Assembly: GCF_030285665.1 (NCBI RefSeq)
Contig: NZ_CP127295.1
Span: 10,602,001-10,666,000 of the forward strand
Direction: 5' to 3'
DNA from: Amycolatopsis mongoliensis
GTDB taxonomy: Bacteria > Actinomycetota > Actinomycetes > Mycobacteriales > Pseudonocardiaceae
Length of the DNA: 64,000 bases
Position numbers and translations under genes: made by a program
Notes under the pieces: generated by a model
The model's database searches: none
What the model saw: the letters and a program-made list of their open reading frames with translations, nothing else
What the model was told of the DNA's origin: nothing
Part shown: positions 1 through 64,000 of the stretch, piece by piece
Layout: each line of letters begins with the position of its first letter
How positions within the stretch are numbered: position 1 is the first letter of the stretch

Positions 1-87
1 CCCGGCGTCGGGCCACTGCTCCTCGCGCAGCCCCTTGAGGCGGCGGGCGAGCGCCCGCGACGCGACTGGGGACACAGCCTCCGCCAC
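1..87 (-). CDS. Partial N-terminus of an XRE-type helix-turn-helix regulator
   Basis: The first 29 codons of a minus-strand gene run off the left edge. They read VAEAVSPVASRALARRLKGL and continue through LREEQW, the basic pre-helix seen at the start of many actinobacterial XRE-family regulators (often HTH plus DUF5753). Two GTG starts are possible, at 87 and 75, and neither has a well-spaced ribosome site. Upstream, around 90-107, the near-repeat TTCAGTAAATTTCAGTA could be an operator. Only the N-terminal tail is visible, so the family is inferred from composition and position. Confidence 0.4.
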   Translation of the reverse strand, partial: MAEAVSPVASRALARRLKGLREEQWPDAG

Positions 88-311
88 CCTTCAGTAAATT
101 TCAGTAGTGCGGAAAGTGGCCTGATAGTACTCCCGGGACCTAAAGTCACGGTCGGCGACCTGCCGAAGCCGGGACTGAAACGTTACGTCGACCCGAACTC
201 CTCCGCACCAAACGGGTAACGCCGATTCAACCTTGTTGTTCCAGGGTACTCCACCCCCTACAGTGAACTTGACTGAACTTCAGCTTCACACCTGAAGGCA
301 GGGAGCGGGCC

Positions 312-929
312 ATGGACACTTCAGCTGACATACCCCGGCACCGGGCCATCGTTGCGGTCGACATCGAGAACTCGACCAAGCGGACGAACTCGGTGCGGAC
401 CCAGCTCCGTAATGTCCTCTTCCAGTTGCTCGACGAGGCCCTCGCGGCCGGCGGGATCGGCAAGAAGCACCGCGACCCCTTCGTCGATCGCGGCGACGGG
501 GCGCTGTGCCTGATCCGGCCCTTCGACCAGCTGCCGAAGACGCTCCTGCTCACCACCGTCGTCCCCGCGCTGGGGGATCTGCTCGAGAAGCACGCCGAAA
601 GCCGGCCCGAGCTCGCCTTCCGGCTGCGCGTCGCCGTGCACGCCGGTGAGGTGCACCGCGACTCGCGCGCCTCCTACGGCGAGGACGTCGACATCGCCTG
701 CCGGCTGGTCGACGCCCCCGAGCTGAAGCGGCTGCTGGGCAAAACGACCGCGCCACTCGCGCTCGCCGTCTCGCAGGAGATCCACCGCGCCGTCGTGCGG
801 CACGGCTACTCCGGCATCGACCGGTCCGCCTTCACCCAGCCCGTCCACATCAAGCTCGGCGAAGAACGACTCCGCGGCTGGCTCTACACGCCCGAAGTCG
901 GCGAGCCGGAGGAGGGACTGACCGCGTAG
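312..929 (+). CDS. Class III nucleotidyl cyclase-like protein
   Basis: A 205-residue single-domain protein with the class III adenylate/guanylate cyclase fold signature. The first metal aspartate is in VAVDIENST (D17), the second in DRGDGAL (D62), then VAVHAGEV and GEDVDIACRLVDAP, matching the conserved core helix and N/R region in degenerate form. It has no membrane or HAMP segment, so it should be cytosolic. GGGAG at 301-305 is the ribosome site for the ATG. A Crp/Fnr regulator starts 21 bases downstream and is probably co-transcribed, suggesting a cyclic-nucleotide sender and receiver pair. The purine-selecting residues look altered, so catalytic activity is uncertain. Confidence 0.7.
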   Translation: MDTSADIPRHRAIVAVDIENSTKRTNSVRTQLRNVLFQLLDEALAAGGIGKKHRDPFVDRGDGALCLIRPFDQLPKTLLLTTVVPALGDLLEKHAESRPELAFRLRVAVHAGEVHRDSRASYGEDVDIACRLVDAPELKRLLGKTTAPLALAVSQEIHRAVVRHGYSGIDRSAFTQPVHIKLGEERLRGWLYTPEVGEPEEGLTA

Positions 930-950
930 GGACCGGAAGCGAGGTGGGAC

Positions 951-1613
951 GTGGAACCGACGGGATTCTGGGCCGACCTGGCCCCGGCCGATCGCCGGAT
1001 GCTGGCGGAGTCCGCCACGCGGCGCACCTACCCGCGCGGCGGGACCCTCTGCCGGGAAGGCGACCGCTCCAGCGTCGTGCTGGTGCTGCTCGCCGGGCAC
1101 GTGCGGATCGTCCACGGGACGCCGGACGGGCGCGAGGTCGTCGTCGGGGTGCGCGGCACGGGGGACGTCATCGGCGAGCTGGCCGCGATCGACGCGCAGC
1201 CGCGGTCGGCGACCGTCGAAGCGCTCGACGACGTCGAGGTCCTGGAGGTCCCCGGCGACCGCTTCGCCGCGCTGTGCCGGACGCGGTCCCGGATCTCCTG
1301 GGCGCTGCTGCTCGTGCTGTCGACGCGGCTGCGCTCGGTCGGCCGTCAGTGGCTGGAGGTCGGGGGCGGCGCCGCGGCGCGCCGGGTCGCCGCGCAGCTG
1401 ATGCAACTGGCCGTCCAGCACGGGGTTCCCCACGGGCGGGACATCCGGATCTCGGTACCCGCCACGCAGGCCGAGCTCGCGATGACCGCGGCGATCTCCC
1501 GCGAGTCCTGGGCGCGCGCGACGCGCGACCTGCGGCGCCAGGGCGTGATCAGCACCGGCAGAAGACAGGTGACGATCCACCGACTGGCCGAACTTCGACG
1601 ACTGGCGAGCTGA
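951..1613 (+). CDS. Crp/Fnr-family transcriptional regulator
   Basis: A 220-residue regulator. Residues about 20-120 form a cyclic-nucleotide-binding beta barrel (GTLCREGDRSS, VLLAGHVRI, GDVIGELAAIDAQPRSATV). A dimer helix follows, then a winged helix-turn-helix with recognition segment TQAELAMTAAISRESWARA, where Crp-type proteins have a similar TRQEIA..GCSRET motif. The barrel contains GELA and PRSATV, close to the phosphate-binding cassette of cAMP-binding members, so a cyclic-nucleotide ligand is plausible. The GTG start has GAGGTGGG at 941-948. Its immediate upstream neighbour is a cyclase-like protein. Confidence 0.88.
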   Translation: MEPTGFWADLAPADRRMLAESATRRTYPRGGTLCREGDRSSVVLVLLAGHVRIVHGTPDGREVVVGVRGTGDVIGELAAIDAQPRSATVEALDDVEVLEVPGDRFAALCRTRSRISWALLLVLSTRLRSVGRQWLEVGGGAAARRVAAQLMQLAVQHGVPHGRDIRISVPATQAELAMTAAISRESWARATRDLRRQGVISTGRRQVTIHRLAELRRLAS

Positions 1614-1693
1614 ATCCCGCCTTCTGTGTCAGCTGACACACAGGGTGCGGCGCGCCGGAGGTTTCCTGGATCCACGGGCAGAGGAGGGCATTC

Positions 1694-1966
1694 ATGGACC
1701 CCTACATCACCGCACCGCGCCAGAGCCGCTGGCGCCGGGGCGTCTACGCGGCCGGGCTCGTCATCCCGTTCACCGCGACCCAGATCTGGGCACTGCTGGT
1801 CCTGCTTCGGCTGGCACCTCTCGACGGCCTGGTCGGCCAGGCCTTCGTGCTGGTCCTGCTGGGGTCGGTCGTCGCGATCTGGGCGGGGTGGCGCTGGACC
1901 TGGCGGCTCGGCCGGGACCGCGACCGCCGGCCCGAGCCCGCCCCGAAGACCCGGATCCCGACATGA
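1694..1966 (+). CDS. Small two-helix membrane protein, unknown function
   Basis: A 90-residue protein with a short basic N-terminus (SRWRRGVY), two hydrophobic segments (about 20-38 and 47-65), and a basic, proline-rich tail ending KTRIPT. GAGGAGG at 1681-1687 sits six bases before the ATG. The stop codon overlaps a downstream ATG (ATGA at 1963-1966), so it is translationally coupled to the next reading frame. No family is recognised. It is the first gene of a small cassette whose second gene has a paralogue at 6823-7389. Confidence 0.6.
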   Translation: MDPYITAPRQSRWRRGVYAAGLVIPFTATQIWALLVLLRLAPLDGLVGQAFVLVLLGSVVAIWAGWRWTWRLGRDRDRRPEPAPKTRIPT

Positions 1967-2076
1967 CGCCGGGGCTGGCGATCGTCGCGGCCCTCGTGGC
2001 CGGCATCGCCGCCGGACGTCTCTCGCGCCACCTCGGCGGCCTTCTGCGCCGCCGGCTCACCGGAAGGAACACGGAA

Positions 2077-2580
2077 ATGACCAGCAGGCAAGCGTCGTTC
2101 CCCGCCCGGCTCTACCACTGGCGGTGGGAGATCCTGGCGGTGACGCTGCTCCCCTACGGCCTGGTGACGTTCGCCCTGTGGGCCGGCCCGCTGTGGGCGT
2201 CGGGGGTCTTCGCCGCCGCACTCGGGTGGGCGCTGCTGCGGCGCCGCCAGGTGCGGGCCCGGATCCAGGCGGTCCGGTTGCAGCACCGGCTGCGGGCGGC
2301 GTTCCCGCTGCTGCGCCTGCCCGGCGGCCGCCGCCCGGCGATCCTGTGGTCGCGCCCGCGCGGTGGCGACATCGTGGTGTCGCTGTTCGGCCGCGAGGCG
2401 TTCGAGCACCTGCACCGGAACCGCACGGTCCTCGCGGCGGCGTGCGCGGTCCCGGAGGTGTACGTCGACCGTCACCCGAAGTACGCGAGCCTCGTGACGC
2501 TGACGATCAGCCCGACCGAGGCCCCGCGTGAGCGGGCGGTGCTGCCGAGCAACGTGGTGCCGTTGCGGGCGCACAGCTAG
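2077..2580 (+). CDS. Paired cassette membrane protein (paralogue of 6823-7389)
   Basis: A 167-residue protein opening with a soluble YHWRWEILAVTLLPYGL motif that leads into two membrane helices (about 18-55), then a basic linker (LLRRRQVRARIQAVRLQHRLR) and a C-terminal soluble domain with RPAILWSRP, GGDIVVSLF, EVYVDRHPKYASLVTLTI and the ending VPLRAHS. Nearly all of these motifs recur in the protein at 6823-7389. The ATG at 2077 has GGAAGGA eight bases upstream and is preferred. An in-frame ATG at 1963, overlapping the previous stop, would add 38 residues including another hydrophobic stretch. The domain is unfamiliar to me. The end overlaps the converging ThiL-like gene by four bases. Confidence 0.6.
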   Translation: MTSRQASFPARLYHWRWEILAVTLLPYGLVTFALWAGPLWASGVFAAALGWALLRRRQVRARIQAVRLQHRLRAAFPLLRLPGGRRPAILWSRPRGGDIVVSLFGREAFEHLHRNRTVLAAACAVPEVYVDRHPKYASLVTLTISPTEAPRERAVLPSNVVPLRAHS

Positions 2581-3611
2581 ACACCCAGCACCTCGGTGAG
2601 CAAAGTGGACAGTTCACCGCCGTGCCACGAACTGGCCGAGAACCGCTCCTGGGCGATCCCCCGCCACGGAGCGGTTCCCTCGGTCAGCCGCTTGTCCTCG
2701 GTGAGCGTCCCGATTTCCTGCACCGCAACGCTTTCCGCGCGCAAGGTCTTCTCGACGACCTTGACGTCCTCGGTCCGGACCACCGCGACCAGACCCCAGT
2801 CGCCCCACGTCTGCGCGAGGTCGAACGGGCGCAAACCGCACTGGGCGGCCACTTCGGCCAGCGGTTCGTCGAGTTCGAACTCGCCGGTGACCGCCGCGCC
2901 GAGCCCGTTCGCCTCGCCCAGCGTGCGGACCGTGGCGAACAGGCCGTCGGAGACGTCCATCGCCGCCCGTGCGTACCCGGCCAGCAGCTGTCCCGCCTTC
3001 AGCTGGGCCGTCGGACGGCAGGCGCGCTGCCAGATCTCGTCTCGGGCCGCCGCCGGCAGCGTCGCCCGTCCGGTCTCCAGCAGAGCCGCGGCCCAGAGGT
3101 AGCCCGGCGAACCGACCAGCAGCAGGCGGTCCCCGGCCTTCGCCCCGGACCGCCGCAGCCTGCTGCCCGGAGCACACCGCCCGATGGCCGTCGCGGTCAG
3201 CTGCCCGGCTCCGTCCCGGATGTCCCCGCCCGCGACCTTCGTGCCGTGCTCGTGGCAGCAGGCGTCGACACCGTCGAGCAGGCGCTCGAACTCCCGCACC
3301 GTGGTCGTCTTGGGCAGGGTGTAGTTGACGACGAGCCCGAGCGGTTCGGCTCCGGCGGCGGCCAGGTCGGACAGGTTGATCGTGGCCAGCAACCAGCCGG
3401 CGTGGAACAGGTCGGGCTCGCGCAGGATGTTGACCACCGGGGTCGGGCAGCTGTCGGTGGTCGCGACGAGCTCGCTCGGCGTGTCCACTTTCGCCAGGAA
3501 CGCGCTGTCGTCGCCGAAACCTTCGGTGCCGCCGTATCTCGGCTGGAGTACTTCTCGCTGGATCCGCTGCTCACCCAGGTCGCCGAGGCGTTGCTCAAAG
3601 CTGCCGGACAT
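2577..3611 (-). CDS. ThiL/AIR-synthase-like kinase, atypical
   Basis: A 344-residue protein of the thiamine-monophosphate kinase/AIR synthase superfamily. Visible signatures are FGDDSAF (metal aspartates near 34-35), INLSDLAAAGA (78-88), AGGD (127-130) and MDVSDGL (218-224), in the order used by ThiL to bind ATP-Mg. The substrate loop after the second strand reads TTDSCPTPV where true ThiL usually has a DTLVEGVHF-like sequence, and no thiamine gene is nearby. I therefore infer an ATP-dependent phosphotransferase or amidine-type enzyme with a different substrate. It is the last gene of the XRE operon and its ATG lies 17 bases inside the preceding gene. Confidence 0.75.
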   Translation of the reverse strand: MSGSFEQRLGDLGEQRIQREVLQPRYGGTEGFGDDSAFLAKVDTPSELVATTDSCPTPVVNILREPDLFHAGWLLATINLSDLAAAGAEPLGLVVNYTLPKTTTVREFERLLDGVDACCHEHGTKVAGGDIRDGAGQLTATAIGRCAPGSRLRRSGAKAGDRLLLVGSPGYLWAAALLETGRATLPAAARDEIWQRACRPTAQLKAGQLLAGYARAAMDVSDGLFATVRTLGEANGLGAAVTGEFELDEPLAEVAAQCGLRPFDLAQTWGDWGLVAVVRTEDVKVVEKTLRAESVAVQEIGTLTEDKRLTEGTAPWRGIAQERFSASSWHGGELSTLLTEVLGV

Positions 3612-4188
3612 GATCCGCCAATCGGGACGCGACGACCGCGTGGTCGCTCGAGTAGTTGTGCGGCATGGCGCCGTAGGGCCGCTCGCTCCCGGTCGAAGCG
3701 AACAGCATCAGGTTGCAGATCCGGGCGCCGGGGTACATCAGCACCGGGTGCCGCAGGTGGTTGACGATCTCCAGGGTGAGCACGGCGCCGGTGTCCCGGC
3801 CGAAGCCCGGGCTGACCTGCCCGCACAGCACCACGCCGATCCCCAGCCGCGCGTAGTCGCTCGTGCCGTCGACGAGACCCGCCAGGTTCTCGGAAAGGCC
3901 GATCTTCTCCAGCGTCGGCGCGAGCACGACTTCGCCGGGCTCGACGACCAGGCGCCCGCTCGCGTCCAGCGCCTTGGGGGCCAGCTCGGGGTGGGTCGAC
4001 CGGTCCGCGACGTCGACCGGCCCGTGCGTCTGCAGGGAGAAGGCCTCGTGCCCGAGCCGCAGGCTGAGCGCGGCCGGCCGGATCAGCGCCGCGTCGAACG
4101 GGTCGACCCACAGCTGCCCGGTCTCGTACGCCCGCCGGATGGCCCGGTCGGTGAGGATGCCGTGCTGGTCGGGCTGCACGGACCTCAT
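3595..4188 (-). CDS. dCTP deaminase/dUTPase-family protein
   Basis: A 197-residue protein with the trimeric dCTP-deaminase fold: IRPAALSLRLG near the N-terminus, VVEPGEVVLAPTLE, then GTSDYARLGIGV (S110 and R114 align with catalytic-site Ser and Arg of Dcd), SPGFGRDTGAVLTLEIVN (E140 aligns with the catalytic Glu), and PVLMYPGARICNLMLF. The first Arg of the usual GRSSLARLG motif is Thr here. The expected activity is dCTP deamination, or dUTP/nucleotide-analogue hydrolysis if the substitutions change specificity. It starts by a 4-base ATGA overlap with the cupin-like gene and overlaps the ThiL-like gene by 17 bases. Confidence 0.75.
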   Translation of the reverse strand: MRSVQPDQHGILTDRAIRRAYETGQLWVDPFDAALIRPAALSLRLGHEAFSLQTHGPVDVADRSTHPELAPKALDASGRLVVEPGEVVLAPTLEKIGLSENLAGLVDGTSDYARLGIGVVLCGQVSPGFGRDTGAVLTLEIVNHLRHPVLMYPGARICNLMLFASTGSERPYGAMPHNYSSDHAVVASRLADHVRQL

Positions 4189-4934
4189 GGTGCGACCCCG
4201 CAGTCCAGCTTCGCCAGGACGGTGGTCACGAGCTCCTCGAAGTCCGCTCGCGTGAGGTCGAAGTTCGGCTGGTCGTCGCTTTCCCCGGGCTCGCAGTAGA
4301 CGACGGTGGTGGACGTCCGGCGGGGACCCTGGACCACGACGGTCGCGGTGAGCCCGGCGTCGACCGGCCGTACCGTGTGGACGATCGAGGTGTCGCAGGT
4401 GTAGACGTCGCCGCTTTGGACGTGCGGCGAGGCGCGGCGCCTGAGCCGGACCTCGCCGTCGGCGACCAGGGCGGCCGGGTTCGCGGGGTCGGCGCCGTAG
4501 CGGTACCGGCGGAACGGCTTGCCGCCGTCGGCGGTTTCGGCGAACTCGACCATGTGCATCCCGGTGCCGGTCAGCACGTGGGAGGCGAACTCCCAGCGGT
4601 GGCTGTGCGGGTTGGACTCCCCGCGCGACACCGTTTCGCTGCGCGGCCAGACGTGGAGGCGGACGCGGAACTCGGGCTCGACACCGGTGTGGAGGACGAT
4701 CTTCGCGAAGCCGTTGGGATGCCAGTACGAGCGTTTCGCGATCTCGGCGACGGCGGTGGGGGCGTCGGCCAGGTCGCGCAGCCACTCCGCGAACTCGCCG
4801 CGGTGGGCGCGGATGTACTCCGCGGTCGCCCGGAGCTGGTCCAGGCCGGGGCGGGAGCCGTTGCCGCGCAAGGCTTCCGCGAGCTGTCGCGGGAACGGGT
4901 GGTCGCCGTTGACCACCGGAGGTGTCGTGCTCAT
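4185..4934 (-). CDS. Cupin/cysteine-dioxygenase-like protein
   Basis: A 249-residue protein. The N-terminal third is helical (ALRGNG..LRATAEYIRAHRGEFAEWLRDLA). The rest looks like a double-stranded beta-helix with a metal-site pattern NPHSHRWEF (H110, H112), a glycine-rich turn LTGTGMHMVEF and a late VHTVRP (H186), as in cupin or cysteine-dioxygenase-like enzymes. There is no signal peptide, so it is cytosolic. It begins 12 bases after the XRE gene and its stop overlaps the next start, so it is inside the operon. Fold assignment rests on the His spacing and strand pattern; the substrate is unknown. Confidence 0.55.
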   Translation of the reverse strand: MSTTPPVVNGDHPFPRQLAEALRGNGSRPGLDQLRATAEYIRAHRGEFAEWLRDLADAPTAVAEIAKRSYWHPNGFAKIVLHTGVEPEFRVRLHVWPRSETVSRGESNPHSHRWEFASHVLTGTGMHMVEFAETADGGKPFRRYRYGADPANPAALVADGEVRLRRRASPHVQSGDVYTCDTSIVHTVRPVDAGLTATVVVQGPRRTSTTVVYCEPGESDDQPNFDLTRADFEELVTTVLAKLDCGVAP

Positions 4935-4946
4935 CGTGCGGGGATC

Positions 4947-6224
4947 TCAATCTGCGGCTGATGGGGGGCGGAACTGCGGCGCCGGGAAGGCCAGCGCGAC
5001 CGCGCGCAGAGCCGTCACGGCGTCCAGGGTCATCCAAATGGGCAAATCGCCACTGCCCCAGGCCCACAGGCCGCGCGAGGGTTCGTAGCGTTCCCAGAGG
5101 GAATTGAGCGCGCGGCTCAGCCTGGCCACCGGCACTTGTGGCGCCTCGGCCAGCGCCTGGAGGACCCAGGCGGAGGTGAAGTGCTTGATCGTGACCCGCA
5201 CGTCCGGCCGGCCGTCCGGCTGGGGCAGTGCCAGGTCTTCCGACACGCCGTCGTCGGGGTGGACCCGCTCGATGAGCCAGCGGGTGCCGATCTCGGCGGC
5301 TTCCCGGACCTCGTCGCTGCCCTGCCCGGAGCGCAGCAGCTCCCGCAGGGCCACCACCGCACGCGCGGTGTGGGCGGTGGACGGCTCCGGCGCGACCAGT
5401 CCCTCTTCCTTCTTCTCGCCCCAGAGCGGGACGCCGTCGAAGTCGAGCCGGGCCGCGAGGAGGTCGTCCGTCAGGCGCCGGGTCAGCGGGGCGTCCGGCC
5501 CGAGCCGCACCGACGTGCGCAGCGCGGCGGACAGCAGGAACGGCCGCGTCCGGGTGCGGTCGTCGAGCGAGTGCTCGAGGTGGACCAGCCCCTCCTCCGC
5601 CGAGAGGATGGTGCTGGCCTGGAAGAGCGCGCCCACGACCGCGGCCGTGACCTCGGGTCGGCGGCCCTCGGACCGGCCCTGCCAGCCGAAGTCGGAACGC
5701 TTGCCGTAGAGGTCCGTGACGACGGCATGTAGGTCGATGTAGGGCTCGCCTACCACGACCATGGCCGAGATCCCGTAGGCGGTGGCGAGCGTCGTGTGCT
5801 TGCCCCGCTTCTGGAGGTTGTGCCGCCAGCCGACCGCGCGACCGTTCTCGTCGCGGATCAGCTCTTCGGCGAGGCTGGCGCCGGCGCGGCGGAAGACCTC
5901 GAGCAGCGAGCCGCCGGTGGTCAGGACCCCGGCGGTCGCCGGCCCGGGCGAGCGGGCCGCGTCGGTCATCTCGACCAGGGCATTCGCCGCGCGGAAGTGA
6001 TCGTCGAGCAACCGGGCGTTCTCCGCCGACGGCAGGTACCGCCCGGTCTCCCACTGGGTCAGGTTCGCGCGGCTGACCCCGACGATCCGGGCCACGTCCG
6101 CCTGCGTCTGCCCGGCAGCCTTGCGCAGCCGGCGCAGTTCGGCGCCCACGTCCTCGGCCGTTACCACATCAGTATCTATCGGCCGCGGTGCGGTCGATCT
6201 AGAATGTAGGTAAGCATTCGACAC
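4947..6224 (-). CDS. XRE-family regulator with large helical effector domain
   Basis: A 425-residue protein. Residues about 25-80 are a classic XRE helix-turn-helix (ELRRLRKAAGQTQADVARIV, SRANLTQWETGRYLPS). The remaining 340 residues are mostly amphipathic helices with repeated internal motifs (TAHTARAVVALREL, SAWVLQALAEAP, LDAVTALRAVAL), reminiscent of alpha/alpha toroids, and would serve as a ligand or partner-sensing module. The GTG at 6224 lies between the two arms of a GTAGGTAAG/CTTACCTAC dyad, so autorepression is likely. It leads the operon with the cupin, dCTP-deaminase-like and ThiL-like genes. A later in-frame GTG near 6165 is an alternative start. Confidence 0.7.
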   Translation of the reverse strand: MSNAYLHSRSTAPRPIDTDVVTAEDVGAELRRLRKAAGQTQADVARIVGVSRANLTQWETGRYLPSAENARLLDDHFRAANALVEMTDAARSPGPATAGVLTTGGSLLEVFRRAGASLAEELIRDENGRAVGWRHNLQKRGKHTTLATAYGISAMVVVGEPYIDLHAVVTDLYGKRSDFGWQGRSEGRRPEVTAAVVGALFQASTILSAEEGLVHLEHSLDDRTRTRPFLLSAALRTSVRLGPDAPLTRRLTDDLLAARLDFDGVPLWGEKKEEGLVAPEPSTAHTARAVVALRELLRSGQGSDEVREAAEIGTRWLIERVHPDDGVSEDLALPQPDGRPDVRVTIKHFTSAWVLQALAEAPQVPVARLSRALNSLWERYEPSRGLWAWGSGDLPIWMTLDAVTALRAVALAFPAPQFRPPSAAD

Positions 6225-6246
6225 CAGCCTTACCTACTCACGTAGG
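6206..6246. promoter_or_regulatory. Probable operator of the XRE operon
   Basis: GTAGGTAAG at 6206-6214 and its exact inverse CTTACCTAC at 6229-6237 are separated by 14 bases. A second short dyad, CCTAC-TCAC-GTAGG, occupies 6233-6246, and another GTAGG follows at 6252. The GTG start of the XRE gene sits in the spacer. The site also lies before the plus-strand cassette, so one regulator could govern both directions. Binding by the XRE protein is inferred from position. Confidence 0.6.
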
Positions 6247-6259
6247 CGAACGTAGGGAG

Positions 6260-6415
6260 GTGACAATATGTGGACACAGAGCGCACTTTATCCCATCGGC
6301 GACTCTTTGTTGGTGCGGACTGGGGTCGACTCGCCCGAACGGGTTGAAACCCCTGCTCGCGGACCCCCTGTTCGCCGCAACGGACGCAACCACGCGCACC
6401 TGGGGCACTACATAA
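6260..6415 (+). CDS. Possible 51-residue small Cys-rich protein
   Basis: A GTG-started frame divergent from the XRE operon reads MTICGHRAHFIP, then LCWCGLG, then LKPLLADPLFAATDA and a stop at 6413-6415. The C..H and C.C spacing could bind zinc. A stronger ribosome site, GGGAGG at 6255-6260, is correctly spaced for a different ATG at 6268, but that frame has no sensible end and runs antiparallel to codon usage through the next gene. So either the small frame is used with unusual initiation, or the gene is a frameshifted remnant. Confidence 0.3.
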   Translation: MTICGHRAHFIPSATLCWCGLGSTRPNGLKPLLADPLFAATDATTRTWGTT

Positions 6416-6502
6416 CGTGCCCGGCGGCCTCCCCGAGCCGCCCGTGGGCGCCCTTGCCGGGCCGCCCGTCCGAGTCCGAGCGGTACTTCCGGGGGTGTCA
6501 CG

Positions 6503-6826
6503 ATGCAAGACCACAACCTACCTACGTCCCGCGCACGCGGTTGGTTCGACCGGCTTCTGCACCGCCTCGGCGAGTGGTTGTTCGCCGCCGAGGAAGACGC
6601 CCGCGCGACCGCGCGCGGCTGGGAGGTCCGCCGCGGGCCCCGAGGCTCCCGGACCTACCGCGATCCCCGCTGGGACACCGTGCACGCCTGCGCCTCCTGC
6701 GGCGGCCACGGGATCCAGCCCTCCGACGGCACGGCTTGCCCGGGCTGCGCCGGAACCGGAGTCGTCCGCCGGGCACCCGCGACCGCCGTCCCGGTCGCCG
6801 ACGGCTGCGAAGGAGCACGGTCATGA
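6503..6826 (+). CDS. Small zinc-finger-like protein with two CxxCxG motifs
   Basis: A 107-residue basic protein: an amphipathic N-terminus (GWFDRLLHRLGEWLFAAEEDA), a basic middle, then CASCGGHG and CPGCAGTG, the two halves of a DnaJ-like CxxCxGxG zinc module. GGGGGTG at 6491-6497 may serve as ribosome site. Its stop overlaps the next ATG (ATGA at 6823-6826), so it is coupled to the 188-residue membrane protein, just as the small gene at 1694-1966 precedes the first paralogue. Function unknown; a metal-bound partner of the membrane protein is possible. Confidence 0.6.
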   Translation: MQDHNLPTSRARGWFDRLLHRLGEWLFAAEEDARATARGWEVRRGPRGSRTYRDPRWDTVHACASCGGHGIQPSDGTACPGCAGTGVVRRAPATAVPVADGCEGARS

Positions 6827-7389
6827 CCCACGAGATCCCTGAATTGGCCCGGCAGCTGGCCCCCGTCAAGCGGCCCAACCCGGTGCTGTGGCTCTACCAC
6901 TGGCGCTACGAGCTGCTCGCCGTCACGCTCCTGCCGTACGCCCTGGTCAACCTCGTTCTCTGGCTCGGGCCGGTGTGGTCCGTCGTCGCGTTCGTGGTGG
7001 CGTTCAACTGGGTGTTCTACTGGCGCGCGGCCCGCCGCCACGTCCGAGGCCGGCTGCGCGCGATCGTGGTCCAGCACCGCTTGCGCACGGCGTTCGCGAG
7101 CGCCCGCATCTGCACGGTCGACGGCCGCCGCCCGGCGATCCTGTGGACCCGCCCGGTGGACGGCGACATCGTGGTGTCGCTGTTCTGCCCGGCGGGCATC
7201 GGGTTCGACCAGATCCATTCCCGGCGTGAGGTGCTCGCGGACGCGTGCTTCGCGACGGAGATCTACGTGGACCGGCACCCGAAGTACGGGGCGCTGGTGA
7301 CGTTGACGATCTGCGCGAAGACGGCCCGGCGCGAGCCCGGTCGCGCGGTGTCGCCGGGCGACGTCGTCCCGCTGCGAGCACACAGCTAG
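6823..7389 (+). CDS. Paired cassette membrane protein (paralogue of 2077-2580)
   Basis: A 188-residue protein sharing with 2077-2580 the motifs LYHWRYELLAVTLLPYAL, VQHRLRTAF, RRPAILWTRP, GDIVVSLF, EIYVDRHPKYGALVTLTI and the C-terminal VPLRAHS. Two membrane helices (about 33-70) follow a soluble N-terminus longer than in its paralogue. It is translated by ATGA overlap with the zinc-finger-like gene. The two paralogous cassettes face the same way and bracket the XRE operon, suggesting duplication or insertion. I do not recognise the domain. Confidence 0.65.
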   Translation: MTHEIPELARQLAPVKRPNPVLWLYHWRYELLAVTLLPYALVNLVLWLGPVWSVVAFVVAFNWVFYWRAARRHVRGRLRAIVVQHRLRTAFASARICTVDGRRPAILWTRPVDGDIVVSLFCPAGIGFDQIHSRREVLADACFATEIYVDRHPKYGALVTLTICAKTARREPGRAVSPGDVVPLRAHS

Positions 7390-7403
7390 CGACCACCCCG
7401 GGG

Positions 7404-7445
7404 CGTGAGTGGTAATTCGGGTCAGAACCCGAATTACCACTCACG
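7404..7445. repeat. Long perfect palindrome, class 1
   Basis: A 19-bp perfect stem with CGTGAGTGGTAATTCGGGT as its left arm and a CAGA loop, 14 bases after the stop of the membrane-protein gene. It has no T-run. The outer CGTGAGTGG matches the palindromes at 35092-35137 and 47218-47263, but the inner core differs while staying complementary. It may act as a transcription terminator or as a mobile-type palindromic element. Confidence 0.8.
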
Positions 7446-7518
7446 ACCGGCGCGGCGCACAGCAACCGCACAGGGCGATCACACGATCACCAAAGCGGGA
7501 CCGGCGACCGTAGGAGGC

Positions 7519-8775
7519 ATGACAGCCACCGCCTCCGCAGCACGGCCCGGGACCGTCCCGGTCGATCTGGCCGGCCCGCAGCCCGTCCTCGACGTCGTCA
7601 TCCCGGTCTACAACGAAGAGACCGACCTCGAACCGTGCATCCGCCGGCTGCACGCGCACCTGGCCGAACACGTCTCCTACCCCTACCGGATCACGATCGC
7701 CGACAACGCGAGCACCGACGCGACGCTGCGGGTGGCCGAAAGACTCGCCCGGGAGTTCCCGGAGGTGGCCGTCCACCACCTCGACGAGAAGGGCCGCGGC
7801 CGCGCGCTCAACGCCGTCTGGCGGGCCTCCGACGCCGCCGTCCTCGCCTACATGGACGTCGACCTCTCGACCGATCTCGCCGCGCTCGCACCGCTCGTCG
7901 CCCCACTCCTGTCGGGGCACTCCGATCTCGCCATCGGCAGCAGGCTCGCCCGGGGCGCGCGGGTCGTGCGGGGGCCGAAGCGCGAGTTCATCTCCCGCGC
8001 CTACAACCTCATCTTGAAGTCGACGCTCGCCGCGAAGTTCAGCGATGCGCAGTGCGGCTTCAAGGCCATCCGCGCCGACGTCGCGCGCGAGCTGCTGCCG
8101 CACGTCGAGGACACCGGGTGGTTCTTCGACACCGAGTTGCTCGTCCTGGCGCAGCGGGCCGGGCTGCGGATCCACGAGGTGCCCGTCGACTGGGTCGACG
8201 ACCCGAACTCGTCGGTCAACATCGTCAAGACCGCCACCGCGGACCTCAAGGGCATCGCCCGCGTCACGAAGGCCACCTTCACCGGCGAGATCCCGATCAG
8301 CCGGCTGCGTGAGCAGCTCGGGCGGCAGCCGATCGGCGTCGAGGCACCGGGCGTGCCGCCGCGGCTGGTGACGCAGCTGGTGCGGTTCGCCGCCATCGGC
8401 GTCAGCAGCACCCTCGCCTACCTCGTGCTGTTCCTGCTGCTGCGGACCGCCGTCGGCGCGCAGCCGGCGAACTTCACCGCGCTCCTGGTCACCGCGATCG
8501 GGAACACCGCGCTGAACCGGCGGCTCACCTTCGGCATCCGCGGGCGCGCCGGTGCCGGGCGCCACCAGTTCGAAGGGCTGATCGTGTTCGGCCTCGGGCT
8601 CGCGCTGACGAGCGGATCGCTGGCCCTGCTCAACGGATCCACCACCCCCGGCCTGGTCCTGGAGATCACCGTGCTCGTGCTGGCGAACCTCGCCGCGACG
8701 GTGCTCCGGTTCCTGCTCCTGCGCGGCTGGGTGTTCAACCCGCGCCGCCAGGCCGCTACCCAGAAGGAGTACTGA
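7519..8775 (+). CDS. Bifunctional GT2 glycosyltransferase/GtrA-family protein
   Basis: A 418-residue protein. Residues about 20-260 form a GT-A glycosyltransferase 2 domain of the dolichyl-phosphate-mannose-synthase type (LDVVIPVYNEETDLE, DNASTDATLR, AYMDVDLSTD with the DxD motif, CGFKAIRAD, VDWVDDPNS). The C-terminal 120 residues carry four hydrophobic segments typical of GtrA (QLVRFAAIGVSSTLAYLVLF). It should charge a polyprenyl phosphate with a sugar at the membrane. GGAGG lies only one base before the ATG, yet no better start exists without including the upstream palindrome. The stop overlaps the next start by one base, coupling it to the GT39-type enzyme that would use the lipid-linked sugar. 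Confidence 0.9.
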   Translation: MTATASAARPGTVPVDLAGPQPVLDVVIPVYNEETDLEPCIRRLHAHLAEHVSYPYRITIADNASTDATLRVAERLAREFPEVAVHHLDEKGRGRALNAVWRASDAAVLAYMDVDLSTDLAALAPLVAPLLSGHSDLAIGSRLARGARVVRGPKREFISRAYNLILKSTLAAKFSDAQCGFKAIRADVARELLPHVEDTGWFFDTELLVLAQRAGLRIHEVPVDWVDDPNSSVNIVKTATADLKGIARVTKATFTGEIPISRLREQLGRQPIGVEAPGVPPRLVTQLVRFAAIGVSSTLAYLVLFLLLRTAVGAQPANFTALLVTAIGNTALNRRLTFGIRGRAGAGRHQFEGLIVFGLGLALTSGSLALLNGSTTPGLVLEITVLVLANLAATVLRFLLLRGWVFNPRRQAATQKEY

Positions 8776-10631
8776 TGACCGCCGTCCTGTCCGACCCGGT
8801 GACGCAGGAACCGCGTCACCGCAAGGAATCCGCCGCGCACGCGCCACCGCGCTGGGTCCGCCCGGCCGTGTTCGGGCTGCTGGCCGCGACCGCCGTGCTG
8901 TACTTCTGGAACCTCACCGCCTCCGGCTACGGCAATTCGTTCTACGCCGCCGCCGTGCAGTCCGGGACGCAGGACTGGAAAGCCTGGCTGTTCGGGTCGC
9001 TCGACTCGGGCAACGTGCTGACGGTCGACAAGCCGCCCGCGGCGCTGTGGGTCGCGACGGCCTTCGCCCGCGTCTTCGGGTTCTCCAGCTTCACCGTGCT
9101 CGCCCCGCAGGCGCTGATGGGGGTCGCCTCCGTCGGGATCCTGTACCTGACGGTGAAACGGACTTCGGGTCCGGTCGCCGGGCTGACGGCCGGTGCGATG
9201 CTGGCGGTCACCCCGGTCGCGGCGCTGATGTTCCGGTTCAACAACCCGGACGCGCTGCTCGTGCTGCTCATGGTCGCCGGCGCCTACTTCGTCGTGCGCG
9301 CCACGGAAAAGGCGAGCCCCCAGTGGCTCGCGCTGGCCGGCGTCGCGATCGGCTTCGGCTTCCTGACGAAGATGATGCAGGCGTTCCTGGTGCTGCCGGC
9401 CTTCGGGCTGGTCTACCTGATCGCGGCGCCGACGTCGCTGGGCAAGCGGCTGCTGCACCTCGGCGGCGCGGTCGCGGCGCTGGTCGTCTCGGCGGGCTGG
9501 TACATCGCGCTGGTCGACCTCTGGCCGACGGCGTCGCGGCCCTACATCGGCGGGTCCGAAGGGGACAGTCTGCTCGAACTCGCCCTGGGCTACAACGGTT
9601 TGTCGCGCATCTTCGGCGGCGGCGACGGCAGCGGGCCCGGCGGTGGCGGTGGCATGGGCGGCGGGAACACCGGCTTCGGCGGTGCTTCGGGCCTGTTCCG
9701 GATGTTCGGGCCGAGCTTCGGCACGGAGATCTCGTGGCTGCTGCCCGCCGCGCTGATCGGGCTGGTCGCCGGGCTGTGGTTCACGCGGCGCGCACCGCGC
9801 ACCGACCGGACGCGGCTGGCACTCGTGCTGTGGGGCGGCTGGCTGGTCGTCACGGCGCTGGTGTTCAGCTACATGAGCGGCATCGTGCACCCGTACTACT
9901 CGGTCGCGCTGGCCCCGGCGATCGCCGCGCTGGTCGCGATCTCGGGCCGCGCGCTGTGGCAGGGCCGGGCCAACCTGGGCCCGCGGGCGACGCTGGCCGG
10001 GATGGTCGTGGCGACGGCGGTGTGGTCGTTCATCCTGCTCGACCGGACGCCGGACTGGTTCCCCGCGCTGCGCTGGATCGTGGCGGTGCTCGGGGTCCTG
10101 ACCGGGACGGTGCTGGTGATGGGCGTGCCGACCGTCCGCAAGGCGGCCACGGTCGTCGCGGCGGCGGTGGTCCTGACCCTGGGCGTCTCCACCGCGGCGT
10201 ACGGCGTCGAGACGGCGTCGGTCGCGCACAGCGGCTCGATCCCGACGTCGGGACCGACGTCGAGCGCGATGGGCGGCGGCATGGGCGGAGGTCCGGGCGG
10301 CGAGGACTCGTCCTCGAGCGCGATCGGTGCGCTGCTGGCGAAGACGACGACGAAGTGGGCCGCGGCGACGACGGGCTCGCAGAACGCGGCTTCGCTGGAA
10401 CTGGCCAGCGGCAAGGCGGTGATCGGCATCGGCGGCTGGAGCGGCTCCGACCCGGCGCCGACGCTCGACGAGTTCAAGGCGTACGTCGCGGCCGGCGAGA
10501 TCAAGTACTACATCGACGGCGGCCGCGGAGGTGGCCCGGGCGGCGGCTCGTCGGAGATCACCGCGTGGGTGACGGCGAACTTCACCGCCACGACGGTCGA
10601 CGGCCAGACGGTCTACGACCTGCAGAAGTGA
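8775..10631 (+). CDS. ArnT/PMT-like membrane glycosyltransferase (GT39 superfamily)
   Basis: A 618-residue polytopic protein with about ten membrane helices. The first exoplasmic loop contains FYAAAVQSG..DWKAWLFGSLDSGN followed by DKPPAALW, the conserved region of ArnT/PMT-type C-transferases that use polyprenyl-phosphate sugars. Two glycine-rich segments are unusual: GGGDGSGPGGGGGMGGG near residue 280 and another near 505 and 585. A C-terminal soluble domain of about 130 residues follows the last helix. Together with the overlapping GT2/GtrA gene it forms a two-gene extracytoplasmic glycosylation unit. The acceptor (protein or wall polymer) cannot be told from sequence. Confidence 0.88.
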   Translation: MTAVLSDPVTQEPRHRKESAAHAPPRWVRPAVFGLLAATAVLYFWNLTASGYGNSFYAAAVQSGTQDWKAWLFGSLDSGNVLTVDKPPAALWVATAFARVFGFSSFTVLAPQALMGVASVGILYLTVKRTSGPVAGLTAGAMLAVTPVAALMFRFNNPDALLVLLMVAGAYFVVRATEKASPQWLALAGVAIGFGFLTKMMQAFLVLPAFGLVYLIAAPTSLGKRLLHLGGAVAALVVSAGWYIALVDLWPTASRPYIGGSEGDSLLELALGYNGLSRIFGGGDGSGPGGGGGMGGGNTGFGGASGLFRMFGPSFGTEISWLLPAALIGLVAGLWFTRRAPRTDRTRLALVLWGGWLVVTALVFSYMSGIVHPYYSVALAPAIAALVAISGRALWQGRANLGPRATLAGMVVATAVWSFILLDRTPDWFPALRWIVAVLGVLTGTVLVMGVPTVRKAATVVAAAVVLTLGVSTAAYGVETASVAHSGSIPTSGPTSSAMGGGMGGGPGGEDSSSSAIGALLAKTTTKWAAATTGSQNAASLELASGKAVIGIGGWSGSDPAPTLDEFKAYVAAGEIKYYIDGGRGGGPGGGSSEITAWVTANFTATTVDGQTVYDLQK

Positions 10632-10638
10632 CGCTCGG

Positions 10639-10666
10639 GGCCCGGGCTTCTTCGGAAGCCCGGGCC
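10639..10666. terminator. Bidirectional hairpin terminator
   Basis: GGCCCGGGCTTC, a TTCG tetraloop and the exact complement make a 12-bp stem between the converging glycosyltransferase gene and the gene ending at 10669. A short TTTC follows on the plus strand. Confidence 0.85.
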
Positions 10667-10668
10667 TT

Positions 10669-11235
10669 TCACGCGATCCCGCGGGCTTCGCGAACCAGCG
10701 TGTCGTGGTGGGCCCGGCGGAAGACCGTCGTCTCGACGAGCGCCTCGAAGTGCCGGTACCCGCCCAGGGCTTCCGCCTCGTCGAACGCCTCGGCCGCGGC
10801 GGCGGTGCCGTAACCACCGCAGCCCGCGACGATCACGACCTCCGCGGTCTCCGGGGCGAAGGGGTTCGCCGCGCGGATCACCAGGCCGTAGTCGACGCGC
10901 GGGTCACCGGCGTCGTCGTAGCGCGGCGAGGCCGCGAAGCCGGACTTGCGGTCGTAGACCGACGAGCCGTGCTCGGCGAACCCGAGCGAGAGCACGCCGT
11001 CCAAGCGCTCGAGAACGCTGCCGGTCAGAGAATTGCCGTCCGGGCCGCCGATCAGGATGAGGTCCTCGCGGATCTGGTCCTCCGTGAGCGCCTCGGCTTC
11101 GACGAGCCGCACGGCCGACCCGAGCTGGGCCTGCAGCTCCACCGCGGCGAGCAGGTCTCCCTTGCCGACCACTTCCGCGTGGTCCCGCACACCGAACACC
11201 ATCAGCGGCCGTGAGTCGTGCGACGCTGCGCCCAT
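10669..11235 (-). CDS. Hypothetical cytosolic alpha/beta protein
   Basis: A 188-residue protein with no signal or membrane segment. It begins with a Rossmann-like strand (PLMVFGVRDHAEVVGKGDL), then DLILIGGPDGNSLT (about 63-76), VYDRKSGFAASPRYDD, DYGLVIRAANPFAP and VVIVAGCGGYGTAAAAEAF. The GGP-N and GCGGYGTAAAA elements are spaced like a nucleotide or ligand-binding site with alternating strands and helices. AAGGAG is well placed upstream of the ATG. I do not recognise the family with confidence. It stands alone on the minus strand. Confidence 0.6.
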   Translation of the reverse strand: MGAASHDSRPLMVFGVRDHAEVVGKGDLLAAVELQAQLGSAVRLVEAEALTEDQIREDLILIGGPDGNSLTGSVLERLDGVLSLGFAEHGSSVYDRKSGFAASPRYDDAGDPRVDYGLVIRAANPFAPETAEVVIVAGCGGYGTAAAAEAFDEAEALGGYRHFEALVETTVFRRAHHDTLVREARGIA

Positions 11236-11285
11236 CGTCGGCTCCTTCGGTCGTGTTACCGAAGTCGTCGCAGGTCAGCGGCTCG

Positions 11286-11560
11286 TTACGGCCGGGGCCG
11301 CAGGTGGTGACCGACGTCCCCGACGAGGTCCACCGTCGCCCGGCGCTCGGTGAATCGCCACCCGTCGGCGGAGCGGGTGAACCGGTCCGCGTACCGGCCG
11401 GCGGCGTAGGCCCGCCCCGACGCGGTGTCGCCGGAGACCTCCAGCGCGACGTTCGTCGTCACGTGCTTGGTGCGCGGAGTGCCGTCCTCGTACCCGATCA
11501 CCGTGTCGCGCAGCATCCGCGCGACCTCGGCGCCGCGGAAGACGAGCGCGCGGAGGTCGC
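11286..11560 (-). pseudogene. Remnant of a SnoaL/NTF2-like protein
   Basis: The translated segment RGAEVARMLRDTVIGYEDG, then TKHVTTNVALEVSGDTASG and AGRYADRFTRSADGWRFTER, ending DLVGDVGHHLRP, is the second half of the SnoaL-like polyketide-cyclase/dehydratase-type fold. The N-terminal half of the cone fold is missing and upstream sequence in this frame looks non-coding. About twenty residues also appear deleted between SGRAY and AAGRYADRF, where intact relatives have a strand and loop. It is probably a decayed gene; function is likely lost. Confidence 0.6.
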
Positions 11561-11649
11561 CCACGGGAAACGGTCGTACAGAGAAAGTATGGAAACCTTC
11601 CGTACCGTGGCGGCGACGGCGGCAGGGGGCCGCCGACGGGGGTGAATCC

Positions 11650-12404
11650 ATGACGCTCGATCGCCGGAACCTGCTCAAACTCGGTGCGGGGGCGGCCGTC
11701 GCGGTCGCGGGCAGCGGACTGCTCACCGGCACCGCCGAAGCCGCGGCGTTGCCGCCCGTGCCGGGCATGCTGGGCGACCGCAAGGCCAACGAACTCTGGT
11801 ACCAGCTCGACGAAATCGCGTTGTACCACCCGGCCCAGGAGGTGCGGGACGCCTACGCCGTGCTGTTCCCGTTCATCCAGCAGAACGCCCCGGGCGGCCT
11901 GCCCGCGAAGTGGCGGGCCCTCAGCCTGGAACCGGGCTACCCGCAGAACTACGCCGAGTTCGTCCAGCCGATCGAGCAGCCGCTGAGAACGCTGTCGGCC
12001 TTGCAGCTCGGCAACTTCGACCGCTTCTACCGCGGCGACGAAGAGGCCTCACGAGAGCCTTCGCGGCGTTCGGACAAGGGATCCTGTTCGATCCTCGGCG
12101 CGCCGAGGTCGAGTCCGAAGTGCACACCATGGACGGCGATCCGCCTTCGGGCTACCACTTCTGGCACTGCATCCAGCGCGCGCAGATGCTGCTGGGCATC
12201 GACCGCCACCGGTGGGCGCGGATCGACCCGCTGCTCGGCTTCGCCTGGGCGCTGCAGTCGATCGCGAAGCCCGACCACCGGCACGTCAACCCCGGCCTGC
12301 CGCGCGAGCAGGTCCGCGCGCTGGCCCGGTACTGGCTGCCACGGTCGCCCGCCGGACTCGACCGCGACTTCCGCTCGTCGCCCTACCCGGACAGCACCCG
12401 CTGA
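11650..12404 (+). pseudogene. Frameshifted Tat-exported protein
   Basis: Translation from ATG 11650 gives a twin-arginine signal (DRRNLLKLGAGAAVAVAGSG, cleavage near TAEA-A) and LPPVPGMLGDRKANELWYQL. The frame breaks near 12047 in GAAGAGGCCTCACG. The next frame resumes coherent protein at GLTRAFAAFGQGILFDPRRA, continuing HTMDGDPPSGYHFWHCIQRA to a stop at 12402-12404. Adding one base (a missing G in GAAGAGGGCC) restores a single protein of about 251 residues. Either a real mutation or a sequencing error. The exported family is not recognised. The last 22 bases overlap the converging SARP-like gene. Confidence 0.7.
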
Positions 12405-13111
12405 TACGCCGCCTGCAGCACCGGGCCCGGCGCGATCCCGAGCCGTTCGTCGAGGATCCGCCGGCCCCGGTGGTAGACCGCCACCGCGTCCGCCGGCCGC
12501 CCGCTCGCGCAGAGCGCGGCCATGAGCAGCGCCCGCGCGCGTTCCCGCAGCGGGTGCGCGAGCACCAGGCCGGTGGCGTCCGGCACCGCCCGCAGGTGGT
12601 CGCCGGCCGCCACCTCCGCTTCGATCCGGCTCTCCAGGACGGCCAGCCGGAGCTCCTCGAACCGCGCCGACTCTCCCGCGCGAAGCGGTTCGGCGATGCC
12701 GGCGAGCACCGGGCCGCGCCACAGGTCGAGCGCCGCGCCGAACAACCCCGCCGCGCGACTTGCCGCGCCCGCGCGCAGTGCGTCGTGGCCGGAAGCGGCC
12801 AGCCGCTCGAACTCCTCCGCGTCGACCGTGCCGCCGTCCGGCGCCAGCAGGTACCCGCCACCCGTCCGGACCAGCCGCGCGGGCCGTCCGAGTCCCTTGC
12901 GCAGGCGGGAAGCGTACGTGCACAGCTGCGCGTCGACCGTCGACGGCCGGTCGCCTTCCCACAGCAGCGAGACCAGCCGCTCGTCGGGCACCACCCGGCC
13001 GCGGGCCAGCAGCAGCGCCGCCAGCAGCGTCCGCGGCTTCCGCCCGCCGAGCACGGCCGGGCGGCCGTCCGCGCGGATCACCGTCAGCGGCCCGAGAATC
13101 CGGAACTCCAT
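12383..13111 (-). CDS. SARP/BTAD-family transcriptional activator
   Basis: A 242-residue protein starting MEFRILGPLTVIRADGRPAV, the standard opening of AfsR/SARP regulators. An OmpR-like winged helix spans about 10-95 (GGRKPRTLLAALLLARG, LVSLLWEGDRPSTVDAQLCT, LRKGLGRPARLVRTGGGYLL) and a helical bacterial transcriptional activation domain spans about 100-240. No ATPase or TPR domain follows, so it is the short class that often governs local gene sets. ATG 13111 has GGGGTGGGG upstream. It faces away from the PP2C gene at 13222; its target is not evident. Confidence 0.85.
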   Translation of the reverse strand: MEFRILGPLTVIRADGRPAVLGGRKPRTLLAALLLARGRVVPDERLVSLLWEGDRPSTVDAQLCTYASRLRKGLGRPARLVRTGGGYLLAPDGGTVDAEEFERLAASGHDALRAGAASRAAGLFGAALDLWRGPVLAGIAEPLRAGESARFEELRLAVLESRIEAEVAAGDHLRAVPDATGLVLAHPLRERARALLMAALCASGRPADAVAVYHRGRRILDERLGIAPGPVLQAAYQRVLSG

Positions 13112-13221
13112 GCCCCACCCCGTTCCCAAGGTACCCGGACCGACACCGCGGGCACAGGAAAGTCTCAGACGGACCACAGGTTCGGCGCGGATCATCGGGA
13201 CAGAGGGATGAGGAGGCCGCG

Positions 13222-13932
13222 ATGATCACGACACGTCCGGGTTACCCGCGCTGGCACACCGCGAGCGCCCAGGGGCCGCGCTCGCTCAACGCCGACGCCG
13301 TCGGGGCGTACGCCGCCGCCGGCGGGCCCGGCATCGTGTTCGCCCTCGCCGACGGCGTCGGGGACGATCCCGCCGCCGCGCGGGCCGCCCGCATCGCGTC
13401 CGCAGCCGCCGCCCGCACTCCGGTCCACAAAGGACCCGTCGAAGCCGTGCTCGCCGCGCAGCGCGCGGTCCGCGAGCAGACGGCCGGGGACGCCGTGCTC
13501 GTCGTGGCCATGCCGGCCGCGCACGGCGGGTACCGCATCGCCTGGGTCGGCGACGCCCGCGCGTACGCCTGGGACGGCACCACGCTCGGCCGCCTGACCA
13601 CCGACCACACGCTCGCCGAGTACTTCCGCGCCCGCCACCAGCCGGTCACCCCGCGGATGGAGCACGTGGTCACCACGAGCGTCCGCACGGCCAAGCCGGA
13701 GGAGATCGGCACGGCGGAGACCACGAGCGCGGGCCTGCTCCTGACCAGCGACGGCGTCCACAAGCCCCTCACCGGCAGCGGCATCCGCGCGGTGCTGGCC
13801 CAGCCGGGCACGGGCGCGGCCGAGCTGGTCGAGGCGGCCCTCGCCCGCGGGGGCTCGGACAACGCGACCGCCGTCTACGTCGAACCCCTGGAGGCCGACA
13901 GCACGACGGTGCGATTTCCCGTCGCCGCGTGA
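13222..13932 (+). CDS. PP2C-family serine/threonine phosphatase
   Basis: A 236-residue compact PP2C protein. Motifs in order are SLNADAVGAY (RxNxD-like), FALADGVGDD (the metal-binding DGxG), YRIAWVGDARAY, LTTDHTLAEYFR, LLLTSDGVH and GGSDNATAVYV. Metal-binding Asp residues are therefore present in all key positions. It lacks membrane helices, so it should dephosphorylate cytosolic Ser/Thr kinase targets. GAGGAGG at 13210-13216 precedes the ATG. It sits between a divergent SARP regulator and a converging DUF2127 gene. Confidence 0.85.
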   Translation: MITTRPGYPRWHTASAQGPRSLNADAVGAYAAAGGPGIVFALADGVGDDPAAARAARIASAAAARTPVHKGPVEAVLAAQRAVREQTAGDAVLVVAMPAAHGGYRIAWVGDARAYAWDGTTLGRLTTDHTLAEYFRARHQPVTPRMEHVVTTSVRTAKPEEIGTAETTSAGLLLTSDGVHKPLTGSGIRAVLAQPGTGAAELVEAALARGGSDNATAVYVEPLEADSTTVRFPVAA

Positions 13933-13938
13933 CCCGGG

Positions 13939-14415
13939 TTAACCCCGCTTCAGCTGCCGGTACTCGCGCAGCACCAGGACGATGATCACGACGTCCAGCG
14001 CGGCGAAGAACGGCAGCGCGATCGAGTGCGTGTGGATCGCCCGGAAGATCTCGTAGACGACGAACGCCGACAGGACCAGCGCCGCGACGGGGTACGCGCG
14101 CACGATCTTGCGCGCCAGTGCCCACACCAGGCCGAGCTTGATCAGGCCGTGGGCGAGCAGGTACGCGACGGCGAACGTCTTCGTGTCGCCGTGGAGGAAG
14201 TTCTCCGTTGCCGACTCCAGGTGCCGCGCGAGGGTGCCGGCGGGGTCGCCCAGCAGGTCGCGCGTGATGACCGCGTGGGTGAACCCACTGACGGTCGAGG
14301 CGGGGATGAACGCGAGGACCAGCGCCCCGGCGACCTGCAGCGCGCCGTCGAGCCCCTTGATCGCGATCGCGACCCGGAAGAACTTCTCGGTCGCGGTCGT
14401 CTTCGTCTCGGACAT
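13939..14415 (-). CDS. DUF2127-type small membrane protein
   Basis: A 158-residue protein with four predicted membrane helices. The opening EKFFRVAIAIKGLDGALQVAG, the central YLLAHGLIKLGLVWALARK and the terminal VVIIVLVLREYRQLKRG are typical of DUF2127 proteins, whose function is unknown. It ends seven bases from the converging PP2C stop. No operon partner is apparent; the next minus-strand gene upstream is TetR-like at 58 bases. Confidence 0.8.
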   Translation of the reverse strand: MSETKTTATEKFFRVAIAIKGLDGALQVAGALVLAFIPASTVSGFTHAVITRDLLGDPAGTLARHLESATENFLHGDTKTFAVAYLLAHGLIKLGLVWALARKIVRAYPVAALVLSAFVVYEIFRAIHTHSIALPFFAALDVVIIVLVLREYRQLKRG

Positions 14416-14473
14416 GCCTCCAGCTCAGCACGAACGGCCGGCCGGCGCACGGGGAGCCCACCGTCGATCCTGG

Positions 14474-15052
14474 TCAGCGGCTCTCCGCAGCCGCCGAAGT
14501 CTCCGCGCACACGACATCCTCCGCGAAGGTGACCGCCGCCTCGGCCGCGTCGCCGCCGAAGACCGGGCCGCTCGCGTACAGGCCGTCGATGATCACCATC
14601 ACCCGGTCGGCGAGCCGGCCGGGGTCGGCGGCCGAGGTCTCCCCCGCCAGCTCCCGCAGCCGGGTTCGCGCCCGCACCAGCTGGTCCACCGCCACGCGGT
14701 GGGCCGGGTGCCGCGGCTCCGGGAACTCCGCGAGCGTGGCGCGCAGCGGGCACCCGCGCGAACCGGGCCGGGTCGCGCGCACCCCGACCTCGCGCACGAG
14801 CTCCACCAGCTGCCGCTCCGGGGCGGCAGCGGCCGCCTTCGCACCGGCCAGGAGGACGTCCCAGGCGGCGCCGCAGCACCTCAGGTACGCCACCACCAGC
14901 TCGTCCTTGCTCGCGAAGCAGGTGTAGAGCAGGTTCTTGCCGCACCCGCACTCGTCGATGATCCGCTGCAGCCCGACGGCGTGCACCCCGTGCCGGTCGA
15001 ACAGCCGGGTGGCGGTTCCGAGGATGCGCTCACGGGCGTCCGGCGTCGGCAT
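14474..15052 (-). CDS. TetR-family transcriptional regulator
   Basis: A 192-residue regulator. Residues 6-55 carry the TetR helix-turn-helix (ARERILGTATRLFDRHGVHA, LQRIIDECGCGKNLLYTCF, SKDELVVAYL). The C-terminal domain holds GSRGCPLRATLAEFPEP, typical of the subfamily that controls small oxidoreductase or efflux genes. It is read in the same direction as the DUF2127 gene, which it may control. A hairpin separates it from the GH92 gene upstream. Confidence 0.85.
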   Translation of the reverse strand: MPTPDARERILGTATRLFDRHGVHAVGLQRIIDECGCGKNLLYTCFASKDELVVAYLRCCGAAWDVLLAGAKAAAAAPERQLVELVREVGVRATRPGSRGCPLRATLAEFPEPRHPAHRVAVDQLVRARTRLRELAGETSAADPGRLADRVMVIIDGLYASGPVFGGDAAEAAVTFAEDVVCAETSAAAESR

Positions 15053-15064
15053 GCGGGGATGGTA

Positions 15065-15093
15065 ATGGCCTCCCCGGCATCCGGGGAGGCCAT
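15065..15093. terminator. Hairpin terminator after the GH92 gene
   Basis: A 13-bp perfect stem, ATGGCCTCCCCGG with a CAT loop, begins eight bases beyond the minus-strand GH92 stop codon and precedes the TetR start. Confidence 0.8.
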
Positions 15094-15100
15094 CACGCGG

Positions 15101-17431
15101 TCACATCGCCGGCGGCGCCGACTTCGTCCCCCAGCTCGTCGGGGTGTCACTCAAGCGGAACTGGATCTTGCCCGCGCGGAGCAGGTCGGCGTGGGAGATC
15201 CAGCTGCGGTCGTAGCCGCGGTGTCCGATCTGGACATCCTTTGTGTACTGCAGCTTCGCCGCGCTCGCGCCGGGCGCCTCGATCTCGATCTTGCGGCCGC
15301 CGGCCGGCCGGATCTCGACCTTCTCGAACATCGGCGTGCTGAGCAGGTACGTCCCGGAGCCGGGCTGGGCCTCGAAGACGCCCGTCATGCCGAAGACGAG
15401 CCACGACGAGATCGTGCCGAGGTCGTCGTTGCCCGGCATGCCGTACGGCGTGTCGGTGAAGAGCGTCCGCGCCGCGCGCAGGACGGCCGACGTCTTCCAC
15501 GGCGCGCCCGTCCAGCTGTACATCCAGGGTGCGTGCAGGTCGGGCTCGTTGTTCGGGTTGAAGGCGAAGTTGTTGTGGTAGTCGTACGCGCCGTGGACCC
15601 AGGAGTCCTTGGCGGCCTTCGCCGGGTCGGTGAGCAGCAGCGGCATGTCGAAGAAGGTGTCGAGCCGCTTTTCGGCCTGTCCCGCACCACCCATCAGGCC
15701 GAACAGCTTCGCGGTGTCCTGCTGGGCGAGCCACTGGTACTGCCACGGTGTGCCCTCGTGGAAACCGGTGGACTGGGCCGGGTCGGGGTCGCCGACGCCG
15801 GTGCCGTCCGCGGCCTTCGTGCGCGGGAAGCCGGTGAAGCCGCGGGATTCGACGCCGGTGTCCCACAGCTTGGCGAAGTTGCCGCAGCGGCCCTCGAGCG
15901 TCTTGGCCTTGTCGGGGTATCCGAGCCCTCGGGCCATGGTGGACAGCGCGCAGTCGGCGAGGGCGTACTCGAGGGTCGCCGAGCCGGCCTGGCGGGTGTC
16001 GCCGTAGGTGTAGCCCGGCAGGTCCTGGTAGCCGATCCAGCCGTTCTTCACGTAGGTCGGGTTGCCGTCGCGGCCACGGAAGATCGACTGGTCTTCCGGG
16101 ACTTCGTTGGCGTTGCGCCACAACGCGTCGAAGAGCTGGCGCGCGGTCCGGTCGTCGAGGAGGCCGCGGCGGTAGTTGTCGACCACCCACGGCGTGACGG
16201 GGTCGCCACTCATCACGTTCGTCTCGCCGCCGGCCAGCGCCCAGCGCGGCACCCAGCCGCCGTCCTGGTAGATCTTGAGGATCGACTTGGTCATGTCCGC
16301 GGCCTTGTCCGGGTGCAGGAGCGCGACCAGCTGGTTCTGCGAGCGGTAGGTGTCCCACAGCGAGAACATCTGGTAGTACGTGTCCCGGCTGCGGTGGACC
16401 CGGTCGTCGAAGCCGCGGTAGGAACCGTCCACATCGGACCCGACGGACGGGTGCAGCAGCGACCGGTACAGCGCGCTGTAGTAGGTCCGCTGGTCGGCGG
16501 TCGTCCCCCCGGCGACGCGCATGCGGTTCAGCTCGTCCTGCCAGGTGTCGTGCGCCTGCTTCCCGGCCTTGTCGAACGACTTGGGCTGCTCGGCCATGCG
16601 GTTGAGGCGAGCGCCGTCGACGGAGGTGTAGGAGAGGCCGACGGAGGCGCCGACCTGGCTCTTGTCGGTGCCGAAGCTCAGCCACGCGCCGGTGCGCTGG
16701 CTGCCGAGCTTCGCGTCGCGCTGGTCCGGCGTGAGCTTGTTGTCGGTCCAGGTGCCGAAGCTGGTGAACTTGCGGTCGAACTTGGCGCTGAAGAAGACCT
16801 TGTACCGCTCCTTCTGCGTCTCCCAGCAGAAGTTGCCGCCCTGCAGCCAGCCTTCGACGGTGTCGTCCCCGACGACGTGGACGTCGCCGGCGTAGGTGTA
16901 GCCGTTGCTCTCGCCGACCTCGATGAGGACGTTCTCGCTGGTGGCGCCACTGGGGAAGGTGTAGCGGTGCTGGCCGGTGCGCTGGGTGGCGGTGAGCTCG
17001 GCGTCGATGCCGTTGTCGAGCTTCACGCCGTAGTAGCCGGGTCGGCGGGTCTCGTTCGCGTGGCTGAACTTGGCGCCGTACTGCGCGGGATCGCTGCTGG
17101 TGACGGCGCCGGTGGTGGGCATGAACCGGAAGTTGCCCATGGTCTGGCAGCCGACACCGGAGAGGTGGGTGTGGCTGAAGCCGAGCGTGGTGTCCTGGGC
17201 GTAGTCGTAGGACGCGTACTTCTTGAGCTGGGTGTCCGGGCTGAGCTGCACCATCCCGAAGGGGGTGGTCGCGCCCGGGAAGGTGGTGCCGTCCCCGTTG
17301 TTCCCGATCGAGGTGTCGACGAGGGTGGTGGGGTCATCGGCGAACCTGCTGCTCGCTTCGGCGGGGGTCGCGAGGGCGATCGCGGTGGCTCCGGCGAGCA
17401 TGGTGGCAAGGACGCGCGTCCGCGTTCTCAT
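15101..17431 (-). CDS. Secreted GH92 alpha-1,2-mannosidase
   Basis: A 776-residue exported protein. Residues 1-27 are a signal peptide (RTRTRVLATMLAGATAIALA, cleavage near AEA). The mature part starts with VDTSIGNNGDGTTFPGATTP and FGMVQLSPDT, then GFSHTHLSGVG, and in the C-terminal alpha/alpha domain NNEPDLHAPWMYSW and MPGNDDLGTISSWLVFGMTG. These are hallmark blocks of GH92 calcium-dependent exo-mannosidases. Length matches the family core without extra CBMs. AGGAGGAGAC precedes ATG 17431, and a LacI-type palindrome lies 12 bases further up, so expression probably responds to a sugar. Confidence 0.93.
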   Translation of the reverse strand: MRTRTRVLATMLAGATAIALATPAEASSRFADDPTTLVDTSIGNNGDGTTFPGATTPFGMVQLSPDTQLKKYASYDYAQDTTLGFSHTHLSGVGCQTMGNFRFMPTTGAVTSSDPAQYGAKFSHANETRRPGYYGVKLDNGIDAELTATQRTGQHRYTFPSGATSENVLIEVGESNGYTYAGDVHVVGDDTVEGWLQGGNFCWETQKERYKVFFSAKFDRKFTSFGTWTDNKLTPDQRDAKLGSQRTGAWLSFGTDKSQVGASVGLSYTSVDGARLNRMAEQPKSFDKAGKQAHDTWQDELNRMRVAGGTTADQRTYYSALYRSLLHPSVGSDVDGSYRGFDDRVHRSRDTYYQMFSLWDTYRSQNQLVALLHPDKAADMTKSILKIYQDGGWVPRWALAGGETNVMSGDPVTPWVVDNYRRGLLDDRTARQLFDALWRNANEVPEDQSIFRGRDGNPTYVKNGWIGYQDLPGYTYGDTRQAGSATLEYALADCALSTMARGLGYPDKAKTLEGRCGNFAKLWDTGVESRGFTGFPRTKAADGTGVGDPDPAQSTGFHEGTPWQYQWLAQQDTAKLFGLMGGAGQAEKRLDTFFDMPLLLTDPAKAAKDSWVHGAYDYHNNFAFNPNNEPDLHAPWMYSWTGAPWKTSAVLRAARTLFTDTPYGMPGNDDLGTISSWLVFGMTGVFEAQPGSGTYLLSTPMFEKVEIRPAGGRKIEIEAPGASAAKLQYTKDVQIGHRGYDRSWISHADLLRAGKIQFRLSDTPTSWGTKSAPPAM

Positions 17432-17442
17432 CCGTCTCCTCC

Positions 17443-17456
17443 TGACAACGTTGTCA
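17443..17456. promoter_or_regulatory. LacI/GalR-type operator before GH92
   Basis: TGACAACGTTGTCA is a perfect 14-bp palindrome with the central CG typical of LacI-family sites. It lies directly upstream of the GH92 ribosome site, where a bound repressor would block transcription. No LacI-type gene is in the window. Confidence 0.75.
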
Positions 17457-17514
17457 CATATCCGGTGTGATCCTTTCCGTTGTCCGGTGGACAAATCAAC
17501 CCCCAGGGTCGCCG

Positions 17515-17599
17515 GCGCCCCAATGTGGCGTTCGGTGCGTGGGGCGCACCCAATGTGGCGTTCGGTGCGTCTGACGCAACCAACGCCACATTGGGGCGC
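17515..17599. repeat. Three-unit palindromic element, class 3, copy 1
   Basis: GCGCCCCAATGTGGCGTT on the left and its complement on the right enclose GGTGCGT/GCGCACC turns and a middle copy of AATGTGGCGTT (17552-17562). The middle unit has the same orientation as the left arm. It lies between divergently transcribed genes, so it is not simply a terminator. The sister copy at 18678-18756 has the middle unit inverted. Confidence 0.8.
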
Positions 17600-17709
17600 A
17601 CGGGCTGAGGGGTTCACGAATGGTGGATTCCGGCTGAGAGCGTCGCGAACGGACCGTTCGCGACGCTGTGAGCTGGCGTTTTGCCGAGAGTTGTGGCGAA
17701 GCTGGGTGG

Positions 17710-18663
17710 ATGACGAGGGGAACCTGGGCACGGCATCCACTGGTTGCCGGCCACAAAGACAATCCGGACGTCGTACGGACGGCCGAACTCGAGGAAATCG
17801 GCATGCCCCGGAGCAGCATCTACCGACGCTGCCTTCCCGGCGGCCCGTGGCAGCGGCTGTTGCCAGGAGTCATCCTGCTGCATCCCACCGAACCCACCAG
17901 CGAGCAGAGACTGCAGGCGGCGCTCATTCGAGGCGGCGGATCCGCTCTGCTCACCGGACTCTGGGCGCTTCGAAGACACGGGCTCCGGCACTGCCCGGAG
18001 CCCGACGACGTGCACATCCTCGTGCCCGACGAAAGGGAGATCACCAGCACCGGTTTCGTCCTGGTCGAACGAACGACCAGGTTGCCCGGCCCGATCCTGC
18101 GAAGTGGGATCCCGGTCGTCCCGGCGTATCGGGCAGCGCTCGACGCGACCCGTCGGATCCGCGACTTCGACACCGTGCAAGCAATCCTGGCGGAAGCGGT
18201 CCAGCGCAAGCGTTGCACGGCGGAACAACTCGACCGGGAACTCCAGCGCGGCAGCCAACGAGGCTCGGCGATTCCACGCCGTGCTCTGCAGGCGATCCTC
18301 TGCGGAGCCGAATCAGTCGCCGAGGCCGATGCGTGGGAGATCTGGAAACTTGCCGGGCTGCCACCCGCGGAGTGGAACGTCCAGGTCTACGACGAGCAGG
18401 GCAAGTTCGTCGCCAAGCCGGACGCCTGGTGCGACGACGTCGCTTTCGCCTGGGAGATCGACTCGCGCAAATGGCACAGCGAGTGGGACGACTATTCGAG
18501 CACCCTCGATCGGAACGCCCGCTACACGGCAGCCGGCATCGCGTTCCTGCAAACGTTGCCGATCCGGCTCCGGACCCACCCCGACGACGTGATCGCCGAG
18601 CTTCGTGCCGCGTACGCGGCGGCCGAGCAACGCCCACGTCCACCGGTCAGCCGACGCCCGTAG
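17710..18663 (+). CDS. AbiEi-antitoxin-like/DUF559-like protein
   Basis: A 317-residue protein. The N-terminal region (RTAELEEIGMPRSSIYRRCL, then PGGPWQRLLPGVILLH) is the winged-helix and helper domain found in proteins annotated as type IV toxin-antitoxin AbiEi-like. The C-terminal part has KPDAWCDDVAFAWEIDSRKW and RNARYTAAGIAFLQTLPIRL, matching the Vsr/DUF559-like nuclease-fold pattern (D..E.D..W/H). No AbiEii-type nucleotidyltransferase toxin is adjacent. It is flanked on both sides by class 3 palindromes. ATG 17710 has only a weak GGGTGG site. Function is uncertain. Confidence 0.65.
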   Translation: MTRGTWARHPLVAGHKDNPDVVRTAELEEIGMPRSSIYRRCLPGGPWQRLLPGVILLHPTEPTSEQRLQAALIRGGGSALLTGLWALRRHGLRHCPEPDDVHILVPDEREITSTGFVLVERTTRLPGPILRSGIPVVPAYRAALDATRRIRDFDTVQAILAEAVQRKRCTAEQLDRELQRGSQRGSAIPRRALQAILCGAESVAEADAWEIWKLAGLPPAEWNVQVYDEQGKFVAKPDAWCDDVAFAWEIDSRKWHSEWDDYSSTLDRNARYTAAGIAFLQTLPIRLRTHPDDVIAELRAAYAAAEQRPRPPVSRRP

Positions 18664-18677
18664 CCCCCGGGCAAGCG

Positions 18678-18756
18678 CCCCAATGTGGCGTTCGGTGCGT
18701 GGCACGCACCGAACGCCACATTGGGTGCGTCAGACGCAACCAACGCCACATTGGGG
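18678..18756. repeat. Three-unit palindromic element, class 3, copy 2
   Basis: CCCCAATGTGGCGTTCGG and its complement frame the element as in 17515-17599, with the same GGTGCGT turns. The middle unit at 18712-18722 reads AACGCCACATT, the reverse complement of the middle unit in copy 1. It lies between the converging AbiEi-like and amidohydrolase genes. Confidence 0.8.
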
Positions 18757-18796
18757 CATTCGGGGGCAAGCCGAGCCGGACGGGACGGGGGCGGGC

Positions 18797-20254
18797 TCAG
18801 ATCTGGTGGGTTACGTGGCCGCCCAGGATCGTTGCCGTTACCGGGAGCGCTCGCAAATCCGTCGGGGACAACGTCGACGGGTCCGCCGCCGTCACCATCA
18901 GGTCCGCCGCATCCCCCACCGAAACCCCTCGGCGGCCGGAAGAAGCCGCGGCCAGCGCGTCCGCCAACGGGATCGCCTGCTCCGGGTGCCAGGGCGGCCG
19001 GTCGTCGTCCGTGCGCGAGACCGCCGACGCGATTCCGTCCCACGGGTCCAGCGGGGCCACCGGGGCGTCCGAACCGAACTCCAGCCGGGCGCCCGAGTCC
19101 AGCAGTGACCGGTACGGGAACGCCCGCGACGTCCGTCCGTGCCAGTGGCGGTCCGCGACGTCGCGGTCGTCCGGCTGGTGCGCCGGCTGGACCGCCGCGA
19201 TCACGCCCAAGGCCGCGAACCGCCGGATGTCGGAGGGGGAAAGCAGCTGCGCGTGCTCGATCCGGCCCGCGCAGCCGACCTCCTCGAACGCGTCCAGCGC
19301 GATCATGTTGGCCTGGTCGCCGATCGCGTGGACCGCCGGGGTCAAGCCGTGCGTGGAAGCCCGCGCCAGCAACGGAACCAGCGAAGACGGCGGAAGTTCC
19401 AGCAGCCCCGGCGAATCGCCGCCCGGGTAAGGGTCGTGGCAGTAGGCCGTGCGGGTGTTCAGCGAGCCGTCCACGAAGAGCTTGAACGGGCCCACCGTCA
19501 GCAGCCCGCCGGAATCCGGGAGCACGTCGCCCGTGCGGTGGCCGCGCTCGATCGCCTGGTCCAGCAAGTACCGCGCGATCACGCACGAGATCCGGGCGGC
19601 GGGCGTGCCGCGCGAGAGACGGCGGGTCCAGTCCGCCACCGTGTCCGCGTACTCGTAGTCGACGATCTGCGTCACGCCCCGCGCCGCCGCCGCGGACACC
19701 GCTTCCGCCACCCACGCGTCCTGGACGTCGACCGCCGCCGTCGGCAGCTGGGCCGTCGCGCTCATGCAGTCGTTCTCCAGCAGCACGCCCGTCGGGTGCT
19801 CGCGGCCGATCAGCTTCAGCGCCGCCGGGCTCAGCCACAGCGTGTGCAGGTCCGCGCCGAACAGCGCCACCGCCCGACCGGGCAGCGCCCGCTGCAGCAG
19901 GTCCTTGTGCGGCTTGTCCGGCCAGAGCGCGTCGCGGAAACCCGCACCCACCACCAGCTCCGACTGCTGCGCCGGCGTCGCCAGCAGGTGCGCCAGCAGC
20001 AGCTCGATCGCCTCCGCCGCCGACCGCGCCGCTTCCAGCGGGATCCGGCGGCGGAACGTCGCCCACTGCACGAGGTGGGCGTGCGCGTCGACCAGGCCCG
20101 GCAGCAGCGTGCCGCCGTGCCCGTCGACGACCCGTGCCGCGAACCCGGCCGAGCCCGGCTCGGTGATCGCCGTGACGCGGCCGTCGTTCACACGGACGTC
20201 CGCGAGCTCCCCGCCGAGCCCCGGCCGCACGCGGCGCAGCAATAGATCGTCCAT
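18797..20254 (-). CDS. YtcJ-like amidohydrolase
   Basis: A 485-residue metal-dependent hydrolase of the amidohydrolase 3 group. It opens with a small beta domain (DVRVNDGRVTAI), then LLPGLVDAHAHLVQW with the HxH metal site, PFKLFVDGSLNTRTAY, VHAIGDQANMIALD, RIEHAQLLSPSDI, EFGSDAPVAPLDPW (the late metal Asp) and a C-terminal beta-strand pair (DAADLMVTAADPSTL, TILGGHVTH). No signal peptide. ATG 20254 is chosen because the upstream extension is non-coding in character. The substrate is probably a cyclic amide or ester but cannot be read from sequence. Confidence 0.85.
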   Translation of the reverse strand: MDDLLLRRVRPGLGGELADVRVNDGRVTAITEPGSAGFAARVVDGHGGTLLPGLVDAHAHLVQWATFRRRIPLEAARSAAEAIELLLAHLLATPAQQSELVVGAGFRDALWPDKPHKDLLQRALPGRAVALFGADLHTLWLSPAALKLIGREHPTGVLLENDCMSATAQLPTAAVDVQDAWVAEAVSAAAARGVTQIVDYEYADTVADWTRRLSRGTPAARISCVIARYLLDQAIERGHRTGDVLPDSGGLLTVGPFKLFVDGSLNTRTAYCHDPYPGGDSPGLLELPPSSLVPLLARASTHGLTPAVHAIGDQANMIALDAFEEVGCAGRIEHAQLLSPSDIRRFAALGVIAAVQPAHQPDDRDVADRHWHGRTSRAFPYRSLLDSGARLEFGSDAPVAPLDPWDGIASAVSRTDDDRPPWHPEQAIPLADALAAASSGRRGVSVGDAADLMVTAADPSTLSPTDLRALPVTATILGGHVTHQI

Positions 20255-20311
20255 GCGGACAACCTTGCCAGCCCGACCCCATCCGGGTGAAGCACGGCGT
20301 GAGATGGGAAA

Positions 20312-20328
20312 TAGCTGGGTACCAGCTA
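20312..20328. promoter_or_regulatory. Palindrome in the amidohydrolase upstream region
   Basis: TAGCTGG-GTA-CCAGCTA, a perfect 7-bp dyad 58 bases before the amidohydrolase start, in an otherwise moderate-GC stretch. It is suited to a dimeric regulator, but no regulator gene adjoins it. Confidence 0.45.
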
Positions 20329-20342
20329 GCGTTGTAAGCATT

Positions 20343-20430
20343 GGCAGCCGTCGCCCGCCGAAGGGTCAGGGCCGGTCCATGGGCGCCGCCTTCACAAGCC
20401 GCGCAGGGTTCGACTCCCTCGGTTGCCGCC
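20343..20430 (+). other. tRNA-like element with 8-bp acceptor and 4-bp T stem
   Basis: GGCAGCCG at 20343-20350 pairs with CGGTTGCC at 20420-20427 over 8 bp (one G-U). Just inside, AGGG-TTCGACT-CCCT forms a T arm with canonical loop, and G then CC follow the acceptor. A D-like arm GCCC/GGGT lies at 20353-20366 and a strong 7-bp variable-arm-like hairpin at 20383-20404. The central anticodon arm (20367-20382) does not form a normal 5-bp stem. The 8/4 geometry with long variable arm resembles tRNA-Sec or the unusual allo-tRNAs. It is probably a degenerate or non-canonical tRNA. Confidence 0.4.
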
Positions 20431-20436
20431 GGAGAT

Positions 20437-20487
20437 CCGTGAATGTCGCATCGAGGGACTCTGAGTCCCTCAATGCGACATTCACGG
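20437..20487. repeat. Long palindrome, class 2, copy 1
   Basis: A 24-bp stem beginning CCGTGAATGTCGCAT with a CTG loop and one C-A mismatch, four bases beyond the ABC permease stop. The flanks and GAGGGACT core match the element at 31023-31073, while the inner TGTCGC differs in both arms. A terminator role for the permease gene is likely. Confidence 0.8.
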
Positions 20488-20491
20488 CCGT

Positions 20492-22054
20492 TCAGCCCAC
20501 CGGCATGTCACGACGCCGCAACGCCGCCAGGCCACCGATCCCGGCCACCGAGGCGATCACCACCAGCCACACGACCGGCGCCACCGTGAACGTCCCGCCC
20601 GGCAGCCGCGGCAGGTGCGCGAAGGGCGAGATCCCCAGCACCGCCTCGTTCCACTGCAGCGCCGATCCCACCAGCGACAACAGCAGGAACGCGCCCAGCA
20701 GCCCCCACGCCGCCGCCGCGAAGCGCGGCAGGAAGCCGATCAGCGCCGCCGCCAGGCCCGCCAGCACCCAGACCGCCGGCAGCTGGGCCAGCGCCGCCGG
20801 GACCAGCGAAGCGCCGCTCCCGTACGCCAGGCCGGTCGCCCAGCCCGTGACCGCCAGCACGACCGCCGAGCCCAGCACCGCGAACGCCAGGTGCGCGAGC
20901 GCCCAGCCGATCCGGCCGACCGCCGTCGCCAGCACCGGTTCCGCCCGGCCCGCCGTCTCTTCCGCACGCAGCTTCAGCGTGGCCTGCACCGCGTACCCCG
21001 CCGCCGCCAGGCCGAACAACGTCATCGTCCCGGCCAGGTAGGCGTCCATCACCCCGCCTCCGCCGCCCATCCGCGCGAGGACGTCCGCGACGGCCTTGTT
21101 GTCCCGCATCATCTCCGCGACGTTCTGCGCGACCCCGCCCATCAGCAGCCCGATCAGCGCCAGGCAGACGGTCCAGACCAGCAGCGTCCCCCGCTGCAGC
21201 CGCCAGGCCAGCGCCAGCGGAGACCGCAGCGACGCCTTCGCCGTCGCTCGCCCGAGCCTCGCCGGGAGCAGCGCCGCGCCGAGGTCCCGGCGCGCGGACA
21301 GCGCGACCGCCAGCGCCACGAGCAGGCCGGTGCACGCGAGAGCGAGCGCCAAGACCCACCACTGCTCCCCCGCGAACGGCCGCATCCGGTGCGCCCAGCC
21401 GATCGGCGACAGCCACGACAGCCAGCCGGCCGAGCCGCTGCTGTCCCCGGCCGCCCGCAGCAGGAACGCCAGGACCAGCCCGCCGATCCCGATCCCGCGC
21501 GCGCCGCTCGCGCCCCACGTGAGCTGCGCGGCGACCGCGCCGACGCCGGTGAACACCCAGCCCACCAAGGAGAAGCCGAGACCCAGCGCGAACGCGCCCG
21601 CGGCCGGAACGCCCTGCGCGGCGACGCCGAGCCCGACCACCAGGCCGTACCCCAGGCACGCGCCGCACGCGGCGATCACGGCGGCCGCCAGCCCGGCGTG
21701 CCGCCCCACGACGGTGGCGCCGGTCAGCTCCCGGCGGCCGGCCTCCTCCTCGGTCCGGGTGTGCCGGACGACGGTGAGCAGCGCGATCAGCCCGACGACG
21801 ACCGGGATGAACCCGCACTGCCACGCGAGGAGGTTCCCCACCGACGAGCCGTACAGCGGGCCGTTGCGGACGACGAACGTCGCGCTCGTCACGTTGAGGT
21901 CGTAGAAGCGCTGCCGCGACGCCGCGTCGGGGTAGGCCGCCTCGATCGACGACAGGTACCCGATCGGCGCGACCGCCAGGCAGACGATCCACAGCGGCAT
22001 CAGCAGCCGGTCGCGGCGCAGCACCAGCCGCAGCAGCGACCAGGTCGCGGTCAT
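20492..22054 (-). CDS. ABC exporter permease
   Basis: A 520-residue protein with about twelve hydrophobic segments and the two-fold layout of actinobacterial drug/polyketide exporter permeases: a short cytosolic N-terminus ([19 protein letters not shown]), periplasmic loop with [38 protein letters not shown] in the cytosolic coupling region, and a repeated half with [20 protein letters not shown]. The paired EE.GR motifs mark the two halves. It starts inside the ATPase stop (ATGA), so the two are made together and form one exporter under the adjacent TetR gene. Confidence 0.88.
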
Positions 22055-22959
22055 CGCGCCGCTCCGACCGGTTCGTCCTGCTGGTAGTGGCGCAGGAACA
22101 GCTCTTCGAGCGTCGGCGGCCGGCTGACCAGGTTCCGCAGCCCGGCCCCGGCCAGGTGCCGCATCACGTCGTCCAGCGCGGCCTGGTCGACGGCCAGGTG
22201 GACGTGCGAGCCGTACGAGCTCAGGTCGTGCACGCCCGGCAGCGAAGCCAGGTCCGCGGGGACGTGGGCGAGCGAGGCGTCGATCGTGATCCGGCCCAGG
22301 TGCCGCAGCTCGTCCAGGCTGCCCGACTCGACCGTGCGCCCGGCCCGGATGATCGTGACGCGGTCGCAGAGCGCCTCGACCTCGGACAGGATGTGCGAGG
22401 ACAGCAGCACGGTCCGCTCGCCGCGCTGCCGTTCCTCCGCGACGACCTGCCGGAACACCTCCTCCATCAGCGGGTCGAGCCCGGACGTCGGCTCGTCGAG
22501 CACCAGCAGCTCCACATCGGACGCCAGCGCCGCGACCAGCGCGACCTTCTGCCGGTTGCCCTTCGAGTACGTCCGGCCCTTCTTGCGCGGGTCGAGGTCG
22601 AAGCGCTCGACGAGCTCCTCGCGCCGCTTCGGGTCGAGACCGCCGCGCAGCCGGCCGAGCAGGTCGATGACCTCGCCACCGGTGAGGTTCGGCCAGAGCG
22701 TGACGTCGCCCGGCACGTACGCGAGCCGTCTGTGCAGCTCGGTCGCGTCGGTCCAGGGGTTCCCGCCGAGCAGGGTGGCGCGGCCGCCGTCGGCCCGCAT
22801 CAGCCCCAGCAGGATGCGGATCGTGGTGGTCTTGCCGGCGCCGTTCGGCCCGAGGAAGCCGTGCACCTCGCCGGTGTGGACGGTCAGGTCGAGCCCGTCG
22901 AGGGCTTTCGTCCGGCCGAACGCCTTGGTGAGGCCGTCGGCGGTGATCGCTTCGGCCAT
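22051..22959 (-). CDS. ABC exporter ATP-binding subunit
   Basis: A 302-residue ATPase with Walker [12 protein letters not shown]-loop region [10 protein letters not shown], signature [11 protein letters not shown], Walker [14 protein letters not shown] and switch His in LLSSHILSE. The C-terminal 80 residues are the extension found in DrrA/YhaQ-type export ATPases. Two ATGs occur at 22965 and 22959; the second is preferred because GGAAGGA is then six bases away. The gene follows TetR by two bases and overlaps the permease by four. Confidence 0.93.
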
Positions 22960-22961
22960 CG

Positions 22962-23576
22962 TCATTCCTTCCGGTGGTAGGAGGCCAGCGCTTCGCGGGC
23001 CTTTTCGAGGACTTCGGGGGTGGCGAGCGGGTTCATGAACAGGTGCCCGGCGGCCATCGACATCCGCAGCATCGCCTCGTGCGTGCCCGGCTCCTCGCCG
23101 AGCGCGCGGGCGACGTGGTCCTGCAGGATCATCAGCCCGCCGGTCATCGCGGCGAGCGCGGCGGCGACGCCCCGCGGGTCGGGCATGTCCATGCCCTGCT
23201 CGCGGAAGTAGCGCTCGGTGCCGTCGACGATCTCGGTGAACTGCGCCGCGGCGGCTTCGGAGCCGTCGATCATGGCCCGCCCCAGGTAGCGCCGGAAGAG
23301 CAGCTGGCGGGCGTCGAACGTCGGGAGGAACCCCGGGTTCGCGACACCCTTCGCCAGCACCTCCTCCTTGAACTTCAGGAGCTCGTCGAAGACGTGGGTG
23401 TCGCACGCTTCGCGCAGGCCGTCCTTGGAGCCGAAGTGGTGCCGGATGAGCCCGCCCGACACCCCGGCCTCCTTGGCGATGTCCAGGATCGACGTCTTCT
23501 CCATGCCTCGTTCGGTGAACAGCTTGATCGCGGCATCCCGGATCCGGGCCCGTGCGGTGAAGTCTTCGGTGCTCAT
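22962..23576 (-). CDS. TetR-family repressor of the ABC exporter
   Basis: A 204-residue TetR protein. The helix-turn-helix is at about 10-55 ([40 protein letters not shown]). The C-terminal ligand domain is of the TetR_C type with a central helix [21 protein letters not shown]. It is the first gene of an operon with the exporter pair, and two palindromic sites lie immediately upstream. This arrangement indicates autoregulated, substrate-induced efflux. The substrate is unknown. Confidence 0.92.
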
Positions 23577-23592
23577 GAACTTCCTATACGTG

Positions 23593-23640
23593 CGTGTAGT
23601 CGACTACACGTCAATATAGCTCGCTACACGCACGTGTAGC
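23593..23640. promoter_or_regulatory. Tandem TetR operators
   Basis: CGTGTAGTCGACTACACG (23593-23610) is a perfect 18-bp palindrome. GCTACACGCACGTGTAGC (23623-23640) is a second dyad with 8-bp arms and a 2-bp centre. They share CTACACG/CGTGTAG half sites and flank a TATATT-like sequence that could be the -10 of the tetR operon. The ATG is 17 bases downstream of the first site. Confidence 0.85.
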
Positions 23641-23813
23641 AAGAGTGGACCGATCACCCGTCCGCGGCACATCCGGTGGCCTCCTAACCGGGCAGCGGAT
23701 TAGGCCATTCGGCCCGCGACCAATTGCGGTCGATGGGCTAACTGTCTGATTGCTGAGGAAGATCTCGCGTTGTGTACTTCTCGGACGCATCTCTTCATGA
23801 AGGGTCGTTCTCA

Positions 23814-26800
23814 GTGACACAGCACAGATCGCGCTGGAGACGGCGGGCCGGGATCACCGTCCTCGCCACCGCACTCGGCGCCTCCGTCCTCGGCGTCGCC
23901 GTTCCCGTGGCGGTCGCCCAGCCGGCCCCGCCGACCTCGGGCGCGGCCGACGGCAAGACCCTCGACGAGCACGACCGCGCGCTCGTCGCCGAAGCCGAGA
24001 AGGCCGGCAAACCCGACGTCACGCTGCTGATCGCGGCCGAGAAGGGCCAGACCGGCGCGGCCGTCGAGCAGCTCAAGGCGCTCGGTGGCGTCGTCCAGTC
24101 CACCGACACCAAGCTCGACTACGTCAAGGTCACCATCCCGCCCGAGAAGGCGGAGAAGGCCGCGAAGCTCAAGGCGGTCAACGCCGTCGACGTCGACGGC
24201 CTCGTGTACCGCGACGACCCGAAGCCCGACGGCGCGACCACCCCGCTGCCGCAGCCCGCGCCGGGCAAGAACACCCCCCGCGTCAACCCGTACCTGCCCA
24301 CCGGCGACACCTACGCGGCGCAGTTCGGCCAGGTCCTGCCCAACTGGGACGGCAAGGACACCACCGTCGCGGTGCTCGACTCCGGGGTCGACCTCGACAC
24401 CCCCGCGCTGGCGACCACCAGCCACGGCGAGCGCAAGATCGTCGACTGGTACAACGCCAACGCCACCAACTCCGGTGACGGCACGTGGGTCAAGCAGTCC
24501 ACCCAGACCTACACCGGCACCTTCACCTCCAACGGCAAGAGCTGGACGGCCCCGGCGACCGGCGGCCCGTACACCTTCGGCGTGTTCAGCGAGACCGCCG
24601 GCGACCTCGGCGCCGCGGACAGCGAGACCGGCGGCGACGTCAACCGCGACGGCGACCGCGCCGACTCCTGGGGCGTGCTGCAGGACAGCGTGACCAAGGA
24701 GGTCCGCGTCGACCTCAACGGCAACGGCGACTTCACCGACGAGAAGCCGATGACCGACTACGCCAAGAAGTACGACGTCGGCTTCTTCGGCACCGACAAC
24801 CCGGCGACCGACATCGCCGAGCGGATGGCCTTCGTCGTCCAGACCGACAAGGCGGGCTACGTCGGCATCGGCATCGCCGGCGCCGAGCACGGCTCGCACG
24901 TCGCGGGCATCGCCACCGGCAACGACCTGTTCGGCGGCAAGATGGACGGCGCGGCCCCGGGCGCGAAGGTCCTGGCCGTCAAGGTCTGCCTCACCGGCAG
25001 CGCCTGCACGTCGTCCGGCCTGGTCGACGGCGTCGTCTACGCCGCCAGCCACGGCGCCGACGTCATCAACATCTCGATCGGCGGCCTGCCGGCGCTCAAC
25101 GACGGCAACAACGCCCGCGCGGAGCTCTACAACCGCACGATCGCCGAGTACAACGTCCAGATCTTCATCTCGGCCGGCAACAGCGGCGCCGGGGCGAACA
25201 CCGTCGGCGACCCGTCGGTCGCGTCGGACGCGATCTCGGTCGGCTCGTACATCACCAAGGAGACCTGGCTGTCGAACTACGGCTCGGTCACCCAGAACGC
25301 CGAGTCGCTGCACCCGTTCTCCTCGCGCGGCCCGCGTGAGGACGGCGGCTTCAAGCCGGACATCATCGCGCCCGGCGCGGCCATCGCCACCGTCCCGCGC
25401 TGGGAGGCGCCCAGCCCGGTACCCGGCACGTACACCCTGCCGGCCGGCTACGCGATGCTGCAGGGCACGTCGATGGCGGCGCCGCAGGCGACCGGCGCGG
25501 CGGCGCTGCTGGTGAGCGCGTACAAGGCGACGCACAACGGCCGGCGGCCGCCGGTGGCGCAGCTGCGTTCGGCGATCAAGTCGACCGCGCGGTTCGTGCC
25601 GGGCATCGGCGCGTACGCCCAGGGCGCGGGCCTGTTCAACGTCCCGGCCGCGTTCGTCGCGCTGTCGCTCAACCCGAAGCCGGACGCCGTTTCGACGTCC
25701 GTCGAGGTGCACACCGCGCTGTCGGGCCTGCTGGCCACGCCGAACACCGGCGTGGGCATCCACGACCGCGAAGGCGTGACCACGGGCAAGGCCTACACCC
25801 GCACGTACACGATCACCCGCACGACGGGCTCGGCCAAGCCGGTGCCGTACTTCGCGCGGTGGACCGGCAACGACGGCACCTTCTCCTCGGCGTCCACAGT
25901 GGTCCTGCCGCTGAACACCCCGGTGAAGTTCGACGTCAAGGTGAACCCGAAGAACACGGGCGTCCACTCGGCGCTGCTGTACCTGGACAACCCGCTGACC
26001 ATCGGCATCGACGTGCAGACCCTCAACACGGTCTTCGCGCCGCAGGAGTTCACCGCCGGCAAGGGCTACCAGGTCGACGTCGCCGGCAAGATCGCCCGCA
26101 ACCAGGCGACCAGCTACTTCGTGCGGGTGCCGCAGGGCGCCAGCGCGCTGAAGGTGGACCTGGACGCGGGCGCCGGCGCCCCGGGCAAGGGCCAGGTGCG
26201 GTTCCTGCGCTACGACCCGACCGGTGTCCCGGCCGAGGCGAGCACGTCCACGACGTTCTGTTACCTGCCCGACGCCGGCGCCGGCTGCCCGGGTGGCACG
26301 CCGACCAGCCGGACCGTCGCCAACCCGCTGCCGGGCGTGTGGGAGATCGTCGTCGAGGCGCGCCGGACGTCCGATGTGGACAATGCGGCGTACAAGCTGA
26401 GCGCGTCGGTGCTGGGCACGGCGATCACGCCGAACCCGGACACGATCGCGTCGGCGACGCTGGGCCAGCCGGTCGCGCGTTCGTACACCGTGACGAACAC
26501 GCTCGGCGCGTTCACCGGCAAGCTGAACGGCGCCACGCTGGGCAGCGCGAAGATCTCGCGGCCGGCGATCGCCGAAGGCGCGCAGCAGCAGTACCAGATC
26601 GCGGTGACGCCGGGCTCGACGTCGCTGACGGCCACGATCGGCAAGACGTCCGACGTCGGCGCCGACCTGGACCTGGTGCTGTACAACTGCACGAGCGGCT
26701 CCTGCGTGCAGGCGGCGGTCAGCGCGGACGGCGACTCCGAGGAGTCGGTGACCGTGGCCAACCCGGCCGCGGGCACCTGGGTCGCGCTGGTCGACGGGTA

Positions 26801-27047
26801 CGCGGTGCCTTCGGGCACCACCGAGTACGACTACCTCGACGTGTTCACCAACCCGGCGTTCGGCTCGGTCGCGGTGACCGACGCGAACGCGGCGCGCGCG
26901 TCGGGCAGCTCGTGGACGGTGCCGGCGACGGTGACGGCCACGGCCGCCCCCGCGGCGGGCCGGGTCCTGCGCGGTCAGCTGACCGTGCAGACCGACTCGG
27001 GTGTCACGGTCGGCTCCTCGCTGGTGCTGGTCAACTCCGTCAGCTAG
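23814..27047 (+). CDS. Large secreted subtilisin-like (S8) protease
   Basis: A 1077-residue exported protease. A basic signal peptide (RSRWRRRAGITVLATALGAS) precedes an inhibitor-I9-like prodomain (VTLLIAAEKGQTGAAVEQLK). Catalytic residues are D189 (VAVLDSGVD), H359 (EHGSHVAG) and S553 (GTSMAAPQATG), with the oxyanion Asn in SAGNSGAG. The 170-residue gap between D and H is far longer than in ordinary subtilisins and holds two calcium-loop-like motifs, DVNRDGDRADSW and DLNGNGDFTDE. About 450 C-terminal residues are beta-rich repeats of the TPPII or PPC type. GTG 23814 has GAAGGG upstream; an earlier in-frame GTG at 23772 lacks one. Confidence 0.92.
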   Translation: MTQHRSRWRRRAGITVLATALGASVLGVAVPVAVAQPAPPTSGAADGKTLDEHDRALVAEAEKAGKPDVTLLIAAEKGQTGAAVEQLKALGGVVQSTDTKLDYVKVTIPPEKAEKAAKLKAVNAVDVDGLVYRDDPKPDGATTPLPQPAPGKNTPRVNPYLPTGDTYAAQFGQVLPNWDGKDTTVAVLDSGVDLDTPALATTSHGERKIVDWYNANATNSGDGTWVKQSTQTYTGTFTSNGKSWTAPATGGPYTFGVFSETAGDLGAADSETGGDVNRDGDRADSWGVLQDSVTKEVRVDLNGNGDFTDEKPMTDYAKKYDVGFFGTDNPATDIAERMAFVVQTDKAGYVGIGIAGAEHGSHVAGIATGNDLFGGKMDGAAPGAKVLAVKVCLTGSACTSSGLVDGVVYAASHGADVINISIGGLPALNDGNNARAELYNRTIAEYNVQIFISAGNSGAGANTVGDPSVASDAISVGSYITKETWLSNYGSVTQNAESLHPFSSRGPREDGGFKPDIIAPGAAIATVPRWEAPSPVPGTYTLPAGYAMLQGTSMAAPQATGAAALLVSAYKATHNGRRPPVAQLRSAIKSTARFVPGIGAYAQGAGLFNVPAAFVALSLNPKPDAVSTSVEVHTALSGLLATPNTGVGIHDREGVTTGKAYTRTYTITRTTGSAKPVPYFARWTGNDGTFSSASTVVLPLNTPVKFDVKVNPKNTGVHSALLYLDNPLTIGIDVQTLNTVFAPQEFTAGKGYQVDVAGKIARNQATSYFVRVPQGASALKVDLDAGAGAPGKGQVRFLRYDPTGVPAEASTSTTFCYLPDAGAGCPGGTPTSRTVANPLPGVWEIVVEARRTSDVDNAAYKLSASVLGTAITPNPDTIASATLGQPVARSYTVTNTLGAFTGKLNGATLGSAKISRPAIAEGAQQQYQIAVTPGSTSLTATIGKTSDVGADLDLVLYNCTSGSCVQAAVSADGDSEESVTVANPAAGTWVALVDGYAVPSGTTEYDYLDVFTNPAFGSVAVTDANAARASGSSWTVPATVTATAAPAAGRVLRGQLTVQTDSGVTVGSSLVLVNSVS

Positions 27048-27060
27048 TCCCGCTCAACGG

Positions 27061-27090
27061 AAACCGCCCCGGGTTCGCCCGGGGCGGTTT
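27061..27090. terminator. Strong bidirectional terminator
   Basis: AAACCGCCCCGGG, a TTCG tetraloop and the exact complement give a 13-bp stem 13 bases after the protease stop, followed by TCGTTT. Confidence 0.92.
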
Positions 27091-27225
27091 TCGTTTACCC
27101 GGAGGCTTTCCTGGTGGGTTTCCGACGCAAGTTTGCGTATGTCCGGTGAAGTATTGCCCTCGCTCGGTTCTCGTCCGTATCGTCTGGACCACTCCCAGCC
27201 CGCAACGGCGCGACGAGGGGTTCCC

Positions 27226-28620
27226 ATGCGACGGTTCACGACGATCTTCGCCGCCCTTTTCCTCCTGGTGGCCACCCTGACCGCACCGGCCGCGCACGCC
27301 GCCGCGGCGCTCTCCGGCCGGACCCACCTCTTCTACTACCCTTGGTACGGCGCCGGTTCCGGCGGTTACCGCCACTGGCAGCAGGGCGGGCACACGCCCC
27401 CCGACGACCTCGGCGCGAACTTCTACCCGGTGCTGGGCCCGTACGACTCCGGCGACTTCGGCGGGGCCGTCGAGCAGCACATGCGCTGGATCGAGCAGTC
27501 CGGTGCCGGGGTGCTCGTCTACAGCTGGTGGGGTCAGGGGTCCTATGAGGACGGCCTGGCGGCCGGCGTGCTGGAAGCCGCGGCGCGGCACGGGATCGAG
27601 GTCGCCTGGCACCTGGAGCCCTACAGCGGGCGGACGGCGTCGTCGACGGTGGCGGACATCGAGTACCTCCTCGGGCGCTACGGCTCCAGCCCGGCCTTCT
27701 ACCGGGAGGGCGGCCGCGGGGCGTTCTACGTCTTCGAAAGCCTGCGCATCGCGGACTGGTCGCCGTTGGACCAGGTCCGTTCGTCGGCGATCGTCCTGGC
27801 GCAGACGACCGACACGAGCAAGGTCGCGCACTTCGGCGGGATGTACACCTACGACGCGATCGCCGGGGCGACGGCACCGGGCTGGCGCGAAGCGGGCGCG
27901 TACTGCGAGGCGAACGGCCTGGTGTGGGCGCCTTCGGTGGGCCCCGGCTACAACGACGATCGAGCGGTCCCCGGCAACACGACGCCGACGCTGTCCCGTG
28001 ACAACGGCGCCACCTACGACCGCGAATGGCAGAACGCGCTGTCCTCGAACGCGGACTGGGTTTCGGTGACGTCGTTCAACGAGTGGCACGAAGGCTCGGT
28101 CATCGAACCGGCCCGCTCGTCACCGCCTTCGCCGGCGTACGAGACTTTCGCCGGTGCGTATGGGACTTCCGGTGCGGCGTCGGAAACCGCTTATCTGGAC
28201 CGGACGCGCTACTGGGCTTCGCAGCTCTCCGGGCCTTCGGTGAACCTGGCGCTGAACAAGACGGCATCCGCGAGCGGGTCACAGGGTGGGTATCCGCCGG
28301 GCAACGCGGTCGACGGAAATGCTTCGAGCTATTGGGAAAGCACGAACAACACGTTCCCGCAGACCTTCACGGTGGACCTGGGCGCCCCGGCCACGGTGGG
28401 GCGGCTGGTGCTGAAGCTGCCACCGTCGTGGGGCACCCGGACGCAGACCATCGCGGTGAACGGCGGCAGCCCGGCGGGGTACGTCTTCGACCCGGCGCAC
28501 GGGAACACGGCGACCATCACGCTGCCGGCGACGCCGGGACAGTTCGTGCGGCTGACCTTCACCGGCAACACCGGCTGGCCCGCCGGCCAGTTGTCCGAAG
28601 TGGAGGCCTACGCCTCCTGA
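27226..28620 (+). CDS. Secreted GH99-like endo-alpha-mannosidase with discoidin domain
   Basis: A 464-residue secreted protein. Signal peptide about 1-26 (FTTIFAALFLLVATLTAPAA). Residues 33-335 resemble GH99/GH71 enzymes: HLFYYPWYG, GVLVYSWWGQGS, AWHLEPYSGR (likely catalytic acidic region), FYVFESLRI, TSFNEWHEGSVIEPA. From about 345 an F5/8 type C-like domain follows (VNLALNKTASASG, GNAVDGNASSYWES, FTVDLGAPATVGRLVL), a carbohydrate-binding module. The 3' end overlaps the ROK gene by 13 bases. With the GH92 enzyme it suggests extracellular alpha-mannan breakdown. Confidence 0.85.
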   Translation: MRRFTTIFAALFLLVATLTAPAAHAAAALSGRTHLFYYPWYGAGSGGYRHWQQGGHTPPDDLGANFYPVLGPYDSGDFGGAVEQHMRWIEQSGAGVLVYSWWGQGSYEDGLAAGVLEAAARHGIEVAWHLEPYSGRTASSTVADIEYLLGRYGSSPAFYREGGRGAFYVFESLRIADWSPLDQVRSSAIVLAQTTDTSKVAHFGGMYTYDAIAGATAPGWREAGAYCEANGLVWAPSVGPGYNDDRAVPGNTTPTLSRDNGATYDREWQNALSSNADWVSVTSFNEWHEGSVIEPARSSPPSPAYETFAGAYGTSGAASETAYLDRTRYWASQLSGPSVNLALNKTASASGSQGGYPPGNAVDGNASSYWESTNNTFPQTFTVDLGAPATVGRLVLKLPPSWGTRTQTIAVNGGSPAGYVFDPAHGNTATITLPATPGQFVRLTFTGNTGWPAGQLSEVEAYAS

Positions 28621-29771
28621 GCCCGCGCCAGGAACGGCGCCGGGTCGGCCAGCACCCGGTGCACCACCCGGCCCGCCGCGCCCAGCGTCGCGGCGTCGCC
28701 GCCGAGGCGTGACGCCGACAGCACCGGCGGTGCGCCCCGGAGCCCGCCGAGCCGTGCCGCCAGCACCTCCGACACGGGACCGGACAGCCACGGGTACAGC
28801 TGCGTGAAGATTCCGCCCAGCACGATGCGGTCGAGGTCCAGGAGGTTCACCGCCGACGTCAGCGCGACGCCGAGGGCGCGGCCGGCCGCCGCGCACGCCT
28901 GCAGGGCGGTTTCGTCGCCGCGCTCCAGGGCCGCCAGCAGCGCGGGCACGGACGGGGCGTTCCCCGCGGCCAGCACCGCCTCCTGCCCGGCGAACGTCTC
29001 CAGGCACCCGCTGCCCCCGCACCGGCACGGTGGCCCCTCCGGCGCCACGACGACGTGGCCCAGCTCGCCGGCCAGTCCGCGAGCCCCGGAGAACAGCGAG
29101 CCGTTCACGACCAGGCCCGCGCCGATGCCGATTTCGCCCGAAACGTAGAAGAAGTCGCGCTCGCCGTCGCCGAACCAGAGCTCGCCCAGCGCCGCGAGGT
29201 TCGCCTCGTTGTCCAGCTCGACGGGGATGGGCAGCCGCAGCAGGTCGGCCGCGCGGACGTCCTGCCAGCCCAGGTTGGGGGCGCTGAACAGCACGCCGTC
29301 GCCGACCGGGCCGGACACCGCCAGCACCGCGCCCGCGACCTCCAGCCCGAGCCGGTGCGTCTCGGTCAGCGCCTCCGTCGCCAGTGCCTGCAGCTCGGAG
29401 AGGACCTTCTTCGGCCGTGAACCGCGGTTGTCGCGCTCGCGGCGGGCGGCGAACCGCACCCCGCCGGTGAGGTCGAGCACGCGCACCGCGAGGTAGTCGA
29501 CGTTGATCTCCAGCCCCAGTGACGCCACGCGCGCCCCGCTGAGCACGACCGCCACCCCCGGCCGGCCGCGTTCGCCCGCCCGCGCGGGCCCGGTCTCGGC
29601 GAGCAGCCCGGCGTCCACCAGGTCGCCGACGAGCTTGCTCACCGTGGACTTGGTCAGGCCGGTGACCTCGGCGAGCGCGGCACGGGTCAGCGGGCCGCCG
29701 CGGCTGACCGCGCCCAGCACGACCTCGAGGTTGCGGGCGCGCATCGAGTCGTGCCGCACGGCCTGGGTCAT
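28608..29771 (-). CDS. xylR: ROK-family repressor, probable XylR
   Basis: A 387-residue ROK repressor. Winged helix at about 8-70 (RNLEVVLGAVSRGGPLTRAA, LTKSTVSKLVGDLVDAGLLA). The ROK domain has LGLEINVDYLAV, NLGWQDV, ELDNEANLAALGE, SGEIGIGAGLVVNG, and the zinc motif CRCGGSGCLE. ATG 29771 has AGGAGG. It is divergent from xylA, and a TTTAGT/ACTAAA dyad sits between them, so xylose-responsive repression of xylA is the likely role. It could also act on more distant genes. Confidence 0.88.
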   Translation of the reverse strand: MTQAVRHDSMRARNLEVVLGAVSRGGPLTRAALAEVTGLTKSTVSKLVGDLVDAGLLAETGPARAGERGRPGVAVVLSGARVASLGLEINVDYLAVRVLDLTGGVRFAARRERDNRGSRPKKVLSELQALATEALTETHRLGLEVAGAVLAVSGPVGDGVLFSAPNLGWQDVRAADLLRLPIPVELDNEANLAALGELWFGDGERDFFYVSGEIGIGAGLVVNGSLFSGARGLAGELGHVVVAPEGPPCRCGGSGCLETFAGQEAVLAAGNAPSVPALLAALERGDETALQACAAAGRALGVALTSAVNLLDLDRIVLGGIFTQLYPWLSGPVSEVLAARLGGLRGAPPVLSASRLGGDAATLGAAGRVVHRVLADPAPFLARAQEA

Positions 29772-29832
29772 CGCGTCCCTCCTGCGAAGCACTCTAACCG
29801 GCCTCTTGACGCCCGGGACCGCCGCGGCGCAT

Positions 29833-29857
29833 ATTTAGTCTACAACGTGAACTAAAT
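29833..29857. promoter_or_regulatory. Probable XylR operator before xylA
   Basis: ATTTAGT and ACTAAAT are exact inverse arms with an 11-bp spacer, ending 12 bases before the xylA ATG. ROK/XylR sites in other bacteria use TTAGT/ACTAA half sites. AT-rich sequence here contrasts with the surrounding GC. Confidence 0.75.
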
Positions 29858-29869
29858 GAAGGGACAGTC

Positions 29870-31018
29870 ATGAGCGACTACGCTCCCCAGCCGGCCGACA
29901 AGTTCACCTTCGGCCTCTGGACCGTGGGCTGGCCCGCGGCCGACCCGTTCGGGGTCGCGACGCGCCCGCCGTTGGACCCGGTGGAGAGCGTGCACCGGCT
30001 GGCGGAGCTGGGCGCCTACGGCGTGACGTTCCACGACGACGACCTCCTGGCCACCGAGCCCGACCGCGACAAGGCGATCGAACGGTTCCGCAAGGCGCTC
30101 GCCGAGACCGGGCTCAAGGTCCCGATGGCGACGACGAACCTGTTCACCCACCCGGTGTTCAAGGACGGCGGCCTGACCAGCAACGACCGCGACGTCCGGC
30201 GGTACGCGCTGCGGAAGGTGCGCCGCAACCTCGACCTCGCGGCCGAACTGGGCGCGGAGACCTACGTCGTCTGGGGCGGGCGCGAAGGCGCCGAGTCCGA
30301 CGTCGCGAAGGACGTCCGGGCGGCGCTGGCCCGCTACAAGGAGGGCCTCGACCTGCTCGCCGACTACGTCGTCGAGAAGGGCTACTCGCTGCGGTTCGCC
30401 CTCGAACCCAAGCCGAACGAGCCGCGCGGCGACATCCTGCTGCCGACCATCGGGCACGCGCTGGGCTTCATCTCGCAGCTGGAGCGCTCGGAGCTGTTCG
30501 GGCTCAACCCCGAGGTCGGGCACGAGCAGATGGCCGGGCTCAACTTCGTGCACGGCATTTCGCAGGCGCTGTGGCAGGGCAAGCTGTTCCACATCGACCT
30601 CAACGGCCAGCACGGCCCGAAGTACGACCAGGACCTGATCTTCGGCCACGGTGACACGAAGAGCGCGTTCTTCCTGGTCGACCTGCTGGAGAACGGCGGG
30701 TACGAGGGTCCGCGGCACTTCGACTACAAGCCGCTGCGCACGGAAGACCCCGCGGATGTCTGGGTGTCCGCGGCCGCGAACATGCGGACGTACCTGATCC
30801 TGAAGGAGAAGTCGGCGGCGTTCCGCGCGGACCCGGAGGTGACGGAGGCGCTGGCGGCGTCCCGGGTCCCGGAGCTGTCGACGCCGACGCTGGCCCCGGG
30901 CGAGTCGTTCGACGACCTCCTGAACGACGAGTTCGACCTCGACGCGGCGGCGACGCGTGGTTACCACTTCACGCGCCTGAACCAGCTGGCCCTGGAGCAC
31001 CTCCTCGGCGTCCGCTGA
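29870..31018 (+). CDS. xylA: Xylose isomerase
   Basis: A 382-residue enzyme converting D-xylose to D-xylulose, close in length to the actinobacterial class. The opening [18 protein letters not shown] is diagnostic. Active-site groups are present: H55 in VTFHDDDL, the [11 protein letters not shown] metal/Lys motif, [34 protein letters not shown] and [17 protein letters not shown] is close upstream. The ROK repressor diverges from it. No xylulokinase or xylose transporter is nearby, so the remaining pathway is elsewhere. Confidence 0.97.
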
Positions 31019-31022
31019 AAAG

Positions 31023-31073
31023 CCGTGAATGGCACATTGAGGGACTTAGAGTCCCTCAATGTGCCATTCACGG
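31023..31073. repeat. Long palindrome, class 2, copy 2
   Basis: A perfect 24-bp stem (left arm begins CCGTGAATGGCACATTGAGG) with a TAG loop, between the converging xylA and dehydrogenase/ThuA genes. Compared with 20437-20487, the inner GGCAC replaces GTCGC and the opposite arm changes to match, so pairing is conserved. Confidence 0.85.
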
Positions 31074-31077
31074 ACTT

Positions 31078-34000
31078 CTAGGACACTGTCAGGGTGTCGA
31101 CGTCGAACAGGGAACCCGCGCCGCCCCGGAAGACCAGGTGGAGCGGGCCCGAGCCCGGCGTCACCGTCGCCGAGACCGTCTGGAACGTCTCCCAGCCGCC
31201 CGTGACGGGCACCGTGACCGTGCCCAGCAGGGTGCCGGTCGCCGAGCCGTCGCGGATCTCGATCGTGCCGCCCGCGCCGGCGGAGGACACGACCGCGCTG
31301 AACCGCGTGATGCCCGCCGTGCTCACCGAGGCGTACCCGGCCCAGTCGCCGTTCTCGATGTAGCCCAGGGTGTTCCCGCCGCTCGCCGGAGCGTGCGGCG
31401 CGATCTGCACGCCCGAGCCCGACGTGAACGACTCACCCTCCACGGTGGTGGCCGGGGAGGACCCGCAGTCCGCCGGGACGACCCCGGCGGCGTACCGGAT
31501 CCCGCCGAGCAGTTCGGTCCGGAACGCGGTGTCTGCGTACGACTCGATCGTGTGGCCGAGCCCGGTGTAGAACGCGCGGCCCGCGCCCTGCGGGTGACAC
31601 CACGTGATCGGGTGGTCAGCACCCATCTCGCCGCCGGTGTAGCTGGACTCGTCCAGCGTCTGCAGCACGTGCACGTTGCCACGCGGGTTCGTCCGGTAGT
31701 TGTACAGCTCGTCCGTCCGGGTCCAGACCGCCGGCAGGTGCGCCGTCGCCGGGTGGGTGCCGTCCTCCGTCACGAACCGGGCCGCCTGGATCGCCGGGTG
31801 GCTCTTGAACCAGGCGCCGACGAGCGTGCCGTACCACGGCCAGTCGTACTCGGTGTCCGCCGCGGCGTGAATGCCGAGGTAGCCGCCGCCACCCTCCACA
31901 TAGGACTCGAACGCCGCCTGCTGCGTGGCGTCCAGGACGTCACCGGTGGTCGACAAGAAGATCACCGCCCGGTACTTCGCCAGTTCGGTGGCCGTGAAGA
32001 CCGAAGCGTCTTCGGTCGCCGTCACCCCGAACCCCTGAGCCGCGCCCAGCTCCCGGATCGCCTGGATCCCGGCCGGGATCGAGTCGTGCCGGAAGCCGGC
32101 CGTCTTGGAGAACACCAGCACGTCGTACGCGGGATCGACCTGGGTCGGCATGGTGCTCAGGCTAAAGGTGTCGATGTCGAACAGGGAACCGGAACCGCCG
32201 CGGAACACCAGGAACAGCGGCCCGGACCCGCTCGACACCGACGCCGTGACGGTCTGGAACACCTCCCAATCCCCGGTCGAAGGCACCGAAACCGTGCCCA
32301 GCAGCGTCCCGGTGGCCGACCCGGACCGGATCTCGATCGTGCCGCCGGCGCCGGCCGACGACACCCGTGCGGTGAACGTCCGCGCGCCCGCCGTGCTCAC
32401 CGACGCGTATCCGGCCCAGTCGCCGTTCTCGATGTAGCCCAGGGTGTTCCCGCCGCTCGCCGAGGCGTGCGGGGCGATCTGGACCCCCGAACCGGACGTG
32501 AACGACTCCCCTTCGACCGCGCCCGCCTGGGTGGCGGTGGTGAAGGTGAACGCGTCGACGTCGAACAGGTTGCCCTGCCCGGTGACACCCTTGAACACGA
32601 GGTACAGCGTGGTCGTCCCGGACGGCCGGTTCGCCAGGTTCGCCGTCACGGTTTGGAACGTGTCCCAGTCCCCGGTGTTGGCGACGGCCGCCGACCCGAG
32701 CAGGGTGCCGGTCGGCGAACCCGCCCGGACCTCCAGCGTCCCGCCGGGGCCGCCGGACGACACACGCGCGCTGATCGACGTCGCGTTGCCCAGCGCGTAC
32801 GGCGTGAACGAGATCCAGTCTCCGTCGTCGGTGTACCCGACGGTCCGGCCGCCCTCCGCGGAACCGTGGTCGGCGAGCTGGATCCCGGACTGGGCCGAGA
32901 AGTGCTCACCCTGGCGGTGCCGCGGCTGGAGCTTGTGGACGCTGTGCGACGTCAGCCCGCCATTGTCGGTGTACTGCGCGTCGAAGACGCCGAAGATGTT
33001 CGCCGCGGCGTCGTGCTCGCCGTCGACCGGGACGGCGATCGAGCCGCTGCACCCGGTCTGCTGGGTGATCTGGTGCTGGTGGCTGTCGTGGCCGAGGAGG
33101 TAGGTGACCTTGACCTTCGAGCAGTCGAGCGGCCCGTCCTCCGGGTCGCTGCCGGTCACCTGGAACGGCACGGTGTCCCCGAAGGAGAACAGCTGCCCGT
33201 CCGCCGGCACCCCCAGGGAGATCGACGGCGCGGTGTTCCCGACCGTGACGACCAGGCTCGCGGTGCCGGTCAGGCCCTCCGGATCGGACACCGTGAGCGT
33301 CGGCGAGTAGGTGCCGTTGGTGGTGTAGGTGTGCGCGGGGTTCGCCGACGTCGACGTCTGACCGTCGCCGAAGTCCCAGCGGTAGCTCAGCGCCCCGCCT
33401 TCGGGATCGCTGCTGCCCGCGGACGAGAAGGTCACGGTCAGCGGGTTCGGGCCGGACGTCTTGTCGGCCGCGGCTTTCGCGACCGGGTTGCGGTTCGTGC
33501 CGGCGAGGTACTCGATGCGGTGGAGCGCCTGGTTGTCGTCGCCGGTGCCGTAGTCGAGGACGTACAGGGCGCCGTCGGGACCGAACGCCATGTCCATGAC
33601 CTGCGTGCCGGTCCACGGGAAGTCCTCGATGGTGCCGCGGCTGCCGTCGGCGTTGACGGTCACCGCCTTGATCCACTTGCGTCCGTACTCCCCGGCGAAG
33701 TACTTGCCGTCCAGGGACTGCGGGAACTTGACCGTGGACGTCGAAGCGGCGTCGTAGCGGTAGACCGGACCGCCCATCGGCGACTCCGAGCCGCTGCCGA
33801 ACTCCGGCGGCGAGCCCTCGTCGCCGGCGTACTTGATCCACGCGGGCTTCGGCACGGGCAGCTTGGCGAGCCCGGTGTTGCGGAACGAGGAGTTCGTCGG
33901 GCCGCCGGCGCAGTCGTACTTCGCGCCCGACGGGCCGCTCGGGAACGTGAAGTGGTTGTACGTCTCGGTCGTCGTGTTCGAGCCGGTGCAGTACGGCCAG

Positions 34001-34956
34001 CCGAAGTTGCCCGGCTCGGTGATCCGGTCGAACTCGACCTGACCCTGCGGCCCACGGTTCGGATCGGTGACGCCGGCGTCCGGGCCGTAGTCGCCGAGGT
34101 AGACGACGCCGGTCGGTTTGTCGACACTCATCCGGAACGGGTTGCGGAAGCCCATCGCGTAGATCTCCGGCCGGGTGTTCGCGGTCCCCGGCGCGAAGAG
34201 GTTGCCCGACGGGACCGTGTACGTCCCGTCGGCTTGCGGGTGGATCCGCAGCAGCTTGCCGCGCAGGTCGTTCGTGTTGCCGGACGAGCGTTGCGCGTCG
34301 AACTGCGGGTTGCGGGTGGTCCGTTCGTCGATCGGCGAGTAGCTGTCGGAGGAGAACGGGTTGGTGTCGTCGCCGGTGGTGAGGTAGAGGTTGCCGGCGG
34401 CGTCGAAGTCGATGTCACCCCCGACGTGGCAGCACTGGCCGCGGTCGTTGGCCACCTTGAGGACGACCTTCTCGCTGGCCAGGTCGAGGGTGTTGTCGGT
34501 CTTCAGGACGAACCGCGACAGGTGCAGCTCGCCCTTGAACGGCGCGAAGTCGGCTTCGGTGCCGTCGGTCGGCGCGTCACCGTCCGGTGTGGACAGCCGC
34601 GGTGAGTAGTACAGCCAGACGTAGCGGTTGGTGGCGAAGCCGGGGTCGGCGGCGACACCCTGGAGGCCTTCTTCGTCGTGGGTGTAGACGTTCAGCTTGG
34701 CCGCGACGGACGTCGCGCCGGCCGCGGTGGTGACGCGGACGGTGCCGTCGCGGGAGGTGTGCACGACCGAACGGTCCGGCAGGACGGCGAGCGACATCGC
34801 CTCGCCGAGCTCGGCCGCGCCGGTGGCGAGGGCGACCTGCTGGTAGTCCGCGGGCGGGATGTCCGCTCTGGCCGGAGCGTCGACGGTGAGCAGGAGGCCG
34901 GCGCCCAGGAGCGCGGTGCCGAACAGCCTCGCCCACTTCGGTGGGGACGGAGACAT
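31078..34956 (-). CDS. Secreted PQQ-type sugar dehydrogenase/PKD/CBM6/ThuA multidomain protein
   Basis: A 1292-residue exported protein. Signal peptide about 1-31. Residues 40-480 form a soluble glucose/sorbosone dehydrogenase beta-propeller (VAADPGFATNRYVWLYYSPR, CCHVGGDIDFDAAGNLYLTT, PEIYAMGFRNPFRMSVD, DYGPDAG, FGPDGALYVLDYG). A PKD domain follows (LSYRWDFGDGQTS), then an intervening Ig-like region, and two CBM6-type domains (GYTDDGDWISF; GYIENGDWAGYASVS). A ThuA domain comes next (VFSKTAGFRHDSIPAGIQA, YLGIHAAADTEYDWPWYG, AFYTGLGHT), and a third CBM6 ends the protein. AGGAAGGA precedes ATG 34956. Likely oxidises or remodels polysaccharide-bound sugars outside the cell. Confidence 0.88.
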   Translation of the reverse strand: MSPSPPKWARLFGTALLGAGLLLTVDAPARADIPPADYQQVALATGAAELGEAMSLAVLPDRSVVHTSRDGTVRVTTAAGATSVAAKLNVYTHDEEGLQGVAADPGFATNRYVWLYYSPRLSTPDGDAPTDGTEADFAPFKGELHLSRFVLKTDNTLDLASEKVVLKVANDRGQCCHVGGDIDFDAAGNLYLTTGDDTNPFSSDSYSPIDERTTRNPQFDAQRSSGNTNDLRGKLLRIHPQADGTYTVPSGNLFAPGTANTRPEIYAMGFRNPFRMSVDKPTGVVYLGDYGPDAGVTDPNRGPQGQVEFDRITEPGNFGWPYCTGSNTTTETYNHFTFPSGPSGAKYDCAGGPTNSSFRNTGLAKLPVPKPAWIKYAGDEGSPPEFGSGSESPMGGPVYRYDAASTSTVKFPQSLDGKYFAGEYGRKWIKAVTVNADGSRGTIEDFPWTGTQVMDMAFGPDGALYVLDYGTGDDNQALHRIEYLAGTNRNPVAKAAADKTSGPNPLTVTFSSAGSSDPEGGALSYRWDFGDGQTSTSANPAHTYTTNGTYSPTLTVSDPEGLTGTASLVVTVGNTAPSISLGVPADGQLFSFGDTVPFQVTGSDPEDGPLDCSKVKVTYLLGHDSHQHQITQQTGCSGSIAVPVDGEHDAAANIFGVFDAQYTDNGGLTSHSVHKLQPRHRQGEHFSAQSGIQLADHGSAEGGRTVGYTDDGDWISFTPYALGNATSISARVSSGGPGGTLEVRAGSPTGTLLGSAAVANTGDWDTFQTVTANLANRPSGTTTLYLVFKGVTGQGNLFDVDAFTFTTATQAGAVEGESFTSGSGVQIAPHASASGGNTLGYIENGDWAGYASVSTAGARTFTARVSSAGAGGTIEIRSGSATGTLLGTVSVPSTGDWEVFQTVTASVSSGSGPLFLVFRGGSGSLFDIDTFSLSTMPTQVDPAYDVLVFSKTAGFRHDSIPAGIQAIRELGAAQGFGVTATEDASVFTATELAKYRAVIFLSTTGDVLDATQQAAFESYVEGGGGYLGIHAAADTEYDWPWYGTLVGAWFKSHPAIQAARFVTEDGTHPATAHLPAVWTRTDELYNYRTNPRGNVHVLQTLDESSYTGGEMGADHPITWCHPQGAGRAFYTGLGHTIESYADTAFRTELLGGIRYAAGVVPADCGSSPATTVEGESFTSGSGVQIAPHAPASGGNTLGYIENGDWAGYASVSTAGITRFSAVVSSAGAGGTIEIRDGSATGTLLGTVTVPVTGGWETFQTVSATVTPGSGPLHLVFRGGAGSLFDVDTLTVS

Positions 34957-35091
34957 GCCTGTTCCTTCCTGATTTTGAGCGTGCTTCGCCCCGGTGTGGC
35001 GCGAAGCCGGTTTCGATCGCCTTCCGACGGGGCTGGCGGTCACCCGCTGAACAGAAGCGTTGATGCGTGCGTGAGCGGTCTGCCGCGGCTT

Positions 35092-35137
35092 GTCGTGAGT
35101 GGTTAGGGCGGTTAGAACCGCCCTAACCACTCACGAC
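35092..35137. repeat. Long palindrome, class 1, copy identical to 47218-47263
   Basis: A 46-bp palindrome starting GTCGTGAGTGGTTAGGGCGG and closing on its complement. It is 23 bases past the last ebo-region gene on the minus strand and identical over its full length to the element at 47218-47263. It may end the ebo transcript. Confidence 0.88.
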
Positions 35138-35160
35138 GCTGGCGGCAGGGTGCGGCACCC

Positions 35161-36165
35161 TTACGGTTTCGAGGAGAAGGCGGCGTCGAACGCCGCCGTG
35201 GGTGGGGTGAAGTTGAGCTTGCGGACGAACTCGAGCGCTTCGGGAGCGCCGATGAGCCGGTCCATGCCCGCGTCCTCCCACTCGATGGAGATCGGGCCGT
35301 CGTAACCGATGGCGTTGAGCATCCGGAAGACGTCCTCCCAGGGGACGTCTCCGTGGCCGGTGGACACGAAGTCCCAGCCGCGGCGCGGGTCGGCCCAGGG
35401 CAGGTGGGAGCCGAGCCGGCCGTTGCGGCCGTTGAGCTGCTTGCGGGCCTCCTTGCAGTCGACGTGGTAGATGCGGTCCTTGAAGTCCCACAGGAACCCG
35501 GCCGGGTCGAGGTCCTGCCAGACGAAGTGCGACGGGTCGAAGTTCAGCCCGAACGCCTCGCGGTGGCCGATCGCCTCGAGCGTCCGGACCGTGCTCCAGT
35601 AGTCGTAGGCGATCTCGCTCGGGTGCACCTCGTGGGCGAAGCGCACGCCGACCTCGTCGAACACGTCCAGGATCGGGTTCCAGCGGGCGGCGAAGTCGGC
35701 GTACCCGCGTTCGATCATCGACGGCGGCACCGGCGGGAACATCGCCACCGTGTGCCAGATCGACGACCCGGTGAAGCCGACCACAGTGGACACTCCGAGC
35801 TTCGCCGCGGCGCGGGCGGTGGTCTTCATCTCCTCCGCCGCCCGCTGCCGGACGCCCTCGGGCTCGCCGTCGCCCCAGATCCGGGCCGGCAGGATGGCCT
35901 CGTGCCGCTCGTCGATCGGGTGGTCGCAGACGGCCTGGCCGAGCAGGTGGTTCGAGATCGCCCACACCTTGAGGTCGTACTTGGCCAGTGTCGCCAGCTT
36001 CGCCTGGACATAGCCGTCTTCCGCCACCGCTCGATCCACTTCGAAGTGGTCACCCCAGCAGGCGATTTCGAGGCCTTCGTAGCCCCAGCCGCTCGCCAGC
36101 TCGCACACCTCCTCGAACGGCAGATCGGCCCACTGCCCGGTGAACAGGGTCAACGGTCGTGCCAT
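35161..36165 (-). CDS. TIM-barrel sugar phosphate isomerase/epimerase, end of ebo operon
   Basis: A 334-residue xylose-isomerase-like TIM barrel. Motifs: [53 protein letters not shown] (metal Glu/His), [22 protein letters not shown] and [14 protein letters not shown], covering the usual metal ligands. It follows the EboF-like gene by 21 bases, so it is probably the last gene of the operon. A keto-aldose isomerase or epimerase activity on a cyclitol or sugar intermediate is plausible. Confidence 0.85.
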
Positions 36166-36186
36166 GTCTGACCTCCTGGATGAGTC

Positions 36187-37554
36187 CTACTCGGTACGGA
36201 CCGCCGCTAGCAGCAGATCCTTGACTTCGGTGGCGTGGATCTTTTCGCGCGCGAGCGCCGGATCGGAGCACAGCAGCACAGGCCCGTCTTCGGGAGAGTC
36301 GGGCAGGCGCCCGTGGCTGCCGCGCACCGGCGTGGGGTCGAGCGGGACGACCTGCATCGAGTAGCGCAGACCGAGTTTCTTGCGGACGAGCGCGGACGCC
36401 GCCTTCAGCTTCACCGCCGGATCGTCCGGGTCGAAGAACAGCTCGGCCGGGTCGTAGCCGGGCTTGCGGTGGATCTCGACGGTCTTCGCGAAGTCCGGCG
36501 CGCGGTCGTCGTCGAGCCAGTAGTAGTACGTGAACCACGCGTCCGGCTCCGCGATCGCGACCAGTTCGCCCGCGCGTTGGTGGTCGATCCCGATGCTCGC
36601 CTGCCCCGGACGATCCAGGACGACGTCCACACCGGACAGTCCGGCGACGATGTCCCGCACCCGCGGGATGTCGGCGGGGTCGGCTACGTAGACGTGCGCG
36701 ACCTGGTGGTCCGCCACCGCGAACGCCCTTGACGTCCACGGGTCCAGGTACTCCATGCCGGCCTGGACGTACACGCTGAGCAGGCCCTCGCGACGCAGCG
36801 CCCGGTTGATGTCCACCGGCCGGCTCGCGTTGGTGATGCCGTACTCCGAGAGCGCGACGACGGTGTGCCCGCCGGCGGCCGCGAAGTCCAGCAAGGGCTT
36901 CAACGCGGTGTCGATCTCGCGCGCGGCAGCTTCGGCCTGGGGCGCGTCCGGGCCGAAACGCTGCAGGTCGTAGTCCAGGTGCGGGAGGTAGACGAGCGTG
37001 GTGTCCGGCTGGTCTTCCGCCATGATCTTCTGCGCCGCGGCGATGATCCACTTCGACGACGTGATCGCCGCCGTCGGCCCCCAGTAGGTGAACAGCGGGA
37101 ACTCGCCGAGCGCGCCGACGAGCCGGTCGTGCAGCTGCGGCGGGTGGGTGTAGGCGTCCGGGGACTTCTTGCCGTCGGCGTGGTAGATCGGCCGCGGGGT
37201 CACCGTGAGGTCGACGTCCATGCCCATCGCGTACCACCAGCAGACGTTGGCGACCTTGTGGCCGGCCTGCGCGCGGCGGGCGGCGTCCCAGAACTTGTCG
37301 CCCTGGACCAGCTTGTTGTGCTGGCGCCAGAGGAGGATCTCGCCGAGGTCGCGGAAGTACCAGCCGTTGCCGACGATGCCGTGCTCGGCCGGCTGCAGCC
37401 CGGTGAGGAAGGTCGACTGCACCGAGCAGGTCACCGCCGGGAACACCGTGTCGAGCTGCGCGGTGAAGCCGGGCTCGGCCATCCTGCGCAGGTTGGGCAT
37501 GTGCGGGAGCAGCCGAGGCGTCAGGCCGACGACGTCGAGGACCAGCAAACTCAT
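36187..37554 (-). CDS. eboF: EboF-like alkaline phosphatase-superfamily phosphodiesterase
   Basis: A 455-residue protein of the nucleotide pyrophosphatase/phosphodiesterase type. LLVLDVVGLTPRLLPHMPNL contains the first metal Asp. FPAVTCSVQSTFLTGLQPAE places a Thr nucleophile near residue 40, then HGIVGNGWYF. Later metal residues appear in YLPHLDYDLQRFG, VVALSEYGI and VDVVLDR-like segments. There is no signal peptide. It starts by ATGA overlap with eboE. In ebo clusters this enzyme is a standard member. The expected reaction is hydrolysis of a phosphodiester or pyrophosphate bond on a pathway intermediate. Confidence 0.85.
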   Translation of the reverse strand: MSLLVLDVVGLTPRLLPHMPNLRRMAEPGFTAQLDTVFPAVTCSVQSTFLTGLQPAEHGIVGNGWYFRDLGEILLWRQHNKLVQGDKFWDAARRAQAGHKVANVCWWYAMGMDVDLTVTPRPIYHADGKKSPDAYTHPPQLHDRLVGALGEFPLFTYWGPTAAITSSKWIIAAAQKIMAEDQPDTTLVYLPHLDYDLQRFGPDAPQAEAAAREIDTALKPLLDFAAAGGHTVVALSEYGITNASRPVDINRALRREGLLSVYVQAGMEYLDPWTSRAFAVADHQVAHVYVADPADIPRVRDIVAGLSGVDVVLDRPGQASIGIDHQRAGELVAIAEPDAWFTYYYWLDDDRAPDFAKTVEIHRKPGYDPAELFFDPDDPAVKLKAASALVRKKLGLRYSMQVVPLDPTPVRGSHGRLPDSPEDGPVLLCSDPALAREKIHATEVKDLLLAAVRTE

Positions 37555-38678
37555 TCCGTAACCTCTTCCAAGCCCAGTTCGATCAAGGAACGCCGCGCCC
37601 AGTCGAGCTCGGCGGCGATGCCCGCGACGAGCCCGGCGTCGTCGGCGGGTGCGTCCGGGAGCACCTGCCAGGTGTAGGTCTCGACCTCGACGTGGTCGGT
37701 GCGCGCGGTCGCGCCGCCGAACAGCTCGGCCAAGGTCGCGGCCAGCACCGGCCGGGTCGAGGTCAGCGGCGGCGCCGGGTCGGCGTGCAGCGGCACGTGG
37801 AAGTGCACCCGCCACGGCGCCTCGCCGGGCAGTCCCCCGGCCAACGCGAGGTCCAGGTCGTCGGCGCCCGGTGGAGCGCTTTCGTTGCTCTGGTGCAGGA
37901 ACCGCGGTTCCACGAACGATTCCAGGGCCTTCCGGGTCGCGGGATCAGCGGGGCTCGCGGCTTCCAGTGCCGCCGACGCCTGGAGCTTGACGACGTCGAG
38001 CCCGGCGGCCGCCAACCGCCCGAGCGCGGCGCCGGGGTCCTCGAACCCGACCGCGAGGTGACAGGTGTCGAGGCAGACGCCGAGCCAATTCTTGTCCACT
38101 TCGGACAGCAACGCGGCCGCCTGCGTCGTCGTCTCGATGACGCAGCCGGGCTCGGGCTCGAACGCCACGCGGACCGGACGGTCCTGCCTGGCCAGCCCCT
38201 TGGCCAGCAGTTCGAGCTGGCCACCGTCGTCCCGCCACTCCGTGCGCCACCCCAGCGGCAACGTCGAGACGCTGCCGCGGACGGCGTCCTCCGGCATCAG
38301 CTCGGCGAGCAGCCGAGCCAGGTCGAGGGTGTACTGCGTCCGCTCGGGCGTCGACCAGTCCGGCCGGTACACCTTGTGCTTGACGACCGGGTCGTGGAAG
38401 CCCTGGTAGGGGAACCCGTTGAGGGTGACGACCTCCAGGCCGCGCGCGGCCAGTTCGCCGCGGAGCCGCGAGACCGCCGCCGGGTCGGCGACCAGCTCGC
38501 TCGCCACCGGGCGGGCCAGCCACAGGCCGAGCCCCAGCCGGTCCACCCCCAGCCGTTCCCGGACCGGCTCGCCGAAGCGGGCCAGCTGGGTGAGCACACC
38601 GGCGAGGTCCTCGGCCTGGTGCACGTTGGTGCAGTAGGCGAGGTGGACGGGCGTGCCGTCGGGGTGCCGGAACCTCAC
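37551..38678 (-). CDS. eboE: EboE-type metabolite-traffic TIM-barrel protein
   Basis: A 375-residue protein with the EboE pattern: HLAYCTNVHQAEDLAGVLTQ, LGLGLWLARPVASEL, ARGLEVVTLNGFPYQGFHDP, VYRPDWSTPERTQYTLDLA, VAFEPEPGCVIETT, WLGVCLDTCHLAVGFEDP and FHVPLHADP. It has a xylose-isomerase-like barrel with Glu, Asp and His metal ligands. The GTG at 38678 overlaps the EboB stop (GTGA), giving tight coupling. In cyanobacteria the ebo set is tied to moving a precursor across the inner membrane. The product here is unknown. Confidence 0.9.
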   Translation of the reverse strand: MRFRHPDGTPVHLAYCTNVHQAEDLAGVLTQLARFGEPVRERLGVDRLGLGLWLARPVASELVADPAAVSRLRGELAARGLEVVTLNGFPYQGFHDPVVKHKVYRPDWSTPERTQYTLDLARLLAELMPEDAVRGSVSTLPLGWRTEWRDDGGQLELLAKGLARQDRPVRVAFEPEPGCVIETTTQAAALLSEVDKNWLGVCLDTCHLAVGFEDPGAALGRLAAAGLDVVKLQASAALEAASPADPATRKALESFVEPRFLHQSNESAPPGADDLDLALAGGLPGEAPWRVHFHVPLHADPAPPLTSTRPVLAATLAELFGGATARTDHVEVETYTWQVLPDAPADDAGLVAGIAAELDWARRSLIELGLEEVTE

Positions 38679-39526
38679 TTGCGCGCACCTCGCAGGATCG
38701 AGTTGCCCGCGAACTCGGCAGGCGCGGTGTCCGGCTCGAGGTCGAGCCGCCCGCTCTGGCCGTAGAACTCGACGGGGTTGCGCCACAGCACCCGGTCGAC
38801 GTCGTCCTCGGTGAACCCGGCGGCCAGCATCGCGTCGCCGGTCCTGCGGGTCTTGAGCGGGTCGCTCTTGCCCCAGTCGGCGGCCGAGTTCACCAGCACC
38901 TTTTCGGTCCCGTATTCGCGCAGGATGGCCACCATCCGCTCTTCGTCCATCTTCGTGTCCGGGTAGATCGAGAACCCCATCCAGGAGCCCGACTCCTTGA
39001 CCATCGCGACGGTCATCTCGTTGAGGTGGTCGAGCACCACGCGCTCGGGTGCGATCCCCGACTCGCGGACGACGGCGATGCTGCGCTCGGTCCCGGCGGC
39101 CTTGTCGCGGTGCGGGGTGTGCACGAGGGCGGGCAGGTCGTGGTCGATCGCCAGCGCGAGCTGCGCGGCGAACGCCTCGTCCTCCTCCGCGGTCATCGAG
39201 TCGTAGCCGATCTCGCCGACCGCGACCACGCCGTCCTTCTCCAGATAGCGCGGCAGGAGGTCCAGCACCGGCGCGCACCGCGGGTCGTTGGCCTCCTTGG
39301 GGTTCAGCGCGATCGTGCAGTGGTGGGCGATGCCGAACTGGCTCGCGCGGAACGGTTCCCAGCCGACGAGCGCGTCGAAGTAGTCGGTGAAACTGCCGAC
39401 GTTCGTGCGGGGCTGGCCCAGCCAGAACGCCGGCTCGACGAGCGCGCGGACGCCGGCGGCGTGCATGGCCGCGTAGTCGTCGGTGGTGCGGGAGCTCATG
39501 TGGATGTGCGGGTCGAAGATGCGCAT
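38675..39526 (-). CDS. eboB: EboB-type TatD-like metal hydrolase
   Basis: A 283-residue amidohydrolase/TatD-fold protein: MRIFDPHIHMSSRTTDDY (HxH), VAVGEIGYDSMTAEED, PALVHTPHRDKAAGTER, RVVLDHLNEMTV and VLVNSAADWGKSDPLKT, with the terminal metal Asp in NSAADWG. No signal peptide is seen. It overlaps EboA by one base and EboE by four. Its fixed position between EboA and EboE matches known ebo operons. Confidence 0.88.
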   Translation of the reverse strand: MRIFDPHIHMSSRTTDDYAAMHAAGVRALVEPAFWLGQPRTNVGSFTDYFDALVGWEPFRASQFGIAHHCTIALNPKEANDPRCAPVLDLLPRYLEKDGVVAVGEIGYDSMTAEEDEAFAAQLALAIDHDLPALVHTPHRDKAAGTERSIAVVRESGIAPERVVLDHLNEMTVAMVKESGSWMGFSIYPDTKMDEERMVAILREYGTEKVLVNSAADWGKSDPLKTRRTGDAMLAAGFTEDDVDRVLWRNPVEFYGQSGRLDLEPDTAPAEFAGNSILRGARK

Positions 39527-40071
39527 CAGGCGTCCTGTTCGGTCAGCAGCGGGAGGAGGTCGGCGGGCACGTCGCGGCCCGCGGCGGTGCGCTCGGCGGC
39601 GAACGACCGCATCATCCGCAGCAGCTCGTCGTCGGTCCGGCGGTCCAGCCCGGCCACCTCGGCCAGGGGGATGCCCATGAAGACGCACTTGAGGACGCCG
39701 TGGCGGTAGGCCGCGTCGTCCAGGTGGGCGGCGGCGTACTCCCCCATCGCGGCGGTGACGAGCCGGGGGTCGTTGGTCCGCAGCGCGTCGGCGACCAGGT
39801 CGAGCCCGGCAGCTCCTGTGTCCACAACGGACAGTCCACGGAGGACGGCCCGTTTTTCGGCGGCGTCGCCGTAGCGGTAGAGGTCGGGCATCTCGGCGGC
39901 CGCACCGGGTGCGGCCTGGAGCAGCCGGACGCGAGCGACGTCGTCGACCGTCCACCCCGGCGTGTCCGACGGACCGCGGCCGACGCGGCGGCCGACGCCG
40001 GGGAACAGCGTGCGCAACGCCGTCGCGTCGGTGGCGACCTTGCTCAGGGCTTCGTCGAGCCAGGCGTTCAC
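39526..40071 (-). CDS. eboA: EboA-domain protein
   Basis: A 181-residue all-helical protein of the EboA family: VDDVARVRLLQAAP, YRYGDAAEKRAVLRGLSVVD, LRTNDPRLVTAAMGEYAA, YRHGVLKCVFMGIPLAEVAG and LLRMMRSFAAERTAAGR. The alternating NDPRLV and YRHGVLK helices are typical. Biochemical role unknown; it is the name-giving marker of ebo clusters. It overlaps both neighbours (one base with EboB, four with the upstream TIM barrel). Confidence 0.9.
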   Translation of the reverse strand: MNAWLDEALSKVATDATALRTLFPGVGRRVGRGPSDTPGWTVDDVARVRLLQAAPGAAAEMPDLYRYGDAAEKRAVLRGLSVVDTGAAGLDLVADALRTNDPRLVTAAMGEYAAAHLDDAAYRHGVLKCVFMGIPLAEVAGLDRRTDDELLRMMRSFAAERTAAGRDVPADLLPLLTEQDA

Positions 40072-40889
40072 GCCGTCACCGCCTTCCGCAGGAACTCCAG
40101 GGACTCCCGCGCGATCCGCGGGGCTGCGTGGCTGTCCCGCGGCAGTTCCACCGCGACCAGCCCGCGGTACGGCGACAGCGCTTCCAGCACGGGCGGGAAG
40201 TCGATCTCGCCCCGCCCGAACTCCAGGTGCTCGTGGGTGCCGCGGCGCATGTCGTCGATCTGGACGTTCACCAGCCGCGGCAGCGCCCGCCGGACGCAGT
40301 CGGGCACCGACGCGGACTCGTTGCAGCGGCAGTGCCCGATGTCCAGTGTCAGGCCGAACCGCTCCGGGTCACCCAGGCGCCGGGCCAGCTCGAAATAGCC
40401 GTCGAGGTCCTCGACGAGCATCCCCGGCTCCGGCTCGAAGCCGAGCTTGACGTCGTGCTCGTCGGCCGCCTTGAGCACGTCGGCACACCCGTCGGCCAGC
40501 TGTGTCCAGGCGTCCTCGGCGGGAAGCTCGGCGGGCTTGGTCCCGCTCCAGAAGGAAACCGCTTCCGCCCCGAGGTCCGCGGCGATCTCGACCGCCCGGG
40601 TCAGGAACTCGATGCGCACGGCCCGGTCGGGGTCGAGGAACGTCGGCGAGTGCTTGCGCCACGGGTCCAGCAGGAACCGGGCCCCCGTCTCGACGACGAC
40701 GGCCAGCCCGAGCCGATCGAGGTCCGCGGCGACTTCGGCGGCGCGGCGGGCGAGATCCGGCCCGAACGGGTCGAGGTGCTGGTGGTCGAGGGTCAGCGCG
40801 ACGCCGTCGTAGCCCAGGTCCGCGAGGACGCGCAGGGCGTCGCCGAGGCGGTGGTTGGCGAAGCCGTTGGTGCCGTACCCGAACCTCAT
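40068..40889 (-). CDS. TIM-barrel sugar phosphate isomerase/epimerase inside ebo operon
   Basis: A 273-residue xylose-isomerase-like barrel: RFGYGTNGFANHRLGDALRV, GYDGVALTLDHQHLDPFGPD, VVVETGARFLLDP, LGFEPEPGMLVEDLDGYFEL, GLTLDIGHCRCNE and LVAVELPRDSHAAP. Metal-site Glu, Asp and His are all present. It starts and ends with 4-base overlaps (with EboC and EboA). It is an addition to the classical six-gene ebo set and may process a cyclitol or sugar phosphate. Confidence 0.85.
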   Translation of the reverse strand: MRFGYGTNGFANHRLGDALRVLADLGYDGVALTLDHQHLDPFGPDLARRAAEVAADLDRLGLAVVVETGARFLLDPWRKHSPTFLDPDRAVRIEFLTRAVEIAADLGAEAVSFWSGTKPAELPAEDAWTQLADGCADVLKAADEHDVKLGFEPEPGMLVEDLDGYFELARRLGDPERFGLTLDIGHCRCNESASVPDCVRRALPRLVNVQIDDMRRGTHEHLEFGRGEIDFPPVLEALSPYRGLVAVELPRDSHAAPRIARESLEFLRKAVTA

Positions 40890-41725
40890 GTCGGCGACAC
40901 CTTCCGGCTCAGCGCCCGCGCGATCGGGAACGCGGCGGCGACGGCCAGCGCCGAGCGCCACGCCCCGGTGCGGGCGATCAGCCCGGCCTGCAGCGGGATC
41001 ATGCCGTGGATGCCCGCGCCGACCGCCCGCCGGATCTTCGGCGCGGCCGGGTCGCGGACGGCGTCGTACTGCGCCCGCCCGGTGGTCACCGCGTACGCCC
41101 CGAGCAGCGCCGAGGCCAGCGGGCCGACGCGGCCGGCGGCGACGCGCACCCCGGCCGTGGCGGCGAGGGTGGCCGCCGGCAGGGCGGGCTTGGCACCGTC
41201 CACTTCGGACCTTGACAACGTCGTCACCGCGTAGGTGTGGGCCCCGACGGTCAGCGCCGCGGGCACGGCCGCGCGAGCGCCGCCCGCGCCGAGCAGGACG
41301 TCGAGCGCGCGGGCCGCGGCCATCGCGGCCGGTCCGAACACGGTCTCCTTGAGCACGAAGTCGTACGCCCAGACCGTCGCGGCCAGCGGCAGGGCGACGC
41401 GCAGCGCCCGTTTCCCGCCGGCGGCCGCGGCGATGCCCAGCCCGCCCGCGGTCAGCCCGGTGGCGACGCCGAGCGCGGTGCCCGGCTTGACCCGGCCGGA
41501 CGGGATCGGCCGCTCGGGCCGTTCCATCGCGTCGAGGTAGCGGTCGGTGTAGTCGTTGAGCGCCATGCCCGCCCAGTAGAGGCAGACGGACGCGCCGGTC
41601 AGAGCCAGCGTCCGGCGGCCGAACGGCCAGCCCGAGGCGGCGGCCCCGGCGACGGCGTCCCCGGGCACGGTCAGCGCCGCGGGCGCGCGGACGAGTTCGA
41701 CGAGCGCCTTCACCGGTTCGCCCAC
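40886..41725 (-). CDS. eboC: EboC-type UbiA-family prenyltransferase
   Basis: A 279-residue protein with seven to eight membrane helices. The first Asp-rich motif is YWAGMALNDYTDRYLDAMER followed by PERPIPSGRV, matching NxxxDxxxD of UbiA-superfamily enzymes. The second half has FVLKETVFGPAAMAAARALD and a later motif less conserved than in true UbiA. It would attach a prenyl diphosphate to a soluble acceptor at the inner membrane. It overlaps the inositol-phosphate-synthase-like gene by 16 bases and the TIM barrel by four. Confidence 0.85.
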   Translation of the reverse strand: MGEPVKALVELVRAPAALTVPGDAVAGAAASGWPFGRRTLALTGASVCLYWAGMALNDYTDRYLDAMERPERPIPSGRVKPGTALGVATGLTAGGLGIAAAAGGKRALRVALPLAATVWAYDFVLKETVFGPAAMAAARALDVLLGAGGARAAVPAALTVGAHTYAVTTLSRSEVDGAKPALPAATLAATAGVRVAAGRVGPLASALLGAYAVTTGRAQYDAVRDPAAPKIRRAVGAGIHGMIPLQAGLIARTGAWRSALAVAAAFPIARALSRKVSPT

Positions 41726-42819
41726 TCACGCAGGGCCGCGTACTGCGACGCGAGGTCGTGCGGGCCGTCGCCGACGGGATCCTTGAAGAAGAACCCGAAC
41801 TCGGCCACCGGGCCGGCGACGCCGTCGCGGCACGCCTTGCCGGTCAGCCGGGCCAGGTCGAGCACCAGCGGCGCGGCGAGCGCGGAGTCGCAGCCCTGCC
41901 AGGTGAGCTGCAGCGTCATGCGCGTGCCGAGGAAACCTTCGAACAGCACGTGGTCCCAGGCGGTCTTCCAGTCGCCGAGCGCCGGGACGTAGTCGATGTG
42001 CACTTCCCCGTCGACCTCCCGGCCGAGGTTCTGCGCAAGCACCTGCTGCTTCGACGCGTTCTTGCTCGACGCCGCGCCGGGGTCGGTGAGCGTGGCACCG
42101 TCCCCGCCACCGAGCAGGTTCGTGCCCGACCAGGACAGGACGTTCAGCGCGCGCTGGGCGAACATCGGCGCGAGCACCGACCGCAGCAGCGTCTCGCCGG
42201 TCTTGCCGTCGCGGCCCGCGTAGGGCTGCCCGGCAGCGCGGGCCAGTTCGTCGAGCGCGGGCAGCCGCGCGCCGGTGGACGGGGTGAAGTCGACAAAGCC
42301 ACAGCCCGCGCGGAACGCGGCGTAGGCGTACAAGGCGCTGGGCGGCAGGACTTCCAGCGCATCCTCCAACGCGGCCAGCGACGCGTGCGCCGGGTGCGGC
42401 GCGCAGGGCGGTTCGGTGGAGGAGACGTTGAGCACGACGACGTGGTCCAGACCCTCGCGGAACTCGGTCAGGTCCGCGACGATCCGATCGACCGCCGGGC
42501 GCCCGCCGCCGGACGGCGCCGGGCGGAGCCGGGATTCGGCCGCTTCCAGCTCGGCCGTGACCGGGCCGGGCAGCGTGGCCGGCAGCACCCCCGCCGCCGC
42601 CAGCTGGTCCGCCCGCTTGACCAGCGGCGTGCCGACGACGTCGTGGCCTCCGAAGACCAGGTCCCCCAAGCCGGGCAGCGCCGCCCCGGCGAAGTCCGGC
42701 AGCTCGGTCACGCACCCCGTGCGCGCGGCGAGTCCCGCCCGCATCGCGGCGGCCCCGGCGACGGCCGTGGTGGCCACCGATCCGCGGGCTCCGATCAGCC
42801 AGACACCGATCTTCCCCAT
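41710..42819 (-). CDS. Inositol-3-phosphate-synthase-like cyclase at the head of the ebo operon
   Basis: A 369-residue MIPS-family protein. GVWLIGARGSVATTAVAGAA is the NAD-binding loop. Core motifs follow: VVVLNVSSTEPPCAPHP, FRAGCGFVDFTPSTGARLPA, GRDGKTGETLLRSVLAPMFA, LSWSGTNLLGGGDGATL, ASSKNASKQQVLAQNLG, HIDYVPALGDWKTAWDH. The catalytic Lys-rich DGKTGET and SKN..K elements are intact, so it should cyclise glucose-6-phosphate or a related sugar phosphate using NAD. Known ebo operons carry the DHQS-like cyclase EboD instead. It leads the eight-gene operon. Confidence 0.88.
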   Translation of the reverse strand: MGKIGVWLIGARGSVATTAVAGAAAMRAGLAARTGCVTELPDFAGAALPGLGDLVFGGHDVVGTPLVKRADQLAAAGVLPATLPGPVTAELEAAESRLRPAPSGGGRPAVDRIVADLTEFREGLDHVVVLNVSSTEPPCAPHPAHASLAALEDALEVLPPSALYAYAAFRAGCGFVDFTPSTGARLPALDELARAAGQPYAGRDGKTGETLLRSVLAPMFAQRALNVLSWSGTNLLGGGDGATLTDPGAASSKNASKQQVLAQNLGREVDGEVHIDYVPALGDWKTAWDHVLFEGFLGTRMTLQLTWQGCDSALAAPLVLDLARLTGKACRDGVAGPVAEFGFFFKDPVGDGPHDLASQYAALREWANR

Positions 42820-42840
42820 GTTTCCTCCCTGGTCAGTGGT

Positions 42841-42930
42841 TCAGCCCGCGCCCGCCGCTCGTTCGCCGGGCGCGCCGAGGCCCACCCCGTGTCCATCGGC
42901 CGGCGGGGGCAGGCGTTTCCCTTCGGTCAT
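42841..42930 (-). CDS. Possible 29-residue coupled leader ORF
   Basis: ATG 42930 overlaps the ROK stop codon as ATGA, and the frame encodes MTEGKRLPPPADGHGVGLG plus ten residues ending AAGAG before a TGA at 42841. It ends 21 bases before the inositol-phosphate-synthase-like gene. GGACAGCGG is a weak ribosome site. It is Gly/Pro-rich with no recognisable domain. It could be a coupling ORF, a small peptide, or chance; no neighbour supports a function. Confidence 0.25.
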   Translation of the reverse strand: MTEGKRLPPPADGHGVGLGAPGERAAGAG

Positions 42931-44198
42931 CCGCTGTCCCTTTCCGCCTGCACCGGCACCAGCGCCGGGTCGTCGAACACCGCCTGCAGCGCGACGTGCG
43001 CCCCGCCGCGCGCGGCCGCGGAGAACCCGAGCCAGGACAGCTCGACGCGGCAGCCCCCGATGCGAGGGGCGATCACCCGGGCCTCCAGCTCGGTCATCAT
43101 CGGGCCCAGCAGGTACGGGCCCAGCTGGGCGAAGTAGCCGCCGAGCAGCACCACGCGCGGGTTGAAGACGTTGACCAGCACGGCCGCGCCGACGCCGAGG
43201 CCGGTGCCGACCTGCGCGAGCGCGTCGAGGGTCCGCTTGTCCTTCAGCTGGGCGCGGCGGCGGATCATGTCGAGCCGCTGTTCGAGGTCGAGCGACGGGT
43301 CGTGCACCGGGTCGGCCGGCGACGCGGCGAGCCGCAGCATCCCGGCCAGCCCGACGAGCGTCTCCCAGCAGCCGCGGCGCCCGCACCCGCAGACGCGGCC
43401 CCCGGGATCGACCTGGATGTGCCCGACCTCTCCGGAAAACCCTTCCGCACCACCGAGCAGCCGTCCTCCGGAGATCACGCCGCCGCCGACGCCGATCTCG
43501 CCGGTCAGGTACACCAGATCGGCGGTCCCGGCGACGCTGCCCATCGCGTACTCGCCGAGCGCGCCGAGGTTCGCGTCGTTGGCCGTGCGGATCGGGAACG
43601 ACGGCGGCCCGAGCCGCCGGGTCAGCCGCTCGGTGATGCCGCGGACCACCGGGACGTCGGTCCAGTGCAGGTTCGGCGCGAAGGCGACGGTGCCGCTCGT
43701 GACGTCGACCAGCGCCGGGATGCCGACGGTCACGCCGGCCGGCACGACCCCGAGCCGCCGGCACTCCCGCAGCGCACGCGCGGTCAGCTCCGCGCCCGCG
43801 TCGAGCACCTTCGCCACCGGAAGGGCTTGGACGTCGAGCGCCACGCGCTGTTCGAAGAGCACGGTGCCGGTGAGGTCGAGGGCGAGCGCGGTCAGGTAGT
43901 CGACGTTGATCTCGACGCCGATGCCGCCGACGCCGCGGCCGTCCAGCTCGACGATCGTGCCCGGGCGCCCGACCGCGCCGGCGCGTTCGCGCTCGCCTTC
44001 CCGCGCCAGCCCGCGCTCGACGAGTTCCGAAACGAGGCTCGAGACGGTCCCCTTGTTCAGCCCGGTGTCCGCGGCGATCGCCGCCCGCGAGCGGGGTCCC
44101 GCATCCCGCAGGTGCCGCAGCACCAGCGCCAGGTTGCTCCGGCGGACGGCGGCCTGGTCGGCCGGGCGCACCGGTTTGAGCGAAAAGGAGGAGTCCAC
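42927..44198 (-). CDS. ROK-family regulator of the ebo operon
   Basis: A 423-residue ROK repressor: winged helix about 15-75 (LALVLRHLRDAGPRSRAAIA, LNKGTVSSLVSELVERGLAR), then GGIGVEINVDYLTALALDL, FAPNLHWTDV, RTANDANLGALGEYAMG, YLTGEIGVGGGVISGG and zinc motif CGCGRRGCWE. The GTG at 44198 (VDSSFSLKP) is preferred with GGGGTGGTG upstream; a TTG at 44234 is also in frame. It is 107 bases ahead of the ebo operon on the same strand and an imperfect ROK-type dyad lies at its own start. It probably represses itself and the operon in response to a sugar. Confidence 0.85.
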   Translation of the reverse strand: MDSSFSLKPVRPADQAAVRRSNLALVLRHLRDAGPRSRAAIAADTGLNKGTVSSLVSELVERGLAREGERERAGAVGRPGTIVELDGRGVGGIGVEINVDYLTALALDLTGTVLFEQRVALDVQALPVAKVLDAGAELTARALRECRRLGVVPAGVTVGIPALVDVTSGTVAFAPNLHWTDVPVVRGITERLTRRLGPPSFPIRTANDANLGALGEYAMGSVAGTADLVYLTGEIGVGGGVISGGRLLGGAEGFSGEVGHIQVDPGGRVCGCGRRGCWETLVGLAGMLRLAASPADPVHDPSLDLEQRLDMIRRRAQLKDKRTLDALAQVGTGLGVGAAVLVNVFNPRVVLLGGYFAQLGPYLLGPMMTELEARVIAPRIGGCRVELSWLGFSAAARGGAHVALQAVFDDPALVPVQAERDSG

Positions 44199-44218
44199 GC
44201 CGACACCACCCCGGTTCG

Positions 44219-44235
44219 TCTGGTGGTTCAACAAA
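44219..44235. promoter_or_regulatory. Imperfect ROK-type operator
   Basis: TCTGGTG-GTT-CAACAAA; on the other strand it reads TTTGTTG-AAC-CACCAGA. Arms match at five of seven positions and the outer TTTGTT/AACAAA style is like ROK sites elsewhere. It overlaps the possible TTG start of the ROK gene and sits 21 bases before the preferred GTG. Confidence 0.45.
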
Positions 44236-44487
44236 TTAGGTGCGGCGAAACGATCGGGTCAACGGCGCCTTTCGTGGACAAAAGCCACAGAAATCGTTCT
44301 GACCAGCGAAACTATCGAACGCGGCCAGCAAAAGGGTCCCACGGATGGAGCAGGGGTTAGGGCGTGCACCCGCCCGAATCCCACCGCCGAACGGGACCGA
44401 CTTCCGTCGTGTACCGCTGACCGGGACGCAGGAACTCTTGCCGCGCAACGACGCGAAAGTGCCGCGACAGCACCGAAACTTTCCGCA

Positions 44488-44573
44488 AGCGCCCCAAGGT
44501 GGCCTTGGTTGCGCTCAACGCACCGAAGGCCGCCTTGGGTGCGTTGGACGCACCGAAGGCCACCTTGGGGCGC
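44488..44573. repeat. Three-unit palindromic element, class 3, copy 3
   Basis: AGCGCCCCAAGGTGGCCTTG and its complement enclose two GCGTT-type turns and a central unit AAGGCCGCCTT (44526-44536). The framework (CCCCAA..TTGGGG, CGCACCGAA) equals the 17515 and 18678 copies, but AATGTGGCGTT has become AAGGTGGCCTT in the left arm with the complementary change in the right arm. It ends five bases from the MarR stop. The 343-base gap 44236-44578 otherwise shows no gene. Confidence 0.8.
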
Positions 44574-44578
44574 TCGGG

Positions 44579-45028
44579 TCAGGGGGTGAAGGTGAGGGTG
44601 CCGAGCGCGGCGACCAACGGTGCCAGTTCCGGCAAGGACTCGGCTTCGGCGAGGGCTTCCGCCAGTGCCGTGTCGTGGGTCGGACGCGCCGCCGTCAGCA
44701 GCGTCTGGCCCGCCGGCGTCACCTCCGTGTAGATGCCCCGGCGGTCGTCCGCGCAGAGGTAGCGGGCCAGCAGCCCGCGGCCCTCCAGCCGCGTGACCAG
44801 CCGGGTGGTCGCCGACTGGCTCAGCACCACCGCGTTGGCGAGCTGGTTCATCCGGAGGTGGAAGCCGTCCTGGCGGGCCAGCGCGTCGAGCACGCTGTAC
44901 TCGCTCACCGACAGTTCGTGGTCGCGCTCGAGCGCGCGCTGCAGCCTGTCCTCGATCCGCGCGTGCAGCGCGGCCAGCGTGCGCCAGCCCTGCGCGCGGG
45001 CTTCGACGGCGTCGTCGTCCAGTGACAC
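44579..45028 (-). CDS. MarR-family regulator
   Basis: A 149-residue MarR protein: LHARIEDRLQRALERDHELS, EYSVLDALARQDG, LRMNQLANAVVLSQSATTRL (recognition helix) and LEGRGLLARYLCADDRRGIY (wing) with the conserved DDRR. No redox-sensing Cys pair except one Cys in the wing. It is divergent from the MFS/aldo-keto reductase pair, and repeated TGTGCAA boxes fill the shared promoter region. It probably represses that pair and itself. Confidence 0.9.
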   Translation of the reverse strand: MSLDDDAVEARAQGWRTLAALHARIEDRLQRALERDHELSVSEYSVLDALARQDGFHLRMNQLANAVVLSQSATTRLVTRLEGRGLLARYLCADDRRGIYTEVTPAGQTLLTAARPTHDTALAEALAEAESLPELAPLVAALGTLTFTP

Positions 45029-45060
45029 GGTTCACCTCTCCCGGGCTTGCGCGTACTCCC

Positions 45061-45114
45061 TTGCACGCTGCACTATCAAGCCTGTGCAATATACGGCGTG
45101 TGCAACTATATCGG
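45061..45114. promoter_or_regulatory. MarR operator region with repeated TGTGCAA boxes
   Basis: TTGCAC at 45061 is inverted to GTGCAA at 45084, and TGTGCAATATACGG (45083-45096) recurs as TGTGCAACTATATCGG (45099-45114), a 16-base spacing. The TATA-like cores may be -10 elements. The block lies between the MarR and MFS starts. Confidence 0.65.
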
Positions 45115-45164
45115 ACGCTCGTAGTTGCTCACGCCCACAAGCCTACCCTGGAAGAAGGAAGTCC

Positions 45165-46349
45165 ATGCCCGCCGCTCTGCTCGCCCTCGCGATCAGCGCT
45201 TTCGGGATCGGCACCACCGAGTTCGTGATCATGGGCCTGCTGCCCGAGGTCGCGGCCGACTTCGGCGTCTCGATCCCGTCCGCAGGCCTGCTCATCTCCG
45301 GCTACGCGCTCGGCGTCGTCGTCGGTGCCCCCGTGCTCACCGCGCTCGCCTCGCGGGTCCCGCGCAAGACCGTGCTGGTCGCGCTCATGGGCCTGTTCAT
45401 CGCGGGCAACGTGCTCTCGGCGCTGGCCCCGAGCTACGGCCTGCTGATGACCGGCCGGGTGGTCGCGGCCCTCTCGCACGGCGCGTTCTTCGGCGTCGGC
45501 TCGGTCGTCGCCGCCTCGCTGGTCGCCCCGGCCAAGCAGGCCAGCGCCATCGCCCTGATGTTCACCGGGCTGACCGTGGCCAACGTGCTCGGCGTGCCCG
45601 CCGGGACCGCGCTCGGCCAGGCCTTCGGCTGGCGCTCGACGTTCTGGGTGGTCAGCGCGCTCGGGGTGATCGGCGCGATCGGCATCCTCGCCCTCGTCCC
45701 GCACCAGGAACCGCACCCGGACGCGGGCCTGCGCGGCGAGCTCGCCGTGTTCCGCCGCCCGCAGGTGTGGCTCGCGCTGGCCATGACCGCGCTCGGCTTC
45801 GCCGGGGTGTTCGCGTCCTTCACCTACATCGCGCCGATGATGACCGAAGTCGCCGGTTTCTCCGGCGGCGCCGTCACCTGGCTGCTCGTGCTGTTCGGCG
45901 CCGGGCTGTTCGCCGGCAACCTGCTCGGCGGCAAGGCCGCGGACCGCAAGCTGATGCCCAGCCTGTACGTCATCCTCGCCGCGCTGGCGCTGGTGCTCGT
46001 CGCCTTCGTCTTCACCGCGCACGCGAAAGTGCCGGCGGCGATCACGATCGCGTTGTTCGGCGCGGCCGGGTTCGCGACGGTCCCGCCGCTGCAGGCCCGC
46101 GTGATGGCCAAGGCCGAAGGCGCCCCGGCGCTGGCCTCGGCGGCGAACATCGCCGCGTTCAACCTCGGCAACGCCGGCGGCGCGTGGCTCGGCGGCCAGG
46201 CCATCGGCGCCGGCCTCGGCTACACCGCCCCCAACTGGATAGGCGCGGTGCTCGCCGCGGCCGGCCTCGCCGTCGCGCTCGTCTCCGGCCTGCTCGACCG
46301 CAAGGCCCCGGCTAGTTTCGAAGCCGGGGAACGGGTACCCGCCCGATGA
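45165..46349 (+). CDS. MFS efflux transporter
   Basis: A 394-residue transporter with twelve hydrophobic segments. FGIGTTEFVIMGLLPEVAAD, then LISGYALGVVVGAPVLTALA with SRVPRKTVL between helices 2 and 3 (motif A variant), and GLTVANVLGVPAGTALGQAF (motif C) identify the DHA1 drug/sugar exporter group (AraJ/Cmx type). GAAGAAGGA precedes ATG 45165. It is under the divergent MarR gene and is followed directly by an aldo/keto reductase, a common detoxification pairing. Confidence 0.9.
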   Translation: MPAALLALAISAFGIGTTEFVIMGLLPEVAADFGVSIPSAGLLISGYALGVVVGAPVLTALASRVPRKTVLVALMGLFIAGNVLSALAPSYGLLMTGRVVAALSHGAFFGVGSVVAASLVAPAKQASAIALMFTGLTVANVLGVPAGTALGQAFGWRSTFWVVSALGVIGAIGILALVPHQEPHPDAGLRGELAVFRRPQVWLALAMTALGFAGVFASFTYIAPMMTEVAGFSGGAVTWLLVLFGAGLFAGNLLGGKAADRKLMPSLYVILAALALVLVAFVFTAHAKVPAAITIALFGAAGFATVPPLQARVMAKAEGAPALASAANIAAFNLGNAGGAWLGGQAIGAGLGYTAPNWIGAVLAAAGLAVALVSGLLDRKAPASFEAGERVPAR

Positions 46350-46372
46350 ACCTCCCACCGAAAGGAACCCTC

Positions 46373-47206
46373 GTGACCAGCGTGCCCGTGATCGAACTCA
46401 ACAACGGCGTGCGGATGCCCCAACTGGGCTACGGCGTGTTCCAGGTCCCGGACGACGAGACCACCGCCGCCGTGAAGGCCGCCCTCGAAGCGGGCTACCG
46501 CAGCATCGACACCGCCGCCATCTACGGCAACGAGAAGGGCGTCGGCCAGGCGATCGCCGAGTCCGGCATCGCCCGCGACGAGCTGTTCGTCACCACCAAG
46601 CTGTGGAACTCCGCCCAGGGCTACGACACGACGCTCAAGGCCTTCGACGAGAGCATGAAGAAGCTGGGCCTGGAGCAGCTGGACCTGTACCTGATCCACT
46701 GGCCGACGCCGGAGCGCGACAAGTACCTCGACACGTGGAAGGCGTTCGAGAAGCTGCACGCCGACGGACGCGTCCGCGCGATCGGCGTGTCCAACTTCCA
46801 GCCCGCGCACCTCGAGCGACTGCTCGACGCGGCCGACGTCGCCCCGGCCGTCAACCAGATCGAGCTCCACCCCTACCTGCAGCAGCAGGAGGTCCGCGAG
46901 TTCGACGCGAAGCACGGCATCGCGACCGAGGCGTGGAGCCCGCTGGCCAAGGGCGGCTCGCTGCTGGGCGACCCGATCGTCGCGGACCTGGCGGTCAAGC
47001 ACGGCCGCACGCCGGCGCAGATCGTGCTGCGCTGGCACCTGCAGCTGGGCAACGTCGTGATCCCGAAGTCCGTGACGCCGTCACGGATCGCGGAGAACTT
47101 CGACCTGTTCGGGTTCACCCTCTCGGAGGAGGAGCTGGACTCGCTGACCCCGCTGGACCGCGGCGAGCGCACCGGCCCGGACCCGGACACCTTCAACGCC
47201 GCCTGA
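46373..47206 (+). CDS. Aldo/keto reductase
   Basis: A 277-residue NADPH-dependent reductase. VPVIELNNGVRMPQLGYGVF opens the barrel. The tetrad appears as GYRSIDTAAIYGNE (Asp, Tyr), TKLWNSAQG (Lys) and YLIHWPTPE (His); VIPKSVTPSRIAENFDLF binds NADPH. The GTG at 46373 has AAAGGA upstream; an ATG at 46346 overlaps the MFS stop and would add nine residues. It probably reduces reactive aldehydes or ketones exported or generated with the MFS substrate. Confidence 0.93.
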   Translation: MTSVPVIELNNGVRMPQLGYGVFQVPDDETTAAVKAALEAGYRSIDTAAIYGNEKGVGQAIAESGIARDELFVTTKLWNSAQGYDTTLKAFDESMKKLGLEQLDLYLIHWPTPERDKYLDTWKAFEKLHADGRVRAIGVSNFQPAHLERLLDAADVAPAVNQIELHPYLQQQEVREFDAKHGIATEAWSPLAKGGSLLGDPIVADLAVKHGRTPAQIVLRWHLQLGNVVIPKSVTPSRIAENFDLFGFTLSEEELDSLTPLDRGERTGPDPDTFNAA

Positions 47207-47217
47207 CCCGCACCCCC

Positions 47218-47263
47218 GTCGTGAGTGGTTAGGGCGGTTAGAACCGCCCTAACCACTCACGAC
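47218..47263. repeat. Long palindrome, class 1, copy identical to 35092-35137
   Basis: The 46-bp palindrome GTCGTGAGTGGTTAGGGCGG... recurs here without a single base change, 12 kb from its twin, between the converging aldo/keto reductase and methyltransferase genes. Confidence 0.88.
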
Positions 47264-47278
47264 GAGCCGCGGCAAAGC

Positions 47279-48118
47279 TCATTGCTTGCGGGCGACTCCG
47301 CCCAGGGTCAGGAAGTTCAGCTCGCTCAACGGGTGGATGCGGGGCCCGTCGGGCCACCATTCGTGCAGGTAGACCAGCCCCGGCCGGAGCAGCTCGGTGC
47401 CTTCGAAGAACGCCGTGATCTGCTCCCGGGTGCGGTGGACGCTGCCCAGCCCGGTGCCCTGGAAGCTCGTCTCCAGCAGGCGCGCCAGTTCCTGGCGGGG
47501 CGAGTCCTCTTCCGGGTCGAAGTGGTGCGTGAGCAGCAGGTACGAGCCGGGCGCGAGCGCCGCCACGTACTCCGCGACGATCGACTTCGCGCGCCCGTAG
47601 TCGTCGATGTGGTGGACGATCGACGTCAGGATCAGCGCCACCGGCCGGGTGAAGTCGAGGTACTCCTTGACGACCTCGTCGGCCAGCGTCTCCGCCGGGC
47701 GGGTCAGGTCCGCGCCCGTCACGTGGGTCAGGTAGTTCTCCTCGAGCAGCGCCCGGCCGTGCACCTGCACGACCGGGTCGTTGTCGACGTACACCACCTG
47801 CGCGTCCGGGTTGTACCGCTGGGCCACCTGGTGGGTGTTCTCCGCGGTCGGCATGCCGGAGCCCAGGTCGAGGAACTGGTCGATGCCGCGTTTCCCGGCG
47901 AGGAACCGGACCGCGCGCACCAGCCAGTCGCGGTGCTCCTTCGCCATCGTGTGCGCGCCGGGCGCGATCGCCAGCAGGCGCCGCATCGCTTCGCGGTCGA
48001 CCTCGTAGTGGTCGTGGCCGCCCAGCAGCGCGTCCGACAGCCGGGCCAGGCTCGCCTTGGAGAAATCGAGGGACGCCGAGCCTCCCTCGGTTCCGGACCG
48101 CAGGTCGCCAGGCGTCAT
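47279..48118 (-). CDS. SAM-dependent methyltransferase (Methyltransf_19/DUF574 type)
   Basis: A 279-residue protein of the actinobacterial SAM methyltransferase family: SLARLSDALLGGHDHYEVDR, FLDLGSGMPTAENTHQVA (SAM motif I), AQVVYVDNDPVVQVHGRALL (motif II Asp), YLDFTRPVALILTSIVHHID and LLLTHHFDPEEDSP. ATG 48118 is chosen with GAGGGAG upstream over an earlier in-frame ATG at 48169. It stands alone. Substrate is unknown; family members are very abundant in these genomes. Confidence 0.88.
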   Translation of the reverse strand: MTPGDLRSGTEGGSASLDFSKASLARLSDALLGGHDHYEVDREAMRRLLAIAPGAHTMAKEHRDWLVRAVRFLAGKRGIDQFLDLGSGMPTAENTHQVAQRYNPDAQVVYVDNDPVVQVHGRALLEENYLTHVTGADLTRPAETLADEVVKEYLDFTRPVALILTSIVHHIDDYGRAKSIVAEYVAALAPGSYLLLTHHFDPEEDSPRQELARLLETSFQGTGLGSVHRTREQITAFFEGTELLRPGLVYLHEWWPDGPRIHPLSELNFLTLGGVARKQ

Positions 48119-48255
48119 CGACTGTTCTCCCTCGTCTGTGGCGCCGGCCCCTGCCCCGGGCCCGGCCACCTTTGTCCGGCAACGGACAGTGCTCAGACTA
48201 CGACATGCCGTTCACCAAGTGAACCGGGCCGAAGGGCCTTACCTGCCAGGGACTA

Positions 48256-49344
48256 TTACCCGATTCGCACTTCGCGCCAGTTGTGTCCGCCGTCGGTGGT
48301 CCGGTACAGGGCGGAACCGCCGTCGGCGTCCGGCTGACCGTCGACGACGACCCCGACGCCGCCGCCGGGGAAGTCGAGATCGGTCAGGCAGAGCCCACGG
48401 TCGGACAGAACTGTCGTCGTCCAGGTGCGGCCGCCGTCGGCCGTGCTGTGCAGGAACCCGGTGCCGCCACCTTCGGCCGCGACCGTGGCCGACATCGGCG
48501 ACGCCGCGGCGAAGCCCTGCGTGATCCCCGCGAAGGGCGCCGCGTCACCACCGCTGAACGTCCCGCCGAGCTTCGCCGCGTGGCGCAGCTGCCGCTCGGT
48601 CGACCCGGGCTGCGGCGAACCGGGGCTGCTGCTGCACAGGGCCACGACCTGCCGGTCGCGGACCCCGGCGAGCGAGGCGACCGACCCGGCCGGGCACGGC
48701 GGTCCGGCCGGGGTGAAGCGGACGCCGTCGCGCGAGGTCCAGTACTTCTCCGTGCCGTAGTCCGCGCCGAGCGCGACCTGCAGGCCACCGCCGACGGCCA
48801 GGTCGCCGTAGGTGATCCCGCCATCGACCGCGAAGCCGGGCACCGGGACCAGCACCGGCGAGCCGGCGGCGCCGGAGTACAGCCGCGTCGAGCCGTGGCC
48901 CTCGCCGTAGGTGGTGAGGACGGCGAAGACCCGGCCGGCGGTTTCGGTGATCTTCGAAACGTAGTAGGGCTCCCGCGCCCCGGCCAGGCCGACCGGGTGC
49001 CAGCTCGCGCCGCCGTCGCGCGTGGACAGCACGTGGACGCCGTCGCTGACGTACCCGACGCGGTCGCCGGCGAACGTCAGCGCGACGTGGTTGTGGTTGT
49101 CCGGCAACGCCATCGGCGGCGCGCCGAGGCGCCGCCAGTGCGTTCCGCCGTCGGCCGTGCCCAGCAGCGCCGGGCACCACGACTTCCCGCAGGGCGAGTA
49201 GCCGAGGACGTACCCGGTGGCGGGGCTCGTCCAGCTCGTCGATGCGGGCCGGAACCCCCTCGGGACAACGGTTTCCGCCGTCGCGGGCGAGACCACCACG
49301 GCCAGGAGGGAGAGGACGGACGCGAGCAGCGCCGGGATTCTCAT
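48256..49344 (-). CDS. Secreted BNR/sialidase-like beta-propeller protein
   Basis: A 362-residue exported protein. Signal peptide about 1-24 (RIPALLASVLSLLAVVVSPA, cleavage near ATA-E). Repeated Asp-box-like motifs STADGGRTWTTT, RTTDGGHNWRE, STRDGGASWHPV and GTADGGTHWRR indicate a BNR-type propeller. Four Cys suggest disulfides. No catalytic Arg triad of sialidases can be made out, so it may be a binding or photosystem-assembly-like (YCF48-type) propeller. ATG 49344 has AGGTGA upstream. Confidence 0.75.
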   Translation of the reverse strand: MRIPALLASVLSLLAVVVSPATAETVVPRGFRPASTSWTSPATGYVLGYSPCGKSWCPALLGTADGGTHWRRLGAPPMALPDNHNHVALTFAGDRVGYVSDGVHVLSTRDGGASWHPVGLAGAREPYYVSKITETAGRVFAVLTTYGEGHGSTRLYSGAAGSPVLVPVPGFAVDGGITYGDLAVGGGLQVALGADYGTEKYWTSRDGVRFTPAGPPCPAGSVASLAGVRDRQVVALCSSSPGSPQPGSTERQLRHAAKLGGTFSGGDAAPFAGITQGFAAASPMSATVAAEGGGTGFLHSTADGGRTWTTTVLSDRGLCLTDLDFPGGGVGVVVDGQPDADGGSALYRTTDGGHNWREVRIG

Positions 49345-49407
49345 GATCACCTGGACGTGCCGCGCGGGAGGGGGTTGCCCCTCCAGCGCGAGGTTCCACC
49401 GCGCGGC

Positions 49408-49770
49408 TCAGCGCGCGGCGGCCAGCCGGGCGTCGAGCTCGGCGAGGTCGGCCACGAACCAGACGTTCCGGCCGCGGTTCGACTCCCGCACGACGTCCCG
49501 GAAGGCCGTGCTCGCCTCGACGTGCCCGCCGACGTCGCCGAGCAGCACCAGCCGGAAGCCGTACTGGACGATCTTCGAGAAGAAGTGCCCGATGAGCTTG
49601 GTGTGCATGTCGAAGAACCGGGCGGGGAACCGCTCGACCGGCACGACGAGGACGTCGACGGCCTGCCCGTAGGTGGCGCCGACGAGGTCGACGGCGTCTT
49701 GCTCGGTGGCCAGGTCCGGCCCTTCGGCCGGCACGAACCACACCCCGGTGCCGTGGCGCTGGTCGATCAC
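49408..49770 (-). CDS. DUF4180-domain protein
   Basis: A 120-residue protein: DLATEQDAVDLVGATYGQAV, VLVVPVERFPARFFDMHTKL, GHFFSKIVQYGFRLVLLGDV and ESNRGRNVWFVADLAELD are the characteristic blocks of DUF4180. The GTG at 49770 overlaps the stop of the alpha/beta hydrolase (GTGA). Function of the family is unknown; it is the last gene of a three-gene operon under an HTH regulator. Confidence 0.82.
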   Translation of the reverse strand: MIDQRHGTGVWFVPAEGPDLATEQDAVDLVGATYGQAVDVLVVPVERFPARFFDMHTKLIGHFFSKIVQYGFRLVLLGDVGGHVEASTAFRDVVRESNRGRNVWFVADLAELDARLAAAR

Positions 49771-50621
49771 GATCCTGCTCCCCTCAAGAACTTCACGGTG
49801 GACTCCGCCCAGCCGGGCAGGAAGTGCCCGGCGTCCTCGGCCAGCCGGACGTCGGCGTCCGGCCGGGCTTCCCGCAGCTTCGCCGCGGCGTCGCGCTGGT
49901 CGAGGAGGACGTCGTGCGCGCCGAAATGGGCCTGCACCGGCATGGCGAGTTCGCGCAGCCGCTCCACCGGGAAGACCGGGATCGGCTCCAGCCGCGGCTT
50001 GAAGTGCTCGAACGTCGCCAGGGTGAACTCGCCGATCGCGCGCCGCGCCGGGTCGGCGGGGCTGCCCTTCGCGACCATGGCCAGCGAACGCCGCCGTCCC
50101 CAGGCGCCGAACAGGCTGTAGGCGGCGAACCCGAGCAGCGGCGCGACCCGGCGCCGGCCGATCCCGGACGGGTTGACCAGCACCAGCGCCGCGACGCGCT
50201 CCGGACGGCGGAGCGCGTAGTCGAGTGCCCACCAGCCGCCCAGCGAGGTGCCGAGGAAGGCCGCGCGGGGCAGTCCGAGCGCGTCGAGGACGTCGTCGAG
50301 CCACTCGGCGTAGGCCGGCGACCCGAGCGGCGGCCGCGCTTCGACGGTCCGGCCCGGCTCCCCGGGCGCGTCGACGGCGTGCACGCGCAGGTGTCCGGCG
50401 AGCGTCGCGATGTCGGGCAGCCAGTGCGCGGCGGTGCCCCCGGAGCCCTGCAGCGCAACGACCGGCGGCGCGCCCACCGGACCGGAGACCACGGCGAAGG
50501 TGTCGCCGAGGCGGGTCTCGAAAGTGCGCGTTTCGGACGGCACCGGCCAGTCTTCGAGGAGGGCGTCGTAGCGCCGACGGACCGCTTCCGCGCCTTCGGC
50601 CGAGCGGTAGACGGTGGTCAC
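49767..50621 (-). CDS. Alpha/beta hydrolase
   Basis: A 284-residue alpha/beta hydrolase. The nucleophile elbow is FLGTSLGGWWALDYAL (Ser in GTSLGG), the acid is in HFGAHDVLLDQR, and the His in LAEDAGHFLPGWAE. VALQGSGGTAAHWLPDIATL supplies the oxyanion region in place of the usual HG motif. A cap domain lies at about 155-215. It overlaps both its HTH and DUF4180 neighbours by four bases. Probable esterase or lactonase, substrate unknown. Confidence 0.85.
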   Translation of the reverse strand: MTTVYRSAEGAEAVRRRYDALLEDWPVPSETRTFETRLGDTFAVVSGPVGAPPVVALQGSGGTAAHWLPDIATLAGHLRVHAVDAPGEPGRTVEARPPLGSPAYAEWLDDVLDALGLPRAAFLGTSLGGWWALDYALRRPERVAALVLVNPSGIGRRRVAPLLGFAAYSLFGAWGRRRSLAMVAKGSPADPARRAIGEFTLATFEHFKPRLEPIPVFPVERLRELAMPVQAHFGAHDVLLDQRDAAAKLREARPDADVRLAEDAGHFLPGWAESTVKFLRGAGS

Positions 50622-51046
50622 GACAGGCCTTCGGTGAACGAGGCCACGAAGCGCAGCAGCTCGGCGCCGGCGGCGAGGTCGCCGAGCACGATGATCTTCA
50701 TGGTGGCGCGCTCCTTGTCGTAGATGGTCTCGACGCGCAGGGGCCGCTCACCCCCGTCCCGCGGCCCGTTCACCGAGGCGACGACCACGGTGGCGATCCG
50801 GTCGGCCGTCGCCCGGTCGACGCCGCTGACCTCGGCGACGCTCGAAAGTTCGGCGACGGGCCGGTCCGGCCGCGGTTCCGCCACCGGCAGCCCGGTGAAG
50901 GCCTCGAGATCGTCGGCGGCGATCCGGTATTGCTTGCCGATCCGGACCGCCTTGAGCCGCCCGTCCCGCACGTAGTTCCGGACCGTCCGGACGTGCAGCC
51001 CGAGCTTCGCGGCGACCTGTTCGACGGAGAAGACCTCCTGCGCCAT
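50618..51046 (-). CDS. MerR/excisionase-like HTH regulator
   Basis: A 142-residue protein. EVFSVEQVAAKLGLHVRTVR and NYVRDGRLKAVRIGKQYRIA form an excisionase/MerR-like winged helix (residues 3-55). The C-terminal half has VDRATADRIATVVVASVNG and KIIVLGDLAAGAELLRFVAS, a beta-rich sensor-like domain. AGGAGGG precedes ATG 51046. It leads the operon with the hydrolase and DUF4180 genes, and a 14-bp inverted repeat spans its promoter, so autoregulation is likely. Confidence 0.8.
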   Translation of the reverse strand: MAQEVFSVEQVAAKLGLHVRTVRNYVRDGRLKAVRIGKQYRIAADDLEAFTGLPVAEPRPDRPVAELSSVAEVSGVDRATADRIATVVVASVNGPRDGGERPLRVETIYDKERATMKIIVLGDLAAGAELLRFVASFTEGLS

Positions 51047-51056
51047 GACCCTCCTT

Positions 51057-51109
51057 ATGTTCCGCAAACTACCCTACCATGTCAAGAGTCAGGGAAGTTT
51101 GGGGAACAT
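51057..51109. promoter_or_regulatory. Promoter and 14-bp inverted repeat of the HTH operon
   Basis: ATGTTCCGCAAACT (51057-51070) and AGTTTGGGGAACAT (51096-51109) are inverse at 13 of 14 positions. A minus-strand TTGACA (51079-51084) lies between them, so the pair brackets the core promoter of the HTH operon. Two dimers or a loop could form. Confidence 0.7.
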
Positions 51110-51203
51110 GTGGTTCGCTCGCCCGGGTGACGGGTATCCCCCGGTGTTGCTCCCGCTCGCCCAGGTACGTCCACATCGGACAGTCGAAAGGACGGCGACG
51201 TCG

Positions 51204-51620
51204 ATGCCGTATCCCCCGCCCCAAGAACCGTACGAACCGCCGTACGAACCGGCTCCGGCCGAAGAAGTCGTGGAGCGCACCCACCCGCGCATCCGGATCG
51301 TGCGCACGGTCAACGCCCTCATCCACCTCGTGCGCGGCGTGTTCGCGCTGGTGCTCGCCGTGCACATCCTGCTGGTGTTCGGCGAGGCGAACGCGGCTAA
51401 CGGCTTCGCGCACCTCATCTCCGAATGGTCGGCCGGCGTCTCCCTCGGCCTGCGCAACCTCTTCACCCCGGACAACGAGAAGTTCCGGGTGTTCTGCAAC
51501 GACGGCCTGGCCGCGGTCATCTGGCTGGTCATCGGGGCCGTGCTGACCGACGTCATCACGCGCATCGGCGCACCCGGCCCGAGGCGGGTCTGGTACCGCC
51601 GCCGCAGCTACCACGGATGA
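51204..51620 (+). CDS. Small membrane protein with proline-rich N-terminus
   Basis: A 138-residue protein: a proline/tyrosine-rich head (YPPPQEPYEPPYEPAPAEE), then two membrane helices (LVRGVFALVLAVHILLVFG and AVIWLVIGAVLTDVITRIG) separated by a loop, and a basic tail. AAAGGA is 11 bases before the ATG. A longer in-frame extension from 51045 would run through the neighbouring promoter repeat and is not preferred. Function unknown. Confidence 0.65.
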   Translation: MPYPPPQEPYEPPYEPAPAEEVVERTHPRIRIVRTVNALIHLVRGVFALVLAVHILLVFGEANAANGFAHLISEWSAGVSLGLRNLFTPDNEKFRVFCNDGLAAVIWLVIGAVLTDVITRIGAPGPRRVWYRRRSYHG

Positions 51621-51625
51621 CGCGA

Positions 51626-51661
51626 AAGAAGCCGCCCCGGTCACGACCGGGGCGGCTTCTT
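51626..51661. terminator. Strong bidirectional terminator
   Basis: AAGAAGCCGCCCCGGT, a CACG loop and the exact complement form a 16-bp stem between two converging genes. It ends in CTTCTTCG. Confidence 0.92.
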
Positions 51662-51672
51662 CGTGCGCTGCG

Positions 51673-51834
51673 TCAGCCCTGCGGCTGTTCGACGACCGGC
51701 CGGACGGGCTCCGGCTCCGGCTCCGCCGGGACCTCGGTGGCATCGGCGGGCCGGGGAGCGGGAACGCCCTGGGCGGCGACCACGTCGAAGTGCTCCCGGC
51801 ACCAGCGGCCGTAGCGGCGTGCCTGCACTGTCAT
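51673..51834 (-). CDS. Small hypothetical protein of 53 residues
   Basis: MTVQARRYGRWCREHFDVVA is followed by a proline/glutamate-rich tail (VPAEPEPEPVRPVVEQ). GAGGAGGTGG is ideally placed before the ATG at 51834, which supports a real gene despite its size. It shows no domain. It ends 11 bases from the bidirectional terminator. Perhaps a small acidic regulator or structural protein. Confidence 0.65.
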   Translation of the reverse strand: MTVQARRYGRWCREHFDVVAAQGVPAPRPADATEVPAEPEPEPVRPVVEQPQG

Positions 51835-51958
51835 TGCGTCCACCTCCTCTCCACGGGCGATCCTGGTCACATTCCCAGCGTCCTCCGCCGGGGCGCCGAA
51901 AGCCAACAGATTTAAGCCGGACTTAAGGACACGACCGGATGAATGTCCACAAAGGACG

Positions 51959-52501
51959 TCAGCCCGCGAACTCCCGCACGACCGTCCGGCAGAACGCCGG
52001 CAGGTCGTCCGGATTGCGGCTCGAAACCAGGCCGTTGTCGACTACGACTTCTTCGTCGACGACCGTGGCGCCGGCGTTACGCAGGTCGGTCCGGATGCTC
52101 GGGAACGACGTCAGCGTCCGGCCGCGTACGACATCCGCTTCGACGAGCGTCCACGGACCGTGGCAGATGACGCCCACCGGCTTGCCCGCGCGGACGAAAT
52201 CACCGACGAACTTGACCGCTTCGCCGTTCGTCCGGAGGTTGTCGGGGTTCATCGTGCCGCCCGGGAGCAGCAGCGCGTCGAAGTCGCCGATGCCGACGTC
52301 GGCCACCTTGCGGTCGACCGTGAACCGGTCGCCCTTGTCGATGTCGCCGTTCATCGCCTGGATCTCACCGGTGTCCAGCGACACCAGCTCCACCGTCGCG
52401 CCCTCGTCGAGGACGGCCTGGCGCGGCTGCTCCAGTTCGACCTGTTCGACTCCGTCCGCGGCCAGGATCGCGACGCGGCGTCCTTGCAGTGCGTTCGCCA
52501 T
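51959..52501 (-). CDS. DJ-1/PfpI-family protein
   Basis: A 180-residue protein of the class I glutamine amidotransferase-like PfpI/YhbO group: RRVAILAADGVEQVELEQP, DALLLPGGTMNPDNLR, GKPVGVICHGPWTLVEADVV (nucleophile Cys followed by His) and DNGLVSSRNPDDLPAFCR. Members act as glyoxalase, deglycase or chaperone-like stress proteins. No signal peptide. It stands alone between the small ORF and the SpoIIE phosphatase. Confidence 0.92.
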   Translation of the reverse strand: MANALQGRRVAILAADGVEQVELEQPRQAVLDEGATVELVSLDTGEIQAMNGDIDKGDRFTVDRKVADVGIGDFDALLLPGGTMNPDNLRTNGEAVKFVGDFVRAGKPVGVICHGPWTLVEADVVRGRTLTSFPSIRTDLRNAGATVVDEEVVVDNGLVSSRNPDDLPAFCRTVVREFAG

Positions 52502-52583
52502 GAAACTTCCTCCGTCGGGATCGATGCACGAAGGAATTACCCCCTCCGGGGGCGGTCAAACCCAGTCCACACAGGACATCCGG

Positions 52584-54200
52584 TCAGTCGGAGCACTCCA
52601 CGGCCAGCACCGCGATGTCGTCGTGGGCGGAGCTGCCGAGCCAGTCGCGCACGGCCTGGCGCAGCCGCCGCACGACCTCCCGGGCGGGCTGGCCCGCCGC
52701 GGTCGCCAGCACCGCGCGCAGCCGGTCGTCGCCGAACAGCTCCGTCTGGTCGTGCCGGTTGCGGGCTTCGGTGATGCCGTCGGTGTAGAGCAGGCAGACG
52801 TCGCCGCGTTCCAGCCGCACCTCCGCCTCGGCGAACCGGGCCTGCGGCGAGATCCCGACCAGCGTCCCCGGGACGGTGACCTCCTCGACCACGCCGCCCC
52901 GGCGGACGATCAGCGGCGCCGGGTGCCCGCCGGAGGCCAGCGTCAGGCCGACGCCGCCGTCCGACGGCCGGGCCGTGCCGAGCACCAGCGTGGCGAACCG
53001 GCTGCTGCCGCCGGCGATGAGCAGCTCGTTGAGCAGCCGCAGCAGGGTCCGGCCGTCGCGCTCGACCATGGCGAGCGCGGTCAGCGCGTGCCGGACCCGC
53101 CCGGTCAGCGCCGCGGCCTCGGCGCCCTTGCCGCAGATGTCGCCGAGCACCAGGAACGCGCTGCCGTCGTCGTGCGCGAGGACGTCGTAGAAGTCGCCGC
53201 CGACCGCGAGCACGCCGGCAGCCGGCTCGTACCAGGTCTCGAACCGGGCGCCGTCCAGCTCGGGCGGGTCGACCGGGCGCAGCGTGGTCTCCAGGCCGCG
53301 CGTGGCTTCCTCCTGGCGGGCGTAGCGCTGCGCGTTGGCCAGCGCCGTCCCGGCCGCCTTGGCGAACTCGACGACCGCCCGGCCCTGCTCGGCGCCGAAC
53401 TCCGGGTCGGCCTTGCGGCCCAGCAGCAGTGCACCGGTGACGCCGGAGCCGCTGTTCGGGCCCAGCGACACCACCGCGACCTCGGCGTGGCCGGCGAACC
53501 GATCGGCTACGACCGACGGCAGGGTGGCGACCTCGGGTGCCGGAACGGGGGCCACCTGCGGCTTCCCGGTGGCCACGAACGTCGCCGCCAGCACCGGCGC
53601 GACCTGCGCGGGGACCCGGCGGATCCGGCCGTGGCCGTGCGCCGACGGGCGCTCGCAGCTCCACCACTCCCAGCGGCCGCGGGTGGTCGGCAGCAGCACG
53701 AAGACCGTCTCGGCCAGCGCGGACGCGGCCAGCTCGGCGATCACCCGCGCGGTGCCGTGACGCCCGCGCGCGGCGGCCAGCCGGGGACCGGCCTCGGCCA
53801 GGAAGTCGCCGACGTGCCGCTGTAAAACGTCTTCCGCGGGCACGGTCCAGGCGTGCCAGCCGCCGGGCAGGGCGCGGATCCGGGCCGGGCGGCGGTTGCC
53901 CGCCACTTCGACGTGGCCGACCACCTGGCTTACGGGGGTCCGGGTGGCGGAGCCCCCGGCCAGGGGCGAAGCCCCTGATGTCGGAGTTTCGGCGATCGGG
54001 TGCAGCCGCGGCTCGGCGCCGCCGGTCAGCGTGTGTGCCGCCGGGTTCGCCCAGCGCAGCGCGCCGTCGGCGTCCTGGAGGAACACCGCGTCGCGCACGT
54101 CTTCGAGGACGGCCCGCCCGAAGGCGTCGAAGCCCGGCGGCGCGTCCTCACCGGTCATCGGCGGCAGGGCCGCCGAGGCCGGGGCCGGACGTGACACCAT
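52584..54200 (-). CDS. PAS-GAF-SpoIIE serine phosphatase
   Basis: A 538-residue cytosolic protein. A PAS-like domain spans about 25-75 (AVFLQDADGALRWANPAAHT), a GAF domain about 125-290 (VIAELAASALAETVFVLLPT), and a SpoIIE/PP2C domain about 310-535 (GARFETWYEPAAGVLAVGGD, FLVLGDICGKGAEAAALTGR, LASGGHPAPLIVRRGG, LLYTDGITEARNR, SAHDDIAVLAVE). All PP2C metal Asp residues are present. AGGAGGT precedes ATG 54200. It diverges from the hybrid kinase; such phosphatases act on anti-sigma-factor antagonists. Confidence 0.92.
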   Translation of the reverse strand: MVSRPAPASAALPPMTGEDAPPGFDAFGRAVLEDVRDAVFLQDADGALRWANPAAHTLTGGAEPRLHPIAETPTSGASPLAGGSATRTPVSQVVGHVEVAGNRRPARIRALPGGWHAWTVPAEDVLQRHVGDFLAEAGPRLAAARGRHGTARVIAELAASALAETVFVLLPTTRGRWEWWSCERPSAHGHGRIRRVPAQVAPVLAATFVATGKPQVAPVPAPEVATLPSVVADRFAGHAEVAVVSLGPNSGSGVTGALLLGRKADPEFGAEQGRAVVEFAKAAGTALANAQRYARQEEATRGLETTLRPVDPPELDGARFETWYEPAAGVLAVGGDFYDVLAHDDGSAFLVLGDICGKGAEAAALTGRVRHALTALAMVERDGRTLLRLLNELLIAGGSSRFATLVLGTARPSDGGVGLTLASGGHPAPLIVRRGGVVEEVTVPGTLVGISPQARFAEAEVRLERGDVCLLYTDGITEARNRHDQTELFGDDRLRAVLATAAGQPAREVVRRLRQAVRDWLGSSAHDDIAVLAVECSD

Positions 54201-54339
54201 GCACGGACCTCCTGCCTCCGGACTGCTATCGCACGGTTACCGCGTGAGCGGGCGGACTGGCTCGAAGTGTAGGGCGAATCATGACACGCTGGGTCGAGGA
54301 CCATGGCTGGCGCATGCGTGGTGGAGAGGGTCGGCACAC

Positions 54340-57300
54340 ATGACAACGGAATCCCAGAGCGAGGCGGCGGCGCTGGAGCGGCTGCTCGTGGCGGTGCGGG
54401 ATCTCGGGGACGGCAACTTCCGCCGGCGGCTCGTCCCGCACGGCGACGGCATCTCGGCGCAGCTCGCGGTCGCGTTCAACGACATCGCCGAACGCAACCA
54501 GCGGCTGGTCAGCGAGCTGCTGCGGGTGCGCGCGGCCGTCGGCCAGGACGGCAGGCTGAGCGAGCGGCTGGAGGCCGAGGTCGGCCCCGGCGGCTGGAGC
54601 ACCGCCGTCGACAGCGTCAACGGCCTGGTCGAGGACCTCACGCGGCCCACCATCGAGCTGGACCGGGTGCTCGGCGCGGTCGCCGAGGGCGACCTCTCCC
54701 AGCCGATGACCCTGACCCTGGACGGCCGCCCGCTGCAGGGCGCGTACGCCACGCTGGCGAAGACGGTCAACGGCCTCATCGCGCAGCTGTCGAGGTTCGC
54801 CGCCGAGGTGACGAGGCTCTCCCGCGAGATCGCGGGTGAGGGACGTCTCGGCGGCCAGGCGGTCGTCCCGGGTGTGTCCGGGACCTGGCGCGACCTGACC
54901 GACTCCGTCAACTTCATGGCCGACAACCTCACCGAGCAGGTCCGCAACATCGCCCAGGTCACCACCGCCGTCGCCCGCGGCGACCTGACCCAGAAGATCA
55001 ACGTCGACGCCCGCGGCGAGATCCTCGAGCTCAAGAACACCATCAACACCATGGTGGACCAGCTGTCGTCGTTCGCCGACGAGGTCACCCGCGTCTCCCG
55101 CGAGGTCGGCTCGGACGGCAAGCTCGGCGGCCAGGCCCAGGTCCCGGGCGTCGCCGGCACGTGGCGCGACCTCACCGACTCGGTCAACCTGATGGCCGAC
55201 AACCTCACCGACCAGGTCCGCGGGATCTCGCAGGTGGCGACCGCGGTGGCCAACGGCGACCTGACGAAGAAGATCGACGTCGACGCCCGCGGCGAGATCC
55301 TGCAGCTGAAGAACACGCTCAACACGATGGTCGACCAGCTCTCGGCGTTCGCCGGCGAGGTCACGCGCGTGGCGCGCGAGGTCGGCAGCGAGGGCAAGCT
55401 GGGCGGCCAGGCCGAGGTGGCCGGCGCGGCCGGGACGTGGCGCAGCCTCACCGACTCGGTCAACCAGATGGCCGACAACCTCACCGACCAGGTCCGCAAC
55501 ATCTCGCACGTGACCACGGCCGTGGCGAAGGGCGACCTGACCCAGAAGATCACCGTCGACGCCCGCGGCGAGATCCTCGAGCTCAAGACGACCATGAACA
55601 CGATGGTCGACCAGCTGTCCGCGTTCGCCGACGAAGTCACCCGCGTCGCCCGCGAGGTCGGTACCGAGGGCCAGCTGGGCGGGCAGGCGCAGGTCCCGGG
55701 CGTCGCCGGCACCTGGCGCGACCTCACCGGGTCGGTGAACTTCATGGCGAACAACCTGACCACCCAGGTGCGCAACATCGCCCAGGTCGCCACCGCCGTC
55801 GCGCGCGGCGACCTGACGCAGAAGATCGCGGTGGACGCCCGGGGCGAGATCCTCGAGCTCAAGGACACGCTGAACACGATGGTGGACCAGCTGTCCGCCT
55901 TCGCCGACGAAGTCACCCGCGTCGCCCGCGAGGTCGGCACCGAAGGCAAGCTCGGCGGCCAGGCCACCGTGCCCGGCGTCGCCGGGACCTGGAAGGACCT
56001 CACCGACAACGTCAACTTCATGGCGAACAACCTGACCGACCAGGTCCGGAACATCGCCCAGGTGACGTCGGCGGTCGCGAAGGGCGACCTGACCCAGAAG
56101 ATCTCGGTCGACGCCCGCGGCGAGATCCTCGAACTCAAGACGACGCTGAACACGATGGTGGACCAGCTCTCCGCCTTCGCCGACGAAGTCACCCGCGTCG
56201 CCCGCGAAGTCGGCACCGAAGGCAAGCTCGGCGGCCAGGCCACCGTCCGCGGCGTCGCGGGCACGTGGAAGGACCTCACCGACAACGTCAACGTCATGGC
56301 CACCAACCTGACCGACCAGGTGCGCAGCATCGCCACCGTGGCGGCCGGCGTGGCCAACGGCGACCTGTCGAAGAAGATCTCGATCGACGCCCAGGGCGAG
56401 GTCGCGGCGCTCGCCGAGACGCTGAACGGCATGGTCGAGACGCTGCGCGCGTTCGCCGACGAGGTCACCCGCGTCTCGCGCGAGGTCGGTACCGAAGGCA
56501 TCCTCGGCGGCCAAGCGCGCGTCCCCGGCGTGGCCGGGACCTGGAAGGACCTGACCGAGAACGTCAACTTCATGGCGCACAACCTGACCAGCCAGGTGCG
56601 CAACATCTCCCAGGTGACCACCGCGGTCGCGCGGGGCGACCTGACGAAGAAGATCGACGTCGACGCCCGCGGCGAGATCCTGGAACTCAAGACCACGATG
56701 AACACGATGGTCGACCAGCTCTCGGCGTTCGCCTCCGAGGTCACGCGCGTGGCGCGCGAGGTCGGCACCGAGGGCAAGCTCGGCGGCCAGGCCGAGGTCG
56801 ACGGCGTGTCCGGCACCTGGCAGCGGCTCACCGAGAGCGTGAACCAGCTGGCCGGGAACCTGACCACGCAGGTCCGCGCGATCGCGCAGGTGGCGACGGC
56901 GGTGACGGCGGGCGACCTGACCCGGCACATCACGGTCGACGCGTCCGGCGAGGTCGCGGACCTCAAGGACAACATCAACCAGATGATCGCGAACCTCAAG
57001 GAGACGACGAGGACCAACCGCGAGCAGGACTGGCTGAAGACGAACCTCGCGCAGCTGTCGGGCCGGATGCAGGGGCACCGCGACCTGGCGTCGGTCGCCG
57101 CGCTGATCCTGTCCGAGCTGGCCCCGCTGGTCCGGGCGCAGCAGGGCGCGTTCTTCCTGGCCCGCGACGACGACCGCGACGGCACGGTGCTCGAGTGCAT
57201 CGCCGCCTACGGCCTCGCCCAGTCGCGCGCCGGGCTGCGGTTCGCGATCGGCGAGTCGCTGATCGGGCAGGCCGCCGTCGACCACCGCACGATCCTGGTC

Positions 57301-59001
57301 CAGGACGCGCCGCCGGAGTACGCGCTGGTGTCGTCCGGGCTCGGCTCGGCGTCGCCGGTGAACCTCATCGTGCTGCCGGTGCTGTTCCAGGGCGAGGTGC
57401 TCGGGGTGCTGGAGCTGGCCTCGGTCAACGAGTTCAGCACGGTGCACCAGGACCTGCTGGAGCAGCTGCGGCACACGATCGGCGTCAACGTCAACACGAT
57501 CCTGTCCAACTCGCGGACCGAAGCGCTGCTGACCGAGTCGCAGCGGCTGGCCCAGGAGCTGCGGGCGCGGTCGGAGCAGCTGCAGGCCCAGCAGGGCGAG
57601 CTGCGGCGGTCCAACACCGAGCTGGCCGAGAAGGCCGCGCTGCTGGCCCAGCAGAACCGCGACATCGAGGTCAAGAACAGCGAGATCGAGCAGGCGCGCC
57701 AGGAGCTGGAGGAGCGTGCCGGGCAGCTGACGGTGGCGTCGCAGTACAAGACCGAGTTCATGGCGAACATGTCGCACGAGCTGCGGACGCCGCTGAACAG
57801 CGCGTTGATCCTGGCGAAGCTGCTGTCGGAGAACCCCGAGGGCAACCTGACGGAGAAGCAGATCCAGTTCGCGAAGACGATCTACGCGGCCGGGTCGGAC
57901 CTGCAGCAGCTGATCAACGACATACTGGATCTGGCCAAGGTCGAGGCGGGCCGGCTCGACCTGCAGATGACCGACATCACGCTGCCGGAGCTGGTGGACT
58001 ACGTCGAGTCCCTGTGCCGGCCGTTGACGGCGGACAAGGGCCTGGAGTTCGCGGTCCACATCGACCCGCCGGTGCCGGGCAGCGTCCACACCGACGAGCA
58101 CCGGCTCCAGCAGATCCTCAGGAATTTGCTGTCGAACGCGGCGAAGTTCACCGACGAGGGCGGCGTCCGCCTCCACATCCGGGCGGCGGACCCGGCGGAA
58201 GTCGAGCAGGAAGCGCTCCGGAGCGCGCCCGGCATCATCGCGTTCGCGGTCGAGGACACGGGCATCGGGATCCCGGAGGAGAAGCTGGCGGTGATCTTCG
58301 AGGCGTTCCGCCAGGCGGACGGCACGACGAGCCGCAAGTACGGCGGAACGGGCCTGGGGCTGAACATCAGCCAGCAGCTGACCGAGCTCCTGGGCGGCGA
58401 GCTGCGGGTGGTGAGCGAGCCGGGCGTCGGTTCGACGTTCACGCTGTACCTCCCGGTGGCGGCGGCCAACCTGGTGGACCCGGCCGTGACGGCGCTGTCG
58501 TCCCCGCGGCTGCCTCCGGTCCCGAGCACGGTCCTGGTGGCGGCCCCGGACGTGACGCCGAAGCGCTTCCACGGCGAGAAGGTCCTCATCGTCGACGACG
58601 ATTTGCGGAACGTCTTCGCGTTGGCGGCGGTCCTGGAGCAGGCGGGCCTGGAGGTGGTCTACGCGGAGACGGGCGTGGACGGAATCCGGGCACTGGAGCG
58701 CAACGAGGACACGGCGCTGGTGCTGATGGACGTGATGATGCCGGAGCTGGACGGCAACGCGACGATCGCGGCGATCCGGGCCGAGGCGGCCAACGCGGAC
58801 CTGCCGGTGATCGCGGTCACGGCGAAGGCAACACCCGAGGACCGCGCCCGCACCCTGGCCAGCGGCGCGGACGACTACATCACGAAGCCGGTGGACACGG
58901 ACAAGCTGCTGGACGTCATAGCGGCGTCCCTGGAGGCGGACGCCGCGTCGTTTGGAGCGGGTGACGGGAATCGAACCCGCGTAGCTAGTTTGGAAGACTA
59001 G
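54340..59001 (+). CDS. Cytosolic hybrid histidine kinase with poly-HAMP array
   Basis: A 1553-residue protein without membrane helices. Residues about 115-895 are a chain of HAMP-type units: nine GDL(T/S) helices and eight GTW.(D/S)LT..VN linkers, in an exact 92-residue period. GAF follows at about 930-1075, a coiled coil (1075-1135), HisKA with H1146 ([10 protein letters not shown]), HATPase ([31 protein letters not shown]) and a receiver domain ([14 protein letters not shown]1464 in [24 protein letters not shown]). The layout resembles fungal group III (Nik1-like) kinases. GAGAGGG lies before the ATG. The last 16 codons read antisense to tRNA-Gly. Confidence 0.95.
54800..57008 (+). repeat. 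Tandem 276-nt repeats encoding HAMP units
   Basis: The GGCGACCTG codons recur at 54979, 55255, 55531, 55807, 56083, 56359, 56635 and 56911, always 276 bases apart, eight units with no indel. A first partial unit at 54688 is 291 bases away. Nucleotide similarity is high between units 3-5, indicating recent tandem expansion. Confidence 0.93.
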
Positions 59002-59026
59002 GGCTCTACCATTGAGCTACACCCGC
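58953..59026 (-). tRNA. tRNA-Gly (TCC anticodon)
   Basis: On the minus strand: GCGGGTG acceptor, D arm GCTC-AATGGTA-GAGC, anticodon stem CTAGT with loop CTTCCAA (anticodon TCC), T arm CGGG-TTCGATT-CCCG, acceptor complement and encoded CCA (74 nt). The hybrid kinase gene ends within it on the opposite strand, overlapping 49 bases. Confidence 0.96.
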
Positions 59027-59105
59027 GTGCCCCCGGAGGTACCCGGGTGCGAGGTCAGCTTAGCGTGACCCGCTAGGCTGACCACACACCCCCCTGGGGG
59101 TGCCT

Positions 59106-59179
59106 CGGGATGTGGCGCAGCTTGGTAGCGCATCCGCTTTGGGAGCGGAGGGTCGCAGGTTCAAATCCTGTCATCCCGA
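59106..59179 (+). tRNA. tRNA-Pro (TGG anticodon)
   Basis: CGGGATG acceptor, D arm GCGC-AGCTTGGTA-GCGC, anticodon stem TCCGC with loop TTTGGGA (anticodon TGG), T stem CAGG/CCTG with TTCAAAT loop, and CATCCCG closing, then discriminator A. CCA is not encoded (CCG follows). It is divergent from tRNA-Gly with 79 bases between. Confidence 0.96.
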
Positions 59180-59183
59180 CCGG

Positions 59184-59213
59184 AAGGGCTGGACCTGCGG
59201 GTTCAGCCTTTTT
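59184..59213 (+). terminator. Terminator of tRNA-Pro
   Basis: AAGGGCTGGACC-TGCG-GGTTCAGCCTTTTT: an imperfect stem with a T5 tail directly after the tRNA. Confidence 0.75.
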
Positions 59214-59493
59214 CGTGTCGGCCGATCCGGCTCGGGAGCCGGCACCGCGCTCAGTGACGCTCCTATTCGAAGGTGTGCCCGTGCGCAATCGGGTCCTCGG
59301 GCCAGTTTTCCCAGCTGAGCAACCATCGATCACCGAGCGACTCTGACGCCGCCGTCCAGACCCGCGACGGCAGGACCCTGACCCACTACCTCCGTGCACG
59401 CCCCCGCCGACTCCACCTGTTCGGCGAGTTCCGCTGTCGGGGCAACGGCTGCCGCTCGCCCGTCCCACCGAACTCGCGCACGCCAATTGCGAA

Positions 59494-59533
59494 CTGCAAA
59501 TTGCAGAACCTGATTCAGTGCTCATTTGAGCAC
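59494..59533. promoter_or_regulatory. AT-rich intergenic patch with two palindromes
   Basis: The 535-base stretch 59214-59748 holds no convincing gene. Within it CTGCAAATTGCAG (59494-59506) and GTGCTCATTTGAGCAC (59518-59533) are perfect palindromes 11 bases apart. The surrounding 59480-59640 is much richer in A and T than the rest of the window. It lies upstream of the roadblock genes and may be their control region. Confidence 0.55.
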
Positions 59534-59748
59534 CGGTCACAGAAAATGAATTCCGAAACATATTGCAGTACAGGAAAGAAATTAACGAGCTGAAATGAAA
59601 GTTGCTCCGAACGGCCGTACTTGAAACTGCCGCCGACACATAACGTCACATGCCTGCACAATTGACCCGCCGGATGGACGAACCCGGGTCCCCGAGCGGT
59701 CGATTGTGGACATAGCTCATGATCGCCCTACTGGAGGACAGCTTTCCC

Positions 59749-60117
59749 ATGACGATCGATCTGGCGTTGAAAGAAGCGATGAGCATTCCCGGCGCCGTCG
59801 GCGCGACCCTCGTCGACTACGACAGCGGGATGTCCCTCGGTTCCCTGGGCGGTGGCGACTGGCTCGACCTGGACATCGCGGCGGCGGGCAACACCGAAGT
59901 CGTGCGGGCGAAACTGCGCGTGATGTCTTCGCTCGGTCTCGACGACAGCATCGAGGACATCCTCATCACCCTTCGCCGCCAGTACCACGTGATCCGGCCG
60001 CTGTCGGCCCGCGGCAACTCCACCCTGTTCCTCTACCTCGTGCTGGACCGCGAGCGAGCGAACCTCGCGCTCGCCCGGCACAGCCTCAAGCGCATCGAGA
60101 CCAGCCTGTCCGTATGA
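59749..60117 (+). CDS. Roadblock/LC7-like protein 1
   Basis: A 122-residue protein: TIDLALKEAMSIPGAVGATL, VDYDSGMSLGSLGGGDWLDL, VVRAKLRVMSSLGLDDSIED and QYHVIRPLSARGNSTLFLYL match the roadblock/LC7 alpha-beta fold. GGAGG at 59733-59737 supports the ATG at 59749, though the spacer is long (11 bases); an ATG at 59719 is also in frame. It is coupled by ATGA overlap to a second roadblock gene. Such proteins regulate small Ras-like GTPases, none of which is here. Confidence 0.75.
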   Translation: MTIDLALKEAMSIPGAVGATLVDYDSGMSLGSLGGGDWLDLDIAAAGNTEVVRAKLRVMSSLGLDDSIEDILITLRRQYHVIRPLSARGNSTLFLYLVLDRERANLALARHSLKRIETSLSV

Positions 60118-60623
60118 CGAGTGCCGACACCCACAGCCAGCCCTCCCGCACACCCCTGCCGGTACGCAAGCCGGCACCGGAAACCGGCGGCCCACCACCG
60201 GACCGGGCGGTCAAGCGCCCCCCGCTCGACTCCGACCAGACGCTCGAGGTACTGCACCGGATCCGCGAGCAGCTCGACCAGGTGGCCGGGCTGCTCGTGG
60301 CCACCCACGACGGCCTGGTCCTGGCCGACGACACCAGGGCCGTCGAGGCCGACAGCGTAGCCGCGATGTCGGCGGCGGCCGTCGGGCTCGCCGCGCAGTT
60401 CACCGCCCAGGCCAGGATCGGCGAGTCCCGCAGTGCGATGTTCGAAGGCAGCTCCGGCTACGTCTGCGTCTTTCCCGTCGAAGGGTCCCTCCTCCTCGTC
60501 GTGTTCGGCCAGCCGGACATCACCATGGGACTGTTCACCCTTGCCGCCAAACAGGCGTTGACGCTGTTCCGGCACCACCTGCCGGCGCCGGGCGGGGCAC
60601 CTCGGACGCGGCTGCCGGAGTAG
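60114..60623 (+). CDS. Roadblock/LC7-like protein 2
   Basis: A 169-residue protein with a proline-rich head (PSRTPLPVRKPAPETGGPPP) and a roadblock/LC7 domain from about 40 (LEVLHRIREQLDQVAGLLVA, THDGLVLADDTRAVEADSVA, GSSGYVCVFPVEGSLLLVVF, LFTLAAKQALTLFRHHL). It starts by 4-base overlap with the first roadblock gene. The pair may heterodimerise as a GTPase co-regulator; the typical DUF742 and GTPase genes are missing. Confidence 0.82.
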   Translation: MTSADTHSQPSRTPLPVRKPAPETGGPPPDRAVKRPPLDSDQTLEVLHRIREQLDQVAGLLVATHDGLVLADDTRAVEADSVAAMSAAAVGLAAQFTAQARIGESRSAMFEGSSGYVCVFPVEGSLLLVVFGQPDITMGLFTLAAKQALTLFRHHLPAPGGAPRTRLPE

Positions 60624-60881
60624 CCGGCCTGTCGCGGAACCGGGTCCGCAGCTCGCCGAGACGGTCGACCCGGCTGGTGAGCACGGCGGCGGGGTGGCGC
60701 GGGTGAAGATCAGGTGGCCCGGCCCACCGCCGAGAGCCGGGCCACCAGTCCCGCCCCGGTCAGCGCTGTGCCCCGGGTTCCCGGGCCGTTGACGGGACGT
60801 TACGCATCCGATCCCTCGGGCGACTATGTCATCGACCGGAGGGGCCGGGGCCCCTCGTACCGCCCGGCGAGGAGCGCACAG

Positions 60882-61343
60882 ATGCCCAACGTGATCGAGA
60901 AGATGGTCAACAAGGTGCTCGGCAAGGGGACGACCGACAATGCGGCGGACCCGATACCGACCGGCGCGGCCAACCTCACCCTCGGTACCGCGTTCATCGG
61001 CGCCGTGACGCTGATCGTCGACAACTTCACCGGCTGGAGTTCGAAGCTCCTCGGGCCCGACCCCGGCTCCGGTTCGCAAGCGGCGCTGGCCATCGCGATC
61101 ATCGGGGCCATGGCGATCGTGTTCGCCGCGGACCTGCTCGCCCGCGGCTATGCGTCGGCCCATGCCGCACCCGCGGCGTCGAAGCCCGCCGAGAGCTCGG
61201 GCGTCACCGTGTCGATTCCCGAGCTCGCCGCCGCGGACGAGGGCAACTGGCAGGTCGTCCAGGTCGACGGCGACCGGCTGCTCCTGGTGAAGAAGGGCGA
61301 GCCGCCGCAGTGGTACCCGATCAGCAAGGTGCGAGGCGAGTAG
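60882..61343 (+). CDS. Small membrane protein, unknown function
   Basis: A 153-residue protein: NVIEKMVNKVLGKGTTDNAA, membrane helix LGTAFIGAVTLIVDNFTGWS, a loop, second helix AALAIAIIGAMAIVFAADLL, and a soluble tail ending QWYPISKVRGE with VVQVDGDRLLLVKKGEPP. GAGGAG is before ATG 60882. A longer frame upstream is rejected for lack of a ribosome site. The 258-base gap 60624-60881 shows no other gene. Confidence 0.7.
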   Translation: MPNVIEKMVNKVLGKGTTDNAADPIPTGAANLTLGTAFIGAVTLIVDNFTGWSSKLLGPDPGSGSQAALAIAIIGAMAIVFAADLLARGYASAHAAPAASKPAESSGVTVSIPELAAADEGNWQVVQVDGDRLLLVKKGEPPQWYPISKVRGE

Positions 61344-61361
61344 TACCGCACCCGGACCTCG

Positions 61362-62138
61362 CTACGACGAACGCACCCGAGCCAGCCACGCGGTCAACGT
61401 CGAGGCGATCAACCCCGGCTGTTCCTCCGGCGTGTGGTGGCCCGCCACCACGGGGTGGTGGACCACCTCCAGCGACGCGAACGTCTCGGACATCCACTCC
61501 AGCATCGGCCGCGTCAGCATCGTGTCGGGCCCCGGGTCGAACGTGATCAGCAGCTTCGGCACCTCCCGCGACGACGCCAGCCAGCCGTCGAACTTCTCGA
61601 TCCGGGCCACCACCTCGGCCGGTGAGCCGCCCAGGGGCAGGGACCGGGCCCAGCGCAGCAACGGGATCCGGGACGCCGGTGTCGGATACACGTCCGCGTA
61701 CTCCGGGGGCAGCATGACCTCCGGAAGATCGGTGACGCCCGGCGCCTTGAGCGCGCGGAACACCTCCGCTCCGGCCGCCGGGAACTCCTCCCACGTCATC
61801 GGCTTCAGGACCGCCTCGGTGAACGCCAACCCGCGAACCCGCGAAGGGTGCCGCGACGCCCAGTCCGCGGCCAGCGCTCCGCCCCAGTCGTGGCCCACCA
61901 GGACCACGTCGTCCAAGGACAGAGCGTCGAACCACCTCTCCAGGTAGCGCGCGTGGTCGTCGAACGAATACTCGATCGGCGGCCGGTCCGAGGCGCCCAT
62001 GCCGATCAGGTCCGGCGCCAGCCGGCGCCCGGGGACCGACGGCAGCACGTTGCGCCACAAGTACGAGGACGTCGGGTTGCCGTGCAGGAACACCACCGGC
62101 GCACCGGTTCCGGAGTCCACATAGGACAGTTCGCTCAC
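61362..62138 (-). CDS. Haloalkane-dehalogenase-like alpha/beta hydrolase
   Basis: A 258-residue hydrolase. FLHGNPTSSYLWRNVLP, LIGMGASDRP, LVGHDWGGALAADWA (Asp nucleophile in the elbow as in haloalkane dehalogenases), TFDPGPDTML and a His in VVAGHHTPEEQP. The Asp nucleophile and Asn/Trp positions fit DhaA-type enzymes but specificity is inferred. The GTG at 62138 overlaps the stop of the NmrA-like gene upstream (GTGA). Confidence 0.82.
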   Translation of the reverse strand: MSELSYVDSGTGAPVVFLHGNPTSSYLWRNVLPSVPGRRLAPDLIGMGASDRPPIEYSFDDHARYLERWFDALSLDDVVLVGHDWGGALAADWASRHPSRVRGLAFTEAVLKPMTWEEFPAAGAEVFRALKAPGVTDLPEVMLPPEYADVYPTPASRIPLLRWARSLPLGGSPAEVVARIEKFDGWLASSREVPKLLITFDPGPDTMLTRPMLEWMSETFASLEVVHHPVVAGHHTPEEQPGLIASTLTAWLARVRSS

Positions 62139-62914
62139 TTGAACACCGCCGCGTTGCGGGCCGCCCACTCCGAGAACGGACGCGGCGGGCGGCCCAGCAC
62201 CCGGGAGACGTCCGGGCTCACCCGCTGCTCCGCCGGCGACGGCGCCCCCAGGATGTCCAGCGTGGCCTCCGCCACCTGCGCGGGCATGAAGCCCGACATG
62301 GCCGAGAACGCCTCCTCCCGCGTCTGCGGGACGAACCGCACCGGCTCCCCCAGCGCCTCTCCGATCGCCGCCGCCTGCTCGCGCGGCGTCACCGGCGCGG
62401 GCCCCGTCAGTTCGTACGTGCGACCCCCGTGCGAGGAGTCGAGGAGTGCGGCAGCGGCCACCGAAGCGATGTCCGACGGGTCGATCACCGGCAGCCCGAC
62501 GTCGCCGAACGGTGCCGACAGCGTCCGGGACGAACGCACGCTTTCCGCCCACTGCACCGCGTTCGACGCGAACCCGCCCGGGCGCAGCACCGTCCACTCC
62601 AGACCCGAGCCACGCACGGCGTCCTCGAAGAACGCCGGGTGCCGTCCCGTTCCGACGCCCTGCGACGACAACAACACCACCCGCGCCCCGCCGACCTGCT
62701 CCAGCACCGGCTCCAACGGACCCCGGAAGTCCGGCGGCAGCAACAGGAACACCGCCGACGCCCCCTCGAAAGCCGGACGCAGGGACGCCGCGTCCGACAA
62801 GTCACCCGGAAACGGCCCGCGGCGGGACACGGCCCGCACTTGTTCACCCGCCGACTCGAGAGCCTGCACCAGCGGTTGTCCGACGTTTCCCGTCGCTCCA
62901 GTCACTACGATCAT
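62135..62914 (-). CDS. NmrA/NAD(P)-binding oxidoreductase
   Basis: A 259-residue Rossmann protein. MIVVTGATGNVGQPLVQALE is the NAD(P) loop, then RAVSRRGPFPGDLSDAASL, VVLLSSQGVGTGRHPAFFED, WTVLRPGGFASNAVQWAE and PVIDPSDIASVAAAALLD. Members sense or reduce using NADP (QOR/NmrA-like). GGAAGG precedes ATG 62914. It leads a two-gene unit with the dehalogenase-like hydrolase and is divergent from the HxlR regulator that likely controls it. Confidence 0.9.
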   Translation of the reverse strand: MIVVTGATGNVGQPLVQALESAGEQVRAVSRRGPFPGDLSDAASLRPAFEGASAVFLLLPPDFRGPLEPVLEQVGGARVVLLSSQGVGTGRHPAFFEDAVRGSGLEWTVLRPGGFASNAVQWAESVRSSRTLSAPFGDVGLPVIDPSDIASVAAAALLDSSHGGRTYELTGPAPVTPREQAAAIGEALGEPVRFVPQTREEAFSAMSGFMPAQVAEATLDILGAPSPAEQRVSPDVSRVLGRPPRPFSEWAARNAAVFK

Positions 62915-62942
62915 GCGAGCGACGCTACCTTCCCCGGTATAG

Positions 62943-62952
62943 TAGGTACCTA
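62943..62952. promoter_or_regulatory. Probable HxlR operator
   Basis: TAGGTACCTA is a perfect 10-bp palindrome in the 67-base intergenic space between the NmrA-like and HxlR starts; GTAC-centred sites are typical of HxlR regulators. The preceding GGTATAGT may be a -10. Confidence 0.65.
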
Positions 62953-62981
62953 GAGGAAAGTATTGGACGGAGGCGCCGGAA

Positions 62982-63347
62982 GTGACCGAGACCACACCCG
63001 AGCTGGCCTGCCCGATCGCCCCCATCGTCGACATCGTCTTCAGCCGCTGGACGACACCGATCCTGTGGGCGCTCAACGAATACGGGCGCCAGCGGTTCGT
63101 CGAACTGGAGCGCCGCATCGCCACGATCACCCCGAAGGTGCTCACCCAGCGGCTGCGGCAACTGGAGCGCGACGGCCTGGTCACGCGCACCTACCACGCC
63201 GAAGTGCCGCCGCGCGTGGAGTACGAGATCAGCGACCTGGGCCGCAGCCTCGGCCCGATGTTCGCAACCCTCGCCGAATGGTCACCCAACCTCGACCGGG
63301 TCGAAGCGGCCCGCCGGGCCTACGACTCCCGCGGCTCCGCCCGGTAG
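62982..63347 (+). CDS. HxlR-family regulator
   Basis: A 121-residue winged-helix regulator: CPIAPIVDIVFSRWTTPILW, ALNEYGRQRFVELERRIATI, PKVLTQRLRQLERDGLVTRT and VPPRVEYEISDLGRSLGPMF are signature HxlR blocks. One Cys (near residue 10) could be redox-active. GTG 62982 has GGAGGCGCCGG upstream. It diverges from the NmrA-like/hydrolase pair and is expected to respond to reactive electrophiles. Confidence 0.9.
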   Translation: MTETTPELACPIAPIVDIVFSRWTTPILWALNEYGRQRFVELERRIATITPKVLTQRLRQLERDGLVTRTYHAEVPPRVEYEISDLGRSLGPMFATLAEWSPNLDRVEAARRAYDSRGSAR

Positions 63348-63361
63348 TCCGGGACACCGGC

Positions 63362-64000
63362 CTAGGGCGAAACGTCCAGGTAGTCCAGGTTCGCCGGGCC
63401 GTCGGCCGTCGTCGCCGTGACGCGGACCGTGTGCGCCCCCGCGGCCAAGGCCACCGGACGCATCACCGTGCTCCACGTCGTCCACGCGCCGGTCGCCGGG
63501 AACGGCACGCCCGTGGCCACCACCGTGCCGTCGACCGCGACGTCCGCCGGGCGCGCCGCCGCCGTGCCGTTCGCGTAGCCGAACGTCAGCGCCGACGCCG
63601 GCCCGGTCACCTGCCACTCGACGTAGCTGCCGGCCGCGTTGGCGCCGTTGGCGAAGCCGGTCCCCGAGAAGCCCGCGTGGTTCGCGTCCACCGTGCCGCC
63701 CGCCGACAGGGTCGCCGACTCGGCTTCGTAGCGAGAGGAGCCACCGGCACGAGACACGCGGTACAGCACCGTCGCGTGCGAAGGCACCGACGCGCTGATC
63801 GTCCCCGAGGTGCTCCGGACCGCCTTGCTCCACAGGTCCTTCAGCGTGTACGACGCCGCGCCGCCGATGCCCGTCGCGGATGCCGTCGTGCTGATCGTCG
63901 CCGTGGACGCGGTTTCGTTGGACAGCGCCACCGCGCGATCGCCGTTGGCGAGCACCTTGCCGTAGACGACCAGGCCACCGTTCGAGCTGAGCACCGTCGC
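63362..64000 (-). CDS. C-terminus of an exported GH27-like alpha-galactosidase with CBM
   Basis: The final 212 residues of a gene continuing past the right edge. LVVYGKVLANGDRAVALSNE, YTLKDLWSKAVRSTSGTISA and SVPSHATVLYRV are the C-terminal beta domain of GH27 alpha-galactosidases. A linker leads to a CBM35/CBM6-like domain ([52 protein letters not shown]). The catalytic barrel is outside the window. It extends the glycan-degradation theme of the GH92 and GH99-like genes. Confidence 0.75.
   Translation of the reverse strand, partial: ATVLSSNGGLVVYGKVLANGDRAVALSNETASTATISTTASATGIGGAASYTLKDLWSKAVRSTSGTISASVPSHATVLYRVSRAGGSSRYEAESATLSAGGTVDANHAGFSGTGFANGANAAGSYVEWQVTGPASALTFGYANGTAAARPADVAVDGTVVATGVPFPATGAWTTWSTVMRPVALAAGAHTVRVTATTADGPANLDYLDVSP

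Follow-up and report, generated by a model that had tools for sequence, protein, structure and literature searches.

Organization of the locus

In the window, i.e. the 64,000-nucleotide stretch of the Amycolatopsis mongoliensis genome that was analysed, positions 35161-42819 carry eight minus-strand genes in the order MIPS, EboC-like prenyltransferase, TIM1, EboA, EboB, EboE, EboF and TIM3. The unit and its surroundings comprise the following features:

42927-44234, minus strand: ROK-family regulator, upstream on the same strand (PF00480 and a winged-helix domain)
41710-42819, minus strand: MIPS, archaeal-type NAD-dependent inositol-phosphate synthase, first gene (369 aa; PF07994, PF01658)
40886-41725, minus strand: EboC-like UbiA prenyltransferase of the SCO3242 family (279 aa; NF045897, 384.7 bits)
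40068-40889, minus strand: TIM1, xylose-isomerase-like TIM barrel (273 aa; PF01261)
39526-40071, minus strand: EboA (181 aa; NF035938, 163.3 bits)
38675-39526, minus strand: EboB, TatD-like metal hydrolase resembling the TatD gene of annotated ebo loci (283 aa; PF01026)
37551-38678, minus strand: EboE, TIM barrel (375 aa; NF035939, 404.5 bits)
36187-37554, minus strand: EboF, type I phosphodiesterase/phosphatase (455 aa; PF01663)
35161-36165, minus strand: TIM3, second added TIM barrel (334 aa; PF01261)
35095..35134, no strand: perfect palindrome 3' of TIM3
31078-34956, minus strand: BIG, large secreted-looking protein with GSDH, PKD, CBM6 and ThuA domains (Pfam); its start at 34956 was chosen by the authors, the open frame beginning at 35130

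With start codons picked by eye among the open reading frames, six of the seven junctions overlap, by 16, 4, 4, 1, 4 and 4 nt from the end of MIPS onward, and the 21-nt gap between EboF and TIM3 is the sole exception. The palindrome, which occurs in two copies in the window where none is expected by chance and in 22 paired copies across the genome, likely marks the end of the unit. An Rfam search of 29000-48000 gave no match, and within 34800-44500 there were no promoter-like sites and no excess of terminator-like sites (2 compared to 3.9 in shuffled sequences). The neighbours of the unit in the window are xylA, BIG, ROK, MarR, MFS and AKR genes, among which the ROK-family gene is a candidate regulator of the unit.

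Family assignment of the encoded proteins

A sequence-only reading of this DNA had described homologues of EboA, EboB, EboC, EboE and EboF in one overlapping eight-gene unit headed by a MIPS-like cyclase. This description holds for EboA, EboB, EboE and EboF but not strictly for EboC. Against the NCBI models, EboE scored 404.5 bits on NF035939 (cut-off 250) and EboA 163.3 bits on the domain model NF035938 (cut-off 50), with 62.1 bits on the narrower EboA_family model NF035937 falling below its cut-off of 320. The possibility that these genes do not belong to the Ebo families was thus not borne out, except for the prenyltransferase, which reached 384.7 bits on the SCO3242 family model NF045897 (cut-off 260) and only 132.3 bits on the EboC equivalog NF035940 (cut-off 250). 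EboB and EboF had no match to an ebo-specific model in NCBIfam; both are homologous to genes of annotated ebo loci (TatD and EboF, respectively) and are clustered with the rest of the unit. EboF shares 54 % identity with Gemmatirosa EboF, and its PDB match, to phosphonoacetate hydrolase, is weak.

MIPS was confirmed as the NAD-dependent cyclase at the head of the unit (PF07994, 153.8 bits; PF01658, 114.6 bits). Its best PDB match is the Archaeoglobus MIPS 1u1i (234 bits), the alignment spans residues 6-61 and 109-367, and the active-site lysines are conserved. All four lysines are invariant in the 142 distinct MIPS sequences of the loci collected. Unlike the Archaeoglobus-type inositol-1-phosphate synthase, which it resembles in alignment and lysines, the MIPS of the window belongs to an ebo unit, and its substrate is a prediction. 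A duplicate of the mycothiol-type INO1 was rejected, since MIPS is nearer to the Archaeoglobus enzyme, scores 45.4 bits on the INO1 equivalog TIGR03450 (cut-off 638), and INO1 itself is encoded separately, at C1:2477623 (687 bits).

The two additional TIM barrels that had been noted, TIM1 and TIM3, are both PF01261 proteins. Residues E152, D183, H186, H221 and E248 of TIM1 are invariant in 26 aligned sequences, and its PDB matches are weak only. TIM1 was absent from every EboD locus examined and adjoins MIPS outside ebo loci too; judged by gene neighbourhood, it is coupled to MIPS. By the same measure, TIM3, which matches the PDB entries 2zds (625 bits) and 8ro4, a '2-hydroxy-3-keto-glucal hydratase' (153 bits), goes with the large secreted sugar-dehydrogenase/ThuA neighbour BIG. 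BIG is linked to MIPS-type ebo loci, and to TIM3 in many actinobacteria, as counted from tblastn matches in 20-kb stretches that may miss either gene.

Absence of EboD and spread of the MIPS form

The usual EboD is missing, as had been proposed. The genome holds only one PF01761 gene, and no gene exceeds 171 bits on the EboD-type model NF004852 (cut-off 333), so an EboD hidden elsewhere in the genome and tied to this set was rejected at the cut-offs of both models. DHQS, EEVS and DOIS relatives could not be told apart by the PDB matches of EboD.

The suggestion that MIPS takes the place of EboD was examined in EboE-anchored loci. Counted as MIPS, EboD, neither and both, the phylum sample gave 17, 1, 2 and 0 (n = 20), and the sample from the organism's own family gave 38, 0, 2 and 0 (n = 40; hand-picked loci from 39 of 79 genomes, chosen with the aim of representing each genus code once, with a few second copies added). 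Among the plasmid matches listed (60 of 108 and 60 of 115 records, accessions matched by hand), the counts were 29, 15, 4 and 0 (n = 48). The two genes exclude each other throughout these samples, which supports the suggested replacement. Genome-wide, one of 30 actinobacterial ebo genomes had EboD above the NF004852 cut-off; in the other 29, which include two genomes of roughly 80 % completeness (G318 and G471), it stayed below.

An exchange peculiar to this operon was rejected, since further locus surveys show that the MIPS form is common; in actinobacteria, the MIPS-type unit is the standard version of the ebo operon (SCO3242-type). The seven-gene order from MIPS to EboF occurs in 16 of 19 phylum-sample loci, in 46 of 60 Streptomyces loci (hand-picked, with second copies deliberately included), and in 52 of the best 80 named MIPS-anchored loci, which were found via MIPS itself and are uninformative on its frequency. 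The homologue search covered at most 8000 candidates. Several departing loci are cut by contig ends. This recurrence indicates that the arrangement is not due to chance, and its most constant feature at the operon head is the adjacency of MIPS and EboC. No published description of the MIPS-type form was found in literature searches.

MIPS is absent from 12 of the 60 Streptomyces loci, 11 of which are informative because L151 ends at a contig edge, and from the further ebo loci L027, L044 and L259. In 12 of 13 genomes with such loci, MIPS lies elsewhere; in the remaining one, G460, no archaeal-type MIPS was found anywhere. An inositol monophosphatase-like gene adjoins MIPS-less loci (Pfam-confirmed in L176 and L104, judged by eye in six others).

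Outside the actinobacteria, one Gemmatirosa locus with MIPS and TIM1 nests among EboD-type loci in the tree. A single clade of all non-EboD loci, a grouping tested after the first tree had been seen, was rejected by a tree test. L044, whose EboE frame is broken, and L060, whose available DNA lacks EboF, were left out of the first tree, and the test tree used 36 of the rows of that tree. The position of this one Gemmatirosa locus suggests that MIPS replaced EboD repeatedly. Three haloarchaeal plasmids (L219-L221) carry a reduced MIPS-type set, arranged as MIPS-EboF and EboB-barrel-EboC-barrel, which resembles the window unit in its MIPS, EboF, EboB, EboC-like and TIM1-like genes but differs in having two barrels rather than one, no EboA and no EboE at cut-off. 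In Natronococcus, a PQQ sugar dehydrogenase is linked with a barrel gene.

Relation to known systems

The operon eboABCDEF was named in 2016 (Yurchenko 2016, PMC5133447; Klicki 2018, PMC6282210). The window unit likewise joins EboA, EboB, EboC-like, EboE and EboF homologues into a single set of overlapping genes. It differs in that MIPS and TIM1 stand in for EboD, the prenyltransferase belongs to the sister family SCO3242, TIM3 is added and the gene order is different. A role in membrane metabolite traffic is known only from Nostoc, where ebo mutants have an export phenotype (PMC6282210). The scytonemin-related genes ScyD and ScyE lie upstream of MIPS-type ebo genes in two Streptomyces plasmids and in 0 of 159 genome loci, so this link is rare. 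A scan of BIG, and of BIG only, gave no ScyE_fam match beside the window unit.

The CDA cluster, according to PMC3610822, includes SCO3243, an annotated myo-inositol phosphate synthase, and the transferase SCO3242, a pair matching the MIPS and SCO3242-type transferase of the window. In contrast to that cluster, the window unit contains no peptide-antibiotic genes and sits among sugar genes, with no CDA peptide-synthetase or tailoring genes around it. Some Streptomyces copies of the MIPS-type unit, partly without BIG, do sit within antibiotic clusters, one of them CDA-like. At L198, the seven-gene unit adjoins a CDA-type asparagine oxygenase, and the CDA cluster was recognisable only in part. 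A literature search combining the CDA gene cluster with inositol and a prenyltransferase found no paper.

Proposed pathway and alternative explanations

From gene content, we infer a pathway, with its reactions, step order, product and transport role, to which a probability of about 0.5 is given. Together with TIM1, MIPS would take over the cyclitol formation that falls to the DHQ-synthase-like EboD in other ebo operons. MIPS would convert glucose-6-phosphate to inositol 1-phosphate, which TIM1 and EboE may isomerise or epimerise, so that a C6 cyclitol phosphate is supplied. EboF would remove or shift the phosphate and EboC would add a prenyl chain at the membrane, with EboB trimming and EboA serving as a scaffold. 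The prenyl-cyclitol could then act as a membrane carrier or anchor by which a metabolite reaches, or is completed at, the outer face; the secreted proteins acting there would be ScyD/ScyE in a few loci and BIG in the window. In favour of this pathway count the mutual exclusion of MIPS and EboD, the Gemmatirosa and haloarchaeal loci, the invariant MIPS lysines, the pairing of TIM1 with MIPS outside ebo, the farnesylation of acceptors by EboC homologues in vitro (PMC9235831), the inositol monophosphatase-like gene beside MIPS-less loci and the fact that 12 of 13 genomes with such loci carry MIPS at another site. The MIPS-less loci themselves and the genome G460 with no archaeal-type MIPS count against it, as do the rarity of the ScyD/ScyE link, the single Gemmatirosa locus behind the repeated swap and the second Asp motif of the EboC homologues, which by eye seems degenerate.

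A somewhat unlikely alternative is that the two forms share later enzymes but make different products, e.g. a C7-cyclitol lipid from sedoheptulose 7-phosphate via EboD and an inositol lipid via MIPS, which would then be another entry point and not the equal of EboD. TIM1 is indeed an extra gene of the MIPS form, and MIPS products retain their phosphate. EboD products lack it according to Yurchenko et al., who argued for sedoheptulose 7-phosphate from the position of EboD in the superfamily tree (PMC5133447). Against this, Gemmatirosa carries MIPS and TIM1 on an EboD-type backbone, which is easier to explain if the later enzymes meet the same intermediate, and the first, NDxxDxxxD-type motif of EboC is, by eye, common to both types of loci.

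It is unlikely that the acceptor of EboC is an aromatic compound or another metabolite and that the cyclitol serves a separate purpose, e.g. as a head group attached later. EboC homologues farnesylate acceptors in vitro, and Maribacter UbiA-297 and its relatives favour quinoline acids with farnesyl diphosphate, as reported in PMC9235831. This preference, not for cyclitols, counts against the proposed pathway as well, but quinoline acids were the substrates offered in vitro. The NCBIfam relatives of EboC include glycerol-phosphate prenyltransferases, and this, like the constant MIPS-EboC adjacency, counts against such a reading.

Quite improbable is a unit for sugar or glycoside breakdown, in which ROK, xylose isomerase, the GSDH/ThuA protein and TIM3 would handle sugars on both sides of the membrane and a keto-cyclitol would be salvaged by the Ebo enzymes. 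The sugar genes around the unit, the kinship of TIM3 to the hydratase, the BIG-TIM3 linkage and the Natronococcus gene pair are consistent with it, whereas the biosynthetic nature of MIPS, the copies in antibiotic clusters without BIG and the Nostoc export phenotype (PMC6282210) are not.

Finally, actinobacteria need inositol and some ebo loci lack MIPS, but a MIPS that only feeds general metabolism, unconnected to the Ebo enzymes, is very improbable given the separate INO1, the same MIPS-headed order in many families, never alongside EboD, and its recurrence with ebo-like genes in Gemmatirosa and haloarchaea.

Implications

Extending the preferred prenyl-cyclitol pathway, it is tentatively proposed that ebo loci make a prenylated inositol-type lipid, which would be a general carrier when small molecules are transported out of the cell or completed there. 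Its users would be actinobacteria, in part within antibiotic clusters (CDA, for example), Gemmatimonadota and haloarchaea. EboD would then yield an equivalent six-carbon cyclitol, and the sedoheptulose 7-phosphate guess would be wrong; this extension is doubtful. Only its relatives allow a guess at the substrate of EboD; the MIPS reaction, by contrast, is well defined. If MIPS and TIM1 replace EboD, it becomes possible to name and label the first committed intermediate and to study the pathway in Streptomyces laboratory strains. If true, this would also offer a candidate role for unexplained genes of the CDA cluster, and the linkage in some strains suggests that some antibiotic producers may recruit ebo for export or late steps.

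The operon and its cyclase

The window (NZ_CP127295.1:10602001-10666000) belongs to a single-contig genome of 10.8 Mb. All eight genes of the ebo-type unit were found on the minus strand at the positions given in the sequence-only reading. Six of the seven junctions between them overlap by 1-16 nt, and the final one is a gap of 21 nt.

Features in the window, with Pfam families in unit order
35161-42819, minus strand: ebo-type unit of MIPS, the inositol-phosphate synthase (PF07994 and PF01658); EboC-like prenyltransferase (UbiA, PF01040); TIM1, a xylose-isomerase-like TIM barrel (PF01261); EboA (no Pfam family matched); EboB (TatD, PF01026); EboE (PF01261); EboF (phosphodiesterase, PF01663); TIM3, a further such barrel (PF01261)
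35161-36165, minus strand: TIM3
35095-35134: perfect 40-base palindrome, directly after TIM3
47221-47260: the palindrome again, directly after an aldo-keto reductase gene
31078-34956, minus strand: BIG, a large secreted-looking GSDH/PKD/CBM6/ThuA protein

The assignment to Ebo families held in part with NCBI models: EboE and the EboA domain exceed their cut-offs, and the prenyltransferase belongs to the SCO3242 family (NF045897), a sister family of EboC, rather than to EboC. The palindrome half-site occurs 44 times genome-wide, invariably as the same pair, which gives 22 copies, and the element may be a repeat or a terminator. The unit probably ends at the copy after TIM3, with BIG transcribed separately. 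In the PDB, TIM3 scores 625 bits against 2zds and 153 bits against the related 8ro4, a 2-hydroxy-3-keto-glucal hydratase; these relatives point to possible 3-keto-sugar chemistry beside the ebo genes.

The proposed absence of EboD, the DHQ-synthase-like cyclase of the usual operon, was borne out, as the only DHQ-synthase gene of the genome reaches 171 bits against the EboD-type model NF004852 (cut-off 333). The same model gives 571 and 531 bits for two annotated EboD proteins and is therefore a fair detector. The MIPS aligns to that of Archaeoglobus over residues 6-61 and 109-367 and has lysine at the positions where the 3qvw and 3qvx chains show alanine. All 142 distinct MIPS sequences of the loci compared share four invariant lysines, whose active-site role is presumably the one described in the MIPS literature.

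Distribution of the two cyclases

EboE was used as the locus anchor where possible, since it is neutral between the two cyclases. In the phylum sample, it was detected in 19 of 396 genomes, 18 above the cut-off. The expected mutual exclusion was found in the 20 loci including the window: 17 carry MIPS, one EboD, two neither and none both. Within the family of the window, EboE occurs in 79 of 150 genomes and 28 of 46 genera; 40 hand-picked loci comprise 38 with MIPS and none with EboD, 35 with a BIG match and 28 with TIM3, the latter counted by hand. Among the matches listed for 48 plasmid records with EboE, MIPS accompanies 29 (28 actinobacterial and Gemmatirosa), EboD 15 (proteobacteria, Deinococcus and Aureibacter) and neither cyclase four (S. 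fungicidicus, whose match is partial at 23%, and Streptomyces NBC_01562, NBC_01340 and NBC_01244). All nine annotated EboD-type regions that were read contain EboD and none contains MIPS. The SCO3242 prenyltransferase is above its cut-off in 123 of 199 Streptomyces genomes. The presence of MIPS in place of EboD is well supported.

TIM1 is coupled to this cyclase: it is present in 17/17 MIPS loci of the phylum sample and 37/38 of the family sample, and had no match in the seven plus three EboD loci searched. Its alignment shows an invariant Glu, Asp, His and Glu, which would fit a metal-dependent isomerase or epimerase. A TIM1-EboA fusion is seen in 6 of the 146 loci with both genes, in agreement with a remark on actinobacterial EboA by Yurchenko et al. 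in the available text of PMC5133447. A different type of cluster, pairing MIPS with a homologue of TIM1 at 46-49% identity, was seen in Hymenobacter, Roseomonas and Methylobacterium; YcaO-like and Gfo/Idh genes accompany the pair in the first two, and the Methylobacterium stretch is unannotated.

Clusters with MIPS and a TIM1 homologue
L223: 5818-12444
L224: 5872-13047
L226: 7911-14813

MIPS is absent from 12 of 60 hand-picked Streptomyces loci, one of them cut by a contig end, and from L027, L044 and, in the family set, L259 and L293. Eleven of the 12 form one clade with L027, in which 7 of 12 rows carry an upstream inositol-monophosphatase-like gene (one Pfam-confirmed). In L176 (10319-14735) and similar Streptomyces loci, this gene and an FAD oxidoreductase lie directly upstream of EboC. 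An archaeal-type MIPS lies elsewhere in 12 of 13 genomes with a MIPS-less ebo locus, which fits supply in trans and also means that MIPS is dispensable in cis; genome G460 yielded none genome-wide.

Possible repeated exchange of the cyclase

The Gemmatirosa locus carries MIPS and TIM1, and in the EboB+EboE+EboF tree it groups with EboD-type Deinococcus and L030, the sole EboD-type actinobacterial locus there (support 100/100). A single group of all non-EboD rows was rejected (p 6e-41), and again (p 9e-13) when the tree was restricted to EboB+EboF and extended by three haloarchaea. The tests involved long branches and a single genome of Gemmatirosa, and the grouping was chosen once a first tree had been inspected. 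These trees suggest that the swap may have happened repeatedly.

Three haloarchaeal plasmids encode MIPS, EboF, EboB, an EboC-like protein and two TIM1-related barrels; EboA had no match in these loci, and EboE scores 20-28 bits (cut-off 250). Downstream in the Natronococcus locus, a barrel gene and a PQQ sugar dehydrogenase resemble TIM3 and BIG. No adjoining ebo gene was detected at two further haloarchaeal MIPS genes.

Haloarchaeal plasmid loci
L219: 3109-9659
L220: 3103-9404
L221: 2819-9492

Neighbouring genes and proposed function

Among MIPS loci carrying four or more Ebo genes, a BIG match spanning GSDH and ThuA occurs in 9 of 17 (phylum), 45 of 62 (best 80 MIPS-anchored set) and 40 of 46 (hand-picked Streptomyces loci). 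EboB and EboE are separated by a BIG homologue in four Planotetraspora and in Sphaerisporangium corydalis (L060, L061, L062, L069, L055). A ScyD/ScyE protein (NF033206, 255 bits, cut-off 80) is encoded directly upstream of MIPS on two Streptomyces plasmids and in none of 159 genome loci; this link is therefore rare.

MIPS-ebo units lie within peptide-synthetase clusters (L135, L148) and an aromatic polyketide cluster (L150). In L198, the unit is flanked by ketosynthase, acyl-CoA-oxidase, FabH-like and FAD genes and by an asparagine oxygenase gene with four differences in 332 residues from 2og5, which we take to be the enzyme of the calcium-dependent antibiotic (CDA). Because L198 has the unit beside this CDA-type gene, the S. 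coelicolor CDA cluster probably holds the remaining genes of the seven-gene unit; it includes SCO3242 and SCO3243, the latter annotated as a myo-inositol phosphate synthase (available text of PMC3610822). Micromonospora MIPS relatives from the same family but without adjoining Ebo genes lie near peptide-synthetase-type genes (L082, L089, L104, L112), in L104 also with an inositol monophosphatase. Streptomyces sp. NBC_01244 has a solitary EboE gene (L137, 11995-13173) within an aromatic polyketide cluster, and the annotation of that stretch shows no further Ebo gene.

As families, MIPS enzymes convert glucose-6-phosphate to inositol 1-phosphate, and UbiA proteins transfer prenyl groups. Beyond the observed families, gene order, EboD exclusion, Gemmatirosa nesting and linkages, an order of steps, a lipid product and a carrier role would be putative elements of the mechanism. 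Against a cyclitol acceptor stands the measured preference of EboC homologues from Flavobacteria and relatives for quinoline acids (available text of PMC9235831).

The single genes are already named in public annotation, and the ebo region of Saccharomonospora is drawn in PMC9235831. Within the open-licence literature searched, the available text of PMC5133447, PMC6282210, PMC9235831 and PMC3610822 does not describe a MIPS-type ebo operon, and the word 'inositol' does not occur in the main text of the first three. The ebo operon is known and unsolved, and its MIPS-type variant is real and widespread.
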